A DNA stretch of 64,000 nt, from contig NZ_KE386573.1 in the NCBI RefSeq assembly GCF_000427685.1, positions 2,588,938-2,652,937 of the forward strand, given 5' to 3'. The notes beneath the pieces are model-generated. The model did not search any database and had not been told where the DNA came from. It worked only from the letters and a program-made list of their open reading frames with translations. Below are positions 1-64,000 of the stretch, in pieces. Source of the stretch: Haloplanus natans DSM 17983. GTDB lineage: Archaea > Halobacteriota > Halobacteria > Halobacteriales > Haloferacaceae. The first letter of the stretch is position 1; each line of letters starts with the position of its first letter. Both the position numbers and the translations under genes were made by a program.

Positions 1-883
1 TGTTGAGCTCCTCAGTGTTCCTGCCGAAGTCAACGGAAAGCAGTTTTTCATCCTTGGGATGTGCGATGACGACGGTGACGTTGTGAGGATTCTCCTCGTA
101 CCTTCTGTCGTACTGCATCAGGAACCGGTCGACGTAGTCATCTGAGGGTGTGTTGAGCCCGTCGTACTTGTTGATCTGACCGCTGACCGGGATCAGTTGA
201 GGATCATCACCGCTGTACACGTTTTGGCTCTCCCAGACCACTTCTGCAGGCTTCCCTGATTCGTTGTAGATCAGGTCGTAGTTGACGATCAAGTGTTCAT
301 AGTGGCTTCTGACATCGATATCCCACTCAACACTGTATTCCTTGCCAGAACTGGTAGTCCCTGTATCGTTGAATGAGAAAGTGAAGACTCTACTCTCGTT
401 TTCAGAGTCTATTGATGCCCTGGCCTGCTGATATGCATCAAAATAGGTTTGAGGGTAACTGGAGTTCTGACAGCCACCGTAGTATTCCCCACCGCAGTTA
501 CCCAGAAGTCTTGCAACCGCTCTCGTGGGATAAACAGAGTCCTGCCAGGTATACGTTTCACTCCAGGAAGGGTTCTCGAATTGGTATCCGACGTTTAGAA
601 TCGCTTCTTCACTGATGATATCACCCTGGTCGTTGTAGCCATCCCAGGTCGTCAACTGGTACTGTTTCTGCCCGACGTTCTTATGCAGCTGATCGGGAAC
701 GAAAACCTGCGTAGGCGAAAGAGTCTGATTCATATAGGAAGTCTCGAACCGGATGTCACTATCTGTAAAGTGAGGTTTCACGTTCTCAAAATCAAGGCCT
801 GCTACGTTGACTTCGGCTGCTAACGCCGACGTTGTGAGAAACAAAGCTGCTGCTAACAGAAGCAAGGCCTTCCGATCAGACAT
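1..883 (-). CDS. Secreted protein of unknown function, C-terminus cut by window edge
   Basis: The reading frame runs from an ATG at 883 off the left edge, giving 294 codons. The N-terminus has a signal peptide (MSDRKA, a hydrophobic run, then a likely cut after ALAA at about residue 24). The rest is soluble, rich in Tyr, Trp, Asn and acidic residues, with NxS/T sites and one close Cys pair near residue 130 (GNCGG...GGCQN). I recognise no family. A TATA-like ATTTAAATA-type box lies about 20 bases upstream of the ATG, so the mRNA is probably leaderless. It is the first visible member of the minus-strand envelope module that includes the candidate fusexin, so an extracellular or surface role is likely by context only. 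Confidence 0.7.
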   Translation of the reverse strand, partial: MSDRKALLLLAAALFLTTSALAAEVNVAGLDFENVKPHFTDSDIRFETSYMNQTLSPTQVFVPDQLHKNVGQKQYQLTTWDGYNDQGDIISEEAILNVGYQFENPSWSETYTWQDSVYPTRAVARLLGNCGGEYYGGCQNSSYPQTYFDAYQQARASIDSENESRVFTFSFNDTGTTSSGKEYSVEWDIDVRSHYEHLIVNYDLIYNESGKPAEVVWESQNVYSGDDPQLIPVSGQINKYDGLNTPSDDYVDRFLMQYDRRYEENPHNVTVVIAHPKDEKLLSVDFGRNTEELN

Positions 884-902
884 ATAAAAAATAGGTGCAA
901 CG

Positions 903-912
903 TTATTTAAAA
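903..912 (-). promoter_or_regulatory. TATA box of the left-edge secreted gene
   Basis: The minus strand reads TTTTTTAAATAA here, about 20-25 bases upstream of the ATG at 883, the usual geometry for a leaderless archaeal promoter. Confidence 0.4.
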
Positions 913-1005
913 AAGTGCATTCGATAGAGATCGATCACCGCCACCCCTCAGAATACCTCATCTACCACACATCCTTTTCATCACCACGCTCAAAACAGCC
1001 GTTAT

Positions 1006-1587
1006 ATGACAATCACTGGCGGCATCCTGTTCCGCGAAGAACCCTACACAGGACTCGACGAGCTCAAAGAGGAGCGGATGGACAAGATCAGCAGCACCCA
1101 CCAGAACTCTGCCATCGACGAGATCCCGGAGATCGAGGAAGACGAGTTCGTGGAAGGGACGATGAACGCTGTCGGCCTGAACATTCCCTCCTTCGACTAC
1201 GACAAACTACGGAAAGAGGAACGCGGCTCACCGGGCAACGAAAGTCTGCGGGTCAAGCTATTGGTCAGCGGGAACGTCGACCTTCTTGAATACCCTCCTG
1301 AGACCGGTTACCCGGAAGTCGAAGTGGGTGATGTGAACGGGAACTGGCTGGAATGGTGGGTCTCTATCGAAGGAAAGAGCGGGGACGAGGTAAGCCAGGA
1401 GATCGAGGAGAAACTCGAAGACCTGCAGGAAGGCCTTGGCGCTCTCCGACCCAGATTAGAAGAGGTGAACGAAGAGCTTCGGGAACAGGCGAGAGAAGAG
1501 TATCAGACCCGGATGGAGAAAACCGAGAAGCATTCTGAGACGATTCAGAACATCGATGTCACTACTCCGGACGAGAAAGAGGATTAG
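1006..1587 (+). CDS. Acidic coiled-coil protein, unknown function
   Basis: A 193-residue, strongly acidic soluble protein diverging from the secreted gene at the left edge. Residues 1-110 look globular. Residues about 125-175 are Glu/Arg-rich with heptad-like leucines (EEKLEDLQEGL, EEVNEELREQ) and should form a coiled coil. There is no signal peptide, transmembrane segment or catalytic motif that I recognise. It is convergent with the glycosyltransferase gene that follows. The ATG at 1006 is chosen because no good upstream start exists and the acidic composition runs from there; an internal ATG at 1078 is possible. Confidence 0.6.
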   Translation: MTITGGILFREEPYTGLDELKEERMDKISSTHQNSAIDEIPEIEEDEFVEGTMNAVGLNIPSFDYDKLRKEERGSPGNESLRVKLLVSGNVDLLEYPPETGYPEVEVGDVNGNWLEWWVSIEGKSGDEVSQEIEEKLEDLQEGLGALRPRLEEVNEELREQAREEYQTRMEKTEKHSETIQNIDVTTPDEKED

Positions 1588-1626
1588 CAAAGCCTTCTCG
1601 AAAAGGGAAGAAGATAGAAGCCGGGT

Positions 1627-3222
1627 TTAGACCCTGGCGAGTTGGATTCCGGACAGCCCGGCTAACCCGGCGAGACCTGCTGCCGCCAAGATTTCTCCGT
1701 AACCCAGCATCGACAAGCCAGTTCCTACGATACCAGTCATCAGGAATGCCGCTGGCATCCACGCCAACATCCGGACCACGCGAGAGCTCTCTGAGTCATG
1801 GTTCCACAGAATCAAACCAGGTGCCAAGAGGAACGCGGATCCGACCGCCAGCAACGGCAAGTCGTACAGCAGGCCTACCACCGAGACGAAGACACCCGAC
1901 AGAAGCGTGAACGGCATCGCCCGGACCTGATGAGAGACGTGGACTCCATTCTCCTGCTTCGGAGTCGTATGGAAGAACGCATCATCGCCTCGGACTATCT
2001 CCACGATCTTCTTCACGGCAGTAGGAGCCAAGCTGCAGTATACCGCTGTACTGACGGCTAAGAACTTCGCCAACTGCAACGGTTTGTCCCTCATATCGAT
2101 GAGGAACGAGAGGACAGGACTGACCAGGGTCGCCAACGTCATCGCGTAGAACCCGGCACTGAACTCGAGGTCCAAGCCGAGGCCGAATACGGCTGTCACA
2201 CCGAGAATATACGAGAGGAACAACGTGGACAACGGCAGATTCAACACCGGGAAGGCTACATCCAGTTTCTCAGTGACCGAGGCCTTGCTCTTCAGGAAAC
2301 GAGGCAGTTCCTCGACGATGTACTCTGTCGTCCCAGCGCTCCACTTGATGTGCCGCTTCCACATCGCATAGTAATCCTCCGGGAAGTCCTCGCCACAGAC
2401 GACATCGTCAGCAAACACTCCCTTGTATCCGTGTTCACGGATCCGGGTAGCAAACGCCAAGTCCTCAGACACCATCTCAGGGAAACCATCGATCTCTTCC
2501 CAGGCACTTCGTCGGAAAACGGTGCCGTGGCCGAGAAACATAACGAAGCCGTACCTGTTCCGCTGAGGCATATACCGGTCCCAGTGAATATCGATGCCTT
2601 TGCCGAGCAGCTGTGCGAACCGTGATTCCTGCTTGTTAGTGTCGTGGTTGGCTTGGACGAATCCTACATCAGGAGCGGAGAAGTAGCGGAGGATCTCTGA
2701 GAGAAACGTGTCTGGGAGTCTTTCGTCGCTGTCGACGACCGCGAAGTACTCGGCGTCGATATGTTCGACGGCGTGGTTCAACGCACCGGCTTTGAATCCT
2801 TCCCTGTTCTCTCTGCGGATAACCTCCACGTCACTGTACTGCTGGGCGAACTCGTCGACCTTGTCCCGAAACTCTTCCTCAGTGCTGTCGTCCAGGATGT
2901 ACAGAGGAGCGTCGAAGCCTTGCTGGATGCAGTCTCTCGCGGTGTCGACGTCGAAATCGTTGAACGTCGGAAGCAGGATCGCAGCATCCAATCTCTCCAC
3001 TTGTTTCGTGTCGAGTTTCTCTGGTGTGGTCCGTGGAAGGTAACCGAAGATCTGGACCACGATGTTGTAGATACCGTACAGCCAGAAAACCGAAATCGAT
3101 GCGAGCAGGAATCCGACAACAACCTTCCCCAGAAATCCGTTGATCGAACCGACAATCTGCAGTGCTTCACCACCGAAGAAAAGTATTGAACCAAGCCACG
3201 TAGAAAGAATCGTGGCGTACAT
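1627..3222 (-). CDS. Membrane-bound family 2 glycosyltransferase (cellulose-synthase-like)
   Basis: About 531 residues. Two N-terminal membrane helices (residues about 1-60) are followed by a GT-A catalytic domain and four to five C-terminal helices, the usual layout of processive GT2 enzymes. Visible motifs: LDDS near residue 112, the metal-binding type VVDSDERLP near 163, EDLAFATRIREHG near 250 (the ED acid/base motif), and a KRHIKW variant of the Q/RxxRW motif near 290. It should transfer a sugar from a nucleotide or lipid donor at the cytoplasmic face, either extending a polysaccharide or glycosylating envelope proteins. The nearby surface proteins are rich in N-glycosylation sequons, so they are possible targets. 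An ATG at 3222 is preferred over GTG 3225. Confidence 0.85.
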   Translation of the reverse strand: MYATILSTWLGSILFFGGEALQIVGSINGFLGKVVVGFLLASISVFWLYGIYNIVVQIFGYLPRTTPEKLDTKQVERLDAAILLPTFNDFDVDTARDCIQQGFDAPLYILDDSTEEEFRDKVDEFAQQYSDVEVIRRENREGFKAGALNHAVEHIDAEYFAVVDSDERLPDTFLSEILRYFSAPDVGFVQANHDTNKQESRFAQLLGKGIDIHWDRYMPQRNRYGFVMFLGHGTVFRRSAWEEIDGFPEMVSEDLAFATRIREHGYKGVFADDVVCGEDFPEDYYAMWKRHIKWSAGTTEYIVEELPRFLKSKASVTEKLDVAFPVLNLPLSTLFLSYILGVTAVFGLGLDLEFSAGFYAMTLATLVSPVLSFLIDMRDKPLQLAKFLAVSTAVYCSLAPTAVKKIVEIVRGDDAFFHTTPKQENGVHVSHQVRAMPFTLLSGVFVSVVGLLYDLPLLAVGSAFLLAPGLILWNHDSESSRVVRMLAWMPAAFLMTGIVGTGLSMLGYGEILAAAGLAGLAGLSGIQLARV

Positions 3223-3252
3223 CACCGGGCTTTTCGCCTGACTGATGACGTA

Positions 3253-3416
3253 TCAAGCCCTGTCAGTTCTGAAGTCGTTGTAACCGGTTTTAGAAGGGTG
3301 TAGCTGTAGGTCGAGAAGTGAATTAGTTGCTCTCATATGTAATCCCTCTCAGCGAGTGATGCGTCTACCTGAGTAATCCATAACAACACAATTGCCGAAA
3401 GAAGTTTTTAAAATCT
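3253..3416 (-). promoter_or_regulatory. Promoter and long leader of the glycosyltransferase, with mini-ORFs
   Basis: A TATA-like TTTTAAAAA lies at 3405-3413 on the minus strand. About 28 bases downstream an ATG at 3381 opens a 10-codon leaderless mini-ORF, and an ATG at 3336 opens a 27-codon ORF ending at 3253. The glycosyltransferase starts about 160 bases past the expected transcript start, a long leader for an archaeal gene. The mini-ORFs could be chance or could couple translation. Confidence 0.3.
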
Positions 3417-3432
3417 GAGGTATCTGGTCGGG

Positions 3433-4032
3433 TCAGCCCGCTTTTCTGATTCCGACTTCTACAGGCTCAAATTCGTGGCCATCAGGCGTCTGAACGACTT
3501 TCCAGCAGTTCAGGCCTCCAACCTCTCCCTCAAGCTGCACGATCTGATCATACATGATGCAGGTCCATCTGATATCTGACTCAAGAGAGCGATCCTCTTC
3601 AGAAAGCCTCTGACTGAAATCCGGCTGTGTATGGGTGAAGCCGTCGAACTCTGTAGGAGAGAAGAGAGTTGAACAGCTACCGGCGACAGCATCGTGCTCC
3701 GACTTCGAGATCTCGTCGACAAGACGTAGCCGAGTCACGACTTTGTCCTCCACCTTCATACAGAAAAGACGCTCATCCGCAGCGTTGTAACCGATACTTG
3801 CCGCTCCTACATCGTTAAGCTCCTCAACCTCCTCAACGGGGAAGGTCAGGACCGGGGCCTGGCCGTCATCAAATGCGTCGAGGCCTTCACGCATCACGAA
3901 CCGGGCCTGAGCATCGAAATTAGAGTGAGTGTACATCGTGTAGAGAAAGCCTCCGGATACGAGTAGAGCTGCGAATCCGAGGTATATCCAGTCCTCTAAT
4001 GTGATTTCAAGCAGCTTTGCGATTAGAGACAT
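3433..4032 (-). CDS. Membrane-anchored JAMM/MPN-like domain protein, probably altered metal site
   Basis: A 199-residue protein with one N-terminal membrane helix (residues about 14-34) and a soluble C-terminal domain. Residues about 130-145 read FTHTQPDFSQRLSEED, which aligns position by position with the JAB/JAMM signature H-x-H-P-x6-S-x2-D, except that the second His is Gln. JAMM proteins are zinc isopeptidases or peptidases, and loss of one zinc ligand suggests a binding-only or altered role. The topology places the domain outside the cytoplasm or at the membrane face, depending on orientation. It lies between the glycosyltransferase and the major surface protein gene. The domain call rests on one motif. 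Confidence 0.55.
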   Translation of the reverse strand: MSLIAKLLEITLEDWIYLGFAALLVSGGFLYTMYTHSNFDAQARFVMREGLDAFDDGQAPVLTFPVEEVEELNDVGAASIGYNAADERLFCMKVEDKVVTRLRLVDEISKSEHDAVAGSCSTLFSPTEFDGFTHTQPDFSQRLSEEDRSLESDIRWTCIMYDQIVQLEGEVGGLNCWKVVQTPDGHEFEPVEVGIRKAG

Positions 4033-4080
4033 ACAGAAATTTCTCGACCTCTCGTACAGGTGAGAATGTGAATCTACTAT

Positions 4081-4112
4081 TTAAGAAAGAAAGGGAAAAA
4101 GGAAGGGAAGTT
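4081..4112 (-). terminator. Pyrimidine-rich terminator downstream of the surface protein gene
   Basis: On the minus strand the bases just past the stop at 4144 become T/C-rich, with runs such as CCTTTTTCCC and CTTTCTTTCTT, typical of archaeal T-tract termination. The next gene's promoter-like TTAAATAG overlaps the end of it. Confidence 0.4.
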
Positions 4113-4143
4113 GTTGGTGGCGGTGTCAGAGACGGTCACCCAT

Positions 4144-5076
4144 TTAGTTGAGCGTGATGCTCGAAGTGACCATCGGTACACCGGTGTCCTGAGCAGGTGT
4201 TGCTGCGTTCTCGACGCCCCACTTGACCTGGTTGCCTTCGATGTATGGAGCTGAGTCGAGGACTGCGAACTCAAGAGGTTCGCCGGAAGTTCCGCTGCTG
4301 CCTGCCTTGACGACGATGCTTCCTGACCTCTCTTTCTCGTAGGCTGTGAGCAGTGGTTCCTTGTCTTTTGTCGCTGGGTATACTGCGTAGGCCTTGTCGA
4401 ATCTGTCAGGTGCAGAGCTTGGCATCGCTATCTTCTCAGCGTTAGGCATGGAGACCTTGCTCAGATTGGAGTTGGATGCCTTGTTGACGAGGACAACCTT
4501 CGGGTTGTACGCCCTCTTGTTGACATTGACGCCAACCTGCAGTCCGTCGAGAGTTACTCTCTCATCAGCAGACAGATCTACGGATGAAACGGTGTTCCCG
4601 TTCGGTCCGAAGAACTTGACTGCGATGTTGGATGTGGATACACCTTTCCAGACCTTGATGTTGATGAGCTCGCTGACTTGGTCAACGAACTTCTCCTTCG
4701 TGATTCCGTAGTCGTAGGTGCTGCCGAAGGCAGTTACTTTTGCACTGGTTCCTGTTACGAACTCTTTGTAGTTCGCTCTACTGTCTGCGCCTGCGGATGC
4801 ACTTCCTAGATCGTACGTTTTGCTGTCACCGATCCTCCAGGCATGGACTGTAGTTGCTACTTGTGCGTTCGAGTCCGAGGTCTGGGAAAAGGCTGCGATG
4901 GAGACTGTTGCTGATTCGCCAGTTGCCACGTTAGAACCTGGGTTTGACCCGTTGTTCGCTGGGTCTGGGTTCGCTGAGCTCATGTACGGCAGGTTGCCTG
5001 TGGCACCTCCAACAATTAGCGCTCCGAGAACGAATGCTCCGAGGATTCCTCCGATAAGCTGTTTTCCAGTAGCCAT
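4144..5076 (-). CDS. Candidate major surface/structural protein with N-terminal membrane anchor
   Basis: 310 residues. A short basic N-terminus and one hydrophobic segment (residues about 7-27, LIGGILGAFVLGALIVGG) precede a Ser/Thr/Asn/Ala-rich extracellular domain predicted to be mostly beta. There is no lipobox and no class III prepilin site that I can see. The gene has by far the best ribosome-binding site in the region (GGAGGTGA, nine bases before the ATG) and a T-rich terminator, so it is probably expressed at high level, as a pilin, spike or coat-like protein would be. It lies directly downstream of a small acidic gene and near the candidate fusexin. The function is inferred from architecture only. 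Confidence 0.6.
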   Translation of the reverse strand: MATGKQLIGGILGAFVLGALIVGGATGNLPYMSSANPDPANNGSNPGSNVATGESATVSIAAFSQTSDSNAQVATTVHAWRIGDSKTYDLGSASAGADSRANYKEFVTGTSAKVTAFGSTYDYGITKEKFVDQVSELINIKVWKGVSTSNIAVKFFGPNGNTVSSVDLSADERVTLDGLQVGVNVNKRAYNPKVVLVNKASNSNLSKVSMPNAEKIAMPSSAPDRFDKAYAVYPATKDKEPLLTAYEKERSGSIVVKAGSSGTSGEPLEFAVLDSAPYIEGNQVKWGVENAATPAQDTGVPMVTSSITLN

Positions 5077-5085
5077 ATTAATTTG

Positions 5086-5093
5086 TCACCTCC
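5086..5093 (-). promoter_or_regulatory. Perfect Shine-Dalgarno of the surface protein gene
   Basis: The minus strand reads GGAGGTGA, fully complementary to the archaeal 16S rRNA 3' end, nine bases before the ATG at 5076. It fixes that start. Confidence 0.8.
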
Positions 5094-5105
5094 TGCGGTG
5101 TAGGG

Positions 5106-5357
5106 TCAGACAGAGACTGGATCAGCTGGAGAACTGGCTTCCGACCCAAATAATTCAGAAGTGCTATCGGAGTCGCCGCTACCAGGCGTATGTGGTTCAC
5201 TCCGGTTCTCAAGTGGCTGGCTCCAAGCCATCGAACCAGAGCGTTCGTGATACTGGCCCTGTGACAGATCCGAGTAGCTGAGGTCGAAACCTTCTCCAAG
5301 CAGATCCCGTACTGGTTCTCTGCCTGCCTTTAACGGATTTTGATAAAAACGACACAT
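5106..5357 (-). CDS. Small acidic protein, unknown function
   Basis: 83 residues, Ser/Gly/Glu/Asp-rich, of halophile-like composition, with no hydrophobic segment. The ATG at 5357 lies about 27 bases downstream of a TATA-like element, fitting a leaderless transcript. The stop is 12 bases before the Shine-Dalgarno of the surface protein gene, so the two probably form one operon. An overlapping frame (5078-5299) is less convincing because it has many basic and hydrophobic residues. No family recognised. Confidence 0.45.
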   Translation of the reverse strand: MCRFYQNPLKAGREPVRDLLGEGFDLSYSDLSQGQYHERSGSMAWSQPLENRSEPHTPGSGDSDSTSELFGSEASSPADPVSV

Positions 5358-5382
5358 CCTATCAACGAATTTGGATTTACTG

Positions 5383-5391
5383 CTTAAAAAA
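5383..5391 (-). promoter_or_regulatory. TATA box of the small acidic/surface protein operon
   Basis: The minus strand reads TTTTTTAAG, about 27 bases before the ATG at 5357. Confidence 0.45.
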
Positions 5392-5410
5392 GAACGGTGG
5401 GAGAAAATCC

Positions 5411-7372
5411 TTAGAGGTTGATTTCAGGAGCACTCGCACTGAGATACAGATAACCCATCACAACCAAGCCCAGTACCGTGACCAAGAGGCCTAACGGATC
5501 TGTGACCAATTGATAGACCGCTGTTGCGATCATTCCTCCACCGAGAAGGCCTATCACCAGTCTAACGTGGGAATCCTTTACCGGGATGAACTCTGTCGCA
5601 AGTCCGTCTACAATTTTACCGAGCTTGACACCGACCAAGGCGAACCCGCCGAGGAACGCGATGAACGTTACAAACACCTGCAACCAGTTCAACGCATTCG
5701 CGTCACCGCTCCAGATATTCTCGAAAGCATTCAGAGGATTACTCAGTTGAGTACCGGTGATTGGGAGAGTGAACCGTTTACCGAACAGGCCTCCACCAGA
5801 TCCACCACCGGTACCTTCCTCCCTACAATCGTATTGGATATCGTTGTTGACGAAAACCGCCTTCAACTCTCCCGTACACGTATCCTGCTTCTGAATCTTG
5901 AGACCGTCAGGACAACTGTAGATGACGTCGTTCCCGTTCTTCTGCTTCACAATCTCCTTGCCCTGAGTACATTCAGACTGTTGCGTAGCCTCCACCGAGA
6001 CACTGGTCGAAACCTCTCGACCACTCCCCGTATCCTCTACAGTGATACTGCATCGACCTGTATACGAGGCCTGCTGCATACTCGTCGAAGTGAACGTAAC
6101 CCGGAAACTGTAGGACGCAGTCTCACCGGGAGCAACCCTTTTCGTATTCTGAAGAGCATCCGCCTGGAAGTACTGACTACAGCTGCCAGCACGGGCTGAG
6201 AAACTGCCTTCCGCCCCGCCCACGTTCTTCACGTCGACAGAGATCCTGCCGCTACTGAGCTCACCGAAACTGGCACCACTCGATGAAACAATCTTCGGCT
6301 TCCCAACCGGCTTCGAGACAGTGATGTACCCGTTCTCACCGGCATCAACATAGACATTGAACTCTGGGTAAGCCAATCGACTATCCATATCGGCCTTCAA
6401 TGCTCCACTCTGGAAGCTGGAATCCAAGACCTCAGCATTCGCCAACGGAGACTCACTGTACCTCTTCTGAGCGTTCTCGGCCTTTCCGTTCAACAGGCCT
6501 TCAATATAGCTTTCAGAATAGTCTCCGGACTTCCACTTATCGAGAAGCCTGTTCCCGTCGTTCTTGATGTAGTTCCAGTAGTTATCGTACCGTTGCTCAC
6601 TGATCACTCTCCAACCGCCCTCATAGTTGTTACCGTGGATGGCAAGTTCATCGTCGACAAGCGGAGGATTCTGACCTGTATCCAAGTTACCCTGCCATTT
6701 CACCTTGGCATACCGGCCAAGATTGGAGACAACACCTGATCCACCATCCCCATTTGTTATTATAGCAGTCTGCGGATTCTTATCGCCTGCTTGCAGCCTC
6801 CACTCGGTTCTGAAGATTTCATCCGGGGAGCCGATATCAGCTACATCTCCGTAGTACCCGTTCTTCCGCAGGCAGAAGGCCTGGTAATTGTAACTTCCTG
6901 TCCAGTAATCGTACCAGCTCTTGGCAGCGGCCTCGACCTTACTGGTTCTATCTCCGATCGCTACTCCGCCCTCAGTGAAGTCAGCACAGTTTGAGGTAAC
7001 CCAGTTCCATAGCTGGTCTTTCGTATCGAATGTCTTCTTCATCCCCTCCCAGCCGTAGATCTTCTTCAAACCGGTCTCCTGGAGCGGGTAGCGAGCGTAG
7101 GTGTTCTGGTGAGAAACACTCAAAGTCAAGTCTTCTTCCGCAGTAGCTCCGGTCTTGCTCTCAATCTCACTGGCACCGAGATGGACGTTAATCTTGTCAG
7201 TCGCAAAGTTCGAGACATAACCAGCCTGAAGAACTTCTCCGTCGAAGAACTCGCTGTTGCTCTTATACGAGACAGTATCCACCGAAGTAGTATCTGCTGC
7301 CGCAAATGCAGTGAACATGAGAAGGAAGAATGCCGCTACTGAGGCCTTCCAACAATTACCCACTCGTTTCAC
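5411..7372 (-). CDS. fsx1: Candidate archaeal fusexin (Fsx1), HAP2/GCS1-like membrane fusion protein
   Basis: 653 residues from GTG 7372 (GTG 7363, just after AGGTGA, is equally possible). The signal peptide covers residues 1-26 (FAAA-DT). The ectodomain of about 535 residues is beta-rich with Cys at 129, 167, 398 and 441. Residues about 152-180 are aromatic- and Gly-rich (WYDYWTGSYNYQAFCL), a plausible fusion-loop region. Residues about 360-462 look like an Ig-type domain III. A compact four-Cys module follows (468, 487, 499, 516), then a Gly-rich linker and three C-terminal membrane helices (about 563-585, 603-622, 625-645). This order (beta ectodomain, Ig-like domain III, Cys-rich domain IV, several C-terminal helices) is that described for Fsx1, reported from haloarchaeal integrated elements with integrase and type IV secretion genes. 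The known family drives cell-cell fusion. Fusion activity here is inference; an unrelated surface adhesin with a pore-like tail is the main alternative. Confidence 0.72.
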   Translation of the reverse strand: MKRVGNCWKASVAAFFLLMFTAFAAADTTSVDTVSYKSNSEFFDGEVLQAGYVSNFATDKINVHLGASEIESKTGATAEEDLTLSVSHQNTYARYPLQETGLKKIYGWEGMKKTFDTKDQLWNWVTSNCADFTEGGVAIGDRTSKVEAAAKSWYDYWTGSYNYQAFCLRKNGYYGDVADIGSPDEIFRTEWRLQAGDKNPQTAIITNGDGGSGVVSNLGRYAKVKWQGNLDTGQNPPLVDDELAIHGNNYEGGWRVISEQRYDNYWNYIKNDGNRLLDKWKSGDYSESYIEGLLNGKAENAQKRYSESPLANAEVLDSSFQSGALKADMDSRLAYPEFNVYVDAGENGYITVSKPVGKPKIVSSSGASFGELSSGRISVDVKNVGGAEGSFSARAGSCSQYFQADALQNTKRVAPGETASYSFRVTFTSTSMQQASYTGRCSITVEDTGSGREVSTSVSVEATQQSECTQGKEIVKQKNGNDVIYSCPDGLKIQKQDTCTGELKAVFVNNDIQYDCREEGTGGGSGGGLFGKRFTLPITGTQLSNPLNAFENIWSGDANALNWLQVFVTFIAFLGGFALVGVKLGKIVDGLATEFIPVKDSHVRLVIGLLGGGMIATAVYQLVTDPLGLLVTVLGLVVMGYLYLSASAPEINL

Positions 7373-7652
7373 CTATGCAGTTGGCCTCCTGGTACAGAGT
7401 ACCGTTGATAATTTTGAACGTGACGTTGGAAGGAATTGAGACACCTCTCTCAGAGGCGTAGTTCCGGAGATCTTGTTCGGAGTCGAATGTCTGGTTATTT
7501 GGCTGGACCTTATGCCAGCATCCATCTCCTGTACTAACTGAACTCAGTGGACCGAGATTTAGGGCAGAAGCGATTGCTAACGCTGCAATCAACAGGAATG
7601 CTGCTCCTGCGAATACGTTGAGTGCTGTCGATCCTTTTCGTCTACTATTAAT
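7356..7652 (-). CDS. Small membrane-anchored extracellular protein, non-canonical start
   Basis: The first TTG (7592) gives 78 residues that begin inside a hydrophobic stretch. In frame upstream lie a basic segment (SRRKGS) and the rest of the hydrophobic segment, making a proper signal anchor, back to a TAA at 7656-7658. No ATG, GTG or TTG lies in that extension. An ATT at 7652, five bases after GGTGAT, is the best start, giving 98 residues. The exported part (about 50 residues) has two Cys and two NxT sequons. The gene overlaps the fusexin start by 17 bases, so the two are probably translationally coupled, and this small protein could be a fusexin partner or chaperone. Confidence 0.6.
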   Translation of the reverse strand: MNSRRKGSTALNVFAGAAFLLIAALAIASALNLGPLSSVSTGDGCWHKVQPNNQTFDSEQDLRNYASERGVSIPSNVTFKIINGTLYQEANCIGETSG

Positions 7653-7658
7653 TTGTTA

Positions 7659-7952
7659 TCACCCTGCTTTGATGTCAATCATTTTCTTGACCGCTACTAA
7701 ACCGAATCCGACAAAGATACCGTTCGTTATCGCTGCGAACAGCCGCTCAAAGCCTGTGCTTGGACTTGGAACTGCGAAAAAGTAGAATCCGGATGCAGTC
7801 AAGACCAATGCACCTGTAACGTACAGACTCGGAATGAATGGTACTCGAGTCGGGACGCGGTCGATGCTCAACAGTGCTGCTACTACAAATGAAGCTGTCA
7901 CCATTAACTCTGGATGCTGGAAAGCCAACTGTATGATCGTGTCGAGTACCAC
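7659..7952 (-). CDS. Small three-helix membrane protein
   Basis: 97 residues with hydrophobic segments at about 13-30, 41-61 and 70-90, separated by short loops. It starts with GTG 7952, one base after the stop of the zinc-ribbon gene upstream, and its own TGA forms part of the GGTGAT Shine-Dalgarno of the next gene. The compact spacing marks one operon leading into the candidate fusexin gene. No family recognised. It could be a holin-like, pilin-assembly or fusexin accessory protein, which the sequence does not decide. Confidence 0.6.
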   Translation of the reverse strand: MVLDTIIQLAFQHPELMVTASFVVAALLSIDRVPTRVPFIPSLYVTGALVLTASGFYFFAVPSPSTGFERLFAAITNGIFVGFGLVAVKKMIDIKAG

Positions 7953-7953
7953 T

Positions 7954-8121
7954 TCAGTCGTTCACCGGCCACGAGTCTATGACTGAGGTTTCTTCGCTGC
8001 CGCAGCCGTCCTCACGGCTTTTGTAGTGACGGTTCGGTGCGGAGCGATCCTCCTTTGCATCTGTTCTGTATGTTTCTCCGCAGCCTCTACACTGCACCAG
8101 GCATCGATACTTCTCAGCCAT
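7954..8121 (-). CDS. 55-residue zinc-ribbon-like protein
   Basis: The ATG at 8121 lies about 30 bases downstream of a TATA box, so the gene is leaderless and first in its operon. The protein starts MAEKYRCLVQCRGCGETY and has Cys at 7, 11, 14 and 40 plus His 32, enough for one zinc site. There is no hydrophobic segment. It ends in TGA at 7954-7956, one base before the GTG of the three-helix membrane protein. Small Cys-rich proteins of this kind are common in haloarchaea and their viruses, and the role is unknown. Confidence 0.6.
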   Translation of the reverse strand: MAEKYRCLVQCRGCGETYRTDAKEDRSAPNRHYKSREDGCGSEETSVIDSWPVND

Positions 8122-8152
8122 TTTATCTATATTAGAAATGATCGAATACTAC

Positions 8153-8160
8153 TTATAAAA
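8153..8160 (-). promoter_or_regulatory. TATA box of the zinc-ribbon/fusexin operon
   Basis: The minus strand reads TTTTATAAG about 30 bases before the ATG at 8121. It overlaps the end of the upstream ATPase gene region and would drive the zinc-ribbon, three-helix, signal-anchor and fusexin genes together. Confidence 0.5.
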
Positions 8161-8171
8161 CTGGCAGACGG

Positions 8172-9509
8172 CTACCCGGTGTGCCGAACCAGGGGACTGT
8201 AAAACTTCACTACAGGACAATCCTCGACGTCGTCGTGCTTCTCCGGGTTCACGTACAAGAACTCGTACTGATTCAGGTCGTTGATCTTCTTACGCCACTT
8301 CTCCTTATCTCCCTGCCCGTACAGGTTAGTCGAGTTCACTGCCTTCCGCCAATCCACCGGATTCAGGCCTTCACCGATGAACATGTGCGTCGTATCCCCC
8401 ACGAAATCGTAGGGATCTGAGCTCTGCGGATACGGGAGTTTGGATGGGCGCTGTGTACTGAGGATAGTTGCTATATCTGCTTGCCTTCCAGCGATATCGA
8501 GGATCTTCTGGAAGTATTTCTTGACAAGGTTGCCTGTGTCTCGACCAGCTACCTCGTGGAACTCATCCCCATATAATATGAATGGACCTTCGATATTCCC
8601 TCTGCGGATCTCCTTGATGAAGTTCCTCATCAGGACAGCGACGTAGAACTGGAACTTCTCCTCATCACCGTAGGTATAGTTGTCGTAGTGCTTGAGACTG
8701 AGAGAGATGACCGCCCGCTTCTCCTCAAGGTCGTGATTGTTCAACTCGTGTTCTCCCTTGTCTTCTTTCCAGACAAACTCGTCGCAGTCATGGCACTCCC
8801 AGCACTCGATATAGTTGAACGGGTTCTTTCTCAGATTAGAGGCGAGTATCTTACTGTTCTCCAAGCTGTTCAGGGTCCTTTTGATAGGGCCTTTGAGATT
8901 ATTCGTGTACTCGATCTCGACATCATCAAGCTTGGATTTGAGCGAGATGAAGTTCTCGTCCTCGATGCTGAGATCTCCGAGCAAGTTGTCGAAGACCTGT
9001 TCCTGTGGTTCACTGTTGAAGTCGAGAAGAAACATCAGATCGGATTTAGTAATGTCCTCAAAACCGAGTGTGAACTGCTCGATGTACGATGGTTTGCCGT
9101 TCCGGTAGTCGTCTACAAGGAACTTTGGCTGGAACAGTTTTCGAGGTACACGGTGAGGTTCTTCACCGTCTATCAGGCCCATTGTTTCGATCATCTGCTT
9201 TGAGGCACCGCCTGCATAGGAGATCGACTGGAAGTCGTTCTTGACATCCGAGAAATGAACCGGTGTCCATCCATCATCGTAAGCTGTGGAGACAATCCTT
9301 TTCCCGGCAACCGTCTTTCCACGGCCTGTAGGAGCTACAAGCAGTATCCTCGTTGTATCCGTCAAAGAGATATTGACCGTGTCTCCAGATTCAACTTCGT
9401 AGGCGATGGGGAGACTGCCGTTGTAGTCGACGTCGATCTCTTCCTCTTCCTGACTGTACTTCCGGTACTTCGGGTCTCCTGCCTCAATCGCGTGCTCAAA
9501 TAGTCCGAC
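8172..9509 (-). CDS. HerA/FtsK-like P-loop ATPase, non-canonical start
   Basis: The ATPase has Walker A APTGRGKT and Walker B FILYGDEFHEV, with SKLPYPQSS-type sensor sequence after it. The middle region holds a Cys/His group (CWECHDCDE...HELNNH) that looks like an inserted zinc finger. The first TTG (9365) sits only nine residues before the P-loop beta strand. About 48 further residues of convincing coding sequence lie upstream in frame (EHAIEAGDPKYRKYSQ), back to the TGA of the preceding gene. That stretch has no ATG, GTG or TTG. A GTC at 9509, five bases after GGTGAT, fits the start pattern seen elsewhere in this element. It should be a DNA or protein translocation motor, working with the two-helix protein encoded just upstream. 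Confidence 0.8.
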   Translation of the reverse strand, partial: VGLFEHAIEAGDPKYRKYSQEEEEIDVDYNGSLPIAYEVESGDTVNISLTDTTRILLVAPTGRGKTVAGKRIVSTAYDDGWTPVHFSDVKNDFQSISYAGGASKQMIETMGLIDGEEPHRVPRKLFQPKFLVDDYRNGKPSYIEQFTLGFEDITKSDLMFLLDFNSEPQEQVFDNLLGDLSIEDENFISLKSKLDDVEIEYTNNLKGPIKRTLNSLENSKILASNLRKNPFNYIECWECHDCDEFVWKEDKGEHELNNHDLEEKRAVISLSLKHYDNYTYGDEEKFQFYVAVLMRNFIKEIRRGNIEGPFILYGDEFHEVAGRDTGNLVKKYFQKILDIAGRQADIATILSTQRPSKLPYPQSSDPYDFVGDTTHMFIGEGLNPVDWRKAVNSTNLYGQGDKEKWRKKINDLNQYEFLYVNPEKHDDVEDCPVVKFYSPLVRHTG

Positions 9510-9515
9510 TGTGAA

Positions 9516-10109
9516 TCACCGGTCCTCAGTTGAGGCCTCTTCCTGAGGCGATCCTTGGTTAATCGTGATTTTGTTTCCTCTCCCATCTCTCCGCTTCCCG
9601 GTGACGCCTTCTGCCTGCAGCCAGCTGTACTTTCCTTTGAACGGGTTGATCCTGCCTTCGGGGTCGTGGATATCGCCGCTGTACTTCCTGATCTGATTGT
9701 CGGAGAGATCGTAAATGTACGCGAGTATTTCACGCTTCTTCGTATTTCGAGGCCTTCCGATGATCCCGTACATCAAGTGCTTCTCACCGTCCACTCTCAC
9801 CCACCTTGAGTCCGTGTGGAAGTCACGGTTAGCATCGTCCGTTGTATCCAAGTTCAGAGGACGGTATGCCAAGGCCTTCTGCACTTTCTTGTTGAGCTTC
9901 TCCGGTGCTTCCACTGGCTTGACTTTCGCTGTCTTCCGTTCAGAATCGAACGCGAAGGCATCCTGATCCCAGTTATAGTAAGCTACTGCTCCTCCGATTA
10001 TCGTTGACAGTCCGAAGACCCAGGTCCAAGGAATCAGGCTTGTATAGAAATTCCCGAGCAGAAATACGAAGACTGCTGCCGAGTAGATTTTGGCGTCTTT
10101 CAGTCTAAT
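9516..10109 (-). CDS. Two-helix membrane protein upstream of the ATPase, non-canonical start
   Basis: From GTG 9914 the frame gives a 132-residue soluble domain. In frame upstream are two membrane helices (KIYSAAVFVFLLGNFYTS and WTWVFGLSTIIGGAVAYY) with no canonical start before them. An ATT at 10109, six bases after AGGTGAT, is the best candidate and gives 197 residues. Two N-terminal helices followed by a soluble domain, encoded immediately before a motor ATPase, resemble the VirB3/PrgI-like inner-membrane subunit that precedes VirB4. That comparison is by layout only. The stop codon TGA lies inside the GGTGAT ahead of the ATPase gene. Confidence 0.6.
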   Translation of the reverse strand: MRLKDAKIYSAAVFVFLLGNFYTSLIPWTWVFGLSTIIGGAVAYYNWDQDAFAFDSERKTAKVKPVEAPEKLNKKVQKALAYRPLNLDTTDDANRDFHTDSRWVRVDGEKHLMYGIIGRPRNTKKREILAYIYDLSDNQIRKYSGDIHDPEGRINPFKGKYSWLQAEGVTGKRRDGRGNKITINQGSPQEEASTEDR

Positions 10110-10111
10110 AG

Positions 10112-10291
10112 CTATATCACCTGCGGTAAGACAACTAAGACTGAGTACCCTGCTCCTGCACCGAGCAGTGTAAAGACGAAGTAGCCTACGAGAGGGCCTC
10201 CATGCTTGAGGCCTCTTATGAGACCTGCTACTTGCACTATCAGGAAGACTGCAAATGCGATCAGGAGATGGGTCTGAGCAATTTCGATCAT
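10112..10291 (-). CDS. 59-residue two-helix membrane protein
   Basis: The ATG at 10291 overlaps the TGA of the upstream gene (ATGA). The protein has two membrane helices (about residues 8-25 and 33-57) around a short basic loop (RGLKHGG), and ends QVI-stop. Its last codons (CAG GTG ATA TAG) contain the AGGTGAT that would serve the next gene. Size and layout resemble phage holins or small secretion-channel subunits, with no sequence family recognised. Confidence 0.6.
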   Translation of the reverse strand: MIEIAQTHLLIAFAVFLIVQVAGLIRGLKHGGPLVGYFVFTLLGAGAGYSVLVVLPQVI

Positions 10292-10686
10292 AGTACTTTC
10301 TTTATGAACTTGTTTTCGAAGATCGATTCTATTGGAGGGTTTCCGCCGAATTTGTAGACGTTGACTCTTCCTTCCCCGTATTCCTGGTAGATCTCGTGGA
10401 CTAACCGCTCTTGGTCGATCACTGGCTCACCATTATCTACGGAGTAAATCTGTATCGGAGCTTCCTCTACCGGTCCCTTGTACTTCGTAACGTCCTTGAT
10501 GTAGTTTCCCTGGATCGGTTCCGTACCTGCCTCATACTCCGCTACTTGGTATCGATGATTCTGGAAGCTGCTGTTATCTGTATAATCAACAGTAGTTGTC
10601 CTTTTTACTAGTTTCTCAGGCAGGTCGTCGTATCGGACGTCTTCCTGTGCCTTGTTGTCCCGCAGCTTTCGGATTATCAGAGCCAG
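10288..10686 (-). CDS. 132-residue soluble protein, probable CTG start
   Basis: An open frame ending at a TGA that overlaps the next ATG contains clear coding sequence (RYDDLPEKLVKRTTT, GEGRVNVYKFGGNPP) but no ATG, GTG or TTG near its beginning. The in-frame stop TGA at 10693-10695 is itself part of GGTGAT, and a CTG at 10686 follows it by exactly five bases. That start gives an N-terminus LALIIRKLRDN, with a plausible short hydrophobic beginning. No family recognised. Confidence 0.55.
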   Translation of the reverse strand: MALIIRKLRDNKAQEDVRYDDLPEKLVKRTTTVDYTDNSSFQNHRYQVAEYEAGTEPIQGNYIKDVTKYKGPVEEAPIQIYSVDNGEPVIDQERLVHEIYQEYGEGRVNVYKFGGNPPIESIFENKFIKKVL

Positions 10687-10709
10687 ACTACATCACCGGA
10701 TTAGAAGAG

Positions 10710-11648
10710 CTATACGCCCTCTATCTGCTGTCCGAAGTTTTCGAACCCTTTCTTCTGGATGTTCGTGACTTGGCCCTTGATAATGTGCTCCTGCTTGTCA
10801 AGCTCGTCCGCATACCACTCCAAGTCCTGTCCCGGGTTTTCGTCGACCAGTTCATAGAGATCTCCCTGAAGACCGTTGAGGTCGCTCAATTCTTCCTCAG
10901 AATCCACGGCTTGATCCTGAGACTCGGATGTGTTCGCCGGAGTTGTGGAGACCTGTTCTTCTTCAGTATCTATCGAACCTGACGTTGAGACTGCTGCTGG
11001 CTCAGGCTGAGGTGAGCTCATTTCTTGGGCAGCGGATTCGAGAGCCTCGGCAGCCTCCTTCATATTCTCAGAAAGCTCAATGTGGTTCTCACTCAACTCC
11101 TTCTCAAGATCCTCAACTGAGTCAGTTACTTCGTCGACCACTTCCCGGCTCATGTTCTGGAACTGGTTTTGACTCTCACTTACGTACTCCTTCGTCATCT
11201 CCATAACCTTCGACTCATCCTGTCTCATCTGCTGCAGATCAATAGCATCGCTCAGCAAGTCATCCTGATCCTTGTAGACCTTCAACGCCAACGCGAGGCG
11301 GGAAACCAGCTGCCTGTAATCACGGATGGCCTTCCTCATCTTCTTCGCATCCTCCGCGTCTACAGCATTCCTTCTCAGATTTTCCTCAAACGAATCTTCC
11401 TTCCAACGGCTCTCGACATCTTCAGCTTTCTCTAAAGCTAAGTCCGCTTTCGTCGAGGCTGAATCCTCAATCTGACTGGCGTGGCTTCGGCGTCGATCTA
11501 GGATATCCCGCAGATTGTACTTGTTGACGCTTCCCTGGTCGAGTTCGCTCTCAGTCTTCGACTTCAGATCTTTCGCAGCCTTATCCAGATCCTGATTTTC
11601 AAGTATCTTATCTGTAATCTCGTCGTCTTTGTCGTCAAATAATCCCAC
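10710..11648 (-). CDS. Acidic coiled-coil protein
   Basis: 312 residues, very rich in Glu, Asp, Lys and Ser, with long heptad regions (about residues 60-130 and 150-205) and a low-complexity Pro/Ser/Thr/Glu linker (about 205-250). There is no signal peptide or membrane helix. It starts at GTG 11648 behind AAGGTGG. It lies between a zinc-ribbon coiled-coil protein and the small soluble/membrane proteins, so it may be a scaffold of the envelope or secretion assembly. No family recognised. Confidence 0.65.
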   Translation of the reverse strand: MGLFDDKDDEITDKILENQDLDKAAKDLKSKTESELDQGSVNKYNLRDILDRRRSHASQIEDSASTKADLALEKAEDVESRWKEDSFEENLRRNAVDAEDAKKMRKAIRDYRQLVSRLALALKVYKDQDDLLSDAIDLQQMRQDESKVMEMTKEYVSESQNQFQNMSREVVDEVTDSVEDLEKELSENHIELSENMKEAAEALESAAQEMSSPQPEPAAVSTSGSIDTEEEQVSTTPANTSESQDQAVDSEEELSDLNGLQGDLYELVDENPGQDLEWYADELDKQEHIIKGQVTNIQKKGFENFGQQIEGV

Positions 11649-11663
11649 TTAGGAAACCACCTT

Positions 11664-12224
11664 CTAGATAGCGTCTTCAAGGGCTACGTCGCTGCAACTT
11701 GGACAGTAGCCGTCGTTGTCCTTCCACCGAGATTTTGGATTCGTGCTACCGCAGTCATCGCATTCGATGCCGCTGGAGCTCGAAGATTTGGCAGCTTCCT
11801 TCTTCTCCCATTCCTCTCGTTCCTCACGAAGATCGTCAGCTTTCTTCTCTGCTGTTCCTTTCTCCTTCTCTAAGCCATCTATCTCTTCTTGGAGACCTGC
11901 TATCTTCTCTTCCAGATCCTCGTTCATCTGATAGCCGATAGTCCGCTTGAATTTTTCCTCGGGAAACTCAGGGATATCTTTCGTAGGCCTGAGCACCATA
12001 ACCCGGAACCCGGCATCAGTCCGGTATTCCTCGATATTTTCCTCCTCGTCAAGAGGGTGTGGGAAGGCCTTCGGCCGCGAGTAGATCTCTGAGCCTTTGG
12101 TCCCCATAGGCCTTATTTCAGGTTTTACCCGTTCTGGGTATTCTTCCGGCCTTTCCATTTCACCGGTGTGGCCGCCGAAGTATTCGCCAAAAAAGAGGTC
12201 GACTACGAATGGTTCTTTTGCCAT
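11664..12224 (-). CDS. Coiled-coil protein with C-terminal zinc ribbon
   Basis: 186 residues. Residues 1-90 form a globular N-terminal part. Residues about 95-150 are a Glu/Lys-rich coiled coil (GLQEEIDGLEKEKG). A Ser run follows, then a zinc ribbon with two CxxC pairs (CDDCGS...YCPSCSD) near the C-terminus. The ATG at 12224 lies 10-12 bases after the stop of the surface glycoprotein gene, whose TGA is part of GGTGACT. No enzymatic motif. It is probably a structural or adaptor protein in the same operon. Confidence 0.65.
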   Translation of the reverse strand: MAKEPFVVDLFFGEYFGGHTGEMERPEEYPERVKPEIRPMGTKGSEIYSRPKAFPHPLDEEENIEEYRTDAGFRVMVLRPTKDIPEFPEEKFKRTIGYQMNEDLEEKIAGLQEEIDGLEKEKGTAEKKADDLREEREEWEKKEAAKSSSSSGIECDDCGSTNPKSRWKDNDGYCPSCSDVALEDAI

Positions 12225-12236
12225 AGTATAATTTAG

Positions 12237-13934
12237 TCACCCGAAGATACCGTCCTCATCATCGTCTCCTCCGAGGAAATCTGTTGAAAGTATATCTGTG
12301 GTTTTGAGACGTGTGTAGTAGAACGATGGTCCGACCCTGCGCTCCCAGAGGAATGCTCCCCAGCCGAACAATCCGAATACGAGGAAGACCTTGCCCCAGA
12401 AAGCGTTGTCCGCAGCTTTCTGTTTCAGCCTCTCTTTCTCTTCTGTACGGAACTCCTCTGCTTCTTCCTGAACCTGTTCCGGAATGAAGACTCGAGCACT
12501 CTGCTTGAGATTAGAGCCAATCGGCACCGTATCTGCTGAGATAAAGTATGAGACCATCCACCCCGATTTTTCGCAGTTATCGCTGTTTACCGGACTGTAA
12601 GTAACATTCCGGTCGAACACTGTGATCACCTCTTTCTTTGGAACCTTGCACTGCAGGTATTGACCGTTGAACCGGACATCATCAATCGAGACGTGTTGCT
12701 TGACGCCTTCGAAGCTGAGCCGTCCATTGAATCTTTCCGGAGTGTCACCGTACAGTTTGAGGTAGACTGGTGTAGGGCCTTCAACCGTCACTGAGTGGTT
12801 CTCGTTTCTCAGGAACTTCTCGCCGTTCCGTGTCTTGATCGCAAGGTTCCACGTTTCGTTGGGGCTTTGCAGTGGCTGGCTGAAGGATTCGAGCCGGATC
12901 TGGACCTGTGTCTCTCTGTCTATCTCTCCGATCTTCTCGACGATCTCTGACTCTACCCGGTAGTTTTGAAGCGAGATTGAGTTGTTGACTTGGACGGCGT
13001 CGATTTTCTCGACTGTGTACTTCGAGGTGAAGTTGACTCTGTTTCCTGCGCCGTCGATGACGTAGCCGTCAACGTAGAATGTTCCCGGTGTGTCTGAGGG
13101 AGGTTTTGCGGTCCACTTCTGCGTGTTTTCGATTTTTGTGAAGGACAGTGTCTCTACCGTCTCGTTCACCGTCTTGGTCGTGTTCCCGGATTGCACCGTG
13201 GTCTCGTTAAGGATCTCTGCTTTGACGGTGGATATGTTGAGGTTGTCTGAGGCCTTGACCGTGAAGTTCTCCGGGAACGTAGCGGTGAAACCCGGTGTCT
13301 CCACGTCCTGAATGACTGGTGTAACGTTGTCCTTGAACTGGAGACGGACAGGTACCTGCTGAGAATTGTTGTAGGATCCGTTGAGAACCAGGGTTCCGTT
13401 GTACAGTCCGTATTCTGTTGTTTCACGCACGTTGTACTGCAGTACGATTGAGGAGTTGATTTCAGGGTAGACGTTGACCTCGTCGGTTACTTGGAGGTAC
13501 TCCGAGACGTTCCCGGTGAGCGAGATATCTATTGTAGTATTTGTGTTCCCGGTCAGAGAAACTCTCTGTCCAGTGAGTTTGCCAGAAGTCCCGACATTGA
13601 CCGTATCCTCGATCCTGTCTGGGGTCAGAGTCCAGTCGACATAGGGCAGAACTTGGACTGTGAAATTGTGGCTGTAATTGTTCTCCAGTTCGACTCTTCC
13701 ATCGTAGGCCCCTACTGGGATTGAGAGAGGGATATCCGCTACGATGGAATTGTTCTCAGTTCGGACCGGGAAGGAGAATGTATTGGTGGAGATATTTGAT
13801 CCGTTGATCGTACTGTTTGTGGCGAGTACAGTCTTGTTCGTAGGGTTTGCTTGAATCTGGTCGGTATGTGTTGCTGCTGCAAGGCCTGAAAGCAGTAGAA
13901 GTAGAGATGCAGCTATTGTCGTCTTGTAGTTCAT
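12237..13934 (-). CDS. Large surface glycoprotein with C-terminal membrane helix
   Basis: 565 residues. The signal peptide spans residues 1-22 (LLLLLSGLAAA-TH). The ectodomain of about 490 residues is built of repeated beta-sandwich-like segments and carries an unusually high number of NxS/T sequons (for example NGSNISTN, NYSHNFT, NTNTT), as in haloarchaeal S-layer or adhesin proteins. A membrane helix lies at about 520-540 (GKVFLVFGLFGWGAFLW), followed by a short cytoplasmic tail with an acidic end (GGDDDEDGIFG). It starts at ATG 13934, overlapping the stop of the AbrB-like gene. Likely a surface or adhesion protein of the element. With the candidate fusexin it could bring cell envelopes together, which is inference. 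Confidence 0.75.
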   Translation of the reverse strand: MNYKTTIAASLLLLLSGLAAATHTDQIQANPTNKTVLATNSTINGSNISTNTFSFPVRTENNSIVADIPLSIPVGAYDGRVELENNYSHNFTVQVLPYVDWTLTPDRIEDTVNVGTSGKLTGQRVSLTGNTNTTIDISLTGNVSEYLQVTDEVNVYPEINSSIVLQYNVRETTEYGLYNGTLVLNGSYNNSQQVPVRLQFKDNVTPVIQDVETPGFTATFPENFTVKASDNLNISTVKAEILNETTVQSGNTTKTVNETVETLSFTKIENTQKWTAKPPSDTPGTFYVDGYVIDGAGNRVNFTSKYTVEKIDAVQVNNSISLQNYRVESEIVEKIGEIDRETQVQIRLESFSQPLQSPNETWNLAIKTRNGEKFLRNENHSVTVEGPTPVYLKLYGDTPERFNGRLSFEGVKQHVSIDDVRFNGQYLQCKVPKKEVITVFDRNVTYSPVNSDNCEKSGWMVSYFISADTVPIGSNLKQSARVFIPEQVQEEAEEFRTEEKERLKQKAADNAFWGKVFLVFGLFGWGAFLWERRVGPSFYYTRLKTTDILSTDFLGGDDDEDGIFG

Positions 13935-14119
13935 TCGAAGTCATCCTCGTTAGGTACATCGATTAGCTTTTTCAGGTCGTCCGTGCGGATGATTGCTATT
14001 TCTTCTCCCTTCTCAAAGTCGGAGTCAGCTGGTACTGTGACAAGTTTTTGATTATTCTGGCTTCTCTCCCAGATCTCCATTCTTTCTATTTCAAAAGGGA
14101 GCAGGAAGCCATCCGGCAT
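13931..14119 (-). CDS. AbrB/SpoVT-like small protein
   Basis: 62 residues from the ATG at 14119 (a TTG at 14140 is also open). The second half reads KLVTVPADSDFEKGEE, matching the swapped-hairpin AbrB pattern (T-x-P...F-x-x-G-x-x). These proteins are DNA-binding repressors or antitoxins. The ATG lies about 30 bases past a TATA-like box, so the gene is probably leaderless and first in the operon containing the surface glycoprotein. Autoregulation of the envelope operon would be a natural role, by inference. Confidence 0.55.
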   Translation of the reverse strand: MPDGFLLPFEIERMEIWERSQNNQKLVTVPADSDFEKGEEIAIIRTDDLKKLIDVPNEDDFE

Positions 14120-14146
14120 TACTATTAGATTAGTTGTCAATTAGTG

Positions 14147-14155
14147 CTTTTAAAC
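14147..14155 (-). promoter_or_regulatory. TATA box of the AbrB-like/surface glycoprotein operon
   Basis: The minus strand reads GTTTAAAAG about 30 bases before the ATG at 14119. It lies at the very end of the upstream membrane protein gene. Confidence 0.45.
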
Positions 14156-14157
14156 AA

Positions 14158-14757
14158 CTATGTTGTTGAGTTCGTCAGGTTAGTAGCATTCCCTGGATCC
14201 ATCAACGGATTCAATCTCTCAAACTGAACCAGCTCCAAGACGTTCGTTAAGGCCTTCAGCGTCCCAACATCCGGAAGCCAGCCTGTTACCGCGAAGACGA
14301 TAGCGAAGTAATTCATACCGATCAGCCCCCAAACAAGAAGCGGAGAAACATCCGGGTCAAACCACGCAGCTACGATGTATCCTGCTTTGAAGTACCAGAG
14401 AACATGGGCAGCAGCGCCTACAGCCGTGATTAGCAACGTGAGATACTCCCATCCATGAGCCATCGGAACCTGCTGCAGAACCGAGATCACAGTCTGAATA
14501 CTCTCCCCAAGCTGCAACGCATACGAGACAACAACAGGTTTCACAGCCCCCGTTTGGATCGCTTCTCGAAGAGCATCCTTGTGTTCCCAGACAAGAACAG
14601 AGGCAAGCGTAAGCCAACTCCAGAAACCCATATTCGAAGAAAGCAACGTCCTAACCCGTGCAAAGGACTTGACGACAGCCAACTTCCCGACCTTGAGGAC
14701 CGTGAATAGGCCGTTCAGTAGCTTGTACAGAAGATAGACGATGCTTTTGGCTGCGAT
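14158..14757 (-). CDS. Polytopic membrane protein, probable ATC start
   Basis: The first TTG (14682) gives 174 residues. In frame upstream are 25 more natural residues (KSIVYLLYKLLNGLFT), back to the TGA of the zinc-ribbon gene, with no canonical start. An ATC at 14757, exactly five bases after AGGTGAC, fits the recurring pattern and gives 199 residues. There are four to five hydrophobic segments (about 5-25, 45-60, 95-118, 125-150), and the C-terminus has NxT/S sequons (GNATNLTNSTT), so the tail may be external. No family recognised. Confidence 0.6.
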   Translation of the reverse strand: MAAKSIVYLLYKLLNGLFTVLKVGKLAVVKSFARVRTLLSSNMGFWSWLTLASVLVWEHKDALREAIQTGAVKPVVVSYALQLGESIQTVISVLQQVPMAHGWEYLTLLITAVGAAAHVLWYFKAGYIVAAWFDPDVSPLLVWGLIGMNYFAIVFAVTGWLPDVGTLKALTNVLELVQFERLNPLMDPGNATNLTNSTT

Positions 14758-14763
14758 ACAGAG

Positions 14764-14898
14764 TCACCTGTAGATATAGCTGCAGACCGTACACTGGATG
14801 CGCTGGTTGCTGGACTGAAAATCTTCCATGGAGAGTCGGACGTCTTCATCACAGATCTTGCAGGGTCGGTAGATTATAGGATTTTGGTGAGGTATCAC
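14764..14898 (-). CDS. 44-residue zinc-ribbon protein
   Basis: It starts at GTG 14898 behind GTGAGG and ends with TGA inside AGGTGAC. Two CxxC pairs (CKIC at 13-16 and CTVC at 36-39) make a complete zinc ribbon. It begins a minus-strand operon and diverges from the coiled-coil gene at 14920. It is in the same frame as the following membrane protein, so occasional TGA read-through would give a fusion. Function unknown. Confidence 0.55.
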   Translation of the reverse strand: MIPHQNPIIYRPCKICDEDVRLSMEDFQSSNQRIQCTVCSYIYR

Positions 14899-14919
14899 AA
14901 TAATATTCCTCACGTATAA

Positions 14920-15423
14920 TTGAATCTTCAGCGCTTTTTAAAGCGTGTTGGTGGGTGGGTCGGCCTCAGCTTCTTAATTCCTACTTGGGTTATTCTCGTT
15001 ATGCCGGGCTATCTGGACTACGATCTTTCTGAGTCCGTCGATTACGAGATCTACGACAGTTCCTCTTGGAACGAGATCGACGGATTCCTCGAACAAAGCA
15101 TCCGCAACGAGAAGGAACGGTTGGAACAGCAACTGGAACAGATCTACCGGCAGCTCAACGAAAGGGAAGAGATCCACGAAGAGAAGATAGACTCTATTGA
15201 ATCTGAGATCTTCAGGCAGAAGGATCGGTTAGACTCTGCAGAGAGAAGACCTGGAAACGATGACGTGCAGGTTCGAGAAAGACTGAAAGAACTCTACCGA
15301 GAGAAACGGAAAGCGAAAGAAGCTGTGTGGGAGGACAAGCAGGATCTCCTACAGGAGAAACGGAGCCTGGTCCGAGAACTTCGAGAGCTCGAGGAAAGCC
15401 GGAGCTTAGAGGAACTTCTCTAA
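14920..15423 (+). CDS. Membrane-anchored coiled-coil protein
   Basis: 167 residues from TTG 14920. A hydrophobic segment (about residues 10-28) is followed by an acidic stretch and a long coiled coil (about 50-165) with strict heptad character (QLEQIYRQLNEREE, ELREL). A start at ATG 15001 would remove the helix but keep the coiled coil. I prefer TTG because KRVGG before the hydrophobic run makes a good anchor. It stands alone on the plus strand between two minus-strand operons. Function unknown. Confidence 0.55.
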   Translation: MNLQRFLKRVGGWVGLSFLIPTWVILVMPGYLDYDLSESVDYEIYDSSSWNEIDGFLEQSIRNEKERLEQQLEQIYRQLNEREEIHEEKIDSIESEIFRQKDRLDSAERRPGNDDVQVRERLKELYREKRKAKEAVWEDKQDLLQEKRSLVRELRELEESRSLEELL

Positions 15424-15498
15424 CGTTCCCTCTTCATCAGAAATCACTTCCCCTTTCTACCAGTTTGGCTGAGAGAGCCCCTTCCTCGAATTTTCGAT

Positions 15499-17148
15499 TC
15501 AAGGCAGGGGTAGTTCACACTCTAAATTATCAATCCGTTCCTCGATACTTGGATGTGCTTTTCGAATAGCGTAATTGCCGAAGAAAAGGTCAAAGTAGTT
15601 GTGAAGGCCGTCACCATTCGAGTACCCGCTTAGAGGAAGTAGACTGGTAGTTGTCTTTGGATCTCCCGGGTTCCCTCCGAACCGTTCAAGGGAAGCGATA
15701 ACAACCTCTTCGCTTACGATATCGGCAGCTCTCTTATCTGCCTGGAGTTCCCGATGCCTATAATTCACGAAACTGTAGAAGATATTTCTCCCGGTTAACG
15801 TAATCAGAGAGAGGATAGGAATATAGAAACTGAGAAAGGCCTCGCCGTTTCGGATATGAGCCTCTTCATGCGCAATTACAGCCTGAATAAGCGGTTTGTC
15901 GAGATCATTCAACGCATCCTCTGTGACAAAAATATAGTTCTTGAATCCTGTACTGATGCTGGCCGCCTGATAGCTGGAGTCTTTCGTTTTCCAGCTTCGT
16001 ATTTCGGCTTGTGGAGAACAAACATCGGACTCAGAATTTGAGTTGCGAAAAAGCCGGTATATCTTGGAGAAGTGAGCTATAGTTTGATAAAATATCCCTG
16101 CTGGAAAGTACAGGACGGGAAATATACTGGTTAGCATGGCTGCGGCAAGAAGAGGATCATGTACTAGGTTGGGCAAGATGTATCGCTGCAAGACTCGAAC
16201 CGCGGCGTACGTCAAGGTATAAAAGAGAACTGGGAAGAAACCGATAGCTAAGAACTGAGCTTTACGACTGCCTGCTGTCCTGTAATCTTCGATAAAATCG
16301 AAGTAATCATTGACCCCTTCCATTTTGATATAGATGACTAAAACCCACAAAACAAGGGCAGATGTGAGGAAAATCGCGATTCTTTGAGATAGAACGCCGA
16401 CCAAAATGTAGAGGCTCATTTGATTTTGAAGATTTATGATTATATCTGGACCAAAAGCAAAGTATCCTATCATCAGACCAGACGCAGTTACTGCAAAAAT
16501 TAATGGAGTGATCTGCCTGGGATTGCTCTGTGAGAAACTGTACTCAAATCTAAAGACAGAGAAAAATCTGTCAAATACTAATAAAATAAAGTTAAGAGCT
16601 ACAGTAACTAATAATACGGAGAAAAATAGGCCGTTTAGAGATTCATAGCCAGAACTGTTCGACATAAAGCATCCTACTAAGAGAATACTAGAAATTAGTG
16701 GAGTGAATATATACACTGTATGAAACTGTTCTAGATCTCTGAACTCACCTCTACCCGACAACAGGAGTGACTTCTGTCTTTCAGCACAGGTCACCCAGAG
16801 TAGAACCATAACTATAGACAATAATGAGAGCACCAAAGAAACCGGAGTTAGTTTAAAAGAAAATATTGTATAGCTTCCAAAGAATACAAGCGGGAGCATC
16901 CAGAGCAAGTGCCAAACAATAGATGTTGATATCTGCTCTTCGACAAGAAAATGCCCGTCACTGATTTTTATTTCAAAATCATATTTGAATCCTACCAAAC
17001 GGCCCCGAAAAGTCTGATCTATTGCGCTTAAAGAATCCCTATCTAGTTTAACGCCATGATCCTCTGCAGCAGACTCTAAAACCTCTAGAATATGCTCTCT
17101 TGAAATATCGTCCTTTACCTTCGTTCTCACTAACAGCTGGTCAAACAT
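15499..17148 (-). CDS. M48-family-like membrane metalloprotease
   Basis: 549 residues with about eight to nine membrane helices. The zinc motif HEEAH (HExxH) lies near residue 425, and a downstream glutamate motif ELQADKRA near 475 matches the third ligand of M48/HtpX peptidases (ExxxD). The N-terminal 70 residues form a soluble domain. HtpX/Ste24-type enzymes cut membrane or secreted proteins at the inner face. Here it could process surface proteins of the element or act in envelope stress. The preceding gene ends five bases upstream of its ATG, so the pair is an operon. Base composition is more AT-rich than its neighbours, suggesting a separate acquisition. Confidence 0.75.
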   Translation of the reverse strand: MFDQLLVRTKVKDDISREHILEVLESAAEDHGVKLDRDSLSAIDQTFRGRLVGFKYDFEIKISDGHFLVEEQISTSIVWHLLWMLPLVFFGSYTIFSFKLTPVSLVLSLLSIVMVLLWVTCAERQKSLLLSGRGEFRDLEQFHTVYIFTPLISSILLVGCFMSNSSGYESLNGLFFSVLLVTVALNFILLVFDRFFSVFRFEYSFSQSNPRQITPLIFAVTASGLMIGYFAFGPDIIINLQNQMSLYILVGVLSQRIAIFLTSALVLWVLVIYIKMEGVNDYFDFIEDYRTAGSRKAQFLAIGFFPVLFYTLTYAAVRVLQRYILPNLVHDPLLAAAMLTSIFPVLYFPAGIFYQTIAHFSKIYRLFRNSNSESDVCSPQAEIRSWKTKDSSYQAASISTGFKNYIFVTEDALNDLDKPLIQAVIAHEEAHIRNGEAFLSFYIPILSLITLTGRNIFYSFVNYRHRELQADKRAADIVSEEVVIASLERFGGNPGDPKTTTSLLPLSGYSNGDGLHNYFDLFFGNYAIRKAHPSIEERIDNLECELPLP

Positions 17149-17153
17149 TACCT

Positions 17154-17630
17154 CTAACTAAATCTTGGAACTCCGCTTAGATCACTATCATCAAACCGGT
17201 CACTGTATTGATTTTCCGTCAAGATATATGCCGACTTCTTATCTTCATTATTCATCCCCTTATGATACATAAAGTGCAACCAACCATCCTCAGGTAGATT
17301 AACTTTCTTCGATATCTCTGGTTGAGCCTTCGGGCTACCACGGCCTTCGTACCCATCAAATAACTTGGCAGGAATTACGCATAAGTAGCTGCTATCCCCT
17401 TTAGAGAACTTGGTAGATCCAACATATTCGTATTCTTCCTCTTCTAAGTGGTTCTTTGTAACTAACACTACTCCAGTCACAGAGTGATAGTACCAGTGCA
17501 CATCAAAACCCAACTCAAGAATACTTTCTTCTCGAAATAGACGATCGGGAATCCGGATCTGTTTACTCCCGTTATATTCCTGAACTTCAGCGATACCCGC
17601 ATGGGTCCAGAACCGGTCCGTCCCGCTCAT
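17154..17630 (-). CDS. Hypothetical protein paired with the M48-like protease
   Basis: 158 residues, soluble, with no signal peptide. The N-terminal 90 residues have an alternating beta pattern (KQIRIPDRLFREESIL, VHWYYHSVTGVVLVTKN) that recalls AbrB-like or SWIB-type small beta domains. It begins at ATG 17630, diverging from the pilin-like gene, and ends five bases before the protease ATG. Probably a regulator or partner of the protease. Low certainty. Confidence 0.55.
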   Translation of the reverse strand: MSGTDRFWTHAGIAEVQEYNGSKQIRIPDRLFREESILELGFDVHWYYHSVTGVVLVTKNHLEEEEYEYVGSTKFSKGDSSYLCVIPAKLFDGYEGRGSPKAQPEISKKVNLPEDGWLHFMYHKGMNNEDKKSAYILTENQYSDRFDDSDLSGVPRFS

Positions 17631-17787
17631 ATGTATGATCCTGAGCGGGGCCTCTTATTTAGTCCTGAATAAGAAACGTGAGATATCTTGTAGAATCTTT
17701 TATTTCAACAGACACTGTCATTACTGCCTCTTCTGCAGGATTACTGGAATATCAATCCTTCTGGGGTTCACCTACTCTACTGCAGTG

Positions 17788-18162
17788 ATGAAATCAAACC
17801 TGCACCAAGGCCTGAAATACGGGCTGAGTAAGGCCTTGCCGGCGATAATCGCACTGATACTTCTAACTGATCCTGTCGCCGCTCAAAGCGCTACCTCAGG
17901 ATGCACAATCCCGAGTTCCCTCCAACCCTTGTTTGACCTGTTGAGCACGCTGGAGACACTGGCGTTCGTCGCCGGCGTCTCCCTCGGCGTCGTCGGACTC
18001 TCCACAGCAGGCGTGATGATCGCAGGCCCGTTCGGAGAGGACTGGGTCCGCCGAGGAAAACAAATAGCGAAAAACACCGTCCTCGGCGTCATCATCCTCG
18101 CGTCCGCGAACATGGTCGTCGCCTTCCTCATCAGCCAACTCGGACCCAGCTTCTGCACCTAA
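17788..18162 (+). CDS. Pilin-like small membrane protein (VirB2/TrbC-like)
   Basis: 124 residues from ATG 17788: a signal peptide (residues about 1-30, ending PVAAQS), a short loop, then two membrane helices (about 55-80 and 95-115) with a basic loop between them (EDWVRRGKQIAKN). This is the layout of VirB2/TrbC-type pilins. It is the first gene of the plus-strand transfer operon, six bases before the VirB6-like gene. A TATA-like CTTTTATT lies near 17698. A frame open from 17635 is longer but begins in unlikely sequence. Confidence 0.65.
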   Translation: MKSNLHQGLKYGLSKALPAIIALILLTDPVAAQSATSGCTIPSSLQPLFDLLSTLETLAFVAGVSLGVVGLSTAGVMIAGPFGEDWVRRGKQIAKNTVLGVIILASANMVVAFLISQLGPSFCT

Positions 18163-18168
18163 AAGCCA

Positions 18169-19338
18169 ATGAAGAGAATACTACTCGCAGGCCTCGCAGT
18201 CATCGCCTGTATAGGCCTACTGTCAGCTCCGGCAGCAGCAAATCACCAAGAAACTACGGCGACGCCAAGTAACGGAAGCGGAGACCAAAGCGGAGAAGAC
18301 GATGAGCCGATCATCGATTTCAGCGGAGTCGTCGAGGCAATCAACGACCTGATTGAGGACTTCGAGAAGTTCACCGGCAGCTGGGACCAAACTCTGAAAG
18401 ACATCCTAATCGCCGTCCTCTTCCACCCGTTCAAACTCCTCGCCCAGCAGCTTCTGAACGCTCTCTCAACCATCCTGATGCACACGCCGGACGTCCACCC
18501 GAACCCTGCCATCGAACAAGTTCACAGCAGAGTCCTGCTCGTGACCTACCTGCTGTCAGGCCTCGGACTTACCGCGGCAGGCCTACTGTACATCACCGGG
18601 CCTCTGCTCGGAGTCTCGTACAACGAGGTTCGGATGATCATTCCGCGGCTTCTCGCCGCGTTGATCTTCTCCACCGTTTCCCTTCCGTTGCTTCAGTACG
18701 CTGTCGAACTGAGCAACGCCTTAGTCTACGCATTTTCCCCGGACCAATTGTGGATGAGTTTGACTCAGTTGGCAGGCCTGAGCACCGGCTTAGTGCTTGC
18801 TTGGGTTGTCAACGCTGCGTTGCTGCTCGTGGTCGTCGTGATGTTCATCATCAGGAACGTGTACCTGATGTTCGTTGCCGCAATCTCACCGCTGTTGGCC
18901 TTGGCCTGGAGTGTGCCGAAGGCGAAGCGGTACGCAGATTCGTTCATCGCTGGCTGGTGGACCGCACTGGCGATGGCACCCTTGGATATGCTCGTATTGA
19001 AGTTCAGCTTCGCAATGCTGCAGGGCAACGGAGCAAGCATCACTGCAAGCATCTCGAACTGGATCCTCGGTGTGGGAGCGTTCTCACTTCTAATCCTTGT
19101 CCCATACCAGCTCTACGGAGCTTCTCAAGCAGCTATCGGCCAGGCCTATGTCGTCAGTCAGGGAATCAAGAGCAGAGCGAAACAGGCCTACCGCATCCAA
19201 CAAGGCCGGGGAACGGGAGGAGAAACGGACTTCGACCTCTCAAATGATGAAGCTCGGCGTCTGAAGTCGTACAGACGGAAGAAGCGCCGGCAATCCTCTG
19301 ACAACGGCTTCCGCAGCAATTGGGGAGGTGGCGACTGA
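18169..19338 (+). CDS. VirB6/TrbL-like polytopic channel protein
   Basis: 389 residues. A signal peptide (ending APAAA-NH) precedes an acidic stretch (GDQSGEDDEPII) and six to seven membrane helices (about 80-330), ending in a basic cytoplasmic tail (SYRRKKRRQ). TrbL/VirB6 proteins form the inner-membrane DNA or protein channel of type IV secretion. The position between a pilin-like gene and a VirB4-like ATPase supports this. Its TGA overlaps the ATG of the ATPase gene. Confidence 0.7.
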   Translation: MKRILLAGLAVIACIGLLSAPAAANHQETTATPSNGSGDQSGEDDEPIIDFSGVVEAINDLIEDFEKFTGSWDQTLKDILIAVLFHPFKLLAQQLLNALSTILMHTPDVHPNPAIEQVHSRVLLVTYLLSGLGLTAAGLLYITGPLLGVSYNEVRMIIPRLLAALIFSTVSLPLLQYAVELSNALVYAFSPDQLWMSLTQLAGLSTGLVLAWVVNAALLLVVVVMFIIRNVYLMFVAAISPLLALAWSVPKAKRYADSFIAGWWTALAMAPLDMLVLKFSFAMLQGNGASITASISNWILGVGAFSLLILVPYQLYGASQAAIGQAYVVSQGIKSRAKQAYRIQQGRGTGGETDFDLSNDEARRLKSYRRKKRRQSSDNGFRSNWGGGD

Positions 19339-21848
19339 TGACTGAGAAGGTTCGGATGCCGGCGGACCTTGACCAAGTCACCTTGAAGCTGCTCGGAAAA
19401 CTGGACGCCAAAGATCTGGCAAGGCTCGGAATCCCCTCCGGGTCAGCCTTCAGTTACCTGTACCAAATCCCGAGTCCCTCCCTCACCGCATTCGCCGGCG
19501 CAGGAGCTGCAGTAGGTATCGGTGCGACCTGGGCACTCTGGAAGCCCTACGGACGCAGCCTCGACCAGAATCTGTACCAAGCCGCTCGATGGACACTGCA
19601 GAACAGAAATGGAGTTGAGACGCCGGAGATCGAGGACAACGTCCTGAAGACGGGCAGTTCCGTGGCCGCATTGATCGAAGTAGATCCCGTCAATATGGAG
19701 CTGAAATCCGGCGGCGAGAAAGCAGCACTCCACAAACTGTACCAAGAACTGCTGCAATCTGTCGACTACCCGGTCACGGTCTACAGCACCCAGCAGCCGT
19801 TCAGTTTCGCCCAGTACTTCGAGAACCTCGAAGACGGCGACGAACTCCAAGACGACTACCGAAGCCACTGCGAAGACTTAGTGGAAGACGGGAACAGCCG
19901 GACACGGCACTACCTCGAAGTTCGCGTCGACGACGGCGACCGCAGCGAACTGTCGAACCGTGTCGGAGAGATCCTGGAACACCTGACTTCGGGAGGCCTC
20001 ACCACGTACAGAGTAACCGAAGTCGACGACGTCGAAGACAGCCCCGAAATCAATCCCAGGTACATCCAACATCCCGAATCAGAGGAAAGAAGCTGTAGCA
20101 AGACACTGTACATTTCGGGCTACCCCGGAGACGTAGACTTCTCTTGGATTTCGCAGATCCTCCAAGTCGAGGGACTCATCGACGTCACTCAAACCATCTA
20201 TCCGAAGACCTCGGCAGATACTGTCTCCAAGCTGCAGAAACTGGAGAACAAGGCAGAAGCCGAGAACCAGTCCCTCGTCAGGAAAGGGTACGGCAGCAGC
20301 AGAAAACTGGAACGATTGCTCGACGACGTCGACTGGTTCCAGAACCTGCTGGCCGACCAAGAGGACCAACCTGTCAGGTACGGTTGCTACGTTACCGCCT
20401 ACGGGGAGAGCAAGAAGGAATGCGAAGCTGCGGTGAGGAAAGTAGAGAACCGGTTGAAGACCCTCGGTATCAACTACCGAGGTACTGCTCTTCGTACGGA
20501 TCAGGCCTACCAGTCAACGACGCCAGGGCTCAGAGACAAGCTGGAAGAGCGCCAACTGATGCCTGCGGGAAGCGCTGCTTCCGGCTTCCCATTCACACAG
20601 GCCTCGACCGTCGACGAGAACGGTGTCCTGTTCGGAGTCGATCAATCGACCGAGGCACCGGTTATCCTTGACCGGTTCAAGTGGAACGCGGGTCACGCAG
20701 TACTCGCTGGAGCTACTGGATCCGGGAAGAGCTTCCACTCCAAGCTATTGCTCCTTCGCTCAGCACAGGTCTACGACAACCTCGAGGTCAAGATCATCGA
20801 TCCGAAACCAGAGTACGGAGATCTGGAGGACTTCCTCGAAGAATACGCCTCAGTCACCCGGTTCGGACTTGAGGCGTCCATCCAGGATGACACTGAAGAA
20901 CTGATTCAGAGTGTGGAAGAGGCCTACAGCCAGGCTCAGGAAAGCGATGCGAAGACCATCGTCGTCATCGACGAAGCACACCGCCTGCTGCAGAATCAGG
21001 AAGGTGCTTCGGTCCTATCCACGCTGGTTCGTGAGGCTCGGTCGTCGAACACGGCAGTACAGCTGATCACGCAGACAATCAGTGACTTCTACCGGACGGA
21101 AGATGGAGAGGACATCCTGAAGAACATCCCCTGCAAGGTGCTGTTCGCACACGAAGACGCGGATGACAGGCCTGCACAGGCCTTCCAACTCTCCAACGTC
21201 GCAGAAACCCGGCTGTACAACTTGGCAAAAGGCGACCAAGACTCTACGGATTACAGCCAGGCAATCCTCAAAGTCAGCAACCAGTTCGAGTCCCGTGTCA
21301 ATGTGGAAGCCTCGGACGTTGAGGCTTCGATCATCGAACACGGAGAAATCCCCGAACAAACCAGAGAAAATACGGGCAGCATTGACCTCAGCTACAACGA
21401 GACAACCAGCGACGCCGATAATTCAAGCTTGGCTGAGAAAGCGAAGGCCTACATCAAGAATGTCCGTGAGAAGATCGAGAAGCTGTCACTGCCGAACTTC
21501 AATCTTCCAAAGCCTGGTCTACCCAGTTTCTCCCTGAGCAACAGCAGCTATCTCCGTTCCAGTAACGCTCGTAGCTGGAATAATCCCCTGCCGGACATTG
21601 AGGACGAAATCCCTTACCGCGGATACCTGAAGAAGGCCTGCTTTGCAACTGGGTTGTTCTTCGGGACGGGTCTCTTCGGTGCAATCCTTGTCAGTAGTGG
21701 ACGCGTCATCGTTGACACCCTCCAGCAGTTGGTCGGCTTCGGTTCAATGGTTCAAGGAGTACTGGAAGTAGTCTGCCCGCTGATCTTGCTGGGGGCTCTA
21801 TTCGGCCTCTCCGACCCCTACACTGCGATTCACGGGGATGATGCCTAA
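19338..21848 (+). CDS. virB4: VirB4-like type IV secretion ATPase
   Basis: 836 residues from ATG 19338, overlapping the previous stop and preceded by GGAGGTGG. Walker A GATGSGKS is at about residue 457 and Walker B TIVVIDEAH at about 540, followed by a VirB4-type Q-containing motif (TAVQLITQTISDF). The N-terminal 440 residues match the VirB4/TraC layout. Two hydrophobic segments near the N-terminus are weak, but the C-terminal 70 residues hold two clear membrane helices, unusual for VirB4. It powers pilus assembly and substrate transfer at the cytoplasmic membrane. Genes before and after are a VirB6-like channel and a TraD-like coupling protein. Confidence 0.85.
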   Translation: MTEKVRMPADLDQVTLKLLGKLDAKDLARLGIPSGSAFSYLYQIPSPSLTAFAGAGAAVGIGATWALWKPYGRSLDQNLYQAARWTLQNRNGVETPEIEDNVLKTGSSVAALIEVDPVNMELKSGGEKAALHKLYQELLQSVDYPVTVYSTQQPFSFAQYFENLEDGDELQDDYRSHCEDLVEDGNSRTRHYLEVRVDDGDRSELSNRVGEILEHLTSGGLTTYRVTEVDDVEDSPEINPRYIQHPESEERSCSKTLYISGYPGDVDFSWISQILQVEGLIDVTQTIYPKTSADTVSKLQKLENKAEAENQSLVRKGYGSSRKLERLLDDVDWFQNLLADQEDQPVRYGCYVTAYGESKKECEAAVRKVENRLKTLGINYRGTALRTDQAYQSTTPGLRDKLEERQLMPAGSAASGFPFTQASTVDENGVLFGVDQSTEAPVILDRFKWNAGHAVLAGATGSGKSFHSKLLLLRSAQVYDNLEVKIIDPKPEYGDLEDFLEEYASVTRFGLEASIQDDTEELIQSVEEAYSQAQESDAKTIVVIDEAHRLLQNQEGASVLSTLVREARSSNTAVQLITQTISDFYRTEDGEDILKNIPCKVLFAHEDADDRPAQAFQLSNVAETRLYNLAKGDQDSTDYSQAILKVSNQFESRVNVEASDVEASIIEHGEIPEQTRENTGSIDLSYNETTSDADNSSLAEKAKAYIKNVREKIEKLSLPNFNLPKPGLPSFSLSNSSYLRSSNARSWNNPLPDIEDEIPYRGYLKKACFATGLFFGTGLFGAILVSSGRVIVDTLQQLVGFGSMVQGVLEVVCPLILLGALFGLSDPYTAIHGDDA

Positions 21849-22825
21849 TGAGTCTTCGAAACCGTATCTACCAAGACCACATCACAGTCACGGAGGAGCA
21901 AGCACAGAGACTGAGCTACAGCACTGGGACGTGGTACGACATCGAGGTCAGACCTCCGAAGAACAAGGACGTCCCTACAACGCTGCGAGAGTTCGCCGCC
22001 GGAATCAGAGAACTACAGACAAAGTGGCTGAAAATTCGGAACGCCTCACCGACCATCGCGTTCGAAATCCGGAGGCATACTCCTGACAAGCTCACGTTCC
22101 AGTTCTCCACACCCACAAAGAGACTGGAGCGAAAAGTCCGGACACAGCTCTCAAATCAAGTTCCAGGAGTGGAGTTCGGAGACGGTGTCGAAGGCCTACC
22201 AGTAGGAGAAGAATCCACAGCAGGAGGAGGCTTCCTCACCGCAGGAAGACGGGACTGGTACCCATTCAGGACGGACTTCGACGAGCCACCAGTCAACTCG
22301 CTGGTCTCGACGTTCCACCGCCACGCGATGCAGAACACCAGTTTCGTCGTCCAAGTCCTGTTCAAGCCGGTTGTCGGAGAACGAGTCCAACGCTGGCTGT
22401 GGAAGAAACAGGCCTACAAACAGATCCAGTATCTGAAGAAGGAGAAAGAACAGCTCTGGGGAAGTCGCTCTCCAACGAAACGGGAGAAACGGCAGGCCGA
22501 CAGCATCGAAGCCAAGGCCGGGAACAGCAGGTTCCACACCACGATACGGTTCGCCGTCATCGGTGCAGACGAATACACTAAGAGCCGAGTCAAGGAACTC
22601 GCAGGAGCATACAACACCTACGAGAACCCGGAAACCGGCCAGTACCTCGACACCGTCACCGTTGAGGCCTTGAGAGAGCAGAGGATCTTCGACTTCCTCC
22701 AAGCAGTAGCCGACAGAAGCTACAGTGGTTGGGGCCGACGTTTCCAATCCTCACTTGACGAGCTTGCTGCATTCGTATCGCTTCCCAGCAACAGCCGCGA
22801 GAACATCCAATTCGCCCAGCCATGA
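21848..22825 (+). CDS. Transfer-module accessory protein, N-terminal half of a split HerA/TraD-type protein
   Basis: 325 residues. It overlaps the VirB4-like gene (TAATG) and the coupling ATPase gene (ATGA), so the three are translationally coupled. It is soluble with alternating alpha/beta and a Lys/Arg-rich stretch at about 195-225. No P-loop is visible. In archaeal and Gram-positive systems the N-terminal domain of TraD-type proteins can be of this type, so this may be a separately encoded partner of the coupling protein. I infer that from position and size only. Confidence 0.55.
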   Translation: MSLRNRIYQDHITVTEEQAQRLSYSTGTWYDIEVRPPKNKDVPTTLREFAAGIRELQTKWLKIRNASPTIAFEIRRHTPDKLTFQFSTPTKRLERKVRTQLSNQVPGVEFGDGVEGLPVGEESTAGGGFLTAGRRDWYPFRTDFDEPPVNSLVSTFHRHAMQNTSFVVQVLFKPVVGERVQRWLWKKQAYKQIQYLKKEKEQLWGSRSPTKREKRQADSIEAKAGNSRFHTTIRFAVIGADEYTKSRVKELAGAYNTYENPETGQYLDTVTVEALREQRIFDFLQAVADRSYSGWGRRFQSSLDELAAFVSLPSNSRENIQFAQP

Positions 22826-24744
22826 ATCCCGAAGAAGTCCAAAACCTGATCGAGAGCACCGAGAACCTGAGCACGACGTACCTCGGCAGCCGTGAAAGCG
22901 ATCTCGGCGTCGAGGAAAACATCGGCCTCAGCGACGACAAACGCCTAACACACGTCCTAAACGTCGGACCGACCGGCTACGGGAAGAGCCAGATGATGAC
23001 GCACGTCGCGTTACAGGACGCCGAGAAAGACCACGGCCTCGCCATCATCAATCCGAAAGGCGACCTGATAGACGAGTTCCTCGCCAAGCTGCCGGAAGAC
23101 CGTGAAGACGACGTCATCTACATCAATCCAGCGCATGATCCAGTGACGCCGATCAACGTCCTCGATCCCTACGTCTCCGAGGAAATGTCTGAGGCACAAA
23201 AGGAGAACCAGAAGGAGATAATCGTCTCCGACCTCATCGACCTCTTCAAACGCCAGTCAGAGAACTGGGGCGACCAGTTCGGCCGCGTTCTCGAAACCCT
23301 GCTCCGGGCACACCTCGACCTCAACATCAAGAAAGACGCCGGAAACTCTCTGCTCGATGTCTTCCGCTGCGTCGTCAACCAAGACAGCCTCACAGAACTC
23401 ATCGACCAGACGGAGGACGAAATCATCCGAGAACAACTGGTCCGAGTCAAAGAAGACATGACCAGCTACGAGATGGAGCCCTTGCAGCGACGGCTGAACG
23501 ACTTCGTGATGAACCCGACCATCCGCAGGGTTATCGGCCCCGAAGAATCCGGAGTCGACTTCCGCGAAGCCGTGAACAACGGGAAGATCGTCCTGGTCGA
23601 TATCCAGAAGGGTGAGGTCGGGGATACTGTCTCGCAGTTGGTCGGCAGCATCGTGATAACGAAGATCTGGGCAGCTGCTCAGAGCCGTGTCACACAGCCC
23701 GTAGAGGAGAGGACGCCATTCCTTCTCTACGTCGACGAGCTGCAGAACTTCGGCGGTGAAGGAAGCAACTTCACGAAAATCCTCTCCGAAGCCCGTGAAT
23801 ACCGTCTCGGCTGCTGGCTCGCCACGCAGTATCTCCATCAACTGGCTACAGATATGAGGCGTGCAGTCACCAACAACTGCCGTACCAAGATCGCCTTCAA
23901 TCCGTCTGGTAGCGAGGACGAAACTCGGATAGCGGGGATGTTCCAAGATCTCTCGAAACAACGCCTGAAGAGCCTGGGTAAGTACCGTGCTGCGGTGCAG
24001 AAACCAAGCGAGAGAAGTCATAACTCCGCTACCTTGTTCGACACCTATCCACCGTGGGAAGGAGATTACAGCGACGTCGACAACCTCAAAGAACAGGGAA
24101 CGGTCGCCACATCTCAGGGAACTTCTCAGACGAAGGCTTCGCAGAGTCTCGGGAAGGGCAACAACGCGGGAGGAAACAAGCACCGCGAGCTCCTCGCCCA
24201 GGCGAAGAAGCAGTTGGAAGCTCGTGGTTTCCAGGTCAACCTGCTGTACCAGGATACTGGAGATGACAAGCCGGACGGCCACGTCCACCTACCGGACGGA
24301 GATATCGCACACCTCGAAGCAGAACACTCGACTCTGGCCCGCCCGGTCAAGGTCCTCCGCAACCTGAAAAGGGCTGTTGAAGACGACCGTGAGGTATTCT
24401 ACGTCGTCGAGGAAGGAAAGGCTGCCAAGCTACAGAACATCGTCGACGATCCGAAGAACCGCCGTGGAACTGAATACGAGGATACCGAAGGCAGCTACAG
24501 CTACTACACCGATGAGGACGGTGAGGCATTCACCGAGTTCGAAGATCTCGAAGACGCTGAGTACCGTGTGATCGAAGTCATCGAAGGCGAACTTGAAGTC
24601 CACGACGAGAAAGTTGAGCCGGAGTGCCCGGCACTTGGAGAGAACACTGAGGAAGAGCTGGAGTCATTCTGCCTGCATCGTGAGGAAGACGGGTTCTGTA
24701 CTGAGCTTGAACAGCAGTGTGTCCTGCTCGAAGAAGGAGAATGA
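22822..24744 (+). CDS. VirD4/TraD-like coupling ATPase with nuclease-like C-terminal module
   Basis: 640 residues. Walker A GPTGYGKS is at 49-56, Walker B PFLLYVDELQNF at about 298-310, and ATQYL follows, as in type IV coupling proteins. The main ATPase fold ends near residue 420. After a Gln/Gly/Ser linker comes a module at about 455-540 (KPDGHVHLPDG...HLEAE) matching the D...E-x-E/K core of PD-(D/E)XK-fold proteins. The last 60 residues are very acidic with several Cys (EPECP, ESFCLH, EQQCV). It should pump DNA into the secretion channel. The ATG overlaps the stop of the accessory protein gene. Confidence 0.8.
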   Translation: MNPEEVQNLIESTENLSTTYLGSRESDLGVEENIGLSDDKRLTHVLNVGPTGYGKSQMMTHVALQDAEKDHGLAIINPKGDLIDEFLAKLPEDREDDVIYINPAHDPVTPINVLDPYVSEEMSEAQKENQKEIIVSDLIDLFKRQSENWGDQFGRVLETLLRAHLDLNIKKDAGNSLLDVFRCVVNQDSLTELIDQTEDEIIREQLVRVKEDMTSYEMEPLQRRLNDFVMNPTIRRVIGPEESGVDFREAVNNGKIVLVDIQKGEVGDTVSQLVGSIVITKIWAAAQSRVTQPVEERTPFLLYVDELQNFGGEGSNFTKILSEAREYRLGCWLATQYLHQLATDMRRAVTNNCRTKIAFNPSGSEDETRIAGMFQDLSKQRLKSLGKYRAAVQKPSERSHNSATLFDTYPPWEGDYSDVDNLKEQGTVATSQGTSQTKASQSLGKGNNAGGNKHRELLAQAKKQLEARGFQVNLLYQDTGDDKPDGHVHLPDGDIAHLEAEHSTLARPVKVLRNLKRAVEDDREVFYVVEEGKAAKLQNIVDDPKNRRGTEYEDTEGSYSYYTDEDGEAFTEFEDLEDAEYRVIEVIEGELEVHDEKVEPECPALGENTEEELESFCLHREEDGFCTELEQQCVLLEEGE

Positions 24745-25154
24745 GTGAAGAGTTCCAGGAGATCCGGGACAAGGATCACGTCGTCCTCAGTCATATCGAG
24801 GAGGGCCGTGACGATGTCCAGAAGATCACCGAGGAAACTACACTGGAGAACCATCACGTCTCTTACAGCTTCGAGAAGCTGGAAGATCTCGGCCTGCTCA
24901 CTGTAGAGAAGCCAGACAAGATGGTTGAGAGGGTGGTCGCCGGCCAGAAACGGGTGTTCCAGCATCCGAAGCAAGCCGAACTAACCGAGAAAGGCCTGCA
25001 GTACTTGGAGGAATCTCAGTCAGAGAACGTGACTGAGTACGAGGACGTGAGTCACGGAGAGCTCGTTGAGAGGGTTGGAGATTTGGAGGACCAGGTAGAT
25101 CAGTTGAAAGAATCGTTCAGACTATTTAAGAAGCAGATCCAGCAAAAACTGTAG
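24741..25154 (+). CDS. Winged-helix protein with C-terminal coiled coil
   Basis: 137 residues from ATG 24741, overlapping the coupling ATPase stop. Residues about 8-80 form a winged helix (SHIEEGRDDVQKITEET...FEKLEDLGLLTVEK), and residues about 105-137 form a coiled coil (VGDLEDQVDQLKES). It is last in the transfer operon and probably controls it or acts as a DNA-binding accessory factor. Confidence 0.65.
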   Translation: MSEEFQEIRDKDHVVLSHIEEGRDDVQKITEETTLENHHVSYSFEKLEDLGLLTVEKPDKMVERVVAGQKRVFQHPKQAELTEKGLQYLEESQSENVTEYEDVSHGELVERVGDLEDQVDQLKESFRLFKKQIQQKL

Positions 25155-25227
25155 GCCATGTTTACTAATCCACCAGCGTTTCTCACCTGAACAATCTTTA
25201 TACGTCTGATATCTGAAATCGCTATAC

Positions 25228-26262
25228 ATGACTGGCAGCCGAGATGACGGCGCGGTAGATGATACACGTAGATACCTTCTTCAAACAGTAGGCGGAGCAC
25301 TAACAGCAGGCCTTGCAGGCTGTACAGGCGGAAACAACGGTGGTTCTGAACGTACTGCTACAGAGACAGAGGCCTTAACCCCGCGTCCCACACCAACAGC
25401 AACACCCACACCTGAAGCCGAACACGCCGACATCACAGAAATGGCCCACAACTGGGCACAACAGGTTCCTACAGAGGGAACAGGGAATGCACTTGGTTTT
25501 GATACTTACAGTCCTCAGCAATTGAATGAAAAATACGATCAGGTAAGGCCTGTTTTGCAAACTGGACCGGTTTTTGAAATGTTGCCATATTCACGCGAGG
25601 AGCCTCCAGAGAGCTTTAGACAGACTTTCTCAAGAGGGGATCCAAATCATAGAAGAACTCTACGTGTGGACCAATTGCCTAGCGGTGTTTCGGAGGAGGA
25701 TGTTGCTCAAGGCCTTGAGGATTCAGGATACAAACATGAAGGTCCCGTGAATGGATTTGACGTATACTTCAATCCAATAAAAGGATCGGTTCATGCACTT
25801 GGTGAAAACAGACACGCCTTCACGTTTGATTATGCGGGTTTGGAGACCACTACAGAAACTTTGAAAAGCACTTTAGAGGATACGTTAGAAAGTTATGGAA
25901 CTGATGTCTTTACTGAGGATATGAAGGCAGCCCAAGACGCATTAGATATGCAAGATAGCTTTGGTATGTTTGTGGATCAAGATTTTGACTATATTACTGG
26001 TTTTGACGATAAGTACGGGCCTTCGCTTGGAGCTTCTACTCTTGATGTTGATAGAGGTGCTTTGCAGTCTGCTTGGGTGTTCGATAATGCCGGTGATGCA
26101 GCATTTGCCCAAGCCTACTTAGAAGATGGAAACATCGGGGGAGGCTACCAAACAGTCAACCAAGAAAGCGACAGCAGAGTACTCACAGCAATAGGAAAAG
26201 ACAACCAAGCCATACAAGACATGAAAGACGGAGAGGCAGTAATTGGAATGCCTCAAATTTAA
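25228..26262 (+). CDS. Tat-exported lipoprotein, haloarchaeal type
   Basis: 344 residues. The N-terminus has DDTRRYLLQTVGG (a twin-arginine motif) and a lipobox LAGC at about residue 31, followed by a Gly/Asn/Thr/Pro-rich tether (ALTPRPTPTATPTPE). The rest is a soluble extracellular domain of about 270 residues. Base composition is AT-richer and codon use differs from the adjoining transfer genes, suggesting it was added separately. A TATA box near 25195 sits about 28 bases before the ATG. It may be an entry-exclusion or surface-binding lipoprotein, as lipoproteins beside transfer operons often are. That role is inference. Confidence 0.75.
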   Translation: MTGSRDDGAVDDTRRYLLQTVGGALTAGLAGCTGGNNGGSERTATETEALTPRPTPTATPTPEAEHADITEMAHNWAQQVPTEGTGNALGFDTYSPQQLNEKYDQVRPVLQTGPVFEMLPYSREEPPESFRQTFSRGDPNHRRTLRVDQLPSGVSEEDVAQGLEDSGYKHEGPVNGFDVYFNPIKGSVHALGENRHAFTFDYAGLETTTETLKSTLEDTLESYGTDVFTEDMKAAQDALDMQDSFGMFVDQDFDYITGFDDKYGPSLGASTLDVDRGALQSAWVFDNAGDAAFAQAYLEDGNIGGGYQTVNQESDSRVLTAIGKDNQAIQDMKDGEAVIGMPQI

Positions 26263-26275
26263 TTTCTTATATGAT

Positions 26276-26560
26276 TTAACATACATCATTACAGCTCAGA
26301 GGCGGGGAACTTGTAGCCCAGCTGCATTTATTGGTGGAGGCCTGACCCCTTATCTGGCTTGATTCAGGAGTGGACTTATCTGTTTGGCTGCTGCAGTTGC
26401 AGGCTTGTGTGAATTTGGCTTTGGAGAGGCTGCAGGAGGCGTTGTTTTGTTGGTTGTCGAGCCAGGTGCCGAAGCTGCCGGTCTGACCTGAGACCAGGAA
26501 CATGACGACTCCTGCTGTCATGACTAAAACGGTTGCAGCTATTATAATCTCCACCAATTT
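26276..26560 (-). CDS. Pilin-like or small exported Cys-rich protein
   Basis: 94 residues from TTG 26560 (GTG 26557 is the alternative). One hydrophobic helix at the extreme N-terminus (VEIIIAATVLVMTAGVVMFLV) is followed by about 65 residues with seven Cys (SCSLSK, QACNCSS, NKCSW, LSCNDVC). An N-terminal helix with an early Glu resembles type IV pilin-like proteins, but no class III leader is present. It is convergent with the lipoprotein gene and shares a bidirectional promoter with the gene at 26623. The high Cys content suggests an extracellular disulfide-bonded domain. Confidence 0.5.
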   Translation of the reverse strand, partial: KLVEIIIAATVLVMTAGVVMFLVSGQTGSFGTWLDNQQNNASCSLSKAKFTQACNCSSQTDKSTPESSQIRGQASTNKCSWATSSPPLSCNDVC

Positions 26561-26592
26561 TGTAAGGCCTTAACTCCAAAACCACAATTTGC

Positions 26593-26604
26593 TTTATAAA
26601 TATA
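26593..26604. promoter_or_regulatory. Bidirectional TATA element
   Basis: TTTATAAATATA reads as a TATA box on both strands. It lies about 25-30 bases from the ATG at 26623 on the right and about 33 from the TTG at 26560 on the left. Confidence 0.5.
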
Positions 26605-26622
26605 CAGTTATAATCACACAGT

Positions 26623-26901
26623 ATGGAAGAATCACTCAGACAGACACTACACCAATTCCCCTACCCACGCGGAAAAGACCAACACAAAGCCCTGGCAAAC
26701 TACTTCGAGGCCAAAAAGACTCAGAGCAAGACCCAAGCTGCAGAAACCGCCGACATCAACCACCGAACAGCTACCAAATTCGAAAACGTCTACAAAGACC
26801 TGACCGAGCAGGAGAAAATCAAGCTCGACCAATTCCTACTGAAGAAAAAGATCGAACGTAGCGACCAGGTTGAAGCAGACGAAGAAGGCCTCACAGTGTA
26901 G
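26623..26901 (+). CDS. Small helix-turn-helix-like protein
   Basis: 92 residues, basic middle and acidic ends, predicted fully helical. Residues about 30-60 (TQAAETADINHRTATKFENV) fit a helix-turn-helix. The leaderless ATG lies about 27 bases past a TATA box. A hairpin followed by a T-rich run lies just downstream, so it is probably monocistronic. Likely a DNA-binding regulator of the adjacent region. Confidence 0.55.
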   Translation: MEESLRQTLHQFPYPRGKDQHKALANYFEAKKTQSKTQAAETADINHRTATKFENVYKDLTEQEKIKLDQFLLKKKIERSDQVEADEEGLTV

Positions 26902-26910
26902 ACGTTCTAC

Positions 26911-26943
26911 TTTCTCTCCTTTTTGTTTTTATCAATAAAACAA
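26911..26943 (+). terminator. T-rich inverted repeat after the small regulator
   Basis: A pyrimidine-rich run leads into TTGTTTT-N7-AAAACAA, a seven-base perfect inverted repeat. It could end transcription of the upstream gene or act as an operator for the AbrB-like gene that follows, whose TATA-like TTTAAAAA starts four bases later. Confidence 0.4.
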
Positions 26944-26987
26944 CCATTTAAAAATGACTTAGACTAATATGATGATAGGCGATAGAA

Positions 26988-27191
26988 ATGTTATCTAAAG
27001 CTAAGTCTATCTTCAAAAGGAAGGCTTCGGATAATAACGGTACAATCCGAGTCAACCTACCAAAAGAAATTGCACAACACCTTGATCTAAAACCAGGAGA
27101 CACAATAGCATTTCAATCAGAGCATAGTGATGATCATGGGCCATATGCCAGCTTCTGGAACCACTCCAAACAACAGGGTGATGCTCAATGA
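26988..27191 (+). CDS. AbrB/SpoVT-like DNA-binding protein
   Basis: 67 residues. Residues about 17-45 (GTIRVNLPKEIAQHLDLKPG, then DTIAF) match the AbrB/MazE swapped-hairpin pattern (R-V-x-L-P-K-E...L-x-x-G-D). A basic N-terminus (KAKSIFKRKA) precedes it. It lies directly before the mirrored-repeat region and the MCM gene, so it may bind there to control replication. Confidence 0.65.
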   Translation: MLSKAKSIFKRKASDNNGTIRVNLPKEIAQHLDLKPGDTIAFQSEHSDDHGPYASFWNHSKQQGDAQ

Positions 27192-27222
27192 CTTCACTGA
27201 GAGATGTCCCCCCGTCAAACCC

Positions 27223-27397
27223 TGTTGTGGTTGTTGTGGATCGGAATATTCCTGCCGTAGAAAGCCTGTCTCTCGAAAATTATCTTCAAAATAGTGTTCC
27301 GGGTCTTGTTGTGGTTGTTGTGGGTCGTTGTGGAAAGGTAATACGACATATTACGAACCCACAACAAAGCACAACAAACACAACAGAACCCACAACA
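27223..27397. repeat. Mirrored TTGTGG/CCACAA repeats around a palindrome, candidate origin
   Basis: The left side has several direct copies of GTTGTGG (27223-27239 and 27306-27333), and the right side has copies of CCACAAC or CACAAC (27358-27396). Between them is the perfect inverted repeat GTAATA-N5-TATTAC at 27338-27354. The arrangement is symmetric about the palindrome. It precedes the MCM helicase gene and follows an AbrB-like gene. Iterons around an AT-rich palindrome next to a replication helicase suggest an origin. An oriT or operator is also possible. Confidence 0.5.
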
Positions 27398-27516
27398 GCA
27401 AATAATCTACAGAGAACCATCTCAAACCCCTCCATATCCAATGACACAACACATACAACAGCTAATCACGCACGCGCGTGAGTATAGAAAAATACCCCCC
27501 TCAGGTGATGAGCTCG

Positions 27517-29772
27517 ATGACAAACAATCTATCAAAAGGACAAAAAACGCTTCTAAAAGCAATCAACAGAAAAGAAAAACCCTCAACCTCAGAAATAGCC
27601 GAATCTAATCGAGTACAAGAGCACTACTCCAGCAGAAATACAGTCAATACAGTTCTAAAGAGGATAGAAGAAGAACACGAACTTGTAAAAAGCGACAAGT
27701 CAGGTAGATCGAATACCTGGAAACTGACCTCCAAAGGACAGAGAAAAGTCGAGAAACTCCTTCGAGAGGCCTCCAAGAAAACAGAAAAAGACGAGGCCTT
27801 CTTCGACAGCGAACAAGCCATCGATGTCTGGTCCCAATACTACGAAGAAATCATCCCCGATCAGATTAGAGAAGTCGAGCTCGGGAAGTCCAGCATCCAC
27901 ATTAACTACGAGAAACTGGAGAAATTCGACGCCGCGCTTGCAGACGAACTCCTCATTAAACCAGACGAAGTAATTGATTCAGCCAAAACAGCTCTGCGCA
28001 GGATCCCAGAGATCAGCAACAACGAAAGTATGGATGTCAGGATAGAAAACGTCTCCTCCATCGATACTAAATCTATATCAGAGATCTCTAGCAGCGATCT
28101 CAACCGGCTTATCAGCATAGAGGGAGTCCTCGAAAACTGTACTAACGGCTTCTTTAAGCTCGTTGAGGCTGACTTTGAGTGCCAAGACTGCCACGATGTC
28201 TACAGGAAAACCTTCAACGAGGGAGAGAATCTGAAGAGCCCGTACAAGTGTGACTGTGGATCCAAGAAGTTCACAGTACTCAACAAACGGTTTGAGAACC
28301 GGAGATACCTCCGTGTGAAAGAATCACCGAACGTTAGAAACAGGGATAAGATTACGGTCGTTGTCGATGGGGATCTTGCAGAAGACGAAAGGAAGAATAT
28401 GAAAGCTACAGGGTCTGGTATCCGAATTACCGGCTATATCGAACCCTACAGAGAAAATAAGAATGACGACCACTACAAACTCCGGCTCCGCGCTAACAAC
28501 ATCGAAATTCTCGAGGACAAGTGGGAAGACATAGAGATCTCCACTGACGAGGAGAACAAAATCCTGGATATAGCACAACGTGACGATACCAAGGATCTGC
28601 TCGTAAGGTCGATCGCCAGCGAGGAAATCGACCACATGGAGTTGATGAAAGAAGGAATCCTTGTCTGGCTCCTCGGAAAAACCGAGCACGGGGATACTCA
28701 CATCCTTGTTGTCGGTGAACCTGGTACTGGGAAGTCCCACCTCGGTCGTCACATCGAAGAAAAGTTCCCGAAAGTGATCGGAACAGTCGGAACTGGTTCT
28801 ACCGGCGTAGGCCTTACAGCTACCGTCCGTAGAGATGAGATTACGGGTGATTTCGTTGCTGAAGCCGGTCAATTGCCGATGGCAGACCAGGGGTACCACA
28901 TCACGGATGAGTTCGATAAAATCGACGACGGCGCTCTTACAGACATCAATGAGGCTCTGTCTGAAGGCACAATCAGTTTAGCAAAGGCCAATATCCAGAC
29001 TAAGATCTCTGCTGAGACTTCAGAGTTCAGTATCTCTAACCCTGAGAACGATAATTTCGACAGGCATCAAGAGAGGTACAAGCAGATTCCGATTCCGGAC
29101 GATAAGGCCAGTTTGAAGGATAGATATGATGCGATAATTGGCGTTACACGTAGTGACTGGAATAATGAGGAGGAGAAGGAGAAGGAGTTAGAGATTATTG
29201 ATACGATTCTTGGCCGGTCTGTTGGTAGTGACGGTTCTTCGACTGGTTCTCAAAGGAGGGATACAGTAGACACTGATCTATTGATTAAGTATGTCGCTTA
29301 TGCTCAGAGGCTGGATCCTAAGGTTTCTGACGATGCGCAGGAGAAAATGAAGGAGATCTATACTTCGATCAAGGAGCAGGAAGGTCCTGATCAGAATCTG
29401 TGGGATAGGCGTCGTTTTGTGTCGTTGTTGAAGCTGTCTATTGCTTATGCCAGAATCGATCTGAGTGATGAGGTTGCTCCAAAGCATGTGAAGCAGGCCA
29501 GTGAGTTCATTCGTCGGTCGTTATCGTCTATTGATTTCACGATTGGTGCTGACGATTTTGATGAGCTCAGTTCGAGCCACAGGAATCGGCTTCAGAAGGT
29601 CAAGGATGCAATTTCAACACTTTCCGAGAGAGGAGATGCTGATGACGCTGAGATACAGGATGTGATAGAGAGAGTTGATTTATCTGAAGATGTTGCGGAG
29701 GATGTGATTGAAAATCTAAAGAATAAAGGAGAGCTCTTTGAGCCAGAACAGGGTAGGGTCCAGACAATATAG
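27517..29772 (+). CDS. mcm: MCM replicative helicase with N-terminal winged helix
   Basis: 751 residues from ATG 27517, which follows AGGTGAT by seven bases (in-frame GTG 27478 and ATG 27508 are also open). Residues about 1-85 form a winged helix not usual at the N-terminus of MCM. The MCM N-domain carries a zinc motif (CQDCHD...CDCGSK), and the AAA+ domain has Walker A GEPGTGKS and Walker B ITDEFDKID, with the NEALSEGTISLAKA helix typical of MCM. A further winged helix lies at the C-terminus. It unwinds DNA at the element's origin. The 3' half becomes more AT-rich. Confidence 0.9.
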   Translation: MTNNLSKGQKTLLKAINRKEKPSTSEIAESNRVQEHYSSRNTVNTVLKRIEEEHELVKSDKSGRSNTWKLTSKGQRKVEKLLREASKKTEKDEAFFDSEQAIDVWSQYYEEIIPDQIREVELGKSSIHINYEKLEKFDAALADELLIKPDEVIDSAKTALRRIPEISNNESMDVRIENVSSIDTKSISEISSSDLNRLISIEGVLENCTNGFFKLVEADFECQDCHDVYRKTFNEGENLKSPYKCDCGSKKFTVLNKRFENRRYLRVKESPNVRNRDKITVVVDGDLAEDERKNMKATGSGIRITGYIEPYRENKNDDHYKLRLRANNIEILEDKWEDIEISTDEENKILDIAQRDDTKDLLVRSIASEEIDHMELMKEGILVWLLGKTEHGDTHILVVGEPGTGKSHLGRHIEEKFPKVIGTVGTGSTGVGLTATVRRDEITGDFVAEAGQLPMADQGYHITDEFDKIDDGALTDINEALSEGTISLAKANIQTKISAETSEFSISNPENDNFDRHQERYKQIPIPDDKASLKDRYDAIIGVTRSDWNNEEEKEKELEIIDTILGRSVGSDGSSTGSQRRDTVDTDLLIKYVAYAQRLDPKVSDDAQEKMKEIYTSIKEQEGPDQNLWDRRRFVSLLKLSIAYARIDLSDEVAPKHVKQASEFIRRSLSSIDFTIGADDFDELSSSHRNRLQKVKDAISTLSERGDADDAEIQDVIERVDLSEDVAEDVIENLKNKGELFEPEQGRVQTI

Positions 29773-29782
29773 GTGATCTGAG

Positions 29783-30220
29783 GTGGACACTTCACTAAGT
29801 AAGAAGCAGAAGTTGCTTTTATTGAAAGGGGCAAAGAATAACGGCATTATAACAAAGAGATTAGCTGAAGAGATCTATTCCAGCTGGAGTCAAGGTAAAA
29901 GTGCTATAGAAAAGCTGGAGGCCTTAGATTTCATTGAGAGATCTCATCCTGGAGTATGGAGGGTAAAGAAAGCTATAGATGACGTCAAGTCATCGTTCTC
30001 GCTTACAGAACAGAATGAACTATTGCTCATGAAGGCTGCTAAGAACGATGGTGTACTTAATTGGGAAATGGCTTCAAATCTTTATTCGAGTAAGAGATCA
30101 GCTAAGTCTGCTATTCAAACTCTTGTTCATCTGGGATATGTAGAGAACACGGTTCCAGGACAGTGGAAGGTCAAAAATGTAACCGATATAGTAGCTCAGG
30201 AGGTGAAAGAAGAGTCGTAG
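29783..30220 (+). CDS. Duplicated winged-helix protein
   Basis: 145 residues made of two related halves, each with a helix-turn-helix and wing ending in a W-containing strand (HPGVWRVKKA and VPGQWKVKNV), so an internal duplication. GTG 29783 follows AGGTGATC with five bases between GGTGAT and the start, the same geometry as the non-canonical starts in this element. It lies 10 bases after the mcm stop. Probably a DNA-binding partner of the MCM or an origin-binding protein. Confidence 0.6.
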   Translation: MDTSLSKKQKLLLLKGAKNNGIITKRLAEEIYSSWSQGKSAIEKLEALDFIERSHPGVWRVKKAIDDVKSSFSLTEQNELLLMKAAKNDGVLNWEMASNLYSSKRSAKSAIQTLVHLGYVENTVPGQWKVKNVTDIVAQEVKEES

Positions 30221-30244
30221 ATTCGATTGATTCGGCTGCAAAGA

Positions 30245-30255
30245 TTTATAAATAA
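30245..30255 (+). promoter_or_regulatory. TATA box
   Basis: TTTATAAATAA lies about 30 bases before the ATG at 30281. Confidence 0.5.
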
Positions 30256-30280
30256 AATATCATAACTACTTATTAAGACG

Positions 30281-30511
30281 ATGACATCATCAGGTAGAAG
30301 TACGGTTCAGGTTCAACCAGAACCTGAGATCAATTCCGTTCCAGAAGCGGTTCAAAACCATAGAAGAGAACAGCAGGAAGACGAAGAGGAAGATGAGCCT
30401 GGGATCGTGAAGCGGGCGAAGAACTCAGACTTTACAGCGATCAGTATGCAGGACCAAGCCTCAACTGATTCTTCTTCAAATCCGGACTCCTCGCTTGAGG
30501 ATTACCTCTGA
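30281..30511 (+). CDS. Small acidic low-complexity protein
   Basis: 76 residues, leaderless, rich in Glu, Gln, Ser and Asp, with a highly acidic centre (QQEDEEEDEPG). It has no predicted fold and looks intrinsically disordered. It is followed, with slight overlap, by a helical protein. Such proteins in haloarchaeal elements are often adaptor or anti-defence proteins, but nothing here decides that. Confidence 0.5.
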   Translation: MTSSGRSTVQVQPEPEINSVPEAVQNHRREQQEDEEEDEPGIVKRAKNSDFTAISMQDQASTDSSSNPDSSLEDYL

Positions 30512-30521
30512 GGTGCCGGCA

Positions 30522-30779
30522 GTGAAGAAGGAGCGCTTGAAGGGATTCATCATAGCAAAGCTCGACAATTCGCTTTTCAAAGATAGAGATAACTTTATCA
30601 AGGACAGTGAGGAGAACCTGGAAGCAGTGAGGGTTGAAGCCGATATCGAGGAGTGTGTTGAGGAGCTTATCGAGGAAGGCTGGATTGAGTACATCGAGGA
30701 AGGCAACAATCTGAAGCAGGTTGTTCCTGAGTCAGAAAAAAAGCAGAAGACACTACCTGCAGGTGGTTCTCAGCGGTGA
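30522..30779 (+). CDS. Small winged-helix-like protein
   Basis: 85 residues from GTG 30522, six bases after GAGGTG. The first basic residues KKERLKGFIIAKLD lead into helices and a closing strand (EGWIEYIEEGNNLKQV), the shape of a small winged helix. A TTG at 30495 is open but lies upstream of the ribosome-binding site. It ends overlapping a mini-ORF (GGTGA). Confidence 0.5.
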   Translation: MKKERLKGFIIAKLDNSLFKDRDNFIKDSEENLEAVRVEADIEECVEELIEEGWIEYIEEGNNLKQVVPESEKKQKTLPAGGSQR

Positions 30780-30856
30780 GTCAGGGACTTCTTCCGCGTG
30801 AAAGCCTCGAGGCGCTTGTAATAGGGTTTCAGGACCCGGCGGTGGAACAGCCTTGA
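30776..30856 (+). CDS. 26-residue mini-ORF in an overlapping chain
   Basis: GTG 30776 overlaps the preceding TGA and the ORF ends TGA 30854-30856, overlapping the next TTG. Peptide MSQGLLPRESLEALVIGFQD then six more residues. It may be a true microprotein or only a translational coupling device. Confidence 0.3.
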   Translation: MSQGLLPRESLEALVIGFQDPAVEQP

Positions 30857-30972
30857 ACCTGGTCAAGTGGCTTGCAATGGATGTGCAGGAAACCGTATTG
30901 ATGAACACAGAGGCTTGGGAGATCCGGCCGCACAGTACTGAGAAGATCAGGTATCCACGGGTGGTGCCCTAA
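30853..30972 (+). CDS. 39-residue mini-ORF in an overlapping chain
   Basis: TTG 30853 overlaps the previous TGA, and TAA 30970-30972 overlaps an ATC that would start the next gene. The peptide begins MNLVKWLAMDVQETVL and ends in RYPRVVP. The head-to-tail overlaps on both sides suggest translation through the chain. Confidence 0.35.
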   Translation: MNLVKWLAMDVQETVLMNTEAWEIRPHSTEKIRYPRVVP

Positions 30973-31307
30973 TCACAGATTACGAAGAACCGCAATACAA
31001 CCCCGAGTTGAACGAAGGCCTTGGCGGGACAGTCGAGTTCGGGGAAGATAACGAGGAGTACCTGTTTCCCCGTGACCTGCCAGCTGACAAGGTCCGCAAG
31101 ATCCTCGAAGATGATCAGGACGCGGATATCTACGGTTCAGAGTTTCCTGGGTTCCGAGTAGAGACCAGTCAGGGAGTCCGGTACGATGTGATCCATTTGG
31201 ACGGGAGTGAGCCGGTGGATGCGATCGGGATCTACGACGTCGACGAGGGTGAAGTCTTGGAGTTTTACGAGATGGATGATCTTGTCGAGGAGGTCGATGC
31301 TGTATGA
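30972..31307 (+). CDS. Acidic hypothetical protein, possible ATC start
   Basis: The first TTG (31008) gives 99 residues. Coding-like sequence (TDYEEPQYNPE) continues in frame upstream without ATG, GTG or TTG. An ATC at 30972, six bases after GGTGGT and overlapping the stop of the mini-ORF, gives 111 residues. The protein is very acidic with a beta-rich middle (GVRYDVIHLDGSE). Its stop region overlaps the winged-helix gene at 31304. No family recognised. Confidence 0.55.
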   Translation: MTDYEEPQYNPELNEGLGGTVEFGEDNEEYLFPRDLPADKVRKILEDDQDADIYGSEFPGFRVETSQGVRYDVIHLDGSEPVDAIGIYDVDEGEVLEFYEMDDLVEEVDAV

Positions 31308-31573
31308 AGCCGTTTGATTCGAGTCTTGTGAAGGGGACGCCGGCGAGGATTCTGTCGGAAGCTGCTGCAGAGGAGGAACAGACTGTATCCGAGATAGCAC
31401 TGGAGGTTGAGACTCCGCAGTCCTACGTCGGGAAGATCCTGAGCGATCTTGAGGAAGAAGGATTCGTAGAATCTCGAAGGTCGGAGGATGACGCCAGGAA
31501 ACGACTTTACACAGTCACAGAGCTGGGAGAAGAGTTTCTCGAGGTGTTGGAGAAGGCCTACGCTGAGGCCTGA
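31304..31573 (+). CDS. Winged-helix regulator (MarR/PadR-like)
   Basis: 89 residues overlapping the previous stop (ATGA). Clear winged helix: TVSEIALEVETPQSYVGKIL as helix-turn-helix, then SDLEEEGFVESRR and a wing (KRLYTVTELG), ending in a short dimer helix. Likely a small transcriptional regulator of the element. Confidence 0.7.
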   Translation: MKPFDSSLVKGTPARILSEAAAEEEQTVSEIALEVETPQSYVGKILSDLEEEGFVESRRSEDDARKRLYTVTELGEEFLEVLEKAYAEA

Positions 31574-31881
31574 TCCTTCGCAATCTTTCTTTCTAAGAAC
31601 TGGCCGGCTTTTTCGGGGCTCTGCGGTACGACTGCTTCCAAGTGATACCAAGGATCGTCGTCGCCTTCATCGCTTTTGTCTTTAGCGTATATTTCGGCGT
31701 TGAGGCCTCTGTACTGGGCGGCGTTGTTTTCGATTTCGTCTTTCCAGTGGCCTTCCCAGACGAAGATCCAGTCGCCTGATTCGATTTCTAAGGCACAGTA
31801 CGGCGTATCGTTGCTGCTGGTGCGGTTAGTGTGAACTTCGACTATAGTGGCCTCTAGAAGCTCGATATCTTCGTCTCCCAT
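31558..31881 (-). CDS. Small OB-fold-like hypothetical protein
   Basis: 107 residues from ATG 31881, which lies about 25 bases past a TATA-like ATTTAAAAG (31902-31910), so leaderless. A longer frame to 31944 exists but is upstream of the promoter. The pattern of strands (ATIVEVHTN...YCALEIESGDWIFVWEG) suggests a small beta barrel, possibly nucleic acid binding. It is convergent with the regulator at 31304, overlapping by 16 bases, and diverges from the TraD/HerA-like gene. Unknown function. Confidence 0.5.
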   Translation of the reverse strand: MGDEDIELLEATIVEVHTNRTSSNDTPYCALEIESGDWIFVWEGHWKDEIENNAAQYRGLNAEIYAKDKSDEGDDDPWYHLEAVVPQSPEKAGQFLERKIAKDQASA

Positions 31882-31932
31882 AGTATCCAATTGTAATTCC
31901 TCTTTTAAATTTCTGACACGAAGAATGCTACA

Positions 31933-33924
31933 GTGTCTCTTCACGATCGGCTTCTACAGCAGGCGAAGGAAGCAGGTATCGACGACGATGATGAGGTTAA
32001 GAAGTTTCTCCGTATTATCGATAACTGTCCGAACGACAAGATCAAACGGCAATTTGCCAAGAAGCTCAGGGCGAAAATCAGACGGCACCGCAGCCATCCT
32101 TTTGACCGGAGTCACAGAACCTCAATTGGTAGATTATCGATTAATGTAGGACGGGGTTGGAAAGGGGGGTTGGTGGACCTGCCAGTAGAGGACTTGACCA
32201 AGCACGTACTGGCAGTCGGTCAATCCGGTTCTGGGAAGACCACGTTATTCTACAATCTGATGTCCGAGCTCGATGATCAGGAGATTCCGTTCTGGGCGTT
32301 CGACCTGAAGCAGGACTACCGGCATCTCGTCAAGTCTGACCAGATCGAGGATGTCCTTGTACTGCCTATAGAGAAGTTCAGGTTCAATCCGTTGAGACCT
32401 CCGCCAGGCGTCAAGCAGGGAGACTGGCTCTCCACGTTCATGGAGGTGTTCTGTGACAGTCAGGAGCTGCTCGGAGGATCTGACCGTTTCCTGGACAAGC
32501 ACCTGCACCAGTTCCACGGCCAGACCAGTAATCCGACTCTGCTAGACTTGAAGAACTACATTGAGAACCAATCGGTACCACCTCAGAGAAAGTCTTTCCA
32601 GTACAGGATTCAGGGAAGCATTGGGCGGCTTATCCGGGATGCACCTCACACGTTCAACGTCGAACGAGGCTACAAGCTGGAAGAACTGCTGGAAAGGAAC
32701 GTTGTCTTCGAGTTTGAGGGTTTGAAGACGTGGACGAAGAATTTCCTGATGGAGATTTTGATCGCGTGGATCTACGAGTACAGGAAGGCGCAGAATCATC
32801 GTGGCAGCGGTGTCCGGCACGTCACATTTCTTGATGAGGCGAAGACGATTATGTCGGTCTACAAGGAGCAGCAGGCAGCTTCTGGTCTACCAGAGATTGA
32901 CCGGATGGTTGCGGAACTACGCGAGTTCCAGGAATCGTTGGTAGCTGCCGACCAGGAGGCGAAGAAGCTGACTGACTCGATCAAGGCGAACACGTATACG
33001 AAGATCTTGCTTGCTACGGGAGATGCGAAGGAGTTCAAATCGATAGCGGAGTCCCTGAAGATGGATGGACTTCAGAAGAGATGGGCGAGACAGTTGGCAG
33101 TAGGCCAGGCTGTGATCCAGCGGGGGGAGCATGATCCGGTCCCAGTTCGTCTACCTGACTTTGATTTGGAGAAGGATGTCACTGATGACGACCTGGTTTC
33201 CCGCCTGAGTGATGAGTGGCGTTCACTGTCTTTCCAGCCATTGGATGCTTCCACTTCAGAAGATGTAGAAGTAGCCGAAGAATCTGAACTGGAATCAGGT
33301 AGCGGTTCTGAGGCGTCCGAAGAACCCGAACTGGAGGTTTCGGAACGTGCGGAGCGTTTACTGAGAGATATTGTGGAGAATCCGTTCAATTCAGTGACTG
33401 AGCGTTACGAGAAATTCTCCAGCCGGTATCAGGGTGATAAGGCGAAGAAGGAGTTACTGGAGAAAGAGTTGGTAGAGGAAGCATCTGCTAAGTTGAAACA
33501 GGGAAGGGTCAAGCTGTTCGAACTCACAGATACGGGGAAGGAGTTTGCGGAAGATCTGGGAATAGAAATCGAAAGAATTGGCCGTGGAGGTGTGGTCCAC
33601 CGCTACTGGCAACACAAAATTTCCGATAGACTCGAAGAGGAAGATCTCAACCCAGTCATCGAGAAAAGTCACGCAGATGTCTATGTGAATTACGATGGCG
33701 ATGGAATCGCTATTGAAGTTGCGATGGGGAGAAACGAGAGGGAGATTGAGCACATCTCAGATAGACTGGAGCAAGGATTCGACCGAGTCGTTACCTTGTG
33801 TAGAAACGAGTACGTGAAGGAGTTTATCGAGCAGAAGAGGGAGAAGATCGATGTATCCGAAGAACAGGTAGATATTCTGCTGCTTCGGGAGTTTTTGGAG
33901 AGCGACAGCCTGTTTCACGAGTAG
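31933..33924 (+). CDS. TraD/HerA-like ATPase with winged helix and nuclease-like C-terminus
   Basis: 663 residues from GTG 31933. Walker A VGQSGSGKTT is at about 94-103 and Walker B HVTFLDEAKTIM at about 294-305, within a HerA/TraD-type ATPase. After an acidic Ser/Glu linker (about 440-470) comes a winged helix (about 475-545). A C-terminal module (about 555-650) follows, reading HADVYVNYDGDGIAIEVAM, the D...E-x-x core of a PD-(D/E)XK fold with Ala in place of Lys. It is a second DNA-pumping motor besides the coupling ATPase at 22822, with a parallel tail arrangement. It could process or select DNA for transfer or replication. Confidence 0.75.
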   Translation: MSLHDRLLQQAKEAGIDDDDEVKKFLRIIDNCPNDKIKRQFAKKLRAKIRRHRSHPFDRSHRTSIGRLSINVGRGWKGGLVDLPVEDLTKHVLAVGQSGSGKTTLFYNLMSELDDQEIPFWAFDLKQDYRHLVKSDQIEDVLVLPIEKFRFNPLRPPPGVKQGDWLSTFMEVFCDSQELLGGSDRFLDKHLHQFHGQTSNPTLLDLKNYIENQSVPPQRKSFQYRIQGSIGRLIRDAPHTFNVERGYKLEELLERNVVFEFEGLKTWTKNFLMEILIAWIYEYRKAQNHRGSGVRHVTFLDEAKTIMSVYKEQQAASGLPEIDRMVAELREFQESLVAADQEAKKLTDSIKANTYTKILLATGDAKEFKSIAESLKMDGLQKRWARQLAVGQAVIQRGEHDPVPVRLPDFDLEKDVTDDDLVSRLSDEWRSLSFQPLDASTSEDVEVAEESELESGSGSEASEEPELEVSERAERLLRDIVENPFNSVTERYEKFSSRYQGDKAKKELLEKELVEEASAKLKQGRVKLFELTDTGKEFAEDLGIEIERIGRGGVVHRYWQHKISDRLEEEDLNPVIEKSHADVYVNYDGDGIAIEVAMGRNEREIEHISDRLEQGFDRVVTLCRNEYVKEFIEQKREKIDVSEEQVDILLLREFLESDSLFHE

Positions 33925-33957
33925 TTCAGGCTTGTTCTCGCGTTCAGCATAATAGGG

Positions 33958-34074
33958 TTAAGCTGGTTGGAACTCTTCGGGAGATTTGGCTTTGCACATC
34001 TGGGTTATAGACCATGACCGCTTCCCATCTTCCTTGACGAGTAGTTTCTCTTCTTCTGTGTTTATGTTGCCCAA
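33958..34074 (-). CDS. 38-residue possible small protein
   Basis: TTG 34074 to TAA 33958. The peptide begins MGNINTEEEKLLVKEDGKRS and continues SWSITQMCKAKSPEE, a natural-looking hydrophilic sequence. It diverges from the ArsR-like gene at 34114 and is convergent with the large ATPase gene. No family. Confidence 0.35.
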   Translation of the reverse strand: MGNINTEEEKLLVKEDGKRSWSITQMCKAKSPEEFQPA

Positions 34075-34113
34075 GATTTATCTTTTTCCCTAAATTTTTG
34101 AGAGGCTGAGTCA

Positions 34114-34647
34114 ATGGGCGACCCCAAGTTATCCAAACGCCTTTTTAGGCAGTTCCTCGTAGCGTTAGAGACGATGAAACCTGAACAGTGGGACAGAAGT
34201 GATTTCGAGGCTGTTTCCGGTCTGTTCCAAGGTTTGGCACACGAGGCGCGGTTAGCTCTTCTTCTGGGGATTTACCACGGCAAATCTCTGAATGAAATCG
34301 CTGAGTTTCTGGAGATCACACGCGGAGGGATGCAAGATCACTTAGAGAAACTGATTGACTGTGAGCTTCTGTACCGGCCTGAGGAAACAGGGAAGACGTA
34401 TGGGTTGACTCCCTTCGGTTTGTTCTTTGTCGAGTTTCTCCTCCAGAATGAGGAAACACTGGTTGAGGCACTTGGTGAGCTACGGTTGGAAGAAAAAAGG
34501 GTCGAGTTGGCTGTTGAGGAAGTCCGTAATGAGGCGGAGGAACAGGACATCTCTTTGTCGGAAAAGGAGTGGCAGAGAAAGGTCCATTCCAGGAAGTGGG
34601 AACAGGCCTGGGATGACGTCAAAGATTCTCTTGGCGTCGGAGAGTAA
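34114..34647 (+). CDS. ArsR-like winged-helix regulator
   Basis: 177 residues. The winged helix covers about residues 35-110 (LAHEARLALLLGIYHGKSLN, EITRGGMQDHLEKLIDCELLY, TGKTYGLTPFGLF), as in haloarchaeal ArsR-type regulators. It is followed by a long C-terminal helical/coiled-coil region (about 115-170). A T-rich TATA-like TAAATTTTTG lies about 25 bases before the ATG. Probably the regulator of a nearby element operon. Confidence 0.75.
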   Translation: MGDPKLSKRLFRQFLVALETMKPEQWDRSDFEAVSGLFQGLAHEARLALLLGIYHGKSLNEIAEFLEITRGGMQDHLEKLIDCELLYRPEETGKTYGLTPFGLFFVEFLLQNEETLVEALGELRLEEKRVELAVEEVRNEAEEQDISLSEKEWQRKVHSRKWEQAWDDVKDSLGVGE

Positions 34648-34651
34648 CCGT

Positions 34652-35578
34652 TTATATCTGAGATAGGCCTTCTCGGTGCTCGATAAACTCTTTTTGCGTC
34701 TTGCTTTGGAACGCCAATTTGCCTTTGTCTTCGTATTCCGAGACGTAGGCCTTCTCTAGATCCTCGATCGTTCCGATCGGGTCTCCGCCGTCGTCCATCC
34801 AGATCATGTCGTCCGGTTCTCGTACAGCTGGACCGTACAGTTCCCGAGGTTCAGTTGCAGGCCACACGTCTTTTTCCTGCAGATACTGCTTGATCTCTCG
34901 GTAGGATCGACGGGCAGTCTCTCGAGGGGTCATACCTGCGTTGTCCTGCCAACCGTCAGGTGTCCAGTATTCCCAGTACGCCATCCGAAGAGGAAGGTTA
35001 CAGTCGTAGCCGACGACGTTGGCTGGAGGCCTTCCATCAATCGTGGGTTGGGTCAGTTTCTCTATAGCGCTGTAGGCTTCAACAGGATTTCCCCCAAGGA
35101 GGTGGACATCCCGGCCGCGGAATTTCGCCGGTCCTAGATCCTCTGCTTGGATGTCGCTCTTCCCGTTCGCATAACCCAGTGTCGTAGTTTCAGGGTCAAG
35201 GACGTCGAAGGCCTCCTCTGATTTTGGAGCGACGATAAATCTGCGGCGAGGGTAGTCGTCGAGAAGATCGTCAATAACTTCCTGATATTCTCTGGCCTGT
35301 TCTCTGTTGTAGGCGTCTCCGATCACTGCAACCTGTGGTTCTCTGTTATAGAACTCTTTGAGGAACCTGTCCAAATCTGGGTCTTCGTAGTTGTTGTCGA
35401 GAAAGCCTTGAGGAAGCCGGACATTGGTATGGTCCTCTGTTAATTGGTAGCTACTATCCTCACGGTTGCCGGGGAGAAAACCGCTTTTGAAGGCCTCCAC
35501 TGCAAATGGGTGACGGCCGGTGCTACTGCAGTACTGCAGCTGCTGCGCTTCTTCTATCTTGTCTCCGTCGACCTGTAT
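34652..35578 (-). CDS. Conserved haloarchaeal/viral protein (DUF6610-like), non-canonical start
   Basis: From GTG 35500 it is 282 residues. In frame upstream are 26 more convincing residues (GDKIEEAQQLQYCSSTGRHP), back to a TAG, with no ATG, GTG or TTG. An ATA at 35578 or GTT at 35581 behind GGTGGA is the likely start region. The conserved core includes YPRRRFIVAPKSEEAFDVLD, RDVHLLGGNP and WMDDGGDPIG, which I associate with a family found in haloarchaea and their viruses (DUF6610), of unknown biochemical role. It is convergent with the ArsR-like gene. Confidence 0.6.
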   Translation of the reverse strand: MQVDGDKIEEAQQLQYCSSTGRHPFAVEAFKSGFLPGNREDSSYQLTEDHTNVRLPQGFLDNNYEDPDLDRFLKEFYNREPQVAVIGDAYNREQAREYQEVIDDLLDDYPRRRFIVAPKSEEAFDVLDPETTTLGYANGKSDIQAEDLGPAKFRGRDVHLLGGNPVEAYSAIEKLTQPTIDGRPPANVVGYDCNLPLRMAYWEYWTPDGWQDNAGMTPRETARRSYREIKQYLQEKDVWPATEPRELYGPAVREPDDMIWMDDGGDPIGTIEDLEKAYVSEYEDKGKLAFQSKTQKEFIEHREGLSQI

Positions 35579-35654
35579 AACCGGCTATCCACCCTGTCAA
35601 TAAATCACAAACCGATTTATAGAATTAAAAGATAACTGCCAGAAGGGAAGGGCT

Positions 35655-35837
35655 TCACGGATGTTCTTCGTGGATCTCTCCTATCTTCTTGACTGCTTGG
35701 AGAAGCTGATCGTCAAGGTCATCTAACGCGATCCTGACGACGGTCTCTACTTCTTCGGATTCCGCTTTCTGTGACGCTCGTTTCAGGTGTTCTACTGCCG
35801 CCGCCATCTCCTCCAAGGACTCTCCATCATTTCCCAT
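35655..35837 (-). CDS. Small acidic helical protein
   Basis: 60 residues, entirely helical, with heptad-like hydrophobics (MAAAVEHLKRASQKAE, ALDDLDDQLLQAVKKI). ATG 35837 lies five bases after the stop of the gene at 35843, so the two form an operon. Unknown function. Confidence 0.55.
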   Translation of the reverse strand: MGNDGESLEEMAAAVEHLKRASQKAESEEVETVVRIALDDLDDQLLQAVKKIGEIHEEHP

Positions 35838-35842
35838 ACTTC

Positions 35843-36160
35843 TCAGTCATCGATCAGCATTTCCAGCCTGGCCAGCTCCATCCGATCAGACATCTCCTCG
35901 GCACGTTCATCGAATTTTCCAACCACTTTCTGCAATTCGTCTCGCCACAATTCCATGTGCTCCTGCTGCTTTTCAGCTACTAAGATGCCTTTAGCCAGGT
36001 TGAAATGCAGCTCTTCTATGTAGTTCTTCAGTTCCTCGGGATCATCTGGGAGATCTTCAACTGGAGTGTAGTACTCCTCAGTTTGCCTCAACGTCTCATC
36101 TACGAGCGGGTCATCGACGCCATCCGGCAACTCGATATCATCTGGAGGGTCGGATGCCAT
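35843..36160 (-). CDS. Acidic helical protein, unknown function
   Basis: 105 residues. The N-terminal 40 residues are acidic and Pro-rich; the rest is a helical bundle (KNYIEELHFNLAKGILVAEK, WRDELQKVVGKFDERAEEM). ATG 36160 lies about 30 bases past a TATA-like TTTATTTA on the minus strand. It heads a two-gene operon beside the integrase operon. Possibly a regulator of excision, by position only. Confidence 0.55.
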   Translation of the reverse strand: MASDPPDDIELPDGVDDPLVDETLRQTEEYYTPVEDLPDDPEELKNYIEELHFNLAKGILVAEKQQEHMELWRDELQKVVGKFDERAEEMSDRMELARLEMLIDD

Positions 36161-36212
36161 ACTGACAGTCTGAGCCTCTCACTGTAAATAAATTCTCCTA
36201 CCACATAAATAT

Positions 36213-36228
36213 GGATTTGCATAAATCC
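36213..36228. repeat. Inverted repeat between the small-protein and integrase operons
   Basis: GGATTT-GCAT-AAATCC, perfect six-base arms with a four-base loop, lies about 20 bases upstream of the TATA-like element of the 36160 gene and downstream of the integrase operon. It could be an operator or an integrase-operon terminator. Confidence 0.4.
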
Positions 36229-36278
36229 GTGTATTATGCTTTCGGCAGCGAACGAGGAGACTGGGCCGCTGCTTACGG

Positions 36279-36413
36279 TTACAAATTCTCTGCAGTAATT
36301 TCAACGCTGCCAGTTTCTCTGAGTTCCTCTATCTCATCTATTGTCAAATAAACAGTTGCGCCGATTTCCTTGCCGTTCCTATCTGTCTGAACGTTGATTC
36401 TGTGTTCTCCGAT
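36279..36413 (-). CDS. Small protein downstream of the integrase, no canonical start
   Basis: The open frame directly after the integrase stop encodes GEHRINVQTDRNGKEIGATV, then a helix (IDEIEELRETG) and a last strand, 44 residues in all. It looks like a small beta-alpha domain of the AbrB/antitoxin kind. No ATG, GTG or TTG lies at its start. An ATC at 36413 follows the GGAGGTGGA located inside the last codons of the integrase. Probably translated with the integrase and possibly an excisionase-like or regulatory partner. Confidence 0.45.
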   Translation of the reverse strand: MGEHRINVQTDRNGKEIGATVYLTIDEIEELRETGSVEITAENL

Positions 36414-36415
36414 TG

Positions 36416-37402
36416 TTAGATTCCACCTCCGCCGTACAGATTGAGGGATTTGATGTGTTCGAGGTACTCGTCGCGGACTTGGTCACGCGGGATCTTGGTG
36501 TACAGATCCATTGTTTCCTGGTCGCCGTCTCCACGCAGGTAACGGGTGAAGTGATCGGGCATCCCGTTGTTCCTCATTTCCGACGTGAAGATCGTTCTGT
36601 AGTAGTGTGGCGTGAATTTGTGGTGCCACCGGTCCTCGTCTTCGTGGTCCATTATTCCGGCTCGGACGGCTCCTCTACGGACTTCGCGGCGGATTCTTTC
36701 ACGTTTCACTCTGCTTCCGTGGATGGCGGTGAACAGGTACTCTGAATCGTTATTGCTGACTGCTTGGAGTCGGCGTACCGCTTGAATTGTTTCATCATCC
36801 ACCGGGTTGACAGTCTCCCGGCCTCCTTTCCGATCGGTGAGCCGGATGAATCCGTCGTCAAGCATCAGGTCCTGTTCCTTGATTGTGAGGACTTCGCGGA
36901 TCCGAGCTCCTGTCTTCGCCATAAGGACGGCTGCGGTCTTGTCCCGTGGGTCCGGGATGTTCTTGATTATCTGTTTCCCGTTCTCCCAGGTAGCTGTCTC
37001 TGGACGAGGCCGTTTCTTCTTCGGTAATTCCTCTAAGACTACTGCTGCAGGATTTCCGGTGATATCCTCGAATCGTGGCCGCTTCATCGCCCAGGTGTAG
37101 AACGCTGACAGAGACTCTACGTACCGCCGCTTTGTATTCTGAGCGACCCCTCGATCATTCAAGTCCAAGACGTACTCCTCGACGTCACCGACCGTTACTT
37201 CAGACGGGTGTACCTCTGGTAGGAACTTGTGGAAGAAGCGTACTGCAGTCCTGCTGTAGGAGTTCAAGGTGCGGCGAGACGTTGATTTGTTCGTCGAGTC
37301 TTTGCTGCGTAGCCAGTCGTTGATGCAGTCGTGTTTGTTCTCGAATACCCGGTTTTCCCATTCGTCGTCGTCCAGCAAGATCTCGTATTTTTTCTTCGCC
37401 AT
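36416..37402 (-). CDS. Tyrosine recombinase/integrase of the element
   Basis: 328 residues. A SAM-like N-terminal domain (residues about 25-120) precedes the catalytic domain. The catalytic set is visible: Arg in TGARIREVLT, Lys in LTDRKGG, H-x-x-R in TPHYYRTIF, and Tyr in DLYTKI near the C-terminus. The usual second His/Trp position (YLRGDGDQ) is not obvious. It is of the XerC/D-like archaeal type. ATG 37402 lies directly after the stop of the upstream gene. It should integrate and excise the element at a site near 38 kb. Confidence 0.88.
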   Translation of the reverse strand: MAKKKYEILLDDDEWENRVFENKHDCINDWLRSKDSTNKSTSRRTLNSYSRTAVRFFHKFLPEVHPSEVTVGDVEEYVLDLNDRGVAQNTKRRYVESLSAFYTWAMKRPRFEDITGNPAAVVLEELPKKKRPRPETATWENGKQIIKNIPDPRDKTAAVLMAKTGARIREVLTIKEQDLMLDDGFIRLTDRKGGRETVNPVDDETIQAVRRLQAVSNNDSEYLFTAIHGSRVKRERIRREVRRGAVRAGIMDHEDEDRWHHKFTPHYYRTIFTSEMRNNGMPDHFTRYLRGDGDQETMDLYTKIPRDQVRDEYLEHIKSLNLYGGGGI

Positions 37403-37915
37403 TCAGTCGTCACCCCGGCTGTCCGAGTCTGAGAGTTTCCAGCCCCAGCCGCGTTCGTACTCTACCTCGTTACGGGCGGCAAGGAAGTACAGCTGGTTCT
37501 CCACAGGTTGCCGCAAGGCCTCATCCATTACTCCGGACTCTACGATACTGCGTAGAATCTCATCCAGTTCTTGGTAGTTGCCGGATAAATGATCTCGGAG
37601 GGTATCTGGGTCGAAGCTGATTGCTGTCGAGCTCTCCGATTCTTTTTCTTCTATTCGGTGCTCCAGTTCTTTGACCTCTTCTTGTAGTTCTTGGATCCGG
37701 GCTTGGTCGCCTTCGGCACGGAGTAACCCGTGTTCTCTGTAGGCCCGTGCTTCCTGGATCAGTTTGTAGAGGTAGCGGGATCGGCTGAGGCCTGCATTGT
37801 CTGCTTCTTCGTCCCACTCTTCTAGATCTTCTTCCTTGCAGACGACTTGCGCGACATCGGTATCTTCTGCGAAGCCGCCGGTCTCTTTCCACTGCTTCTT
37901 GTTTTCTTCTGACAT
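37403..37915 (-). CDS. Coiled-coil protein co-transcribed with the integrase
   Basis: 170 residues from ATG 37915, preceded by CGGAGGT. An N-terminal ribbon-helix-helix-like or helical part (EADNAGLSRSRYLYKLIQEA) is followed by a coiled coil (about 75-105, RIQELQEEVKELEHRI) and a C-terminal domain with several Trp. Similar proteins commonly precede integrase genes in haloarchaeal elements. It may be a DNA-binding helper of recombination. An open extension to 37996 lies within the promoter and is not used. Confidence 0.6.
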   Translation of the reverse strand: MSEENKKQWKETGGFAEDTDVAQVVCKEEDLEEWDEEADNAGLSRSRYLYKLIQEARAYREHGLLRAEGDQARIQELQEEVKELEHRIEEKESESSTAISFDPDTLRDHLSGNYQELDEILRSIVESGVMDEALRQPVENQLYFLAARNEVEYERGWGWKLSDSDSRGDD

Positions 37916-37976
37916 ATTGTTTGTCGACCTCCGATATGCAAGGAGAAGAGCGAGATTGCTCCCTCGACCTCGGACA

Positions 37977-38008
37977 TGACACAAGTTAAGTGTCAATTCT
38001 TTTATGTC
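37977..38008 (-). promoter_or_regulatory. Integrase operon promoter with overlapping operator
   Basis: The minus strand has a TATA-like CATAAAAGA at 37999-38007. Directly downstream, between it and the expected transcript start near 37975, is the perfect inverted repeat TGACAC-N7-GTGTCA (37977-37995). An operator in this position would allow repression of the integrase operon by a dimeric regulator. Confidence 0.5.
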
Positions 38009-38171
38009 CTATGTTGGACGGGTTATTTATGAGTGCCGAGGCCGCCATTTTTGACGGTAGAGGTCGTCTCCGAGTGAATTTGGGTATGGCCACGATAGAC
38101 ATAGGCCCCGGTCAGGTTCCCCTCGAGCGAGCGGACACGGATTTATGAACGGTGCCGAACAAACACACAGT
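37996..38171. other. Element right boundary region, no gene seen
   Basis: Base composition shifts from the element's lower G+C to the chromosome's high G+C around 38.03-38.10 kb. I see no tRNA gene or obvious direct repeat here, and without the left end the attachment core cannot be identified. The right part holds the TATA-like ATTTATGA of the antitoxin gene. Confidence 0.4.
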
Positions 38172-38423
38172 ATGGCCGCCGAAATTTCCGACCGTGTTCG
38201 AGAAATCGCGGAGGCTCGCGGCCTTCCGGAGTCCGAAGTGTTCGAGCGGGCACTCGAACGCGGGCTCGAAGACCTGTGGGAGGACCTCGTGCTCGCACAG
38301 TACCTCGATGGGGAACTCGACCGCGAGGAAGCCATCGAGCACGTCGGGCGGACGAAAGTCGAGCGAGCGGAGCGAGAGCGTGAGGTCGTCGAGGAAGACG
38401 TGGACTGGGGTCTGAACGCGTGA
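38172..38423 (+). CDS. Antitoxin of a PIN-type pair (UPF0175-like)
   Basis: 83 residues from ATG 38172 (ATG 38145 also open), about 30 bases past a TATA-like element. Helical DNA-binding N-terminus (DRVREIAEARGLPESEVFER), a following helix with DLVLAQYLDGELDREEAIEH, and an acidic C-terminal tail (VVEEDVDWGL) that typically contacts the toxin. It overlaps the toxin gene start by four bases. Confidence 0.7.
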   Translation: MAAEISDRVREIAEARGLPESEVFERALERGLEDLWEDLVLAQYLDGELDREEAIEHVGRTKVERAEREREVVEEDVDWGLNA

Positions 38424-38758
38424 CGCTTGCGGCTGTCTCGGACGCGGGACCGCTCATTCACCTCGCCGAAATCGATTCACTTGAACTGTTCTCGACGTTT
38501 GACACACTACTTGTTCCAGAGACGGTTTACGAGGAAGTCGAGACCGGCGGTGTTCCGGACGGGTTGCCCGACCTCTCGTACGAACTCGTCGAAGCCGACG
38601 AAAGCCGAGTCGGAACTGAAGAACTGGACGCCGGAGAACGCGCCGCGATTGCGGTCGCTGAAGAGCGGAAGGTCGTTCTCCTGACCGACGACCTCGCCGC
38701 CCGAGAGGCAGCGGAGACGTGGCGAGCATCGTACTACCCCGCTCAACGGCGGGGGTAG
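38420..38758 (+). pseudogene. Truncated PIN-domain toxin (DUF3368-like)
   Basis: The protein begins with VSDAGPLIHL (first catalytic Asp), followed by TVYEEV and LDAGERAAIAVAEE, then LLTDDLAAREAAE (third acidic site), all PIN features. It then departs into WRASYYPAQRRG and stops at 112 residues, where relatives normally continue to about 150-160. The break coincides with a strong hairpin, so the C-terminus was probably lost by insertion or deletion. The core acidic residues remain, so some activity cannot be excluded. Confidence 0.6.
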
Positions 38759-38760
38759 TA
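38732..38760. repeat. Hairpin at the break in the PIN gene
   Basis: TACTACCCCGC and GCGGGGGTAGTA face each other over a short loop (one bulged G). Such hairpins mark ends of IS200/IS605-type elements and related fragments in haloarchaea. The following 120 bases contain further G/C-rich inverted segments but no transposase frame. Confidence 0.45.
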
Positions 38761-38909
38761 AGCGTGCCGAATCGCACGGATACGACCTATGCGGGCGCTG
38801 TATCCCCTCCCAACTCCGTTCGCTTCGCTCACTCCGTGGAGGCGGGGGCTTAGCGCCTGCATTCCAGCTAAACGTCGCGGAGGCGCTGCATCTGACCCGC
38901 GGGTGGCGG

Positions 38910-39170
38910 GGACGGATCACCGAACCGGTACTGACCACGCTTATCACGGCGATGAACCCGCACATCGAGTTCTTCGACAGCCACAACTGGGGCTACTCGG
39001 TCGTCGAGTTCACCCGCGAAGACTGCACGTACGTCGGCTACGCCGTCGACAAGACGGTGAACAAGCCCGACGCGTCGAAAACGGTCGTCGCCGCGTACCG
39101 CGTTCCCGACGGCGACGTGCGCCTCGACGACGTGACGGGGAGTACCGGTGACGCCGCGACAGCGGGAACG
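38910..39170 (+). pseudogene. phoD: Remnant of an alkaline phosphatase D-like gene (3' end)
   Basis: The frame reads RITEPVLTTLITAMNPHIEF, then DSHNWGYSVVEFTREDCTYV and YAVDKTVNKPDA, the C-terminal part of haloarchaeal PhoD-like phosphatases. The N-terminal 450 or so residues, including the metal site, are absent, and the frame runs on without its own stop into the antisense of the next gene. It is a fragment without function. Confidence 0.6.
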
Positions 39171-39171
39171 A

Positions 39172-39927
39172 TTACGGCGGCGTCGTCGCCTCGACGGCCT
39201 CGGCTAGTCGATCCAACGCGGCCGGATCGTAGGCCTCGTCGACGTGATTCACGTTCCACAGTCCCGACGCCCGAATCTCCGGGCTCCGACTGTGTCGGCC
39301 GAACCAGTCGTTCGGGCGGGGGTCGACGGGGTCGGTGTCGCGGTTGCTCAGCAGCGCGATGAGGTTTCGTTCGACGAACGCGCGGTCGCTATTGGGACCC
39401 GGTTCGTCGTCGAGGGCGACAGTGAGGAACGGCTGCTCGCGGATGTAGGCGCTCACGCGGCGTTCGAGGAGATACTCCTCGTCTCGGACGCCGGCTCGGT
39501 CCCGGTCGATGCTCGCCCAGCGCTCGCCCCAGTCGGGGTAGTCGTCGTGGAGGCCGTACTTCTCGATGATGGCCTCGCCGACGCGCTGGCGGTAGACGGA
39601 GCCACGATGGTTGCCGCCGTGGGGGTGGTCGGCGCTCCCGCTGCCCGTTCCGTAGTGTTGCTTCAGTCTGTCCCAGAGCGACGTACTGCTCCCCACGGAG
39701 ACGGCGTGGGTGCCGATTCGGGCGACGCGCAACCCGCCGCCGGCGGTGCGAGGCTCGCCGGGTGCGAGGAAGACGTAGACGCCACGGTCGGGCCAGTCCA
39801 TGTAGCCGGTGCAGCGTTTGAGTTTCCGCGCCCCGTCGACGCGGCGGTCGAGGTCGGCGAGGAGGCGGTAGAGACGGTCGAGGTCGTCCTGCCGGGTCAC
39901 CCGTCGTGTCCTCGTGTCCGGGAACAA
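39172..39927 (-). CDS. GIY-YIG-like nuclease-family protein
   Basis: 251 residues. The segment RGVYVFLAPGE, then RVARIGTHAVSVGSSTSLWD and RLKQH, fits the GIY-YIG fold (G-V-Y...R-I-G-T...S-x-L-W-x-R-L-x-x-H), followed by helices and an NRNLIALLS-type C-terminal part (VERNLIALLSN). A GIY-YIG nuclease cuts DNA with a single metal ion. The biological role of this haloarchaeal subgroup is not known to me. It lies beside the damaged phoD locus but is itself intact. Confidence 0.65.
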   Translation of the reverse strand: MFPDTRTRRVTRQDDLDRLYRLLADLDRRVDGARKLKRCTGYMDWPDRGVYVFLAPGEPRTAGGGLRVARIGTHAVSVGSSTSLWDRLKQHYGTGSGSADHPHGGNHRGSVYRQRVGEAIIEKYGLHDDYPDWGERWASIDRDRAGVRDEEYLLERRVSAYIREQPFLTVALDDEPGPNSDRAFVERNLIALLSNRDTDPVDPRPNDWFGRHSRSPEIRASGLWNVNHVDEAYDPAALDRLAEAVEATTPP

Positions 39928-39987
39928 AAGGGTTCCGCGGACGGTATCGACACCGTGTCCGTGGAAGGGCCAACGGTGGCCGACCGC

Positions 39988-40377
39988 TCACGCCGACGGA
40001 TCGGTGGCCGGCGTCGCGACGACCGTGAGCGCCCCGTTCTCGATTCGGACCGTCAACTCGTCGCGGGCGAGCCGAAACTCCTGACAGTGGTGGCCGTCGG
40101 GGTCGACCGCCGTCTCGGCCGTCACGAACCCGGCCGCTCGGAGTCGGTCGAGGCGCCGGTACACCGTCGCCCGCGACATCTCACAGCGCTCGATCAGGTC
40201 TCGGCCGCGCATGGGCGTACCGGCGAGCGCCGCGAGTATCTCCCGCGCGTACTCGTCGTCGAGGAGGCGGAGCTGTGCCGGTACGTCGTCACACGCGCTG
40301 ACGACGACCGCGTCCGGTGTGTCCTCACGCCGGGCGTCCCGGGAACGCGGTCGGTCGGCCGTTGCAGTGGTCGCCAT
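39988..40377 (-). CDS. Winged-helix transcriptional regulator
   Basis: 129 residues: RLLDDEYAREILAALAGTP, MRGRDLIERCEMSRATVYRR and LDRLRAAGFVT form a textbook ArsR/haloarchaeal-type winged helix, with a C-terminal beta segment. It is a close paralogue of the gene at 41939 (shared RCEMSRATVYRRLDRL and DPDGHH). The two flank an FAD monooxygenase gene. Confidence 0.8.
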   Translation of the reverse strand: MATTATADRPRSRDARREDTPDAVVVSACDDVPAQLRLLDDEYAREILAALAGTPMRGRDLIERCEMSRATVYRRLDRLRAAGFVTAETAVDPDGHHCQEFRLARDELTVRIENGALTVVATPATDPSA

Positions 40378-40485
40378 CGTATACGGACCCTCGCCTTCCG
40401 TCCCCGTAGGTCGACGGTCATTCTATACTGCCGCGTCGCCGCGAGTGGGCAATACATATTGTGTCGGCCGTCGGCGCCCGGCTCG

Positions 40486-40543
40486 TACGGTTTGGTGTAC
40501 GTCGGCACCGGCGAACCACCGGGACACAGTTACGACGGTCCGT
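40486..40543. repeat. Degenerate copy of a palindromic interspersed repeat
   Basis: It begins TACGGTTTGGTGTAC, contains GGCGAACCACCGGGAC (40510-40525, identical to 57389-57404) and ends near GTTACGACGGTC. It sits between the regulator at 39988 and the monooxygenase gene. Confidence 0.5.
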
Positions 40544-40544
40544 C

Positions 40545-41720
40545 TCAGAGTCGGTCGGGGACCTCACTCGCCAGCGCGTGCACCGACGACGGCGGGTCGG
40601 GGCCGAGAACGGCCGCCCGGGTTGCGCGCAGCCGTCGGATCGGCGCCGACTGGAGCCCGGAATCGGCGGCGTCGGGGTCACAGGCCGCGACCAGTTCGGT
40701 ATCGCGGCGGCGGCGCCGGCGGTCGTAGCGCCCGAGACAGTCGGTGACGGCGCCCGCGCCCGACGCCAACTCGTCGGCGAACACCCACGCGTCCTCGATG
40801 GCGAGGGCGGCGCCGAGGCAGTCGCCGGGAATCGACGTTCGGCTCGCCGGGCCGAGGGGCGCAACGCCGTCGGCACACCGGGATGCGGGCGAGACACACG
40901 GGAGCCGTTCGTACTGGAAGTCGGGGAGCCGGTCCGCAAACGGGGTAACCGGCGGGTCGAAGAGATGTCCGAAGCGGTCGCCGACGTCGGCGGGTCCGAC
41001 GGCGTCGGCGGCCGCCGTTTCCGTGGCCGTGACCAGGTGGACGAACGTCGCGTCCGGAGCCGGGACGGCGAACGCGGCGTGCCGGTCGCCCCACGCCTCG
41101 GTCGGCACGTCCGGCGCAGGGGCGGCCGCCGGCCAGCGCCCCGTCCAGCGGTGGATCGCTCGTGCGTCCGTCGCCTCGTCGCCGGGGAACAGACGGCGCT
41201 CGGTCGTGAGGACGGCGTCGAACAGTTCGTCGACGCCGCGTTCGAAGACGGCACGGACGCCGCGTTCGGTCGAAGTGAGCGTCGCGACCGGACGCTCGGC
41301 GGTTCGGACTCGGTCCAGTAGCCGGCGCTCGAGGACGGCGTCGAGGTCGGTGCGAGCGACCGCAACGAGCACGGGGTGATCGGTGTCGCCCGCCGGCCAA
41401 CACCGGCCACGCGTCCGGCAGGCGAAACGGGACAGGGTGGTGCCGTGGCGTTCGACGGGACGCCGAAGTCCGAGGCGTTCGAGCAGCGTCAACCCCGACT
41501 GCCAGAGAGTCACCACCGGCGGGAGCGGCCGGCCGCGGGCGGGAGACGCAAGCACCGGATCGAGGCCCGCGCGGTCGAGAAATCCGGCGGCCGCCGCGGC
41601 GCCGATCCCGTCGCCGACGATCAGAACCTGTCGGTCGCGGGCGACATCGGAGCCGTCGTCACGGCGGGCGGCGGTGCCGGACGCGTCGTCGGACGGCCGC
41701 GAGAGACGACGGTCCGCCAT
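40545..41720 (-). CDS. FAD-dependent monooxygenase/halogenase-like protein
   Basis: 391 residues. An ADP-binding fold near the N-terminus (VLIVGDGIGAAAAAGFLDRA, a G-x-G-x-x-A variant) and the second FAD motif (SIPGDCLGAALAIEDAWVFA, the GD...A motif) identify the PHBH-type flavoprotein family. Substrate unknown. Homologous enzymes hydroxylate aromatics or reduce geranylgeranyl chains. Flanked by two paralogous winged-helix genes, one of which probably controls it. Confidence 0.75.
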   Translation of the reverse strand: MADRRLSRPSDDASGTAARRDDGSDVARDRQVLIVGDGIGAAAAAGFLDRAGLDPVLASPARGRPLPPVVTLWQSGLTLLERLGLRRPVERHGTTLSRFACRTRGRCWPAGDTDHPVLVAVARTDLDAVLERRLLDRVRTAERPVATLTSTERGVRAVFERGVDELFDAVLTTERRLFPGDEATDARAIHRWTGRWPAAAPAPDVPTEAWGDRHAAFAVPAPDATFVHLVTATETAAADAVGPADVGDRFGHLFDPPVTPFADRLPDFQYERLPCVSPASRCADGVAPLGPASRTSIPGDCLGAALAIEDAWVFADELASGAGAVTDCLGRYDRRRRRRDTELVAACDPDAADSGLQSAPIRRLRATRAAVLGPDPPSSVHALASEVPDRL

Positions 41721-41938
41721 CGACTCACCGACGACCGCCGTCGACGGATATCGATCCGAGACTGCCGGTTCGTCGCGACGGGAGCGGCGGACGTGCCATT
41801 GCGCTCCTTTCGAGTCGCCGTCTCATAAACCGGCAACGCGTGTTTCTGACTCGGAAACACCGATCCGCCCGCCGGAGTCAATATGGATAGCCCCCGTCGG
41901 CGTCGCGGGTAGTCAGCATAGACGGGACGCTTTGGGGG

Positions 41939-42304
41939 ATGGATGGCGTTCGTCGGGATATGAAGACACGCGCCTCTCGCGCCGACCGCGACGCCCCGTC
42001 GACGGCCGCCGAGACGCTTCTCGCGTTGCTCGGCGACGAGTACACTTGCCGACTCCTCACGACACTCGACGGGCGCTCGCTCCCGGCGGCGGAACTCGTC
42101 GATCGCTGTGAGATGTCGCGGGCGACGGTGTACCGGCGCCTCGACCGCCTCGAAGACGCCGGCCTCGTCACCTCGCAACTCCGCTACGACCCCGACGGCC
42201 ACCACCGCCGCGAGTTCGAACTCGCCCTCGATTCGGTCGAACTCCGTGTCGACGAGGGCGGCGTCGACGGGACGGTCCGGGCGACCGGGCCGGCCGACGA
42301 CTGA
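41939..42304 (+). CDS. Winged-helix transcriptional regulator, paralogue of 39988
   Basis: 121 residues from ATG 41939 (ATG 41960 also possible). LLALLGDEYTCRLLTTLDG, DRCEMSRATVYRRLDRLEDA and a DPDGHHRREFELAL strand form a winged helix. It diverges from the monooxygenase gene across about 218 bases in which I see only promoter-like sequence. Confidence 0.75.
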   Translation: MDGVRRDMKTRASRADRDAPSTAAETLLALLGDEYTCRLLTTLDGRSLPAAELVDRCEMSRATVYRRLDRLEDAGLVTSQLRYDPDGHHRREFELALDSVELRVDEGGVDGTVRATGPADD

Positions 42305-42427
42305 TCGCCCGCCTGCGCCGACTCGCCCACAGTGGGTATTGTCCCTGTTTCCCGGTGAGTCGCCGGACCGGGCCGGCGAGAGCCGATGACGACTTCCGGC
42401 GATCCTTCCCACGTACGAGACTCACGA

Positions 42428-45400
42428 TCACGCCGAATCGCCGTTCCCGAGGAGGAGGTCGAACACCTTCCGCTCGCCGAGGCGGAGGTGTTTGTTGATC
42501 GTCGGCTGGGTGATATCGAGCGTCTCGGCGACTTCCTCGCCGCTGCTCTCGCGGGGCCACTCGAAGTAGCCCATGGCGTGTGCCGTCTCGATGGCCTCGT
42601 ACTGCCGGTCGGTCAGACGCTGTTCGATCCGGCGGTGCAGTTCGCCGGGAGTCGTCTCCGTCTCCTGGTGTTGACGCTGGGCCGTGAGGTCGAGCGCCGG
42701 GAACTCCGCCCGGAACCGATCGACGATGGTGCGGATGTCGGCCTCGCGAGGGAGTTCGACCACGAGCGAGACATCGCCGTCGGTCGCCGCTCCGCGCCGG
42801 AGGACGCCGCCGTACTCGGAGACGAAGGCGCCGAACCAGGACGACCCGCGACGCTCGACGACGACTTCCCCGTCCCGGCGGGCAGCGACCTCGATGTCGC
42901 CGGGGAGAGTCGACGACGCCGCGTCGGCCACGTCCGCCGGGAGGTCGCCGCGGACGGTGTAGTAGACGCTGACGGAGCCGTCCTGTCGGCGGACGGTCCG
43001 CTCGTGGCGGACGCGACACCCCGTTTCACGCGCCAGTCGTGCGAAGGGGAGGCCCGCATCGCTCCCCCGGAACTCGAGTTCGAGCGTGTCGTCGGATTCG
43101 AGGGCGCGCCGGCGCTCGATGGCCGCGATGGCGTAGCCGATGGAGGTTCCGAGCTGTGAGAGCACGTCCACCTCCCGGTCCTCGAACTCGCCGGGGTCGT
43201 CGGCGACGACGACGAGCGCGCCGTAGGTGATGCCGCTGTACGCGAGCGGGACCGCACAGACCGACCCGGCACCGAACGTGAGGAGGAGTCGCTGCCACTC
43301 GCGACGGCGGCCGCTCCCGACCAGGTCGTCGACGACGCGGGGCTCGCCCGTCTCCCACGCCTCGGCCACGGGATGAGCCGCCGCCGAGTCGGTGCCGGGA
43401 GCGGCCCCGTCGAGGACGCGTTCGACGGCGTCGGCGTCGATACCGGCGGTCGCCCGGGGCGTCAGCCGGTCCGTCCCCACGTCGGCGGCGGCGATCCAGG
43501 CGGCGTCGAAGGGGTCGCGATCCACCAGTTCCGCACAGACTGCCTCCTGAATCCCGCGACGCGAGGAGTGGCCGGTGATGGCCGCCTCGATGCGCCGTGT
43601 CAGTTCGGTGATCGACTCCAGGCGACGGGCGCGCTCGGTCTGTGCCTCCAACTCCGCCCGACGCGATTCGAGTCGTCGCTCGCCGCGGAGCCGGTTCAGC
43701 GCGGCTTCGAGCGTCGCGGCGATGATGCTCGCCGCCTCGGTGTCGACGCCCGACCCACAGACGGCGAGCAGCCCGTTGCCGCCGAGCGGGAACAGGACCG
43801 CCTCCTCGCCCGGCCGCACGTCGCCCAACGGCTCGGCGCCGTCGTCAACGCGGTACATCGTCTCGCTGACGAACGCGTCCCAGGCCCGCGTGTCGTCGTC
43901 GGTGAGCGCGGGGAGCGCCGCCGCCTCCGGAAGCGCCGGGCCGGTGGCCGCCGGTTCGAGCGTGGCCGTCGCCTCGTCGTAGCGGTAGACGGCAGTCGCG
44001 GGCAGGTCGAACACGTCCGCGGCGGCGTCGACGGCCATCCGGGCCGCGTCGACGACGGTGTCGGCCGTCGTCAGCTCCGCCGTCGCGTCGTGGAACGACT
44101 CGATGGTCCGCTCGCGTCGTTTCGCCGCGGTCACGTCGCGGCTGACGATGACGACGCGGGGGACGCCGTCCGTCCACTCGGTCGGGTAGAACTCGGAGCG
44201 GACCCAGCGAATCTCGCCGTCGGGGCGTTCGATGCGGTACTCCCGTCTGTATCGCTCGTCGGCGTCACCGGCCGACACCGCCGCGGCGAGACGGTCGATG
44301 AAGGCGCGGTAGTCGTCGTAGTCGTCGGGATGGAGCGTGTCGAAAAACCCCTCCTCGTACGTCTCGTGGAGGCCGTCGAGCGGCTGGCCCCAGATGTCCT
44401 CGTAGCCGGAGCTGACGAAGTCGGGGGCCGGATCGCCCGCAGTCAGTTCGGCGGCCGGTGCGAGGAAGATGGCCTCGTCGATCCGATCGACGATCGCCTG
44501 CAGTCGGTGCTCGCTCTCGCGCAACTGCTCGGCCCTGTCCACCCGATTGAGCGCGGTAGTGGCGTGACCGGCGAGCACCTGCGCGGCGTCGAGGCGGTAC
44601 GGCTCGTAGTCGTCCCGGCTGCAGTCGCCCGCCGCGAGGAGGCCGTGTTCGCCGAGCGAGACGACGATGGCGGCGTCGAGCGGGTTGTGGTCGTGGGACT
44701 CGCTGGGGTCGTACGTCGTCGCCTCGTCGCGCTCGAAGATCCCGTACTCCGTGTCGCCGGGGCCGAAAGACACCGGCCCGGTTCCGGACCGCATCTCCGC
44801 GACGGGCTCGGTCCCGTCCACGTAGGTGAGTCGCTCGGCGTCGGGGTCGTGACGCCAGCACGCCGTCATCGGCAGCCCGAGCACGTCCCGTGCCGTCTCG
44901 ACCGTGATCCGGTACACCTCGTCGGTCGTCTCGGCTCCCTGAAGGCGCTCGGTGGCCGCCTGAAGCCGTTCGATCGTTCGTTCCCGCCCTCGGCGCTCGG
45001 TCACGTCCCGGAAGTTCGCCATCGTCGCCGGCTCCCCCTCGTGTCGGATGCGCGAGACGGACAGTTCGAGCGTCAGCCGGTCGCCATCGGCCGTCTCGAC
45101 CTCGACATCGTACTGGTTGGGCGGGGATTCGCCGGCCACGCGGCGCTCGTATCGCTCCCTGACCAGTTCCCGGGACGACGGCGTGAACACGTTCTGGAAC
45201 GGCATACCGAGCAGTTCCGCCTCGTCGTAGCCGGTGATTTCACAGAAGCGGTCGTTGACGAAGACGTACTGGCCGTCCCTGACGACGACGACGGCGTCGG
45301 TGCTCTGCTCGACCAGCGCCGAGTACTTCTGCCGTTCCTCCTCGATTTCGCGCTCGCGTCGCTTTCGCTCGGTGATGTCCTGTGAGGCGGAGAGGAACCG

Positions 45401-46828
45401 CTCCTGCCCGTTGATCGTCACGGGCGTGCCGGTCACGAGCAGCACGTGTCGGTCGCCGTCCGCGTCCTCGACGACCCACTCGTACTCCTCCGGTTCGCCG
45501 GCCGCCATGACCCGGTCGATGATCTCGGCGCCCCGTTGCTCCGTGTAGCCCTCGTCCGCCACACTGATGCCGACGGCACCGATATCCAGCAGCGTCTCCC
45601 GGTCGTAGCCGAGCAGGTCACACATGGTGTCGTTGACGCCGACCATCTCTTTCGTCTCCGGATCGTGGAGCGTGATCGCCGCGCTGGATTTGTCGAACAA
45701 CTCCCGGTAGGTCCGTTCGAGTTCGCGTCGCTCGGTGATGTCGCTCGCGATGCCGACGTACCAGCCATCGCCCGCCGGCGTCTCGACCGGGTAGCCGGTG
45801 GCCGAGACCCACCGACGCTCCCCGTCCGGCCGGCGGATACGGAACTCGAACTCGTAGCTGTCGGCGGCCTCGCCGCGAGCGATGTCCTCGCGCATCCGCG
45901 CGAACTCCGTCTCGAACGCCTCCCTATCCCGGGGATCGATGGCGTCGACGAAGGCGGTCGCGTTCTCGTACACCTCCTCGACGGGGCGGCCCCAGACGTC
46001 TTCGTAGGCGGGGTTCAGATACCGAACCTCGGAGAAGTCCTCGTTGGCCACGTAGATGATCTCGTCGACGTTCTCGGCGACGAGTCGGAAACGCCGTTCG
46101 CGTCGCTTCCGCTCGGTCACGTCGCGGGAGACGGCGAAGATACAGGGGTCGTCCCCGTCGCTGCCGGGCCAGATATCGGTCGCCAGCCACCGGCGGTCGC
46201 CGTCCGCCGTCTCGACTTGCCACTCGTGGGCGGTCGGTTCCCACGTCGCGCCGGCGTCTGCCACGACGGGTTCGATGCCCGAATCCGTCGCGACGAGGGC
46301 GTCGATCCCCGCCTCTCGGAGCCGCGCCCGGTCGTAGCCGAGCAGGTCGACCAGCGCCCCGTTCGCGGCGCGGAGACGGCCGGTGTCGGGGTCGTGGGTC
46401 GCCGTCGCCCGGTCGAACCGCTCGACCGGATCGTCACGACGGGAGGGTCGGGCACGACCGGCGAGGCCGTCGATGCGGTCGACGACGGTGTCGGGGCGCG
46501 TCTCGCACAGCGAACGGGGAAGCCAGTCCGTCGCGCCGGCCTCGACGGCCGCGGCGACGGTCGACGCGGCGTCATCGCCGACCAAGACGACGACCGGAAC
46601 CCGCGGCCGGGCGTCGGCGACGCGTTCGAGGACGGCCCGCCACGACGCGCCCGCGGTCCGGCGGTCGAGGAGGAGACAGTCGGTGCCGTCGAGATGCTCC
46701 GGGAGGGCGTCGAGGGGGGCGGTCGTCGCAGACAGACGAGTCCCGGACTCGCCCGTCGCGTCGGTGAGGGCCGTGGCGAACGCCGGCGGCCCCACCACAT
46801 CGACGTGGAGGGGAGAGTGAGATGGCAT
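42428..46828 (-). CDS. Multi-PAS/GAF sensor with bacterio-opsin-activator-type HTH
   Basis: About 1466 residues from ATG 46828. An N-terminal response-regulator-like fold (VPVVVLVGDDAASTVAAAVE) lacks an obvious phospho-Asp context. Then come four PAS domains separated by DVTERKRRER-type linkers, a GAF domain, another PAS, two more GAF domains (PFDAAWIAAADVG), a Bat-type domain, and a C-terminal HTH_10 (LTDRQYEAIETAHAMGYFEW, TQPTINKHL). This is the architecture of haloarchaeal Bat-like regulators that sense redox or light and activate genes directly; there is no histidine kinase domain. An upstream extension to 47266 is not used. Confidence 0.85.
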   Translation of the reverse strand: MPSHSPLHVDVVGPPAFATALTDATGESGTRLSATTAPLDALPEHLDGTDCLLLDRRTAGASWRAVLERVADARPRVPVVVLVGDDAASTVAAAVEAGATDWLPRSLCETRPDTVVDRIDGLAGRARPSRRDDPVERFDRATATHDPDTGRLRAANGALVDLLGYDRARLREAGIDALVATDSGIEPVVADAGATWEPTAHEWQVETADGDRRWLATDIWPGSDGDDPCIFAVSRDVTERKRRERRFRLVAENVDEIIYVANEDFSEVRYLNPAYEDVWGRPVEEVYENATAFVDAIDPRDREAFETEFARMREDIARGEAADSYEFEFRIRRPDGERRWVSATGYPVETPAGDGWYVGIASDITERRELERTYRELFDKSSAAITLHDPETKEMVGVNDTMCDLLGYDRETLLDIGAVGISVADEGYTEQRGAEIIDRVMAAGEPEEYEWVVEDADGDRHVLLVTGTPVTINGQERFLSASQDITERKRREREIEEERQKYSALVEQSTDAVVVVRDGQYVFVNDRFCEITGYDEAELLGMPFQNVFTPSSRELVRERYERRVAGESPPNQYDVEVETADGDRLTLELSVSRIRHEGEPATMANFRDVTERRGRERTIERLQAATERLQGAETTDEVYRITVETARDVLGLPMTACWRHDPDAERLTYVDGTEPVAEMRSGTGPVSFGPGDTEYGIFERDEATTYDPSESHDHNPLDAAIVVSLGEHGLLAAGDCSRDDYEPYRLDAAQVLAGHATTALNRVDRAEQLRESEHRLQAIVDRIDEAIFLAPAAELTAGDPAPDFVSSGYEDIWGQPLDGLHETYEEGFFDTLHPDDYDDYRAFIDRLAAAVSAGDADERYRREYRIERPDGEIRWVRSEFYPTEWTDGVPRVVIVSRDVTAAKRRERTIESFHDATAELTTADTVVDAARMAVDAAADVFDLPATAVYRYDEATATLEPAATGPALPEAAALPALTDDDTRAWDAFVSETMYRVDDGAEPLGDVRPGEEAVLFPLGGNGLLAVCGSGVDTEAASIIAATLEAALNRLRGERRLESRRAELEAQTERARRLESITELTRRIEAAITGHSSRRGIQEAVCAELVDRDPFDAAWIAAADVGTDRLTPRATAGIDADAVERVLDGAAPGTDSAAAHPVAEAWETGEPRVVDDLVGSGRRREWQRLLLTFGAGSVCAVPLAYSGITYGALVVVADDPGEFEDREVDVLSQLGTSIGYAIAAIERRRALESDDTLELEFRGSDAGLPFARLARETGCRVRHERTVRRQDGSVSVYYTVRGDLPADVADAASSTLPGDIEVAARRDGEVVVERRGSSWFGAFVSEYGGVLRRGAATDGDVSLVVELPREADIRTIVDRFRAEFPALDLTAQRQHQETETTPGELHRRIEQRLTDRQYEAIETAHAMGYFEWPRESSGEEVAETLDITQPTINKHLRLGERKVFDLLLGNGDSA

Positions 46829-46943
46829 CGCGTCGGCCGTACGAGGGCATCCTGTCACAAAACTCCCACGCACGGGGCACTGTCTCCGGCTCGGAGACTC
46901 CCCGGGGCGGTATATGTGACTGGCTCGCCACGTCCCGATACCG

Positions 46944-47354
46944 ATGGCAGAGAGTATCTTCCCGGTTCGCGACGCGGAGTCCACCCCCGACCCCGACCCG
47001 GACCCGCAGATCGTCCCGCTCGGAGAGGCCGACGCGATCGTCGAAGCGCTCGCATCGGGGACGGCGCGTCGCCTCGTCTCCCTCCTGCACGAGGAGCCGA
47101 TGGTGCCGTCCGAACTCGCCGAGCGGGCGGAGACGTCGATCCAGAACGTCACGTACCACCTGGAGCGGCTGAGCGACGCCGGAGTCGTCGAGGTGGTCGA
47201 CACCTGGTACTCCTCGCGCGGGACCGAGATGGACGTGTACGCGCCGGCATCCGGCCCGCTCGTCATCCGCTGTGGCGACGGGTACGAGGGCGCAGTGTCG
47301 CGGGCACTCGGCGCGACGGCGGCGCCGGAAACTGGGCTCGCGAACTCCGACTGA
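46944..47354 (+). CDS. ArsR-type winged-helix regulator
   Basis: 136 residues. IVEALASGTARRLVSLLHEE, SELAERAETSIQNVTYHLER and LSDAGVVEVVDTWY form the winged helix of haloarchaeal ArsR/HTH_20 regulators. It diverges from the large sensor gene (115 bases apart). A repeat beginning TACGGTTTGTTGTAACTGTG starts at its stop codon. Confidence 0.8.
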   Translation: MAESIFPVRDAESTPDPDPDPQIVPLGEADAIVEALASGTARRLVSLLHEEPMVPSELAERAETSIQNVTYHLERLSDAGVVEVVDTWYSSRGTEMDVYAPASGPLVIRCGDGYEGAVSRALGATAAPETGLANSD

Positions 47355-47378
47355 TACGGTTTGTTGTAACTGTGCCGG
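47354..47378. repeat. Partial copy of the interspersed repeat
   Basis: TACGGTTTGTTGTAACTGTG matches the left end of the 57344-57423 palindrome (TACTGTTTATTGTAACTGTG) at 18 of 20 bases. The right half is not clearly present. The following 230 bases up to the zinc-ribbon frame hold no gene that I can support. Confidence 0.5.
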
Positions 47379-47612
47379 CCATGGAGGCGCCACCGACTGG
47401 GAATGAGTTACTGCGGCTCGTATGGCCGACCAGAGGGACTACGTGGGTCCCCGACGGACGGAAACGTATGCCGGCGGCGACCGTAGCGCCCGCGACGTGG
47501 TGCGCGTTTATTTGCTGGACCACCGGACGCCGCTCGGCAAAGTGATCGACGTGGCCTCGCTCGGGCTGAACCGATAGTAGCGTTTGGAACTGTTCGCACA
47601 TCCGGTCTCGTC

Positions 47613-47771
47613 ATCCCGTGGCAGGCGAGCAAGATCGTCAGGGAGTGGGGCCACAAAGGGAAGGTAAACGTCGCGTGTCCGAACTGCGGGCTCGCCTACC
47701 ACGACGCCGACGCCTCACACTGCAAGGCGTGCGGTCACGTCGTCTATCAGGAGTTCGACTCCCGAGAGTGA
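47613..47771 (+). CDS. Small zinc-ribbon protein, start not found
   Basis: An open frame to TGA 47769-47771 encodes SKIVREWGHKGKVNVACPNC, then GLAYHDADASHCKACGHVVY, a zinc ribbon with CPNC and CKAC pairs typical of small haloarchaeal proteins. There is no ATG, GTG or TTG at a sensible position; relatives would be expected to start just before SKIV, where this sequence has GCG. Either the start codon is lost (recent pseudogene), or it uses a near-cognate codon. Confidence 0.45.
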   Translation: MPWQASKIVREWGHKGKVNVACPNCGLAYHDADASHCKACGHVVYQEFDSRE

Positions 47772-47938
47772 GACGGCCCGACGAGGTGTCGGGATGGGCA
47801 CGCAGCGCCCGTAAAACCGACAGATATGAAAAAATAGGTAGTGGTAGCGCGTCCCACGAAACGTTCGTCGTCATCAGATCGTCTTTGGAAAACGAATACA
47901 CAACCCTTAACCGTCGAGTGCGCGTCGGTCTATTTGCA

Positions 47939-48133
47939 ATGGCAAACGGTAAGGTTGATTTCTTCAACGACACTGGCGGCTACGGTTTCATCGAGACTGA
48001 GGATGCTGACGACGACGTTTTCTTCCACATGGAGGACGTTGGCGGCGAGGATCTGACGGAAGGGACCGAGATCGAATTCGACATCGAACAGGCCCCCAAG
48101 GGCCCGCGCGCGACGAACGTCGTTCGCGTTTAA
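47939..48133 (+). CDS. Cold-shock-domain protein
   Basis: 64 residues with the RNP motifs NGKVDFFNDTGGYGFIE and DVFFHMEDV, the full length of haloarchaeal CspA-like proteins. It binds single-stranded RNA/DNA as a chaperone. The ATG at 47939 follows a TATA-like segment upstream and an AT-richer leader, consistent with high expression. Confidence 0.92.
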   Translation: MANGKVDFFNDTGGYGFIETEDADDDVFFHMEDVGGEDLTEGTEIEFDIEQAPKGPRATNVVRV

Positions 48134-48247
48134 ACAGGACTTTCGTCGCCGTCCGGCGACGGGACGTATCTGTGCACTCACACCCGAGAGCGGCGCCGAC
48201 GGCCTGTGCAACCAGCTTATATCGACACCACCCGAAGCGGTCGGTGT

Positions 48248-49378
48248 ATGCAGGTAACTGACGTGGAGGCGACCCCGCTGGAGAGTCCCGTCGACACGGT
48301 GCAGATGAAAACCGGGGAGACCGAACAGACCATCGGCGTCTCGCCCGTCGTCGTGAAGGTTCACACGGACGCGGGAATCACCGGCCTCGGCGAGACGCTG
48401 ACGTACGACCCAACGGGACGGGACACGGTGTACGCCGCGGAAGGGGTGAACGCGCTCGCCCGGCATCTGGTGGGCGAGAATCCCCTCGACGTGAGTCAGC
48501 GGTGGACGGAACTCTACCAGCACGCCAAACGCTCGGGGGCGTTCAAGCCGCTGTCCGCCATCGACGAGGCGCTCTGGGATATCGCGGCGAAGGATGCGGA
48601 CAAGCCGCTCTACGAACTGCTCGGGGGAGCGGCAGGCGACGTGGCCGCCTACGCCACCTTCCCGCACCGCAAGTCGACCGAGGAACTCGTCGAGGACGGT
48701 GCATGGCTCGCCGACGCCGGCTTCGACTCCATGAAGATCACCGTCGGTGCGGGCGTCGAACGTGACCGCGAGCGAATCCGCACCATCGCCGAGGCACTCC
48801 CGGAGGGCTTTCGCCTGTCGATGGACGCCAACACCTCCTACGGCGTCGCCGAGGCGCTCCGCCTCGGCCGGACGGCCGACGAGTTGGAGATGGAGTGGTT
48901 CGAGGAGCCCATTCCCCACACGGACATCGAGGGACAGGCGGAGCTCAACCGTCGGCTCGACACGCCAGTCGCCGCCTACCAGTCCCACTACCCCCACTAC
49001 CCGGCAGTCGATCACTTGCGCGCGAACGCGCTCGACGTGTATCAACCGTCGCTGTACGTCTGTGGCGGCGTGACGGCCGCGAACCGCGTCGCGACGCTCG
49101 TCGAGGCGTTCGATCGGCGGTTCGTCCCCCACGCGTTCGGCCCGCTGGTCAACTACGCCGCGAGCCTCCACGTCGCCGTCGCCAGCCCCGCCTGCGACCT
49201 CATCGAGTTCGCCGTCTACGACGACGACGCCGACGACCCCGGGCAGTACGTCGCCAGCCCCTACGTCGCGAACCAAGACGAGTTCGGCCTGGAGGACGGC
49301 GTCATGGCACCGCCGGACCGTCCGGGTATCGGCGTCGAACTCGACGAGGACATCGTCGCGGACCTCCGGATCGAGTAG
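48248..49378 (+). CDS. Enolase-superfamily enzyme (mandelate racemase/muconate lactonizing type)
   Basis: 376 residues from ATG 48248. The capping domain is followed by a TIM-barrel with metal ligands visible in LSMDANTSYG, MEWFEEPIPHTD and a later Asp region, a catalytic Lys in FDSMKITVG and a His in FVPHAFGPL. Members racemise, dehydrate or epimerise carboxylate substrates such as sugar acids. Specificity cannot be read from the sequence. It is convergent with the spermidine-synthase-like gene, with no gap. Confidence 0.8.
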   Translation: MQVTDVEATPLESPVDTVQMKTGETEQTIGVSPVVVKVHTDAGITGLGETLTYDPTGRDTVYAAEGVNALARHLVGENPLDVSQRWTELYQHAKRSGAFKPLSAIDEALWDIAAKDADKPLYELLGGAAGDVAAYATFPHRKSTEELVEDGAWLADAGFDSMKITVGAGVERDRERIRTIAEALPEGFRLSMDANTSYGVAEALRLGRTADELEMEWFEEPIPHTDIEGQAELNRRLDTPVAAYQSHYPHYPAVDHLRANALDVYQPSLYVCGGVTAANRVATLVEAFDRRFVPHAFGPLVNYAASLHVAVASPACDLIEFAVYDDDADDPGQYVASPYVANQDEFGLEDGVMAPPDRPGIGVELDEDIVADLRIE

Positions 49379-51004
49379 TTACCGGACGGCACGCGCCGCG
49401 TCGGGACGGGAGATCGGGGCCGGATCGACGGGCCGAACGTCCCTCGCTTCCGACGGCGTCGTCACGTTCCCCGTGCGCTGGATCACGTATCGCTGGCCCA
49501 CCATCGGATCGAGGAGGGCGTCGACTGGCGCCCGGTCGTCGCGCAGGACGGGCACGTCGTCGGTCGGCGGCGGCGGTCGGTACATCCCTATCTCGTCGGC
49601 GAGGTCGATCCCGATGTCCCGCGCCTCGTTGCGCCGGCGGAGTTCGGCCGGCGTGAACCGCTCGTCGCGCTTCGTGGCGACGACTTCGACGTTCTGGACG
49701 ACGCTTCCTTCCGCGGTCGGGAAGGTGTATATCTGTGGGAACACTCTCGCCATCGTCTTGTACTCGGCGCGGTAGAACTTCGAGGCCGGGCCGCTCGGCG
49801 CGGAGATGAGGTTCGCGAAGAGCACGCCGTCGTCGTCCAGTCGCGATTCGGCGAGGCGCATGAACTCGACGGTCGTCAACTGGAAGGGCACCTTGTCCTT
49901 CTTGTAGGCGTCGAGGACGATCAGGTCGTAGGTGCGGTTCGTCTCCTGGAGGAACTGTCGGCCGCCGACGTTGTAGACGTTCAGGTTCGCGGACTCCTCC
50001 AGCCCGAAGTAGCGTTTCGCGGTGTCGATCACCTCGGGGTCGAGTTCGGCCACGTCGACGGTCACGTCGTACTCGGACGCGAAATGTTTGGGGCCGGTGA
50101 AGCCGCCGCCGCCGACGAAAAGCACCCGGTCAACGTCCTCGGTCATGAGCAGGGGGAGGTGGAAGTAGCGGGTGTACTCGAAGACGTGGCGGTCCGGATC
50201 GCTCACGTCCATCGCGCTGTGTGGCTGGCCGTCGAGGTAGAGGGTTCGCGTGTCCCCGACCTGCGTGACTTCGAGTTCCTGGTACGGCGTCTGGGTCCCG
50301 TAGAGAACGGGGCCGCCGGGCGAGACGCCGATGGCGCCGTTGAAGCCGGCGGCGACGACGAGGACGGCGACGGCAACGCTCGCGAGCGCCGGATCGCGGC
50401 TGCTCGCCCCCCACGCGAGCCACAGCGCCGTCCCGACACAGAGCAGGCCGAAGCCGACGCCGATGGCCTCGACGGACAGTTCGGGTATCAACACGAACGT
50501 CGTCACGAAGGCGCCGACGATGCTGCCGACGGTGCCGACGGCGTACACCTGGCCGGAGGCCGCGCCGACCGCCTCCGTCCCCGTCAGTTCGGCGGCGTAG
50601 GGGCTGACGTAGCCGAGGAGGTAGGTCGGCGGGCCGAAAAGCAGGGTGACCGCGGGGAGCGAGGCGAAACGGCTCGGGAGCGGGATGGCGCCGGCAGCGG
50701 CCATGAGAGGGTCGGACGCGAAGACGACGACGGCGACGTAGGCGGCGGTGCCGACGAGAAGCCACGCGAGCCGGTCGTCGGTCGCCCGTTCGGCCGCCCG
50801 CTTGCCGCCGAGGTGGTAGCCGAGCGAGAGCGCCGCGAGGAAGACGGCGATGATGCTCCCCCAGGTGTAGATGCTGCTCCCGAACTGCGGGGCGACGATG
50901 CGGCCGGCGAGGATTTCAAGCCCCATGCTGGCGATGCCGGAGACGAACACCGCGAGGCCGGGTCGGGAAGGTCGCCAGCCGGTTCGGTCGGGGAGGGAGG
51001 CCAT
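49379..51004 (-). CDS. Membrane-fused spermidine-synthase-like protein
   Basis: 541 residues from ATG 51004. About seven membrane helices at the N-terminus (GIASMGLEILAGRIVAPQFG is the typical opening) precede a Rossmann methyltransferase-like domain with RVLFVGGGGFTGPKHFA and the acidic strand VAELDPEVIDTAK, then DLIVLDAYKKD. Such fused proteins resemble spermidine synthase but often lack proven aminopropyl transfer. No SpeD-like gene is nearby. Substrate unknown. Confidence 0.8.
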   Translation of the reverse strand: MASLPDRTGWRPSRPGLAVFVSGIASMGLEILAGRIVAPQFGSSIYTWGSIIAVFLAALSLGYHLGGKRAAERATDDRLAWLLVGTAAYVAVVVFASDPLMAAAGAIPLPSRFASLPAVTLLFGPPTYLLGYVSPYAAELTGTEAVGAASGQVYAVGTVGSIVGAFVTTFVLIPELSVEAIGVGFGLLCVGTALWLAWGASSRDPALASVAVAVLVVAAGFNGAIGVSPGGPVLYGTQTPYQELEVTQVGDTRTLYLDGQPHSAMDVSDPDRHVFEYTRYFHLPLLMTEDVDRVLFVGGGGFTGPKHFASEYDVTVDVAELDPEVIDTAKRYFGLEESANLNVYNVGGRQFLQETNRTYDLIVLDAYKKDKVPFQLTTVEFMRLAESRLDDDGVLFANLISAPSGPASKFYRAEYKTMARVFPQIYTFPTAEGSVVQNVEVVATKRDERFTPAELRRRNEARDIGIDLADEIGMYRPPPPTDDVPVLRDDRAPVDALLDPMVGQRYVIQRTGNVTTPSEARDVRPVDPAPISRPDAARAVR

Positions 51005-51087
51005 TCGTCGGAGGGTAGGCGAGCGGGCGCATAAGCCTTGGCTCGGGACGGGCTTTATCACCGGGACGCGCGTACGGCCGAGGACCG

Positions 51088-51687
51088 ATGGCCGACGGCT
51101 GCAAGGTCGAGCGTGTCTGTGAGCGCCGGGGGCTGGCGACGCTCCCCGAGCGACTGGTCGAGCGCCGAATCGAGGCCGACGCCAGCCTGCGCGCCCTCGA
51201 ACGCGTCTTCAACCGGGCGGTGCTCGCGTCGGCGATGCGGGCGGCGGGGATGGAACTCGTCGACGGGGCGGCGGCGAACGTCCACCGACTCCTCACCGCC
51301 GACGACGTGAGCCACGCGGCCCGGACGGAGGCACGGGACCGCCTCGCCCGCGCCGGCGTCGACGTCGACGCCGTCACCGCCGACTTCGTCACCTACGGGA
51401 CGATCCGCACCCATCTCCGCGAGTGCGAAGGGATCGAGACGGGACGGGAGGCGACGGTCGACGCCGAGACGGTGCGTGACACCGTCTTCAAGCTGGTCGG
51501 CCGGAGCGAGGCGGTCACCGAACGGGAGCTATCGCGCCTGGCGACGACGGAGGGGTTCGAGGCGGGCGAGCTCTCGGTGTCGCTGACCGCGCGCGTCGCC
51601 TGCGAGACCTGCGGCGAGGAGTACGGCCTTCGGCGCCTACTCGACCGCGGCGGCTGCGGCTGTGGTGACACCGGACGGGAGTCCTGA
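51088..51687 (+). CDS. rdfA: Rod-determining factor RdfA
   Basis: 199 residues with the haloarchaeal RdfA layout: CKVERVCERRGL at the N-terminus, a helical core, and a C-terminal zinc ribbon (ACETCGEEYGLRRLLDRGGC). RdfA is needed for rod cell shape in Haloferax. The next gene encodes an SMC-like protein, the usual neighbour. Confidence 0.8.
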   Translation: MADGCKVERVCERRGLATLPERLVERRIEADASLRALERVFNRAVLASAMRAAGMELVDGAAANVHRLLTADDVSHAARTEARDRLARAGVDVDAVTADFVTYGTIRTHLRECEGIETGREATVDAETVRDTVFKLVGRSEAVTERELSRLATTEGFEAGELSVSLTARVACETCGEEYGLRRLLDRGGCGCGDTGRES

Positions 51688-51820
51688 CGGTCAGTAGCTG
51701 CTCGCCGGGACGGACCGGCGAGAGTCGCCGAGGCACCGGCTGAGTCACAAACGTAATAGGCCCGTTCCGACGTACCGTGTGTACGTTCGTCCGGCCGACG
51801 CGGCCGGACGGTTGCCGACG

Positions 51821-53749
51821 ATGACCGGGGACGACACGACCGGCGAGTGCGAGCGCGATACGGCCCACGAGTGGCGACTCGGCGTTCGGAACGTCGGCGG
51901 GATCGACCGCGCGTCGGTGACGCTTACCCCGGGAGTGACGGTCGTCGCGGGCGCGAACGCCACAAACAAGTCGTCGCTGCTCGGCAGCCTCGGCGGCGTC
52001 CTCGGTGGCCCGCATCCGCCGCTCCGGGGCGGCTGCGACGACGGCACCATCACGCTCGATACCGGCGGCGAGCGGTACGCACTCGACCTGTGTCGGCGGG
52101 ATGGGGAGACGGTCGTCGCGGACGCGACGCCGTACGCCGAGGCGTCGACCCTCGTCGACCTGTTCGTGGCCCTGGGAGAGGAGAACCCGATCCGGCGGGC
52201 CGTCGTCGACGGGGGCGACCTCCACGACCTGCTCATGCGGCCGGTCGACACCGACGAAATCGACGCCGAAATCGAGCGCCTGCAGGCGCGACGCGACGAA
52301 ATCGACGAGCGGATCGCCGCGCTCGACGAGCGGGTCGACGACCTGCCCGAACTGGAGGTGCGGGCGACCACGCTGGCCGAGCGCCGCGACGACGTGGCGG
52401 CGCGACTCGACGAGCAACGGGACGCCGTCGACGAGGCGGACTACCGGGAGGCGGCCGAGGCGACACGCGAACTCCTCGACGACCTGACGAGCGCCCGGTC
52501 GGAACGCGAGCGACTCCGCGAGCGGCGCGAGACGAAGCGACGCGCCGCCGAATCGCTGCGCGAGGATCGCGCCACGGTCGAGGAGCGGCTGGCGGAGTCG
52601 ACACCCGACGGAGCCGAGAGCGTCGAGGCGCGACTGGAGGAGATCGAAACCGAACTGCGGCGTCTCCGCGACCGGAAGGGGCGTCTCGACGAGACGATCA
52701 ACGCGTTGAGCCCGATCGTCGAGTTGAACCAGGGGGTGCTCACCGAGGACGAGCGGCCGCCGGACTTCGGCGCGGCGGACGTGGTCTCGAAGCTGAACCC
52801 CGAGTCGGAGTCGGTCACCTGCTGGACCTGCGGCCAGTCGGCCGAGCGGGCGGAGATAGAGGCACAGATCGAGGCCGTCGAAGCGGTCCTCGACGAGAAG
52901 CGCGCGGAGCGGACGGCCGTCGAATCGCGGATCGAGGAGCGCCGGGCGGAGCGGGCGAACCTCGACGCTCGTCGCGAGGAGCACGCCGACCTCGAAGCGC
53001 GGCGCCGGCGCCTCGAACGGAAGATAGAGGAGCGCGAGCGGTCGATTTCGGCGCTCGACGACCGCATCGACGGCGTGAGCGACCGGATCGAGGCGCTGGA
53101 GGCGGAGCTCGAAACAACCGACGCGGCGAGCGACCTCGTTGCCCGCCACCGGACGGTGAGCGACCTGGAGTACGAACGCGGCCGCCTCGAACGCGAACTC
53201 GCCGACGTGGAGGCGGACATCGAGGCCGCGGAGGACGCGCGGGCGGAACGCGAGTCGCTTCGTGAGGAGCGCGAGACGGTGCGGACCCGGCTCGCGGCGT
53301 GTCGCGAGCGCGTCGAGCGGATCGAGCGCGAGACGGTCGAGACGGTGAACGACTGTCTGGCGCGCGTGCTGGATCGACTCGACTACCGCGGTATCGAACG
53401 CGTCTGGATCGAGCGCCGCGAGGCGGAGTCGGAGACGGTCTTCGACCTGCAGGTCGTCCGGACGACGGACGACGGCAGCGTCTACCGCGCGGCGGTCGAC
53501 ACCCTCAGCAAGAGCGAACGCGAGGTGGTGGGGCTGGTGATCGCGCTCGCGGGCTATCTGGTCTACGACGTGGCCGAGACGGTCCCCGTCGTCGTCGTCG
53601 ACGCCATCGAGATGCTGGACGCGGCGCGCATCGGTGGGCTCCTCGGCTTTTTCACCGATCACGCCCGCTACGTCGTCGCGGCGGTCCTGCCGGAGGAAGC
53701 CGAGCGACTTCGGGAGCGGTTCGAGACGGCGGACCTCGAGGCGTCGTGA
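51821..53749 (+). CDS. Archaea-specific SMC-related protein
   Basis: 642 residues from ATG 51821 (a GTG at 51779 is open). An ABC/SMC-type head with a divergent Walker A (GANATNKSS) is followed by long coiled coils (about 160-290 and 345-500). Between them is a zinc-hook-like CxxC (TCWTCGQ) at about residue 330. A C-terminal head half carries a signature-like LSKSERE and Walker B PVVVVDAIEM. Haloarchaeal proteins of this class resemble Rad50/Sph1 and accompany RdfA. They may organise DNA or the cell envelope. Confidence 0.8.
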   Translation: MTGDDTTGECERDTAHEWRLGVRNVGGIDRASVTLTPGVTVVAGANATNKSSLLGSLGGVLGGPHPPLRGGCDDGTITLDTGGERYALDLCRRDGETVVADATPYAEASTLVDLFVALGEENPIRRAVVDGGDLHDLLMRPVDTDEIDAEIERLQARRDEIDERIAALDERVDDLPELEVRATTLAERRDDVAARLDEQRDAVDEADYREAAEATRELLDDLTSARSERERLRERRETKRRAAESLREDRATVEERLAESTPDGAESVEARLEEIETELRRLRDRKGRLDETINALSPIVELNQGVLTEDERPPDFGAADVVSKLNPESESVTCWTCGQSAERAEIEAQIEAVEAVLDEKRAERTAVESRIEERRAERANLDARREEHADLEARRRRLERKIEERERSISALDDRIDGVSDRIEALEAELETTDAASDLVARHRTVSDLEYERGRLERELADVEADIEAAEDARAERESLREERETVRTRLAACRERVERIERETVETVNDCLARVLDRLDYRGIERVWIERREAESETVFDLQVVRTTDDGSVYRAAVDTLSKSEREVVGLVIALAGYLVYDVAETVPVVVVDAIEMLDAARIGGLLGFFTDHARYVVAAVLPEEAERLRERFETADLEAS

Positions 53750-53858
53750 CGGGGTCGGGCCGCCCCCGGCGCGTGGGAATTGCGACACACGCTACCCGGT
53801 GTCGTGGAGCTTCCAAATCCGGCGACTTATACCGTCGAACGGCCTACGATCGGTATCG

Positions 53859-54107
53859 ATGTCGACGCTGAAACACGCCCCCGGCCCGGCGGCGCGGAGC
53901 GCCTTTCGGCTGGGTATGCTGACCGCCATCGTCGTCGGTCTCGCAACCCTCGGCGCTCTCTATCTGCGGGACGTGCTGACGACGGCGACGGCGCTCTATT
54001 CGCTGATCGCGCTGTTTCCCGTCTACCTCATCCTCGTCGCCTCCGCGCTCAGTGTTTGGCTCGGCTACGACAAGGACGTGACTGATCTCCGCCCGGTGTA
54101 TCGTTAA
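53859..54107 (+). CDS. Small two-helix membrane protein
   Basis: 82 residues from ATG 53859, with helices at about 17-38 and 45-68 and a charged C-terminus (GYDKDVTDLRPVYR). A TATA-like ACTTATAC lies about 30 bases upstream, so it is leaderless. No family recognised. Confidence 0.65.
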   Translation: MSTLKHAPGPAARSAFRLGMLTAIVVGLATLGALYLRDVLTTATALYSLIALFPVYLILVASALSVWLGYDKDVTDLRPVYR

Positions 54108-54181
54108 TACGGCCGGCCGTGCGTCAGTGGAACGGTTCGGTGCGCCGGGATACCGAACGTACGGGACAGCCGACGGTAGAA

Positions 54182-56029
54182 CTACTCGTCGCCCCCGGGA
54201 CGGGACAGGGCGGTGACGACGGCCCGGAGTTGCGCGCGGAGCGACGGCCGGTCGCGTTCGTGACGGCGGAAGGCGAGGGTCAGACCGACCAGCGCGACCA
54301 GCGAGAGGACGGCGAAGGGACCGCCGGTGAGCACGGCCGCGGCCTGGAGCGACTCGCCGCCGCCGACGAGCAACACGGCGCCGGCGACGGCACCCTGGAG
54401 GACGCCCCAGAAGGCGATGCTGCCCGTCGTCGGGGCGACGCCCCGTTTGGTCGCCAGTATCGACACGACGAGCGTCGACGTGTCGGCCGAGGTGACCATG
54501 AAGACGACGATGAGCGCGAGGAAGGCAAAGAGGAGGAGCCGCGAGAGCGGGAGAGCGGCGAGGACGGGAAAGCCGGCGACGGCCTCGGAGCCGCCCGCGG
54601 CCTCGATGGCCGCGAGCACGTCGGCGCGGCCGGATCGCTGGAAGGCGAGGGCGGTGCCGCCGAAGAGGAGGTGCCAGCAGACCGACGCGGCCCCGGTGGC
54701 GACGACGACGGTGAACGCGACGGTACGCACCCGCCGGCCCTTCGAGAGCGCCGCGAGAAAGAGGCCGGCGAAGGGTGCCCACGAGAACCACCACGACCAG
54801 TTCCAGACCGTCCAGTCGGCGACCCAGGAACTGGATGGAGCGAAGCTCATGGCGACGAAATCGGTCGCGTAGCGCCCGAGGGCGGTGGCCCCGGCGTCGA
54901 CGACGAAGCCGCGCGGGCCGACGACGAACAGCAGGAGGGCAAAGAGGGCAAAGAGGCCGAGGTTGATGCCGGCGATGCGGCGGATGCCCCGCTGGACGCC
55001 GCTCTCGGCGGAGATACTGTAGATGACGACGAGGCCGGCGACGAAAAGGAGGGCGCCGGTGCCGCCGACGGCGACACCCCACTGGAAGGTGATGCCGGCG
55101 AGGAACTGCTGGCCGACGAAGGCGACGGAGGTGGCGACGCCGCCGATAGTGGCGAAGATGGCGAGTACGTCCACGAGTTTCGCGAACGCGCCGTCGAGGC
55201 CGTCGACGCCGAGGAAAGGCGTGAGGATGGTCGAGACGCGAAGCGGCGCGCCGCGCTGGTGGGTGAAGTAGGCGATGGGGAGGCCAACGACGAGGTAGGC
55301 GCTCCACGCCGACACGCCCCAGTGGAAGCTCGCGTACGTCAGCGCGGCGACGGCGGCGGCCGGCGACCGAGGATCGACGCCCGTGGCGGGTGGCGGCGAC
55401 GCGTAATGAAAGAGCGACTCCGCGGGACCCCAGAAGACGACACCGGCGGCGATGCCCGCGGTGAACACCATCGCGAAGTACGTCGGATAGGTGTAGTCGG
55501 GGTCGGCGTCGGGGCCGCCGAGGCGAATCGAGCCCCACGGCCCGACGAGGAGAAACAGGGCGTAGACGACGGCTAGGAACATGGCGCCGAGAAAGAGCCA
55601 GTCGAACTCCCGAAAGAGGACGCGCTGGGCGGTGGTGACGGCCACGACGGTGCGATCAGGCGCGGCGAGGCGGGCGGCGAAGAAGGTAGCGAGGACGGCG
55701 ACGGGAACGCCGAAGGTAACGGGGTCCTGCCTGGCGAGGAAGCCGCCGATCCAGTTGCGCCAGGAGAGGTGACGGACCCGGAGCAGATAGGGCGCCCCAG
55801 GTCGCGCGTCGTCGGCCGTCGGCGGGTCGACGGGGAGGAGCGCGAGGTAGGCCAACCCCGTACCGAAAAACAGGAGCGAGAGGACGAGCCATCCACGCCC
55901 GGAGACGACGGAGCCGACGATGGCCGGGAAGAAGAAACCGGAGACGACGACGATACCGGACAGCGCACAGGCCGGAAGGAGCGCCGAGCGGGCGAGTCGC
56001 TCCACCACGGCCGTGGCTCGCGATGCCAT
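54182..56029 (-). CDS. BCCT-family transporter
   Basis: 615 residues, about twelve membrane helices, with the BCCT features WTVWNWSWWFSWAPF and LFLAALSKGRR. BCCT carriers take up betaine, choline or carnitine, often sodium-coupled. The typical conserved Trp-rich box in TM8 is present. A start at 56038 (MCG) is possible, but ATG 56029 gives a better N-terminus. It diverges from the K+ channel gene. Confidence 0.85.
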   Translation of the reverse strand: MASRATAVVERLARSALLPACALSGIVVVSGFFFPAIVGSVVSGRGWLVLSLLFFGTGLAYLALLPVDPPTADDARPGAPYLLRVRHLSWRNWIGGFLARQDPVTFGVPVAVLATFFAARLAAPDRTVVAVTTAQRVLFREFDWLFLGAMFLAVVYALFLLVGPWGSIRLGGPDADPDYTYPTYFAMVFTAGIAAGVVFWGPAESLFHYASPPPATGVDPRSPAAAVAALTYASFHWGVSAWSAYLVVGLPIAYFTHQRGAPLRVSTILTPFLGVDGLDGAFAKLVDVLAIFATIGGVATSVAFVGQQFLAGITFQWGVAVGGTGALLFVAGLVVIYSISAESGVQRGIRRIAGINLGLFALFALLLFVVGPRGFVVDAGATALGRYATDFVAMSFAPSSSWVADWTVWNWSWWFSWAPFAGLFLAALSKGRRVRTVAFTVVVATGAASVCWHLLFGGTALAFQRSGRADVLAAIEAAGGSEAVAGFPVLAALPLSRLLLFAFLALIVVFMVTSADTSTLVVSILATKRGVAPTTGSIAFWGVLQGAVAGAVLLVGGGESLQAAAVLTGGPFAVLSLVALVGLTLAFRRHERDRPSLRAQLRAVVTALSRPGGDE

Positions 56030-56107
56030 ACCACACATGTCGCCCGGCGGAGATATAGGTGTGTCGTCGGGGGCTCCTTTTTATCGGTGCCGCCCGAACC
56101 GGGGGGT

Positions 56108-57343
56108 GTGGCGACCGACCCACCCGAGACGCCGGGTGACACGGCGCTCGACGAGTTGTTTCACCAGCCCGAGCAGGTGCCGCTCGTCTACTGGCGGGCG
56201 TTCTCCGGCTCGAAGACGGCCGTTCTGCTGGCGGGAGCGGCGGCCGTCCTCGCCTTCGTCGCCGGCATCTCCCACCTCAGCCAAGGAGGCGTCACGCCGA
56301 CCGGCCCGCTCGCGGGGGCGCTGCCGCCGGACGCGGCGGCGGTGATGCCGCTTGCGAGCATCGTGGTCGCCTTCCTCCTGACCGGCGTCGCGGTGGGCCT
56401 GCGGAGCCGCTATCGACTCGCGTGGTACGGCGCGCTGGCCTGTTTTTCGGGGGTGGTCGTCCTCCCGCTGGTAACGGGCGCGGCGAGCGACGCCGTCCCG
56501 GCGCTCGCGGGCGCCGTCGGCCTGGGCTTTGCCGTCGCGAACCGGTCGGAGTTCGACCGCCCGGTGGAGTTGACGCCGTTCCAGACGACGGCCCTGCTGG
56601 CGTTCGTCGCGGTGCAGGTGTACGGCACCGTCGGCACCTACGCGATGCGGGAGAACTTCGTCGGCGTCGACACCGTAACCGACGCGTTCTACTACATCGT
56701 CGTGACGGGAACGACGGTCGGCTACGGCGACGCGACGCCGACGACGCAGGTGACCAAGCTGTTCACCCTCTCGGTGATCGTCCTCGGAACCGGCGCGTTC
56801 ACCGTCGCCACGGGGTCGTTGATAATCCCCGCCCTCGAATCCCGCATCTCCAGCGCCTTCGGAACCATGACAGCCTCGGAACTCACGCTCCTCGACGATC
56901 ACGTACTCGTCCTGGGCACCGGCGAACTGACCGAACCGCTCCTCGACGAACTCGCGACGACGGCGGACGTGGTGGTCGTGACGGCGGACGACGACGTGGC
57001 GGCGGCGCTCGACGACCACGAGGTGAGCGTGTTGACGGCCGATCCGACCGACGAGGAGGCGATCCTCGACGCCCGTATCGACACCGCCCGCGGCGTGGTA
57101 GTGGCGACGGACGACGACGCGCGGGACGCCCTCGCCGTCGTCGCCGCCCGCCAGGCCAACCCGGACGTGCGCATCGTCGCCGCCGCGACCGACCAGAAAC
57201 ACGTCGACAAACTCGAAGCCGTCGGCGCCGACGCGGTCATCAGCCCCGCGGTCATCGGCGGGCGACTGCTCGGCCAGTCTGTACTCGGTGCCGACGACGC
57301 CCTCGCGAGCGTCTTCGACGACGGCGAGGACGGCGACGCCTAG
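56108..57343 (+). CDS. Potassium channel with TrkA-N (RCK) domain
   Basis: 411 residues from GTG 56108. Four hydrophobic segments lead into a pore module with selectivity filter TVGYGD and an inner helix, then a C-terminal RCK/TrkA-N Rossmann domain (DDHVLVLGTGELTEPLLDEL). It controls K+ flux, gated by ligand binding to the RCK domain. The upstream BCCT gene diverges. A palindromic repeat begins at its stop codon. Confidence 0.85.
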   Translation: MATDPPETPGDTALDELFHQPEQVPLVYWRAFSGSKTAVLLAGAAAVLAFVAGISHLSQGGVTPTGPLAGALPPDAAAVMPLASIVVAFLLTGVAVGLRSRYRLAWYGALACFSGVVVLPLVTGAASDAVPALAGAVGLGFAVANRSEFDRPVELTPFQTTALLAFVAVQVYGTVGTYAMRENFVGVDTVTDAFYYIVVTGTTVGYGDATPTTQVTKLFTLSVIVLGTGAFTVATGSLIIPALESRISSAFGTMTASELTLLDDHVLVLGTGELTEPLLDELATTADVVVVTADDDVAAALDDHEVSVLTADPTDEEAILDARIDTARGVVVATDDDARDALAVVAARQANPDVRIVAAATDQKHVDKLEAVGADAVISPAVIGGRLLGQSVLGADDALASVFDDGEDGDA

Positions 57344-57423
57344 TACTGTTTATTGTAACTGTGTACCGGTGGTTCGCCGACCCGTTCTGGCGAACCACCG
57401 GGACTGACTTACAATGATCAGTA
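57344..57423. repeat. 80-base palindromic interspersed repeat (MITE-like)
   Basis: The outer arms TACTGTTTATTGTAA and TTACAATGATCAGTA are inverted repeats with two mismatches. The inner arms CCGGTGGTTCGCC and GGCGAACCACCGG are a perfect 13-base palindrome around a 10-base loop. Partial copies lie at 40486 and 47354 and a short one at about 57969. It carries no gene. It may also terminate the channel gene. Confidence 0.6.
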
Positions 57424-57526
57424 TAAGACCGCCGTCGAACGGTGTCGGGGGAGTCGCCACCGACCGCGTGAGGCCCCCAAGTTATTTCCTCCAGTCAGGA
57501 GAAGGTCCGGTAAGGAACGTAGAGCG

Positions 57527-57967
57527 ATGTACGAGAACATTCTGATCCCGTTCGACGGAAGCGACGAGGCGATGAAAGGAGCCAAACACGGCATCGAGCT
57601 CGCGGCGACGTGTGGGGGCACGGTCCACGCCCTTTATGTCGTCGATCTTCCGGGTGCGCCACGGACGGTGTATCTCCGTGACGACGAAGACGAGATGCGC
57701 GAGCGCTACCGCGAGTACGGCGAGGAGGTGACGGGCGACGTTTGCGAGATGGCGGCCGAGGAGGGCCTAGACTGCGTGACCGCGCTTCGAAGCGGATCGC
57801 CCGGTGAGGAGATCGTCGACTACGCCAAAGACGAAGGGATGGACGTCATCGTCCTCGGGAGCGCGTACCGGGGAAAGTGGGGGGCGTTGCTCGGCAGTAC
57901 GGCGGAGAAGGTGGTTCGAACCGCCGAAACGCCGGTCGTGACGGTGCGCGAGAAGATGAACGACTGA
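57527..57967 (+). CDS. Universal stress protein (UspA family)
   Basis: 146 residues. MYENILIPFDGSDEAMKGAK, the conserved strand-helix at the N-terminus, and DVIVLGSAYRGKW-G-x9-G-S/T-x-A (LLGSTAEKVVR) give the ATP-binding UspA motif. It binds ATP as a dimer in stress responses. ATG 57527 is preceded by GGTCCGGTAAGGA. Confidence 0.9.
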   Translation: MYENILIPFDGSDEAMKGAKHGIELAATCGGTVHALYVVDLPGAPRTVYLRDDEDEMRERYREYGEEVTGDVCEMAAEEGLDCVTALRSGSPGEEIVDYAKDEGMDVIVLGSAYRGKWGALLGSTAEKVVRTAETPVVTVREKMND

Positions 57968-57999
57968 TACGGTTTATCCTCGGGGCCGGCGCGCCGACG

Positions 58000-58170
58000 T
58001 TACGCCGCGCCGTCCCGCCGGAGCCACCGCTCGCGCAGGTAGATGAGGATGCTCGCGCTCAGAAAGGAGAGCCCGGCGACGTTGAGCCGGCCCGCAGCCA
58101 TCAGCCACAGCGCCACGGCGAAGGCGGCGACTATCAACAGCGCCAGGATCGTCGGGACGGCGTCGGGCAT
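58000..58170 (-). CDS. Small two-helix membrane protein
   Basis: 56 residues from ATG 58170, starting MPDAVPTILALLIVAAFAVA, with a second helix and a basic C-terminus (RERWLRRDG). Short haloarchaeal DUF-type membrane protein. No function inferred. Confidence 0.55.
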   Translation of the reverse strand: MPDAVPTILALLIVAAFAVALWLMAAGRLNVAGLSFLSASILIYLRERWLRRDGAA

Positions 58171-58221
58171 CGGACGTATCCACACGTCGGAGCGTAAAAA
58201 GTCTCGGCGACTCGTCGCCGA

Positions 58222-58689
58222 TCAGTAGAAATGCTTGAACTCCCAGTGGTACTGGCAGTTCGGACAGTTCGCCCACTCGGGCACGTCGAAGGCCTCCGGG
58301 TGGCGCTGGCCGTGTTGCATCGGCGTCCGGCAGACCGGGCAGGTGAGCCCCAGAAGTTCGAGATCGCCGAACCGCTCGGCAGGGAGTTCGATCCGACACT
58401 CCGGACAGTCGATGGCGTCGCGCGAGTCGGCCTGGAGGATGCCGGCCGCACAGTCCGGACACCGGAGCGTCGCAGGCGGCCGATACGCCCAGCCGGTGTC
58501 GCCGTCAATAGTGGTGGTGTGGGTCTCGACGCTCGACAGTCGGAACTTGTTCGGGCCGTCCCCGGTCCGTAACGGCGCGATCAGCCGCTCGGCGAGTCGG
58601 CGACACGCCGAGAGGAACCAGCGGAACGCGGCGGTCGTCCGACTGACGGCCGCATTTCCGAAGCCTCGAGCGCCGGCGTCGTCGGCCAC
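58222..58689 (-). CDS. Zinc-ribbon-rich protein
   Basis: 155 residues from GTG 58689, about 25 bases past the TATA-like CTATTTATG at 58713-58720. A TTG at 58758 is open upstream of the promoter. At least three CxxC pairs (RCPDCAAG, DCPECRIE, TCPVCRTP) and a last CPNC form tandem zinc ribbons. It ends in WEFKHFY. Probably a nucleic-acid or protein-binding adaptor. Confidence 0.65.
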   Translation of the reverse strand: MADDAGARGFGNAAVSRTTAAFRWFLSACRRLAERLIAPLRTGDGPNKFRLSSVETHTTTIDGDTGWAYRPPATLRCPDCAAGILQADSRDAIDCPECRIELPAERFGDLELLGLTCPVCRTPMQHGQRHPEAFDVPEWANCPNCQYHWEFKHFY

Positions 58690-58767
58690 TGCGCGCCGTA
58701 GGGGACAGTCGCATAAATAGTCGGGGGCGGGGACAGGCTTTCCCCGAGGCCCGTTCAATCGGCGGGC

Positions 58768-59349
58768 GTGTTACGTTCACGCCGTGAAGTCGGTGCGACC
58801 GCGGGCGCCGTCGTCCTCGCACCGCTCCAGTGGGGGTTCGAGCCGACGAGCGTCGTCAGTAGCGAGCCGGGTCGAGCGATCGCGTCGTTTCTTCTCGTCT
58901 TGGGCGTCGGCACGGCAGTCCGGTACTGGCGACCGGGTCTGATAGAGCGGGCGGTCGACGCGACGTTGGAGCGGCCACTCACCGCGCCGCTTTACGGCGT
59001 GGCGACGGCCGTCCTCGGCTGGCTCGTCGTGGCGTACGCGTTCGGGCAGGCGCTCCGGATCGGCGGCGGCGTGGGGCAGGCGGCCGTGATCCTCGGAGTC
59101 GGCGGAGCACTCGCAGTCGCGGGATTCGGGGTCGTCGTCGTCGGCACCGGGCTGATGGCGGTCGTCGACGACCGGCATCGGTGGACCGGGGCGCTCGCCG
59201 GCGCGGGCTTGAGCGCGCTCGTCCTGTTGGCACTCCCGGATCGGCTCGGACTGGTCGTCTGGGCGTTCGTGGCCGCAGTGGGGTTGGGCGGGGGGGCACG
59301 CCGCTGGCTGCACGCGTCACGGTCGATCGAACGGAAGGTAAAGGAGTGA
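58768..59349 (+). CDS. Polytopic membrane protein, unknown function
   Basis: 193 residues from GTG 58768 with five hydrophobic segments (about 10-35, 60-80, 85-110, 115-140, 145-170) and a basic C-terminal tail (SIERKVKE). It diverges from the zinc-ribbon gene. Start uncertain. No family recognised. Confidence 0.6.
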   Translation: MLRSRREVGATAGAVVLAPLQWGFEPTSVVSSEPGRAIASFLLVLGVGTAVRYWRPGLIERAVDATLERPLTAPLYGVATAVLGWLVVAYAFGQALRIGGGVGQAAVILGVGGALAVAGFGVVVVGTGLMAVVDDRHRWTGALAGAGLSALVLLALPDRLGLVVWAFVAAVGLGGGARRWLHASRSIERKVKE

Positions 59350-59358
59350 GGGGAGTCG

Positions 59359-61110
59359 TCAGTCGCTGCTGGCCGCGTCGTCGCCCTCCCTGACATCGGT
59401 CACCATCTCGTCGCCGGCCGTCACCACATCGACGTTCTCACGGTCGGTGAGTTCCTCGATGGTTTCGGCGAACTCCTCGGATTCGAGGATCTCGTACTCG
59501 TTGCTGAGCCCGAGATAGACGGTGTAACACATCAGACAGAGGATGACGGCGAAGGGGAGGCCGGTCGTGATCGCGGCCGTCTGGAGCGCCGTCAGACCGC
59601 CGCCGTAGAGCAGGATGGCGGCGACGGCGCCCTCGGTGACGGCCCAGAAGATGCGCTGGGCACGGGGCACGTCGTGTTTGCCCCCGGAGGTCAGGTGGTC
59701 GACGACCAGCGACCCGGAGTCCGAGGAGGTGACGAAGAAGGTGATCACCAGGAGTGTCGCGAGGATGCCCGAAATCGCCCCGAGCGGGAACTGTTCGAGC
59801 ATGGCGAACATGGCGACCGTCTGACCGAGTTCGTTGTAGGTCGCAAGCGCCGCGCCGTTGCCCTGCAGGGAGTTGAAGAGGGCGGCCCCGCCGAACGTCG
59901 AGAGCCAGATGGTGGAGAACATCGCCGGCAGGACGAGGACGCCCATGACGAACTGTCGGATGGTGCGGCCCTTCGAGATGCGGGCGATGAACATCCCGAC
60001 GAACGGCGACCACGCGATCCACCAGCCCCAGTAGAAGACGGTCCAGGCAGTGACCGTACTCCCGCCGGGGGCGAGGGTACCACGGAAGAAGCCGAGCGCG
60101 AGGATGTTGTTGAAGTAGACGCCGAGCCCTTCGACCCACGCACCGAGGATGTACACCGTCGGCCCCACGATCAGGAGGAAGCCGAGCAGGGCGAACATCA
60201 GGTAGAGGTTGATGGTGCTCAGGCGCTTGACCCCGCCGTCGAGGCCGGCGGCGACCGAGAGGGTCGCGATGCCGGTGATGCCCGCGATGAGGAGCACCTG
60301 AACGAGCGAGTTCGTGGGGATGGAGACGAGGCCGAGGAGGTCCCCACCGACGTAGGAGAGACCCTGGTTCACCTGCGCGACGCCGAGGCCGAGCGAGGTA
60401 GCCAGGCCGAACAGCGTCGCGAACACCGTCACGAGGTCGATGATGTGTCCCGGCCAGCCGTAGATACGGTCACCGAGCAGGGGCCAGAAGATCGATCGGA
60501 AGGTGAGCGGCAGGCCCCGGTTGAACGAGAAGAAGGCGAGGCCGAGACCGACGAGGCCGTAGACGGCCCACGGATGGAAGCCCCAGTGGAAGAACGTCTG
60601 GGCCATCGCCGCCGACGCCGCCGCACCGGTTCCCGCCTCCGCACCGAAGAAGCCGGGGACGTTCTGGAAGTAGTACAGCGGTTCGGAGACGCTGAAGAAC
60701 ATGAGGCCGATCCCCATGCCGGCGCTGAACAGCATCGCCATCCAGGAGAAGTCGCTGAACTCCTTTTCGGCCTCGACGCCACCGATCTTGATCTTGCCGA
60801 ACTTGCTGAAGGCGAAAAAGAGGAGCACGACGATGAAGATGTTCACCGCCAGCAGGTAGAACCAGCCGAAGTTCTCGCCGATGAAATTGAACAGAGCCGT
60901 GTACATCGACGCGGCTTGGTCACCGAGCAACACGGTGACCGCGATGAACAGCGCGATAACTACGAGCGCGACCGGGAAGACGACCGGGTGGATGTCGAAT
61001 CCGAACCGCTGGATGTTGGTGTCGCCGGGTTCGCGGTCGGATTCGGGGTGGAACAGCTCTACCTGGAGCCCCTCGGACATCTCTCCAGTCGTGTCGTCTG
61101 ATTCAGCCAT
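59359..61110 (-). CDS. BCCT-family transporter (betaine/choline/carnitine type)
   Basis: 583 residues with twelve membrane helices. WTVFYWGWWIAWSPFVGMFI, then ARISKGR, is the classic BCCT segment, followed by a C-terminal acidic cytoplasmic tail (EELTDRENVD). It lies just downstream of the dimethylglycine/sarcosine-dehydrogenase-like gene, so its substrate is likely a methylated glycine (betaine or dimethylglycine). That is inference. Confidence 0.88.
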   Translation of the reverse strand: MAESDDTTGEMSEGLQVELFHPESDREPGDTNIQRFGFDIHPVVFPVALVVIALFIAVTVLLGDQAASMYTALFNFIGENFGWFYLLAVNIFIVVLLFFAFSKFGKIKIGGVEAEKEFSDFSWMAMLFSAGMGIGLMFFSVSEPLYYFQNVPGFFGAEAGTGAAASAAMAQTFFHWGFHPWAVYGLVGLGLAFFSFNRGLPLTFRSIFWPLLGDRIYGWPGHIIDLVTVFATLFGLATSLGLGVAQVNQGLSYVGGDLLGLVSIPTNSLVQVLLIAGITGIATLSVAAGLDGGVKRLSTINLYLMFALLGFLLIVGPTVYILGAWVEGLGVYFNNILALGFFRGTLAPGGSTVTAWTVFYWGWWIAWSPFVGMFIARISKGRTIRQFVMGVLVLPAMFSTIWLSTFGGAALFNSLQGNGAALATYNELGQTVAMFAMLEQFPLGAISGILATLLVITFFVTSSDSGSLVVDHLTSGGKHDVPRAQRIFWAVTEGAVAAILLYGGGLTALQTAAITTGLPFAVILCLMCYTVYLGLSNEYEILESEEFAETIEELTDRENVDVVTAGDEMVTDVREGDDAASSD

Positions 61111-61332
61111 ACCGTTCCTCCGTCCGGCGCGTGCCGGTCCTGTGTTGTCGATGGATCATGTGCGTGTCTCCGGATGTCGGTCGTCGGTCTGTGCGTCGCC
61201 CGCGCGGTCGTCGTCCGGCGAGCGATCGGTTGTCATGGTGCTGGGTAGCCGCACCCATGACAGAGAGCCACATAGAGTCTACTCGTTGTGTCAAATAAAG
61301 TTTGGCGTTTTCATCGACCCGAATCGGCCCGA

Positions 61333-63882
61333 TTACCGGAGGATCTTCTCTCGGCCGGGGTCGAACAGCGGTTCGTCACGCACCGTGGCGTCGTACGTCG
61401 TCCCCTCGCACAGGACCTGCACCGGAGTCCCCGCGTCGGCGTACTCGCTGGGGAGGTACGCGTAGGCGATGGACTCGCCGACGCTGTAGCCGTAGTCACC
61501 GGCGACGACGTAGCCGAGCGACTCGTCGCCGTCCATGACCGGCCGCCCGCCGAGGACGATGTCGGACGAGTCGTCGAGGGTCAACGGCGTGAGTCGGCTG
61601 TCCGGGCCCGACTCCCGTACCTCGGTCAGCGCGTCGCGGCCCACGAAGTCGGTGTCCATGTCGACGGCGAAGGGGAGCCCAGCCGAGAAGGGGTCGGCGT
61701 CGGTGTCGATGTCGGTCCCCCAGAGGCGGTAGCCCTTCTCCAGGCGCATGGATTCGAGCGCGCCCCCGCCCATCGGCCGCACGTCGAGGTCCTGGCCCGC
61801 CTCCCACAGCGTCTCCCAGAGGCGTGAACCGTACTCCGTCGGCGCCCACAGTTCCCAGCCGAGTTCGCCGACGTAAGAGACCCTGAGCGCGAGGACGGGT
61901 ACCTCGCCCACGTAGATGCGCTTGGCGCTGAAGTAGGGGAACCCCTCCGCGGACACGTCGGCGTCGGTGACCCGCTGGAGGAGCAGGCGGGAGTTCGGCC
62001 CCCACAGTCCGATCGTGGATCGAGCCCCTTCCTCGACGGTGACCGACACCGTCTCCGGGGCGTGTTTCTCGAGCCACCCGCCGTGGATGCCCGGCGAGTT
62101 GCCGCCGCCGGTCGTCACCACGAACTCCTCCGGGCCGAGGCGGACGACGGTCACGTCCGCCAAGATGTTCCCGCCCTCGTTACAGAGGAGGGAGTAGCGG
62201 ACCCGCCCCTCGTCGATGTCCACGTCGTTCGTACAGACGCGCTGGAGGAAATCGGCGGCGCCCACGCCGGAGACGACGATGGAGCTGAACGAGGTCATGT
62301 CGAACATCGAGACGTGCTCGCGGGTGTGGAGATGTTCGGCCGCCTCGATTGGCGAGCGGTTGATTCCCTGCCACCCGTCCTGCTCGGGGATGTCGTCCGC
62401 GTAACGCTCGACCAGGTCGGCGTTGGACTCGTACCACTGCGGCGACTCCCAGCCGCCGGCCTGGTAGAACTCGGCGCCGAGTTCTTCCTGCTGACCGTAG
62501 AAGGGGCTCCGTCGGAGGCCACGGTGGTCGTCGGGTTGCCAGCGCGGTTCGACAATGCTGTACACCTGCCGGTACTGCGTGGCGCCGCGGTCGACGAAGT
62601 AGTCCTTCTCGCCGGCGTGGGGTTCGAACCGGTCGACGTGGACCCCGCCGGTCTCGACGGGTCCCGACGGGAGCTTCGGAACGCCCGTCTCCATCCACTC
62701 CGCGAGGATCTTGCCGTAGCCGCCGGAGTGGGTCCACCAGATGGCGAGGGCGGTCCACAGACCGTCGACAGCGCTCGTCTCGCCGAGGACGGGCATGCCG
62801 TCGGGCGTGAACACGAAGATGCCGTTCTCCGTCGCCTCGAACGCCGCATCCTCGCTGACCGGGAGGAGTTCCTCGAACGCCTGCTTGGGGGATTTGTCAC
62901 GGTCGAGGTGGGTCGCGCGCTCCCAGTGTTCGTCGGTGAAGTCACGGACTGACGCCTGCCGGCGCTCGGTGTTCTCGCCCATCGCGTCGGGGTCGACCGT
63001 CAGCGACTCGTGGTTGTACGACCCGAGGCCGATGGCGTCGCCGTGGGTGCGGAAGTACAGCGAGTTGTCCTGGTCGCGGCCGACCGGCCGGGTCGGTCCC
63101 CGACTCATGGCGTCGGCGATGCGGTGATCGCCCGGCACCTCGAAGTCGCCCGTGTCGACGCGGGCCGTCGGCGCCGCGCCCGCCAGTTCCTCGATGGGCT
63201 CCGTCACGGCGTACTGGTGTTCGACGGGCGCGATGGGGAGATCGAGGCCGGCGAGTTGGCCCGTCTTGTACCCCCAGTTGTTCGTCGCGAGGACACACCG
63301 GTCACACTCGATGCGGCCGCGGTCGGTGTCGACGGCCGTCACCTGCCCCCCGCTGACGTCGAAATCGGTGACCGACGTGTGGCCGTAGAAGTCGGCGTCC
63401 GAGTGCTCGATGTACCACTGGAGGGCGGCGATACCGTCGACCCGACCGTCGGTCGGGGAGTAGTATCCGCCCAGAATCTCGTCCTCGTTCACGAGCGGCA
63501 GGTACTCCGTCACCTCCTCGGGCGAGAGGAGTTGCGGATCGGGCAGGCCGTACGCGGTGGCGTGTTCGACTCGTCGCTGGAGGAAGTCCATCCGCTCCTC
63601 GGAGCGGGCGACCTCGATGCCGCCGACCTCGTCGTAGACGCCGGCGTCGGAGAGGAGGCGGCTGGTGTAGTACGCCGTCTTCGTCATGAGTTTCGACGGC
63701 GACGTCTGGAACATGATGCCCGGCGCGTGCGTCGAGGACCCGCCGGTGACCGGGAGGGGCCCCTGATCGACGACGACGATATCCTCCGCGCCGAGCTCCG
63801 AGAGGTGGTAGGCGACGCTACAGCCGACCGCGCCGGCACCGACGACGACCGTCTTCGCCGAGGATGGGAAGTCGCCGCTCAT
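61333..63882 (-). CDS. Dimethylglycine/sarcosine dehydrogenase-like flavoprotein (FAD domain plus GcvT domain)
   Basis: 849 residues. The N-terminal FAD fold (VVGAGAVGCSVAYHLSELGA) is followed by a DAO domain with STHAPGIM, and the C-terminal about 400 residues form an aminomethyltransferase GcvT-like domain (WELWAPTEYG, MRLEKGYRLWGTD, typical of the family). The enzymes demethylate dimethylglycine or sarcosine and pass the C1 unit to a folate-type carrier. The gene lies next to a BCCT transporter and a second GcvT-like gene. Confidence 0.85.
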   Translation of the reverse strand: MSGDFPSSAKTVVVGAGAVGCSVAYHLSELGAEDIVVVDQGPLPVTGGSSTHAPGIMFQTSPSKLMTKTAYYTSRLLSDAGVYDEVGGIEVARSEERMDFLQRRVEHATAYGLPDPQLLSPEEVTEYLPLVNEDEILGGYYSPTDGRVDGIAALQWYIEHSDADFYGHTSVTDFDVSGGQVTAVDTDRGRIECDRCVLATNNWGYKTGQLAGLDLPIAPVEHQYAVTEPIEELAGAAPTARVDTGDFEVPGDHRIADAMSRGPTRPVGRDQDNSLYFRTHGDAIGLGSYNHESLTVDPDAMGENTERRQASVRDFTDEHWERATHLDRDKSPKQAFEELLPVSEDAAFEATENGIFVFTPDGMPVLGETSAVDGLWTALAIWWTHSGGYGKILAEWMETGVPKLPSGPVETGGVHVDRFEPHAGEKDYFVDRGATQYRQVYSIVEPRWQPDDHRGLRRSPFYGQQEELGAEFYQAGGWESPQWYESNADLVERYADDIPEQDGWQGINRSPIEAAEHLHTREHVSMFDMTSFSSIVVSGVGAADFLQRVCTNDVDIDEGRVRYSLLCNEGGNILADVTVVRLGPEEFVVTTGGGNSPGIHGGWLEKHAPETVSVTVEEGARSTIGLWGPNSRLLLQRVTDADVSAEGFPYFSAKRIYVGEVPVLALRVSYVGELGWELWAPTEYGSRLWETLWEAGQDLDVRPMGGGALESMRLEKGYRLWGTDIDTDADPFSAGLPFAVDMDTDFVGRDALTEVRESGPDSRLTPLTLDDSSDIVLGGRPVMDGDESLGYVVAGDYGYSVGESIAYAYLPSEYADAGTPVQVLCEGTTYDATVRDEPLFDPGREKILR

Positions 63883-64000
63883 CTAGATCAGCGGCTCCTC
63901 GCGGACGGTCGCGGCGTATTTCTCGCCCTCGTAGAGGATCTCCACGTCGGTGCCTGGCTCCGCGAACTCCGGTGGAAGATAGGTGTAGGCGACGCAGGCA
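63883..64000 (-). CDS. GcvT-type C-terminal fragment of a second related gene, cut by window edge
   Basis: The last 38 residues (AYTYLPPEFAEPGTDVEILY, EYAATVREEPL-like end) resemble the C-terminus of the preceding dehydrogenase (AYAYLPSEYADAGTPVQVLC), so a paralogue encoded upstream. The stop TAG is directly followed by the ATG of the 63882 gene. Confidence 0.6.
   Translation of the reverse strand, partial: ACVAYTYLPPEFAEPGTDVEILYEGEKYAATVREEPLI

Follow-up and report, generated by a model that had tools for sequence, protein, structure and literature searches.

HnFsx1 of Haloplanus natans is a Fusexin1 protein carried by a 103,595-bp element at sR-tMet and probably serves transfer of that element by cell fusion

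Why should a mobile element in the chromosome of a haloarchaeon carry a gene for a cell-fusion protein, and what would fusion do for the element? These questions are raised by an ORF at positions 5411-7372 of a 64,000-nucleotide stretch (the window) of the Haloplanus natans DSM 17983 assembly (8 contigs, 3,797,935 bases), which the original prediction had taken to encode a fusexin. The ORF is real and has the features claimed for it, although it has to be read on the minus strand, stops being present throughout the plus strand. Its product is the published HnFsx1 of this strain, and the core finding is therefore already known: Moi et al. 2022 (PMC9259645) reported fsx1 in H. natans and cloned HnFsx1. 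The strain assignment agrees with the tRNA genes: a paper on archaeal tRNA clusters (PMC6333295) gives 401627-408099 for the cluster of H. natans DSM 17983 (3.8 Mb, ATYM01000003.1), and contig C1 of the present assembly (429,065 bases) has its cluster at 401627-408100. The protein and its mobile setting having been published, our additions are the sR-tMet integration site, the exact ends of the element together with its empty site, and a coupled companion. The fsx1 features in the window are as follows.

5411-7372, minus: fsx1 (HnFsx1), Fusexin1 cell-fusion protein of 653 aa (phmmer against 7P4L, structure matches, alignment A1)
6893-6910, minus: predicted Fsx1 fusion loop, 155-DYWTGS-160, flanked by Y154 and Y161 (phmmer alignment; position per PMC9259645)
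5438-5683, minus: three C-terminal membrane helices of Fsx1, residues 564-645 (hydropathy, and helices in the model)

A sequence search matches residues 32-528 directly to the Fusexin1 structure 7P4L with E=1.7e-89 (phmmer against all PDB sequences), the next match being a chance one. All eight disulfide cysteines of 7P4L are present in HnFsx1 (C129-C167, C398-C441, C468-C487 and C499-C516) and are invariant in the 7 of 7 Fsx1 proteins that we aligned, while Y154-DYWTGS-Y161 aligns with the published 7P4L fusion loop Y142-SVTSPV-Y149. The layout that had been read from the letters is borne out along the chain: a signal peptide (residues 7-25), a beta-rich ectodomain of ~500 residues with an aromatic and Gly-rich loop (S152-Y163) between C129 and C167, an Ig-like segment at about 358-465, the four-Cys module that is domain IV (C468, C487, C499, C516), a Gly-rich linker at about 520-530 and hydrophobic C-terminal helices at 564-582, 605-623 and 627-645 (hydropathy; helices also in the model).

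Among 392 genomes sampled in the order, six other haloarchaeal genomes hold an Fsx1 homologue (60, 38, 37, 34, 33 and 23% identity), three of the carriers being Haloferax sp. Q22, Natrinema altunense AJ2 and Natronosalvus hydrolyticus. The ORF is far from a chance one, because it matches 7P4L and is conserved at 33-60% in five genomes and at 23% in a sixth. This divergent 23% protein, from Natronosalvus hydrolyticus (L015:1187-3277, minus), keeps all eight cysteines; its gene, too, lies at sR-tMet, and it could be an addition to the published Fsx1 set. A profile search of 170 genomes of the family found no further Fsx1. In 16 other genomes (L113-L128) the Fsx1 profile is matched at the Ig-like domain III only, with E of 1e-7 to 1e-3, which is a trap for profile searches. 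No relative of fsx1 was found in IMG/VR, phage or PLSDB records, and a viral or plasmid origin of the gene was dropped on this ground.

In order to place the fold, the seven aligned sequences were used for an AlphaFold2 model, which has a mean pLDDT of 68.5 (70-90 over most of the ectodomain) and a pTM of 0.42. Its best solved match is Fsx1 (Foldseek E 2.7e-40; VIA Z 17.8) and HAP2 comes second, with the Arabidopsis, Chlamydomonas and Cyanidioschyzon proteins at VIA Z 12-13 and Foldseek E 2e-16 to 1e-12, followed by bunyavirus Gc, alphavirus E1 and EFF-1. The model matches 7P4L up to residue 519 in the class II layout of domains I, II and III plus domain IV, with uncertain packing of the domains, which is why the structure matches show a high rmsd. 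The original prediction had named best matches to unrelated adhesins only as an outcome that would refute it, and it is the class II fusogens that were found instead. A surface adhesin with Ig-like domains and no kinship to fusogens might have been suspected, since domain III alone resembles common Ig-like domains and many haloarchaeal surface proteins match just that part of the profile, but the match to 7P4L is full-length and comes with the eight cysteines, the predicted fusion loop and the three membrane helices. We give this alternative practically no credence; the 7P4L sequence match and the Foldseek and VIA matches refute it.

HnFsx1 and the crystallised metagenomic Fsx1 (7P4L, PMC9259645) are homologous over the whole ectodomain, with the same eight cysteines and domain IV, and both have three C-terminal membrane helices and are carried by integrated elements. 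They are nevertheless only ~35% identical, the predicted HnFsx1 fusion loop (DYWTGS) is richer in aromatics than that of 7P4L (SVTSPV), and the net charge of the HnFsx1 ectodomain is about -18 by a simple count compared with the reported -67. With HAP2/GCS1 (5OW3, 5MF1, 6E18, 7S0K) HnFsx1 has in common the class II fold of domains I-III, yet identity is 11-15%, domain IV is extra and there are three membrane helices rather than one. A Pfam search with Fsx1 returned no match and no HAP2 domain at E<=1. HnFsx1 is thus a member of Fusexin1 and, lacking the Pfam domain and the single membrane helix, not of HAP2/GCS1 proper.

The mobile setting claimed for fsx1 is proven by 16-bp att repeats and by an empty site in a sister species. 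GC falls from ~0.70 to 0.50 between window coordinates -65.6 kb and 38.0 kb, and exactly at both borders lies the 16-bp repeat TATGAGTGCCGAGGCC, which has only these two copies in the genome even when one mismatch is allowed. Of these, the left one (C7:2523370-2523385) lies 65.6 kb before the window starts, and the element of 103,595 bp spans C7:2523370-2626964, after which comes the second repeat. In the sister species (G007) the left and right flanks are contiguous and overlap by exactly 16 bp, the left flank aligning up to C7:2523385 with G007 position 2792431 and the side that begins at window position 38028 with G007 position 2792446. The neighbours that had been claimed, an integrase and type IV secretion genes, are likewise present in the element as a tyrosine integrase and VirB4-like and VirD4-like ATPases. 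The window holds the following further features, listed from left to right.

1-883, minus: N-terminal part of a giant secreted surface protein of 1379 aa, whose gene runs on to -3256 (L037:1081-5220, minus)
1627-3225, minus: membrane glycosyltransferase, family 2 (Pfam; the fsx1 element of N. altunense has a protein with 77% identity)
7356-7655 stop-to-stop, 99 codons, minus: companion, an N-terminal membrane helix and an ectodomain of ~55 residues with two Cys (conservation at fsx1 loci)
7659-7952, minus: small protein, predicted to cross the membrane with three helices, whose gene precedes the companion (found in Haloferax Q22 as well)
8172-9365, minus: HerA/DUF87-like ATPase, a weak assignment (Pfam below cut-off; conserved in 3 elements)
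14920-15423, plus: coiled-coil protein (relative in 7 of 7 fsx1 elements)
15499-17148, minus: M48 metalloprotease (Pfam PF01435, 1.4e-8)
17635-18162, plus: VirB2-like pilin (Pfam T4SS_pilin, 1.5e-4, just under cut-off)
19320-21848, plus: VirB4-like ATPase (Pfam AAA_10, CagE_TrbE_VirB)
22822-24744, plus: TraG/VirD4 coupling protein (Pfam TraG-D_C and TrwB)
27478-29772, plus: element-borne MCM replicative helicase (Pfam MCM, 1.3e-41)
31933-33924, plus: HerA-like ATPase (Pfam DUF87, 1.2e-4, just under cut-off; conserved in 4 elements)
36416-37402, minus: tyrosine integrase, 0.6 kb from the right element end (Pfam Phage_integrase, 1.3e-20)
37403-37996, minus: coiled-coil/ribbon-helix-like integrase partner, excisionase candidate (adjoins the integrase in four elements; weak NikA-like match)
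38028-38043, plus: attR, TATGAGTGCCGAGGCC, right element end (repeat copies at the GC borders, empty site)
38044-64000: host chromosome past the element, GC about 0.68 (GC, empty-site alignment)

With an integrase, attL and attR, an empty site and VirB2-, VirB4- and VirD4-like genes, the element is of the integrative conjugative type. No relaxase was recognised among the proteins searched, and no capsid or virion gene among the window proteins searched with Pfam. The M48 metalloprotease adjoins the secretion genes and could act on the cell envelope during mating.

The left border of the element is the 3' end of a gene for the box C/D sRNA sR-tMet (Rfam RF02163, 68.4 bits, E 2e-13, 72 of 72 model positions), which has 72 bases (C7:2523314-2523385) and ends at the left att. 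Because the 16-bp repeat is identical with the last 16 bases of this gene, sR-tMet stays whole when the element integrates, as happens at tRNA genes. The gene occurs once per genome in all nine genomes tested. Six of the seven fsx1 elements are at sR-tMet, namely those of H. natans, G027, N. altunense (G041), G153, Natronosalvus (G315; L034-L036 cover the named Haloferax, Natrinema and Natronosalvus elements) and Haloferax Q22. All but the last of these begin at the terminal base of sR-tMet; in Haloferax Q22, on another contig, the sR-tMet 3' end runs into the element-end sequence known from H. natans. The elements of G027 (97.0 kb), G041 (94.8 kb) and G153 (41.7 kb; 14 of 16 bases) likewise have a second core copy at their opposite GC border. 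The seventh fsx1 locus, G233:C1:90071-92026, belongs to an element elsewhere, ~26 kb from a tRNA-Arg gene whose 3' end was not found a second time in the region examined.

Two exact core copies occur in 16 of the 392 genomes, and fsx1 is present in 4 of these 16 versus 3 of the 376 others (Fisher p 6e-5). In five genomes without fsx1 (G081, G211, G227, G262, G367) the two copies form a clear pair but are only 2.4 to 13 kb apart, and sR-tMet may be a general integration hotspot. In the main text of the Fsx1 paper (PMC9259645) the words 'tRNA', 'snoRNA' and 'sRNA' are absent and 'attachment' appears once, in a reference title; 'sRNA' is also absent from a 2021 review of archaeal integrases. The same main text of Moi et al. 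2022 yielded no exact element ends with sR-tMet, no companion and no link to the giant surface protein. The sR-tMet site is likely to be new to the literature.

Beyond the site and fsx1, the elements differ by mosaic gene content, and those with two known ends measure 41.7 to 103.6 kb. The integrase family of the H. natans element is common to N. altunense, G027 and G153, and the gene lies within ~0.6 kb of the distal repeat in three of these four elements and ~7 kb from it in G153. H. natans shares VirB4 with Q22, N. altunense and G027, and VirD4 with Q22 and N. altunense; the impression from a first phmmer round that no others besides H. natans and Haloferax Q22 have a secretion system arose because the element ends were incomplete. 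No type IV secretion system was recognised in the 41.7-kb G153 element, and since the G233 fsx1 sits elsewhere, neither sR-tMet nor the secretion system is obligatory for fsx1 elements. The giant surface protein is found in 5 of the 7 elements, with homologues near fsx1 in four besides H. natans, its relatives having GLUG or Gly-rich domains; two large surface proteins of G233 (1095 and 2265 aa, with CARDB repeats in the first) do not cluster with those of the other elements. The coiled-coil protein at 14920-15423 matches its relatives least well in N. altunense (E 1.8e-6) and in G233 (E 2e-4), and in four fsx1 elements the gene is 0.1 to 1.2 kb from the sR-tMet end. At the DNA level the elements of H. 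natans and N. altunense share one 5.9-kb block with 85% identity, the other shared blocks being mostly at 64-78%. This block (window coordinates -25578 to -19719, L009 about 14422-20000, and G041:C1:535031-540894) encodes an N6-methylase/specificity fusion and a CARF-domain protein, and its identity suggests a more recent exchange of defence cargo.

Directly upstream of fsx1 lies the companion ORF, whose first listed start is a TTG at 7592 and which overlaps the fsx1 start by 17 nt. It is present in H. natans, Haloferax Q22, G027, G153 and G233, and its stop overlaps the fsx1 start in four of the five, with a 20-nt gap in G153; in G027 the overlap is 37 nt with the listed start, a GTGA being the likely real junction. 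No companion was found beside fsx1 in N. altunense, and in Natronosalvus the contig stops before the position where it would be expected. The ectodomain has a Cys near a conserved Trp and another near the C-terminus, W47, R64 and C93 are invariant (alignment A2), most members have a motif like F-[DE]-S-x-[EQ]-x-[FL]-R, and substitutions fall most often on third codon positions. Among the 392 genomes, full-length matches occur at the five fsx1 loci only (E 1e-40 to 9e-35), the next match (E 1e-4) covering a short motif. Weak matches elsewhere are to a short helix motif, in proteins that at the two loci inspected (L142, L145) look from their sequence like rhodanese-type sulfurtransferases, and were taken as chance. 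No significant PDB match was obtained for the ectodomain, which is predicted to form two hairpins and a helix.

Class II fusogens of viruses are paired with companion proteins, as in alphavirus E2-E1, bunyavirus Gn-Gc and flavivirus prM-E. Like these, the companion is a membrane protein encoded directly upstream of a class II fusogen; it differs from them in having only ~80-110 aa and in being a separate ORF rather than part of a polyprotein, and no similarity to the viral companions was detected in sequence or fold. By analogy, Fsx1 could be a two-protein fusogen whose translationally coupled companion escorts or restrains it as E2, Gn and prM do, and the pair would belong to large conjugative elements that, as a family, specialise in sR-tMet. 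We put this forward tentatively, as a possibility on the doubtful side.

As to what the element gains, we think that HnFsx1 is probably the class II fusogen through which its host fuses with another cell, passing element DNA. Published work showed that a homologous Fsx1 fuses BHK cells and that fusion is lost when the fusion loop is replaced (PMC9259645). We infer that the element most likely brings about fusion of its host with other cells as a means to spread or recombine. When the element is active, Fsx1 would be displayed on the cell surface, its aromatic loop Y154-DYWTGS-Y161 would enter a neighbouring membrane, and the trimer would fold back, so that the cells merge or a bridge opens. 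Element DNA, assisted by VirB4 and VirD4, would then reach the other cell and integrate at sR-tMet, leaving that gene undestroyed. As guesses, we would give the companion a probable role in escorting or restraining Fsx1, and the giant surface protein a probable one in adhesion.

Fusion in the published BHK assay was bilateral, in that Fsx1 was needed on both partners and cells without it fused poorly (PMC9259645), which sits awkwardly with an invasion of cells that lack the element. This same bilaterality speaks for supposing that Fsx1 acts chiefly between carriers, in a mating function that recombines element and host genome instead of spreading to naive cells. The strong mosaicism of the elements, seen in the 85% block beside other shared blocks of lower identity, points the same way, but mosaicism is common to all mobile elements and can be produced by co-residence, and we consider this alternative rather unlikely. 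Alternatively, Fsx1 might be carried on released vesicle-like or virus-like particles that contain element DNA and fuse with recipients. Class II fusogens are the class of enveloped viruses, the element has its own MCM, and one-sided entry would go well with spread to element-free cells. Against such particles stand the window proteins searched, among which no capsid or virion gene was recognised, the conjugative secretion set, the viral records without an Fsx1 relative and again the poor fusion with cells lacking Fsx1, which together make this explanation quite improbable. For the preferred reading of cell-cell fusion in the service of element transfer, the difficulty of bilaterality would be resolved by mating chiefly among carriers, by a companion or surface protein that alters the requirement, or by fusion from vesicles. 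Mosaicism across genera fits an exchange between elements, and does not prove the route.

Fusexins tie together gamete fusion, virus entry and archaeal gene exchange. Concrete handles that make Fsx1 biology testable are offered by the exact element ends, by sR-tMet as a target whose empty state is known, and by the coupled companion. If the companion is real, earlier assays with Fsx1 by itself may have captured no more than part of the machine, and if the two-protein reading is true, archaeal fusion could need the pair and not Fsx1 alone.

Follow-up and report, generated by a model that had tools for sequence, protein, structure and literature searches.

The window, a stretch of 64,000 nucleotides from Haloplanus natans DSM 17983, contains a conjugative-type element with a GC content of about 50%, integrated in the chromosome of this haloarchaeon. 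Conjugation ATPases, a coupling protein and an integrase lie in one low-GC island, the combination looked for in an integrative conjugative element; its left boundary is placed by a GC step only, near C7:2524000. A syntenic element is present in Haloferax sp. Q22 (hereafter Q22), with about 40-60% protein identity and saturated synonymous sites. The features discussed below are as follows.

7356..7652, minus strand: 98-aa protein whose N-terminal part includes a hydrophobic stretch, candidate start ATT 7652 (GGTGAT-N5-ATT)
7658..7663, minus strand: Shine-Dalgarno GGTGAT of 7652; contains the upstream gene's TGA, with TAA immediately after
8172..9509, minus strand: 445-aa P-loop ATPase, candidate start GTC 9509 (GGTGAT-N5-GTC)
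9515..9520, minus strand: Shine-Dalgarno GGTGAT of 9509; contains the TGA terminating the upstream gene
9516..10109, minus strand: 197-aa protein, candidate start ATT 10109 (GGTGAT-N6-ATT)
10116..10121, minus strand: Shine-Dalgarno GGTGAT of 10109
10288..10686, minus strand: 132-aa protein, candidate start CTG 10686 (GGTGAT-N5-CTG)
10692..10697, minus strand: Shine-Dalgarno GGTGAT of 10686; the upstream gene's stop is 23 nt before the start
14158..14757, minus strand: 199-aa membrane-type protein, candidate start ATC 14757 (GGTGAC-N5-ATC)
14763..14768, minus strand: Shine-Dalgarno GGTGAC of 14757; contains the TGA terminating the upstream zinc-ribbon-like gene
19320..21848, plus strand: VirB4-type ATPase belonging to the conjugation module of the element (AAA_10, 1.2e-16)
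22822..24744, plus strand: TraD/VirD4-type coupling protein (TraG-D_C, TrwB_AAD_bind), 93% identical in Q22
29783..30220, plus strand: canonical comparison gene (GGTGAT-N5-GTG)
30972..31307, plus strand: sixth candidate, 111-aa ORF, start ATC 30972 after GGTGGT-N6, with coding-like codons ahead of the first canonical TTG at 31008
36416..37402, minus strand: tyrosine integrase (Phage_integrase, 1.3e-20), close to where the low-GC island ends on the right, with a GC step beyond

A sequence-only reading of the window had proposed that five minus-strand genes start at near-cognate codons, and the coordinates and motif spacings of all five sites were confirmed, as was the canonical comparison at 29783. 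The first in-frame ATG, GTG or TTG lies 20 codons downstream of ATT 7652, 48 of GTC 9509, 88 of CTG 10686, 25 of ATC 14757 and 65 of ATT 10109, and upstream of all five starts none of these codons occurs before an in-frame stop. The 3' end of the host 16S rRNA, TGCGGCTGGATCACCTCCT, is complementary to GGTGAT. The candidate at 30972 is weaker because no homologue was found.

Close relatives of the operon are few. The P-loop ATPase weakly resembles phrog_2666 (terminase large subunit); its predicted structure was of low quality (mean pLDDT 43.7) and was left out of the argument. Used as a query against 391 genomes, the ATPase matched, besides its own genome, only Q22 (G155) and G143, and its profile gave no further strong match among 170 genomes of the family or 392 of the order. 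Against genome contigs the single sequence had no match and the profile matched Q22 and Halovivax KZCA124; viral contigs, phages and plasmids yielded nothing for the ATPase or for other genes. The coupling protein was therefore used as the route to related elements. Fourteen were found in this way. None of them has the window's operon, but the start pattern recurs in operons of their own; among the fourteen, G200, G258 and G347 had no motif match, and G313 and G335 had no convincing one.

Conservation and spacing of the candidate start codons

In four of the five genes a near-cognate codon stands at the same residue in Q22. The window/Q22 pairs are ATT/ATT (7652), GTC/ATC (9509), CTG/ATT (10686), ATC/ATC (14757) and ATT/GTG (10109). 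The Q22 homologue of 7652 is 55% identical and contains no ATG, GTG or TTG in its 97 codons, and that of 14757 is 47% identical, with its ATC after GGTGAG-N5. The ATPase homologue is 51% identical and starts at ATC behind GGAGGTG at N5, in a TGATC overlap, which corresponds to the classic TGATG stop/start overlap with ATC in place of ATG. At the column of 10686, G143 carries ATG. In the Q22 homologue of this gene, a GTG four codons upstream of the ATT is a possible alternative start. The GTC and CTG of the window are supported by one or two homologues each and are not covered by the enrichment described below, which concerns ATH (ATT, ATC or ATA) only.

The segments ahead of the first canonical codon are really protein-coding: in 231 codons pooled against the Q22 homologues, pS was 0.77 and pN 0.39, giving a pN/pS of 0.51 compared with a mean of 0.94 and a minimum of 0.79 in shuffled controls. 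Same-column pairs also occur outside the window (ATT/ATC at 58% identity, ATA/ATC at 57% identity), and G112 has a 116-codon ORF without any canonical start codon. Sequencing error was rejected as a cause, as independently sequenced elements have the same state.

Three further families extend the comparison, and the third base of the ATH start is family-specific. In the DUF932 family (31 loci), the most strongly conserved example, the start is ATH (ATT/ATC) in 24, ATG in 6 and an ambiguous CTG/GTG in 1. A Shine-Dalgarno motif at N5/N6 precedes all 24 ATH starts (23 GGTG, one GAGGTC) and none of the six ATG starts at N5-6; related elements are not independent, and this contrast corresponds to about three changes on the tree, the number that the ATG label requires. 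The C24 family (17 loci) has 10 ATH, 6 ATG and 1 GTG, with ATT/ATC in the start column of family members versus ATG in G126 and G341. Two of its homologues (G341 and G383) pair ATG with GGTGA at N5-6, and the coupling of Shine-Dalgarno and ATH is thus not strict outside DUF932. In the C21 family, 19 of 20 usable rows have ATH and one has GTG; four of the 24 rows (the second row of G147, G209, the 64-aa row of G293, and G335) were dropped as not true members or with an unreadable start.

Genome-wide counts of GGTGAYN5ATG and its ATY counterpart were unusable because coding codons dominate them, and they were replaced by an offset test and an ORF test. Among 906 GGTGAY sites in 36 element regions, ATH occurred at N5 68 times, against an average of 34.4 per offset once 5 and 6 are set aside (Poisson P ~3e-7). 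The host control, 425,500 bases from the window's own chromosome, had it at N5 15 times, without excess. This test makes no assumptions, and it excludes a chance origin of GGTGAY-N5-ATH. A Fisher value was also computed, but it takes no account of relatedness and was left out of the argument. The ORF test considered frames without a canonical start in the 36 low-GC element regions and found ATT/ATC/ATA at N5 35 times and at N6 14 times versus 0-5 times at other spacings, an excess of strong Shine-Dalgarno motifs at proper spacing; other NTN codons or ACG had no peak at N5, and a clear spacing peak was absent from host DNA.

Within the window's own chromosome, the island of about 100 kb has 14 candidates, including at least one (2557441) whose homologues fall short of its start, versus 4 in the surrounding ~103 kb. 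The start codons are mainly ATT, ATC and ATA, and the pattern is common to a large class of elements. Coding-score scans overlook short hydrophobic genes. Some 11 host genes have coding-like sequence ahead of their first canonical codon and lack a GGTGAY-type motif.

Reinitiation, read-through and other explanations

The sequence-only reading had also suggested reinitiation after the TGA inside the motif, which is partly supported. In the window, the upstream gene ends 6, 2, 6 and 6 nt from four of the starts, and the TGATC overlap in Q22 is of the same kind. In its strict form this explanation states that the near-cognate codon is usable only by a ribosome which has just terminated and is held by the Shine-Dalgarno sequence, with codon choice relaxed. 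Termination-reinitiation has been demonstrated in Haloferax volcanii with a variable Shine-Dalgarno contribution (PMC6728339, in excerpt), and the short distances resemble the pairs known there. Those pairs, however, are described for ATGA/TGATG (same excerpt), whereas here the restart would be non-AUG and upstream genes may also be distant or absent. A short distance is lacking at 10686, where the stop is 23 nt away, and in 30 of 31 DUF932 genes: in nine loci the 400 nt upstream contain no end of a coding ORF on the same strand (one of these loci is cut by a contig end), 21 have gaps of 66-325 nt, and a single locus has 23 nt. Since the TGA is in frame by geometry in any GGTGAY-N5-start, its presence alone is no sign of reinitiation. 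We regard a strict dependence on reinitiation as unlikely.

The same geometry bears on stop-codon read-through, by which one protein would span the upstream and downstream genes across UGA. The frame does run on without a shift at 9516-9518 and at 14764-14766, in the latter case (start 14757) in Q22 as well, but this follows from GGTGAY plus a spacing of 5. Continuity does not hold across homologues: the stop-to-start gaps are 6, 23, 2, 6 and 6 in the window and -1, 3, 22 and 7 in four Q22 homologues, and at 10686 and 10109, as well as for the Q22 counterparts of 9509 and 7652, they are not divisible by three. Moreover, TGA is followed in tandem by TAA at 7652, the motif of N6 sites provides no in-frame stop, the two codons after TGA at 14757 are not conserved, and homologues have ATG at the same column. 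Read-through, which the sequence-only reading had left as an alternative, is extremely improbable.

Hardly more credible is the idea that the internal GTG/TTG codons are the true starts and that the conserved stretch ahead of them is of another nature. Gene finders restricted to ATG/GTG/TTG would call the genes so, but the upstream segments evolve as protein, and neither the 97-codon ORF of Q22 nor the 116-codon ORF of G112 offers a canonical codon. Alignment of homologues, which had been proposed as a check, places ATG, GTG or another ATH at the start column and leaves the internal GTG/TTG unused, in support of near-cognate starts whose position is fixed by a strong Shine-Dalgarno sequence. 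The near confinement of the class to the three isoleucine codons, with the third base varying by family, could point to an isoleucyl tRNA or an altered initiator tRNA and to proteins beginning with Ile. We consider this improbable given the ATG in six DUF932 homologues and the existence of GTC and CTG starts. An element-borne tRNA was rejected, as the window has no tRNA gene and 16 scanned element loci have only one tRNA-Tyr.

Proposed mechanism and known systems

Given that the segments are coding and that the start column is conserved and coupled to the Shine-Dalgarno motif, we infer that haloarchaeal low-GC elements likely start many genes at near-cognate codons by means of a strong Shine-Dalgarno sequence at 5-6 nt. 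The class would be a broad one of low-GC, integrative, largely conjugative-type elements, favoring the isoleucine codons AUU, AUC and AUA above all, with the window's GTC and CTG as presumably rarer variants. GGUGAY or GGUGG, 5-6 nt ahead of the start, would pair with the 3' end of 16S rRNA and hold the 30S subunit with the near-cognate codon in the P site, whereupon initiation could follow, most likely with initiator Met-tRNA and a tolerated third-base mismatch. Where a stop lies within a few bases upstream (four of the window's five genes), the site is probably supplied by ribosomes that have just terminated, although such supply is optional. The purpose is probably a fixed low level of translation, i.e. 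a translational throttle.

A bolder proposal, which we put forward tentatively and as a whole consider rather doubtful, is that GGUGAY-N5/6-AUH is a second, element-specific start signal beside the leaderless or non-Shine-Dalgarno AUG/GUG starts of the host. Translation of element genes might then require a relaxed start-codon fidelity, brought about for example by the level of aIF1, by growth state or by a factor of the element, which would constitute a translational switch for mobile DNA.

Escherichia coli infC starts at AUU. It differs from the present genes, as does pcnB, in being a single chromosomal gene, and infC autoregulates via IF3. In pcnB the AUU is a deliberately weak start, according to a title cited in PMC13009471. 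The role of IF3 is taken in archaea by the unrelated aIF1 (PMC7531240, in excerpt). In Staphylococcus aureus, cvfC1, ccpN and infC have conserved AUU/AUA starts with extended Shine-Dalgarno sequences, which give about 10% of AUG reporter output in poor medium (PMC13009471, in excerpt). AUU/AUA conserved between homologues and a strong, properly spaced Shine-Dalgarno are common to both systems, although the excerpt concerns a bacterium with four sites in a genome, whereas here dozens of archaeal mobile-element genes are involved, AUC is common too and several often occur per operon.

Among archaea, a GUC start has been reported as possible in Halobacterium salinarum (Srinivasan et al. 2006, as cited in an excerpt of PMC4574771). 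It resembles GTC 9509 but belongs to a leaderless mRNA, whereas the starts described here are Shine-Dalgarno-led and mostly AUH. De novo initiation in Haloferax volcanii reportedly does not use Shine-Dalgarno sequences (PMC6728339, in excerpt), a finding which would sit badly with Shine-Dalgarno-driven starts in the same family. No archaeal report of such starts was found in the open-access literature, a body which largely leaves out subscription journals.

In bacteria, starts at AUU, AUC and AUA are known as rare exceptions; in these archaeal mobile elements they recur as a conserved signal, at the start column of several homologues. If the reading is true, annotation pipelines truncate or miss dozens of element genes, including ORFs without any canonical codon. 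Haloarchaea would then offer a test bed for Shine-Dalgarno strength versus start-codon match and for aIF1-type fidelity, and the pattern suggests that these elements set expression by start codon.

Start columns of the five window genes

The five near-cognate start sites proposed by the sequence-only reading were all found exactly where and as stated. A syntenic element is located on scaffold 12 of Haloferax sp. Q22, a 56,511-base contig, and its alignment with the window genes starts at residue 1 in all five cases.

Residue-1 codons of the five minus-strand genes in the window and in Haloferax sp. Q22
7652: window ATT; Q22 ATT
9509 (ATPase): window GTC; Q22 ATC
10109: window ATT; Q22 GTG
10686: window CTG; Q22 ATT, with a further Q22 GTG four codons upstream
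14757: window ATC; Q22 ATC

The segments skipped when translation is taken from the first canonical codon (ATG, GTG or TTG) comprise 231 codons, with a pN/pS between window and Q22 of 0.51 versus a shuffled mean of 0.94. Judged by this conservation, the segments encode protein and the start column is genuine. Since synonymous sites are saturated while the amino acids are conserved, the near-cognate codons have persisted, although ATT and ATC are one mutation away from ATG. The Q22 copy of the 7652 gene lacks ATG, GTG and TTG throughout its 97-codon frame. Comparison of homologues, suggested earlier as a check, bore out the conserved extensions, and a more distant element (G143) has ATG at the same column in its 10686 homologue. 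The Halovivax KZCA124 ATPase starts with ATG, as read from its sequence. The statistical support covers ATH (ATT, ATC and ATA) and does not extend to the window GTC and CTG starts, which draw their support from homologues. The clearest single case is the Q22 ATPase homologue (contig 4, L005), where GGAGGTG at normalised spacing 5 is followed by TGATC, in which the stop of the upstream gene overlaps the ATC start, an ATC version of the usual TGATG.

Motif spacing in related elements

The 3' end of the host 16S rRNA is GGATCACCTCCT, which allows full pairing with GGTGAT. All codons were counted at all offsets after each of the 906 GGTGAY sites on the two strands of 36 element regions, which together span 654,689 bases. 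One strong ATH peak emerged, at offset 5 (68 versus a mean of 34.4 once offsets 5 and 6 are set aside); the count at offset 6 (46) was not above those at offsets 10 and 12. The ATH peak was absent from 425,500 bases of the organism's own chromosome. Observed counts at offset 5 relative to the mean of same-phase offsets were 24/10 for ATT, 23/9.8 for ATC, 21/8.2 for ATA, 19/8.5 for TTG and 16/10 for ATG. Among ORFs of at least 60 codons with a canonical start neither upstream nor within the first eight codons, ATH occurred 35 times at N5 and 14 times at N6, with 0-5 at other offsets, and the peak was absent for other NTN codons and ACG. Host DNA gave 4 at N5, 0 at N6 and 0-3 elsewhere, at approximately 68% GC versus 50% in the elements, a difference of which the comparison between offsets inside elements is independent. 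The near-cognate start pattern is general beyond the window.

A coupling-protein search within the family yielded 14 further elements; the window operon was absent from these, and in most of them a divergent operon has the same start pattern. DUF932 (Pfam PF06067) gave 25 matches among 392 genomes of the order, which together with six coupling-protein elements make 31 loci; those beyond the conjugative set are candidate mobile DNA, and part of the sequence taken from their surroundings may be ordinary chromosome. The elements are related to one another, so that start counts are not independent events. Of the 31 DUF932 loci, 24 start with ATT or ATC, every one with the motif at spacing 5 or 6, one with CTG or GTG, and six with ATG in the same column or one codon off. 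None of these six has the motif at spacing 5-6; it is either not recognisable or at N7, N9 or N10. On the midpoint-rooted tree, three changes are needed for the ATG label, and ATH occurs across the whole tree. The neighbouring family C24 (17 loci) has 10 ATH, 6 ATG and 1 GTG starts, C21 (20 usable rows of 24) has 19 ATH, of which 8 are ATA, and 1 GTG, and in a further family the two 500-codon ORFs examined both start with ATA. Four elements (G370, G028, G383 and G147; loci L129, L130, L131 and L133) have ATG in DUF932 and C24 and keep GGTGAT-N5-ATT in the next gene, C21, which indicates that the type of start is decided at the level of the single gene and not by the host.

Carrier element and further candidates

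The window, which covers 2588938-2652937 on contig 7 in a genome of 3.8 Mb, has approximately 50% GC before base 38,500 or so, and 65-72% GC chromosome follows. Its low-GC part (1-38500) is the right end of an approximately 100-kb island (contig 7, ~2524000-2626000) in the high-GC chromosome. With a VirB4-type ATPase, a TraD-type coupling protein, a pilin-like gene, MCM and an integrase, the island is by gene content an integrative conjugative-type element, and it may be a single element or two in tandem. The integrase, of the tyrosine type, lies at its right edge. A DUF932 gene of the same island (contig 7, 2552208; L117, L138), ~36 kb left of the window, has an ATC start after GGTGAT-N6.

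Features of the low-GC part, and a sixth AUH candidate
1627-3225, minus strand, family-2 glycosyltransferase
15499-17148, minus strand, M48-type peptidase with a long N-terminal part
34652-35500, minus strand, DUF6610 protein
30942-31307, plus strand, candidate start ATC 30972 preceded by GGTGGT-N6, canonical codons beginning with TTG 31008

No homologue of the ATC 30972 candidate was found in the genome set. With related motifs, the organism's own genome holds 14 candidates in the island versus 4 in ~103 kb of flanking DNA, and two more island genes share an ATH column with a homologue (ATT/ATC with Q22, ATA/ATC with G004). TATA-like A/T-rich stretches at 8121-8170, 14119-14160 and 14898-14940 lie upstream of small genes, which all have canonical starts (8121, ATG; 14119, ATG; 14898, GTG); by eye, these stretches resemble promoters for transcripts with a short leader or none. 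Approximately 11 host-type genes (L045, L046, L047, L050, L052, L053, L058, L059, L062 and window ~57200 among them) have codon usage resembling that of coding sequence ahead of their first canonical start, without GGTGAY-N5/6-ATH, and are candidate frameshifts, pseudogenes or other unusual starts.

Proposed initiation at near-cognate codons

Reinitiation after the TGA inside the motif had been put forward to explain the starts. The upstream gene's stop is the motif TGA for 7652, 9509 and 14757, and TAG for 10109 (2 nt before the start) and 10686 (23 nt before). With GGTGAY-N5 the motif TGA always shares the frame of the start and precedes it by three codons, and the TGA is thus a by-product of the geometry. 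Reinitiation may assist four of the five window genes, which fits termination-reinitiation in Haloferax volcanii as described in part of PMC6728339, but it cannot be a general requirement, as DUF932 genes mostly lack a close upstream gene.

What the sequences themselves establish is coding status, start column, conservation, the Shine-Dalgarno motif and its fixed spacing. Ribosomes would initiate at the near-cognate codon itself, probably using initiator Met-tRNA with a tolerated third-base mismatch. For GUG and UUG, weak starts tend to pair with a stronger Shine-Dalgarno motif, according to a section of PMC5622118. Conserved AUU and AUA starts with an extended Shine-Dalgarno motif are described for Staphylococcus aureus, where output in poor medium was about a tenth of that from AUG (PMC13009471, in excerpt), and a GUC start is reported in Halobacterium (a passage of PMC4574771). 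The likely purpose is low, tunable output. In Sulfolobus, aIF1 discriminates against non-canonical start codons, as stated in a portion of PMC8211752, which would make aIF1 a natural candidate for control.
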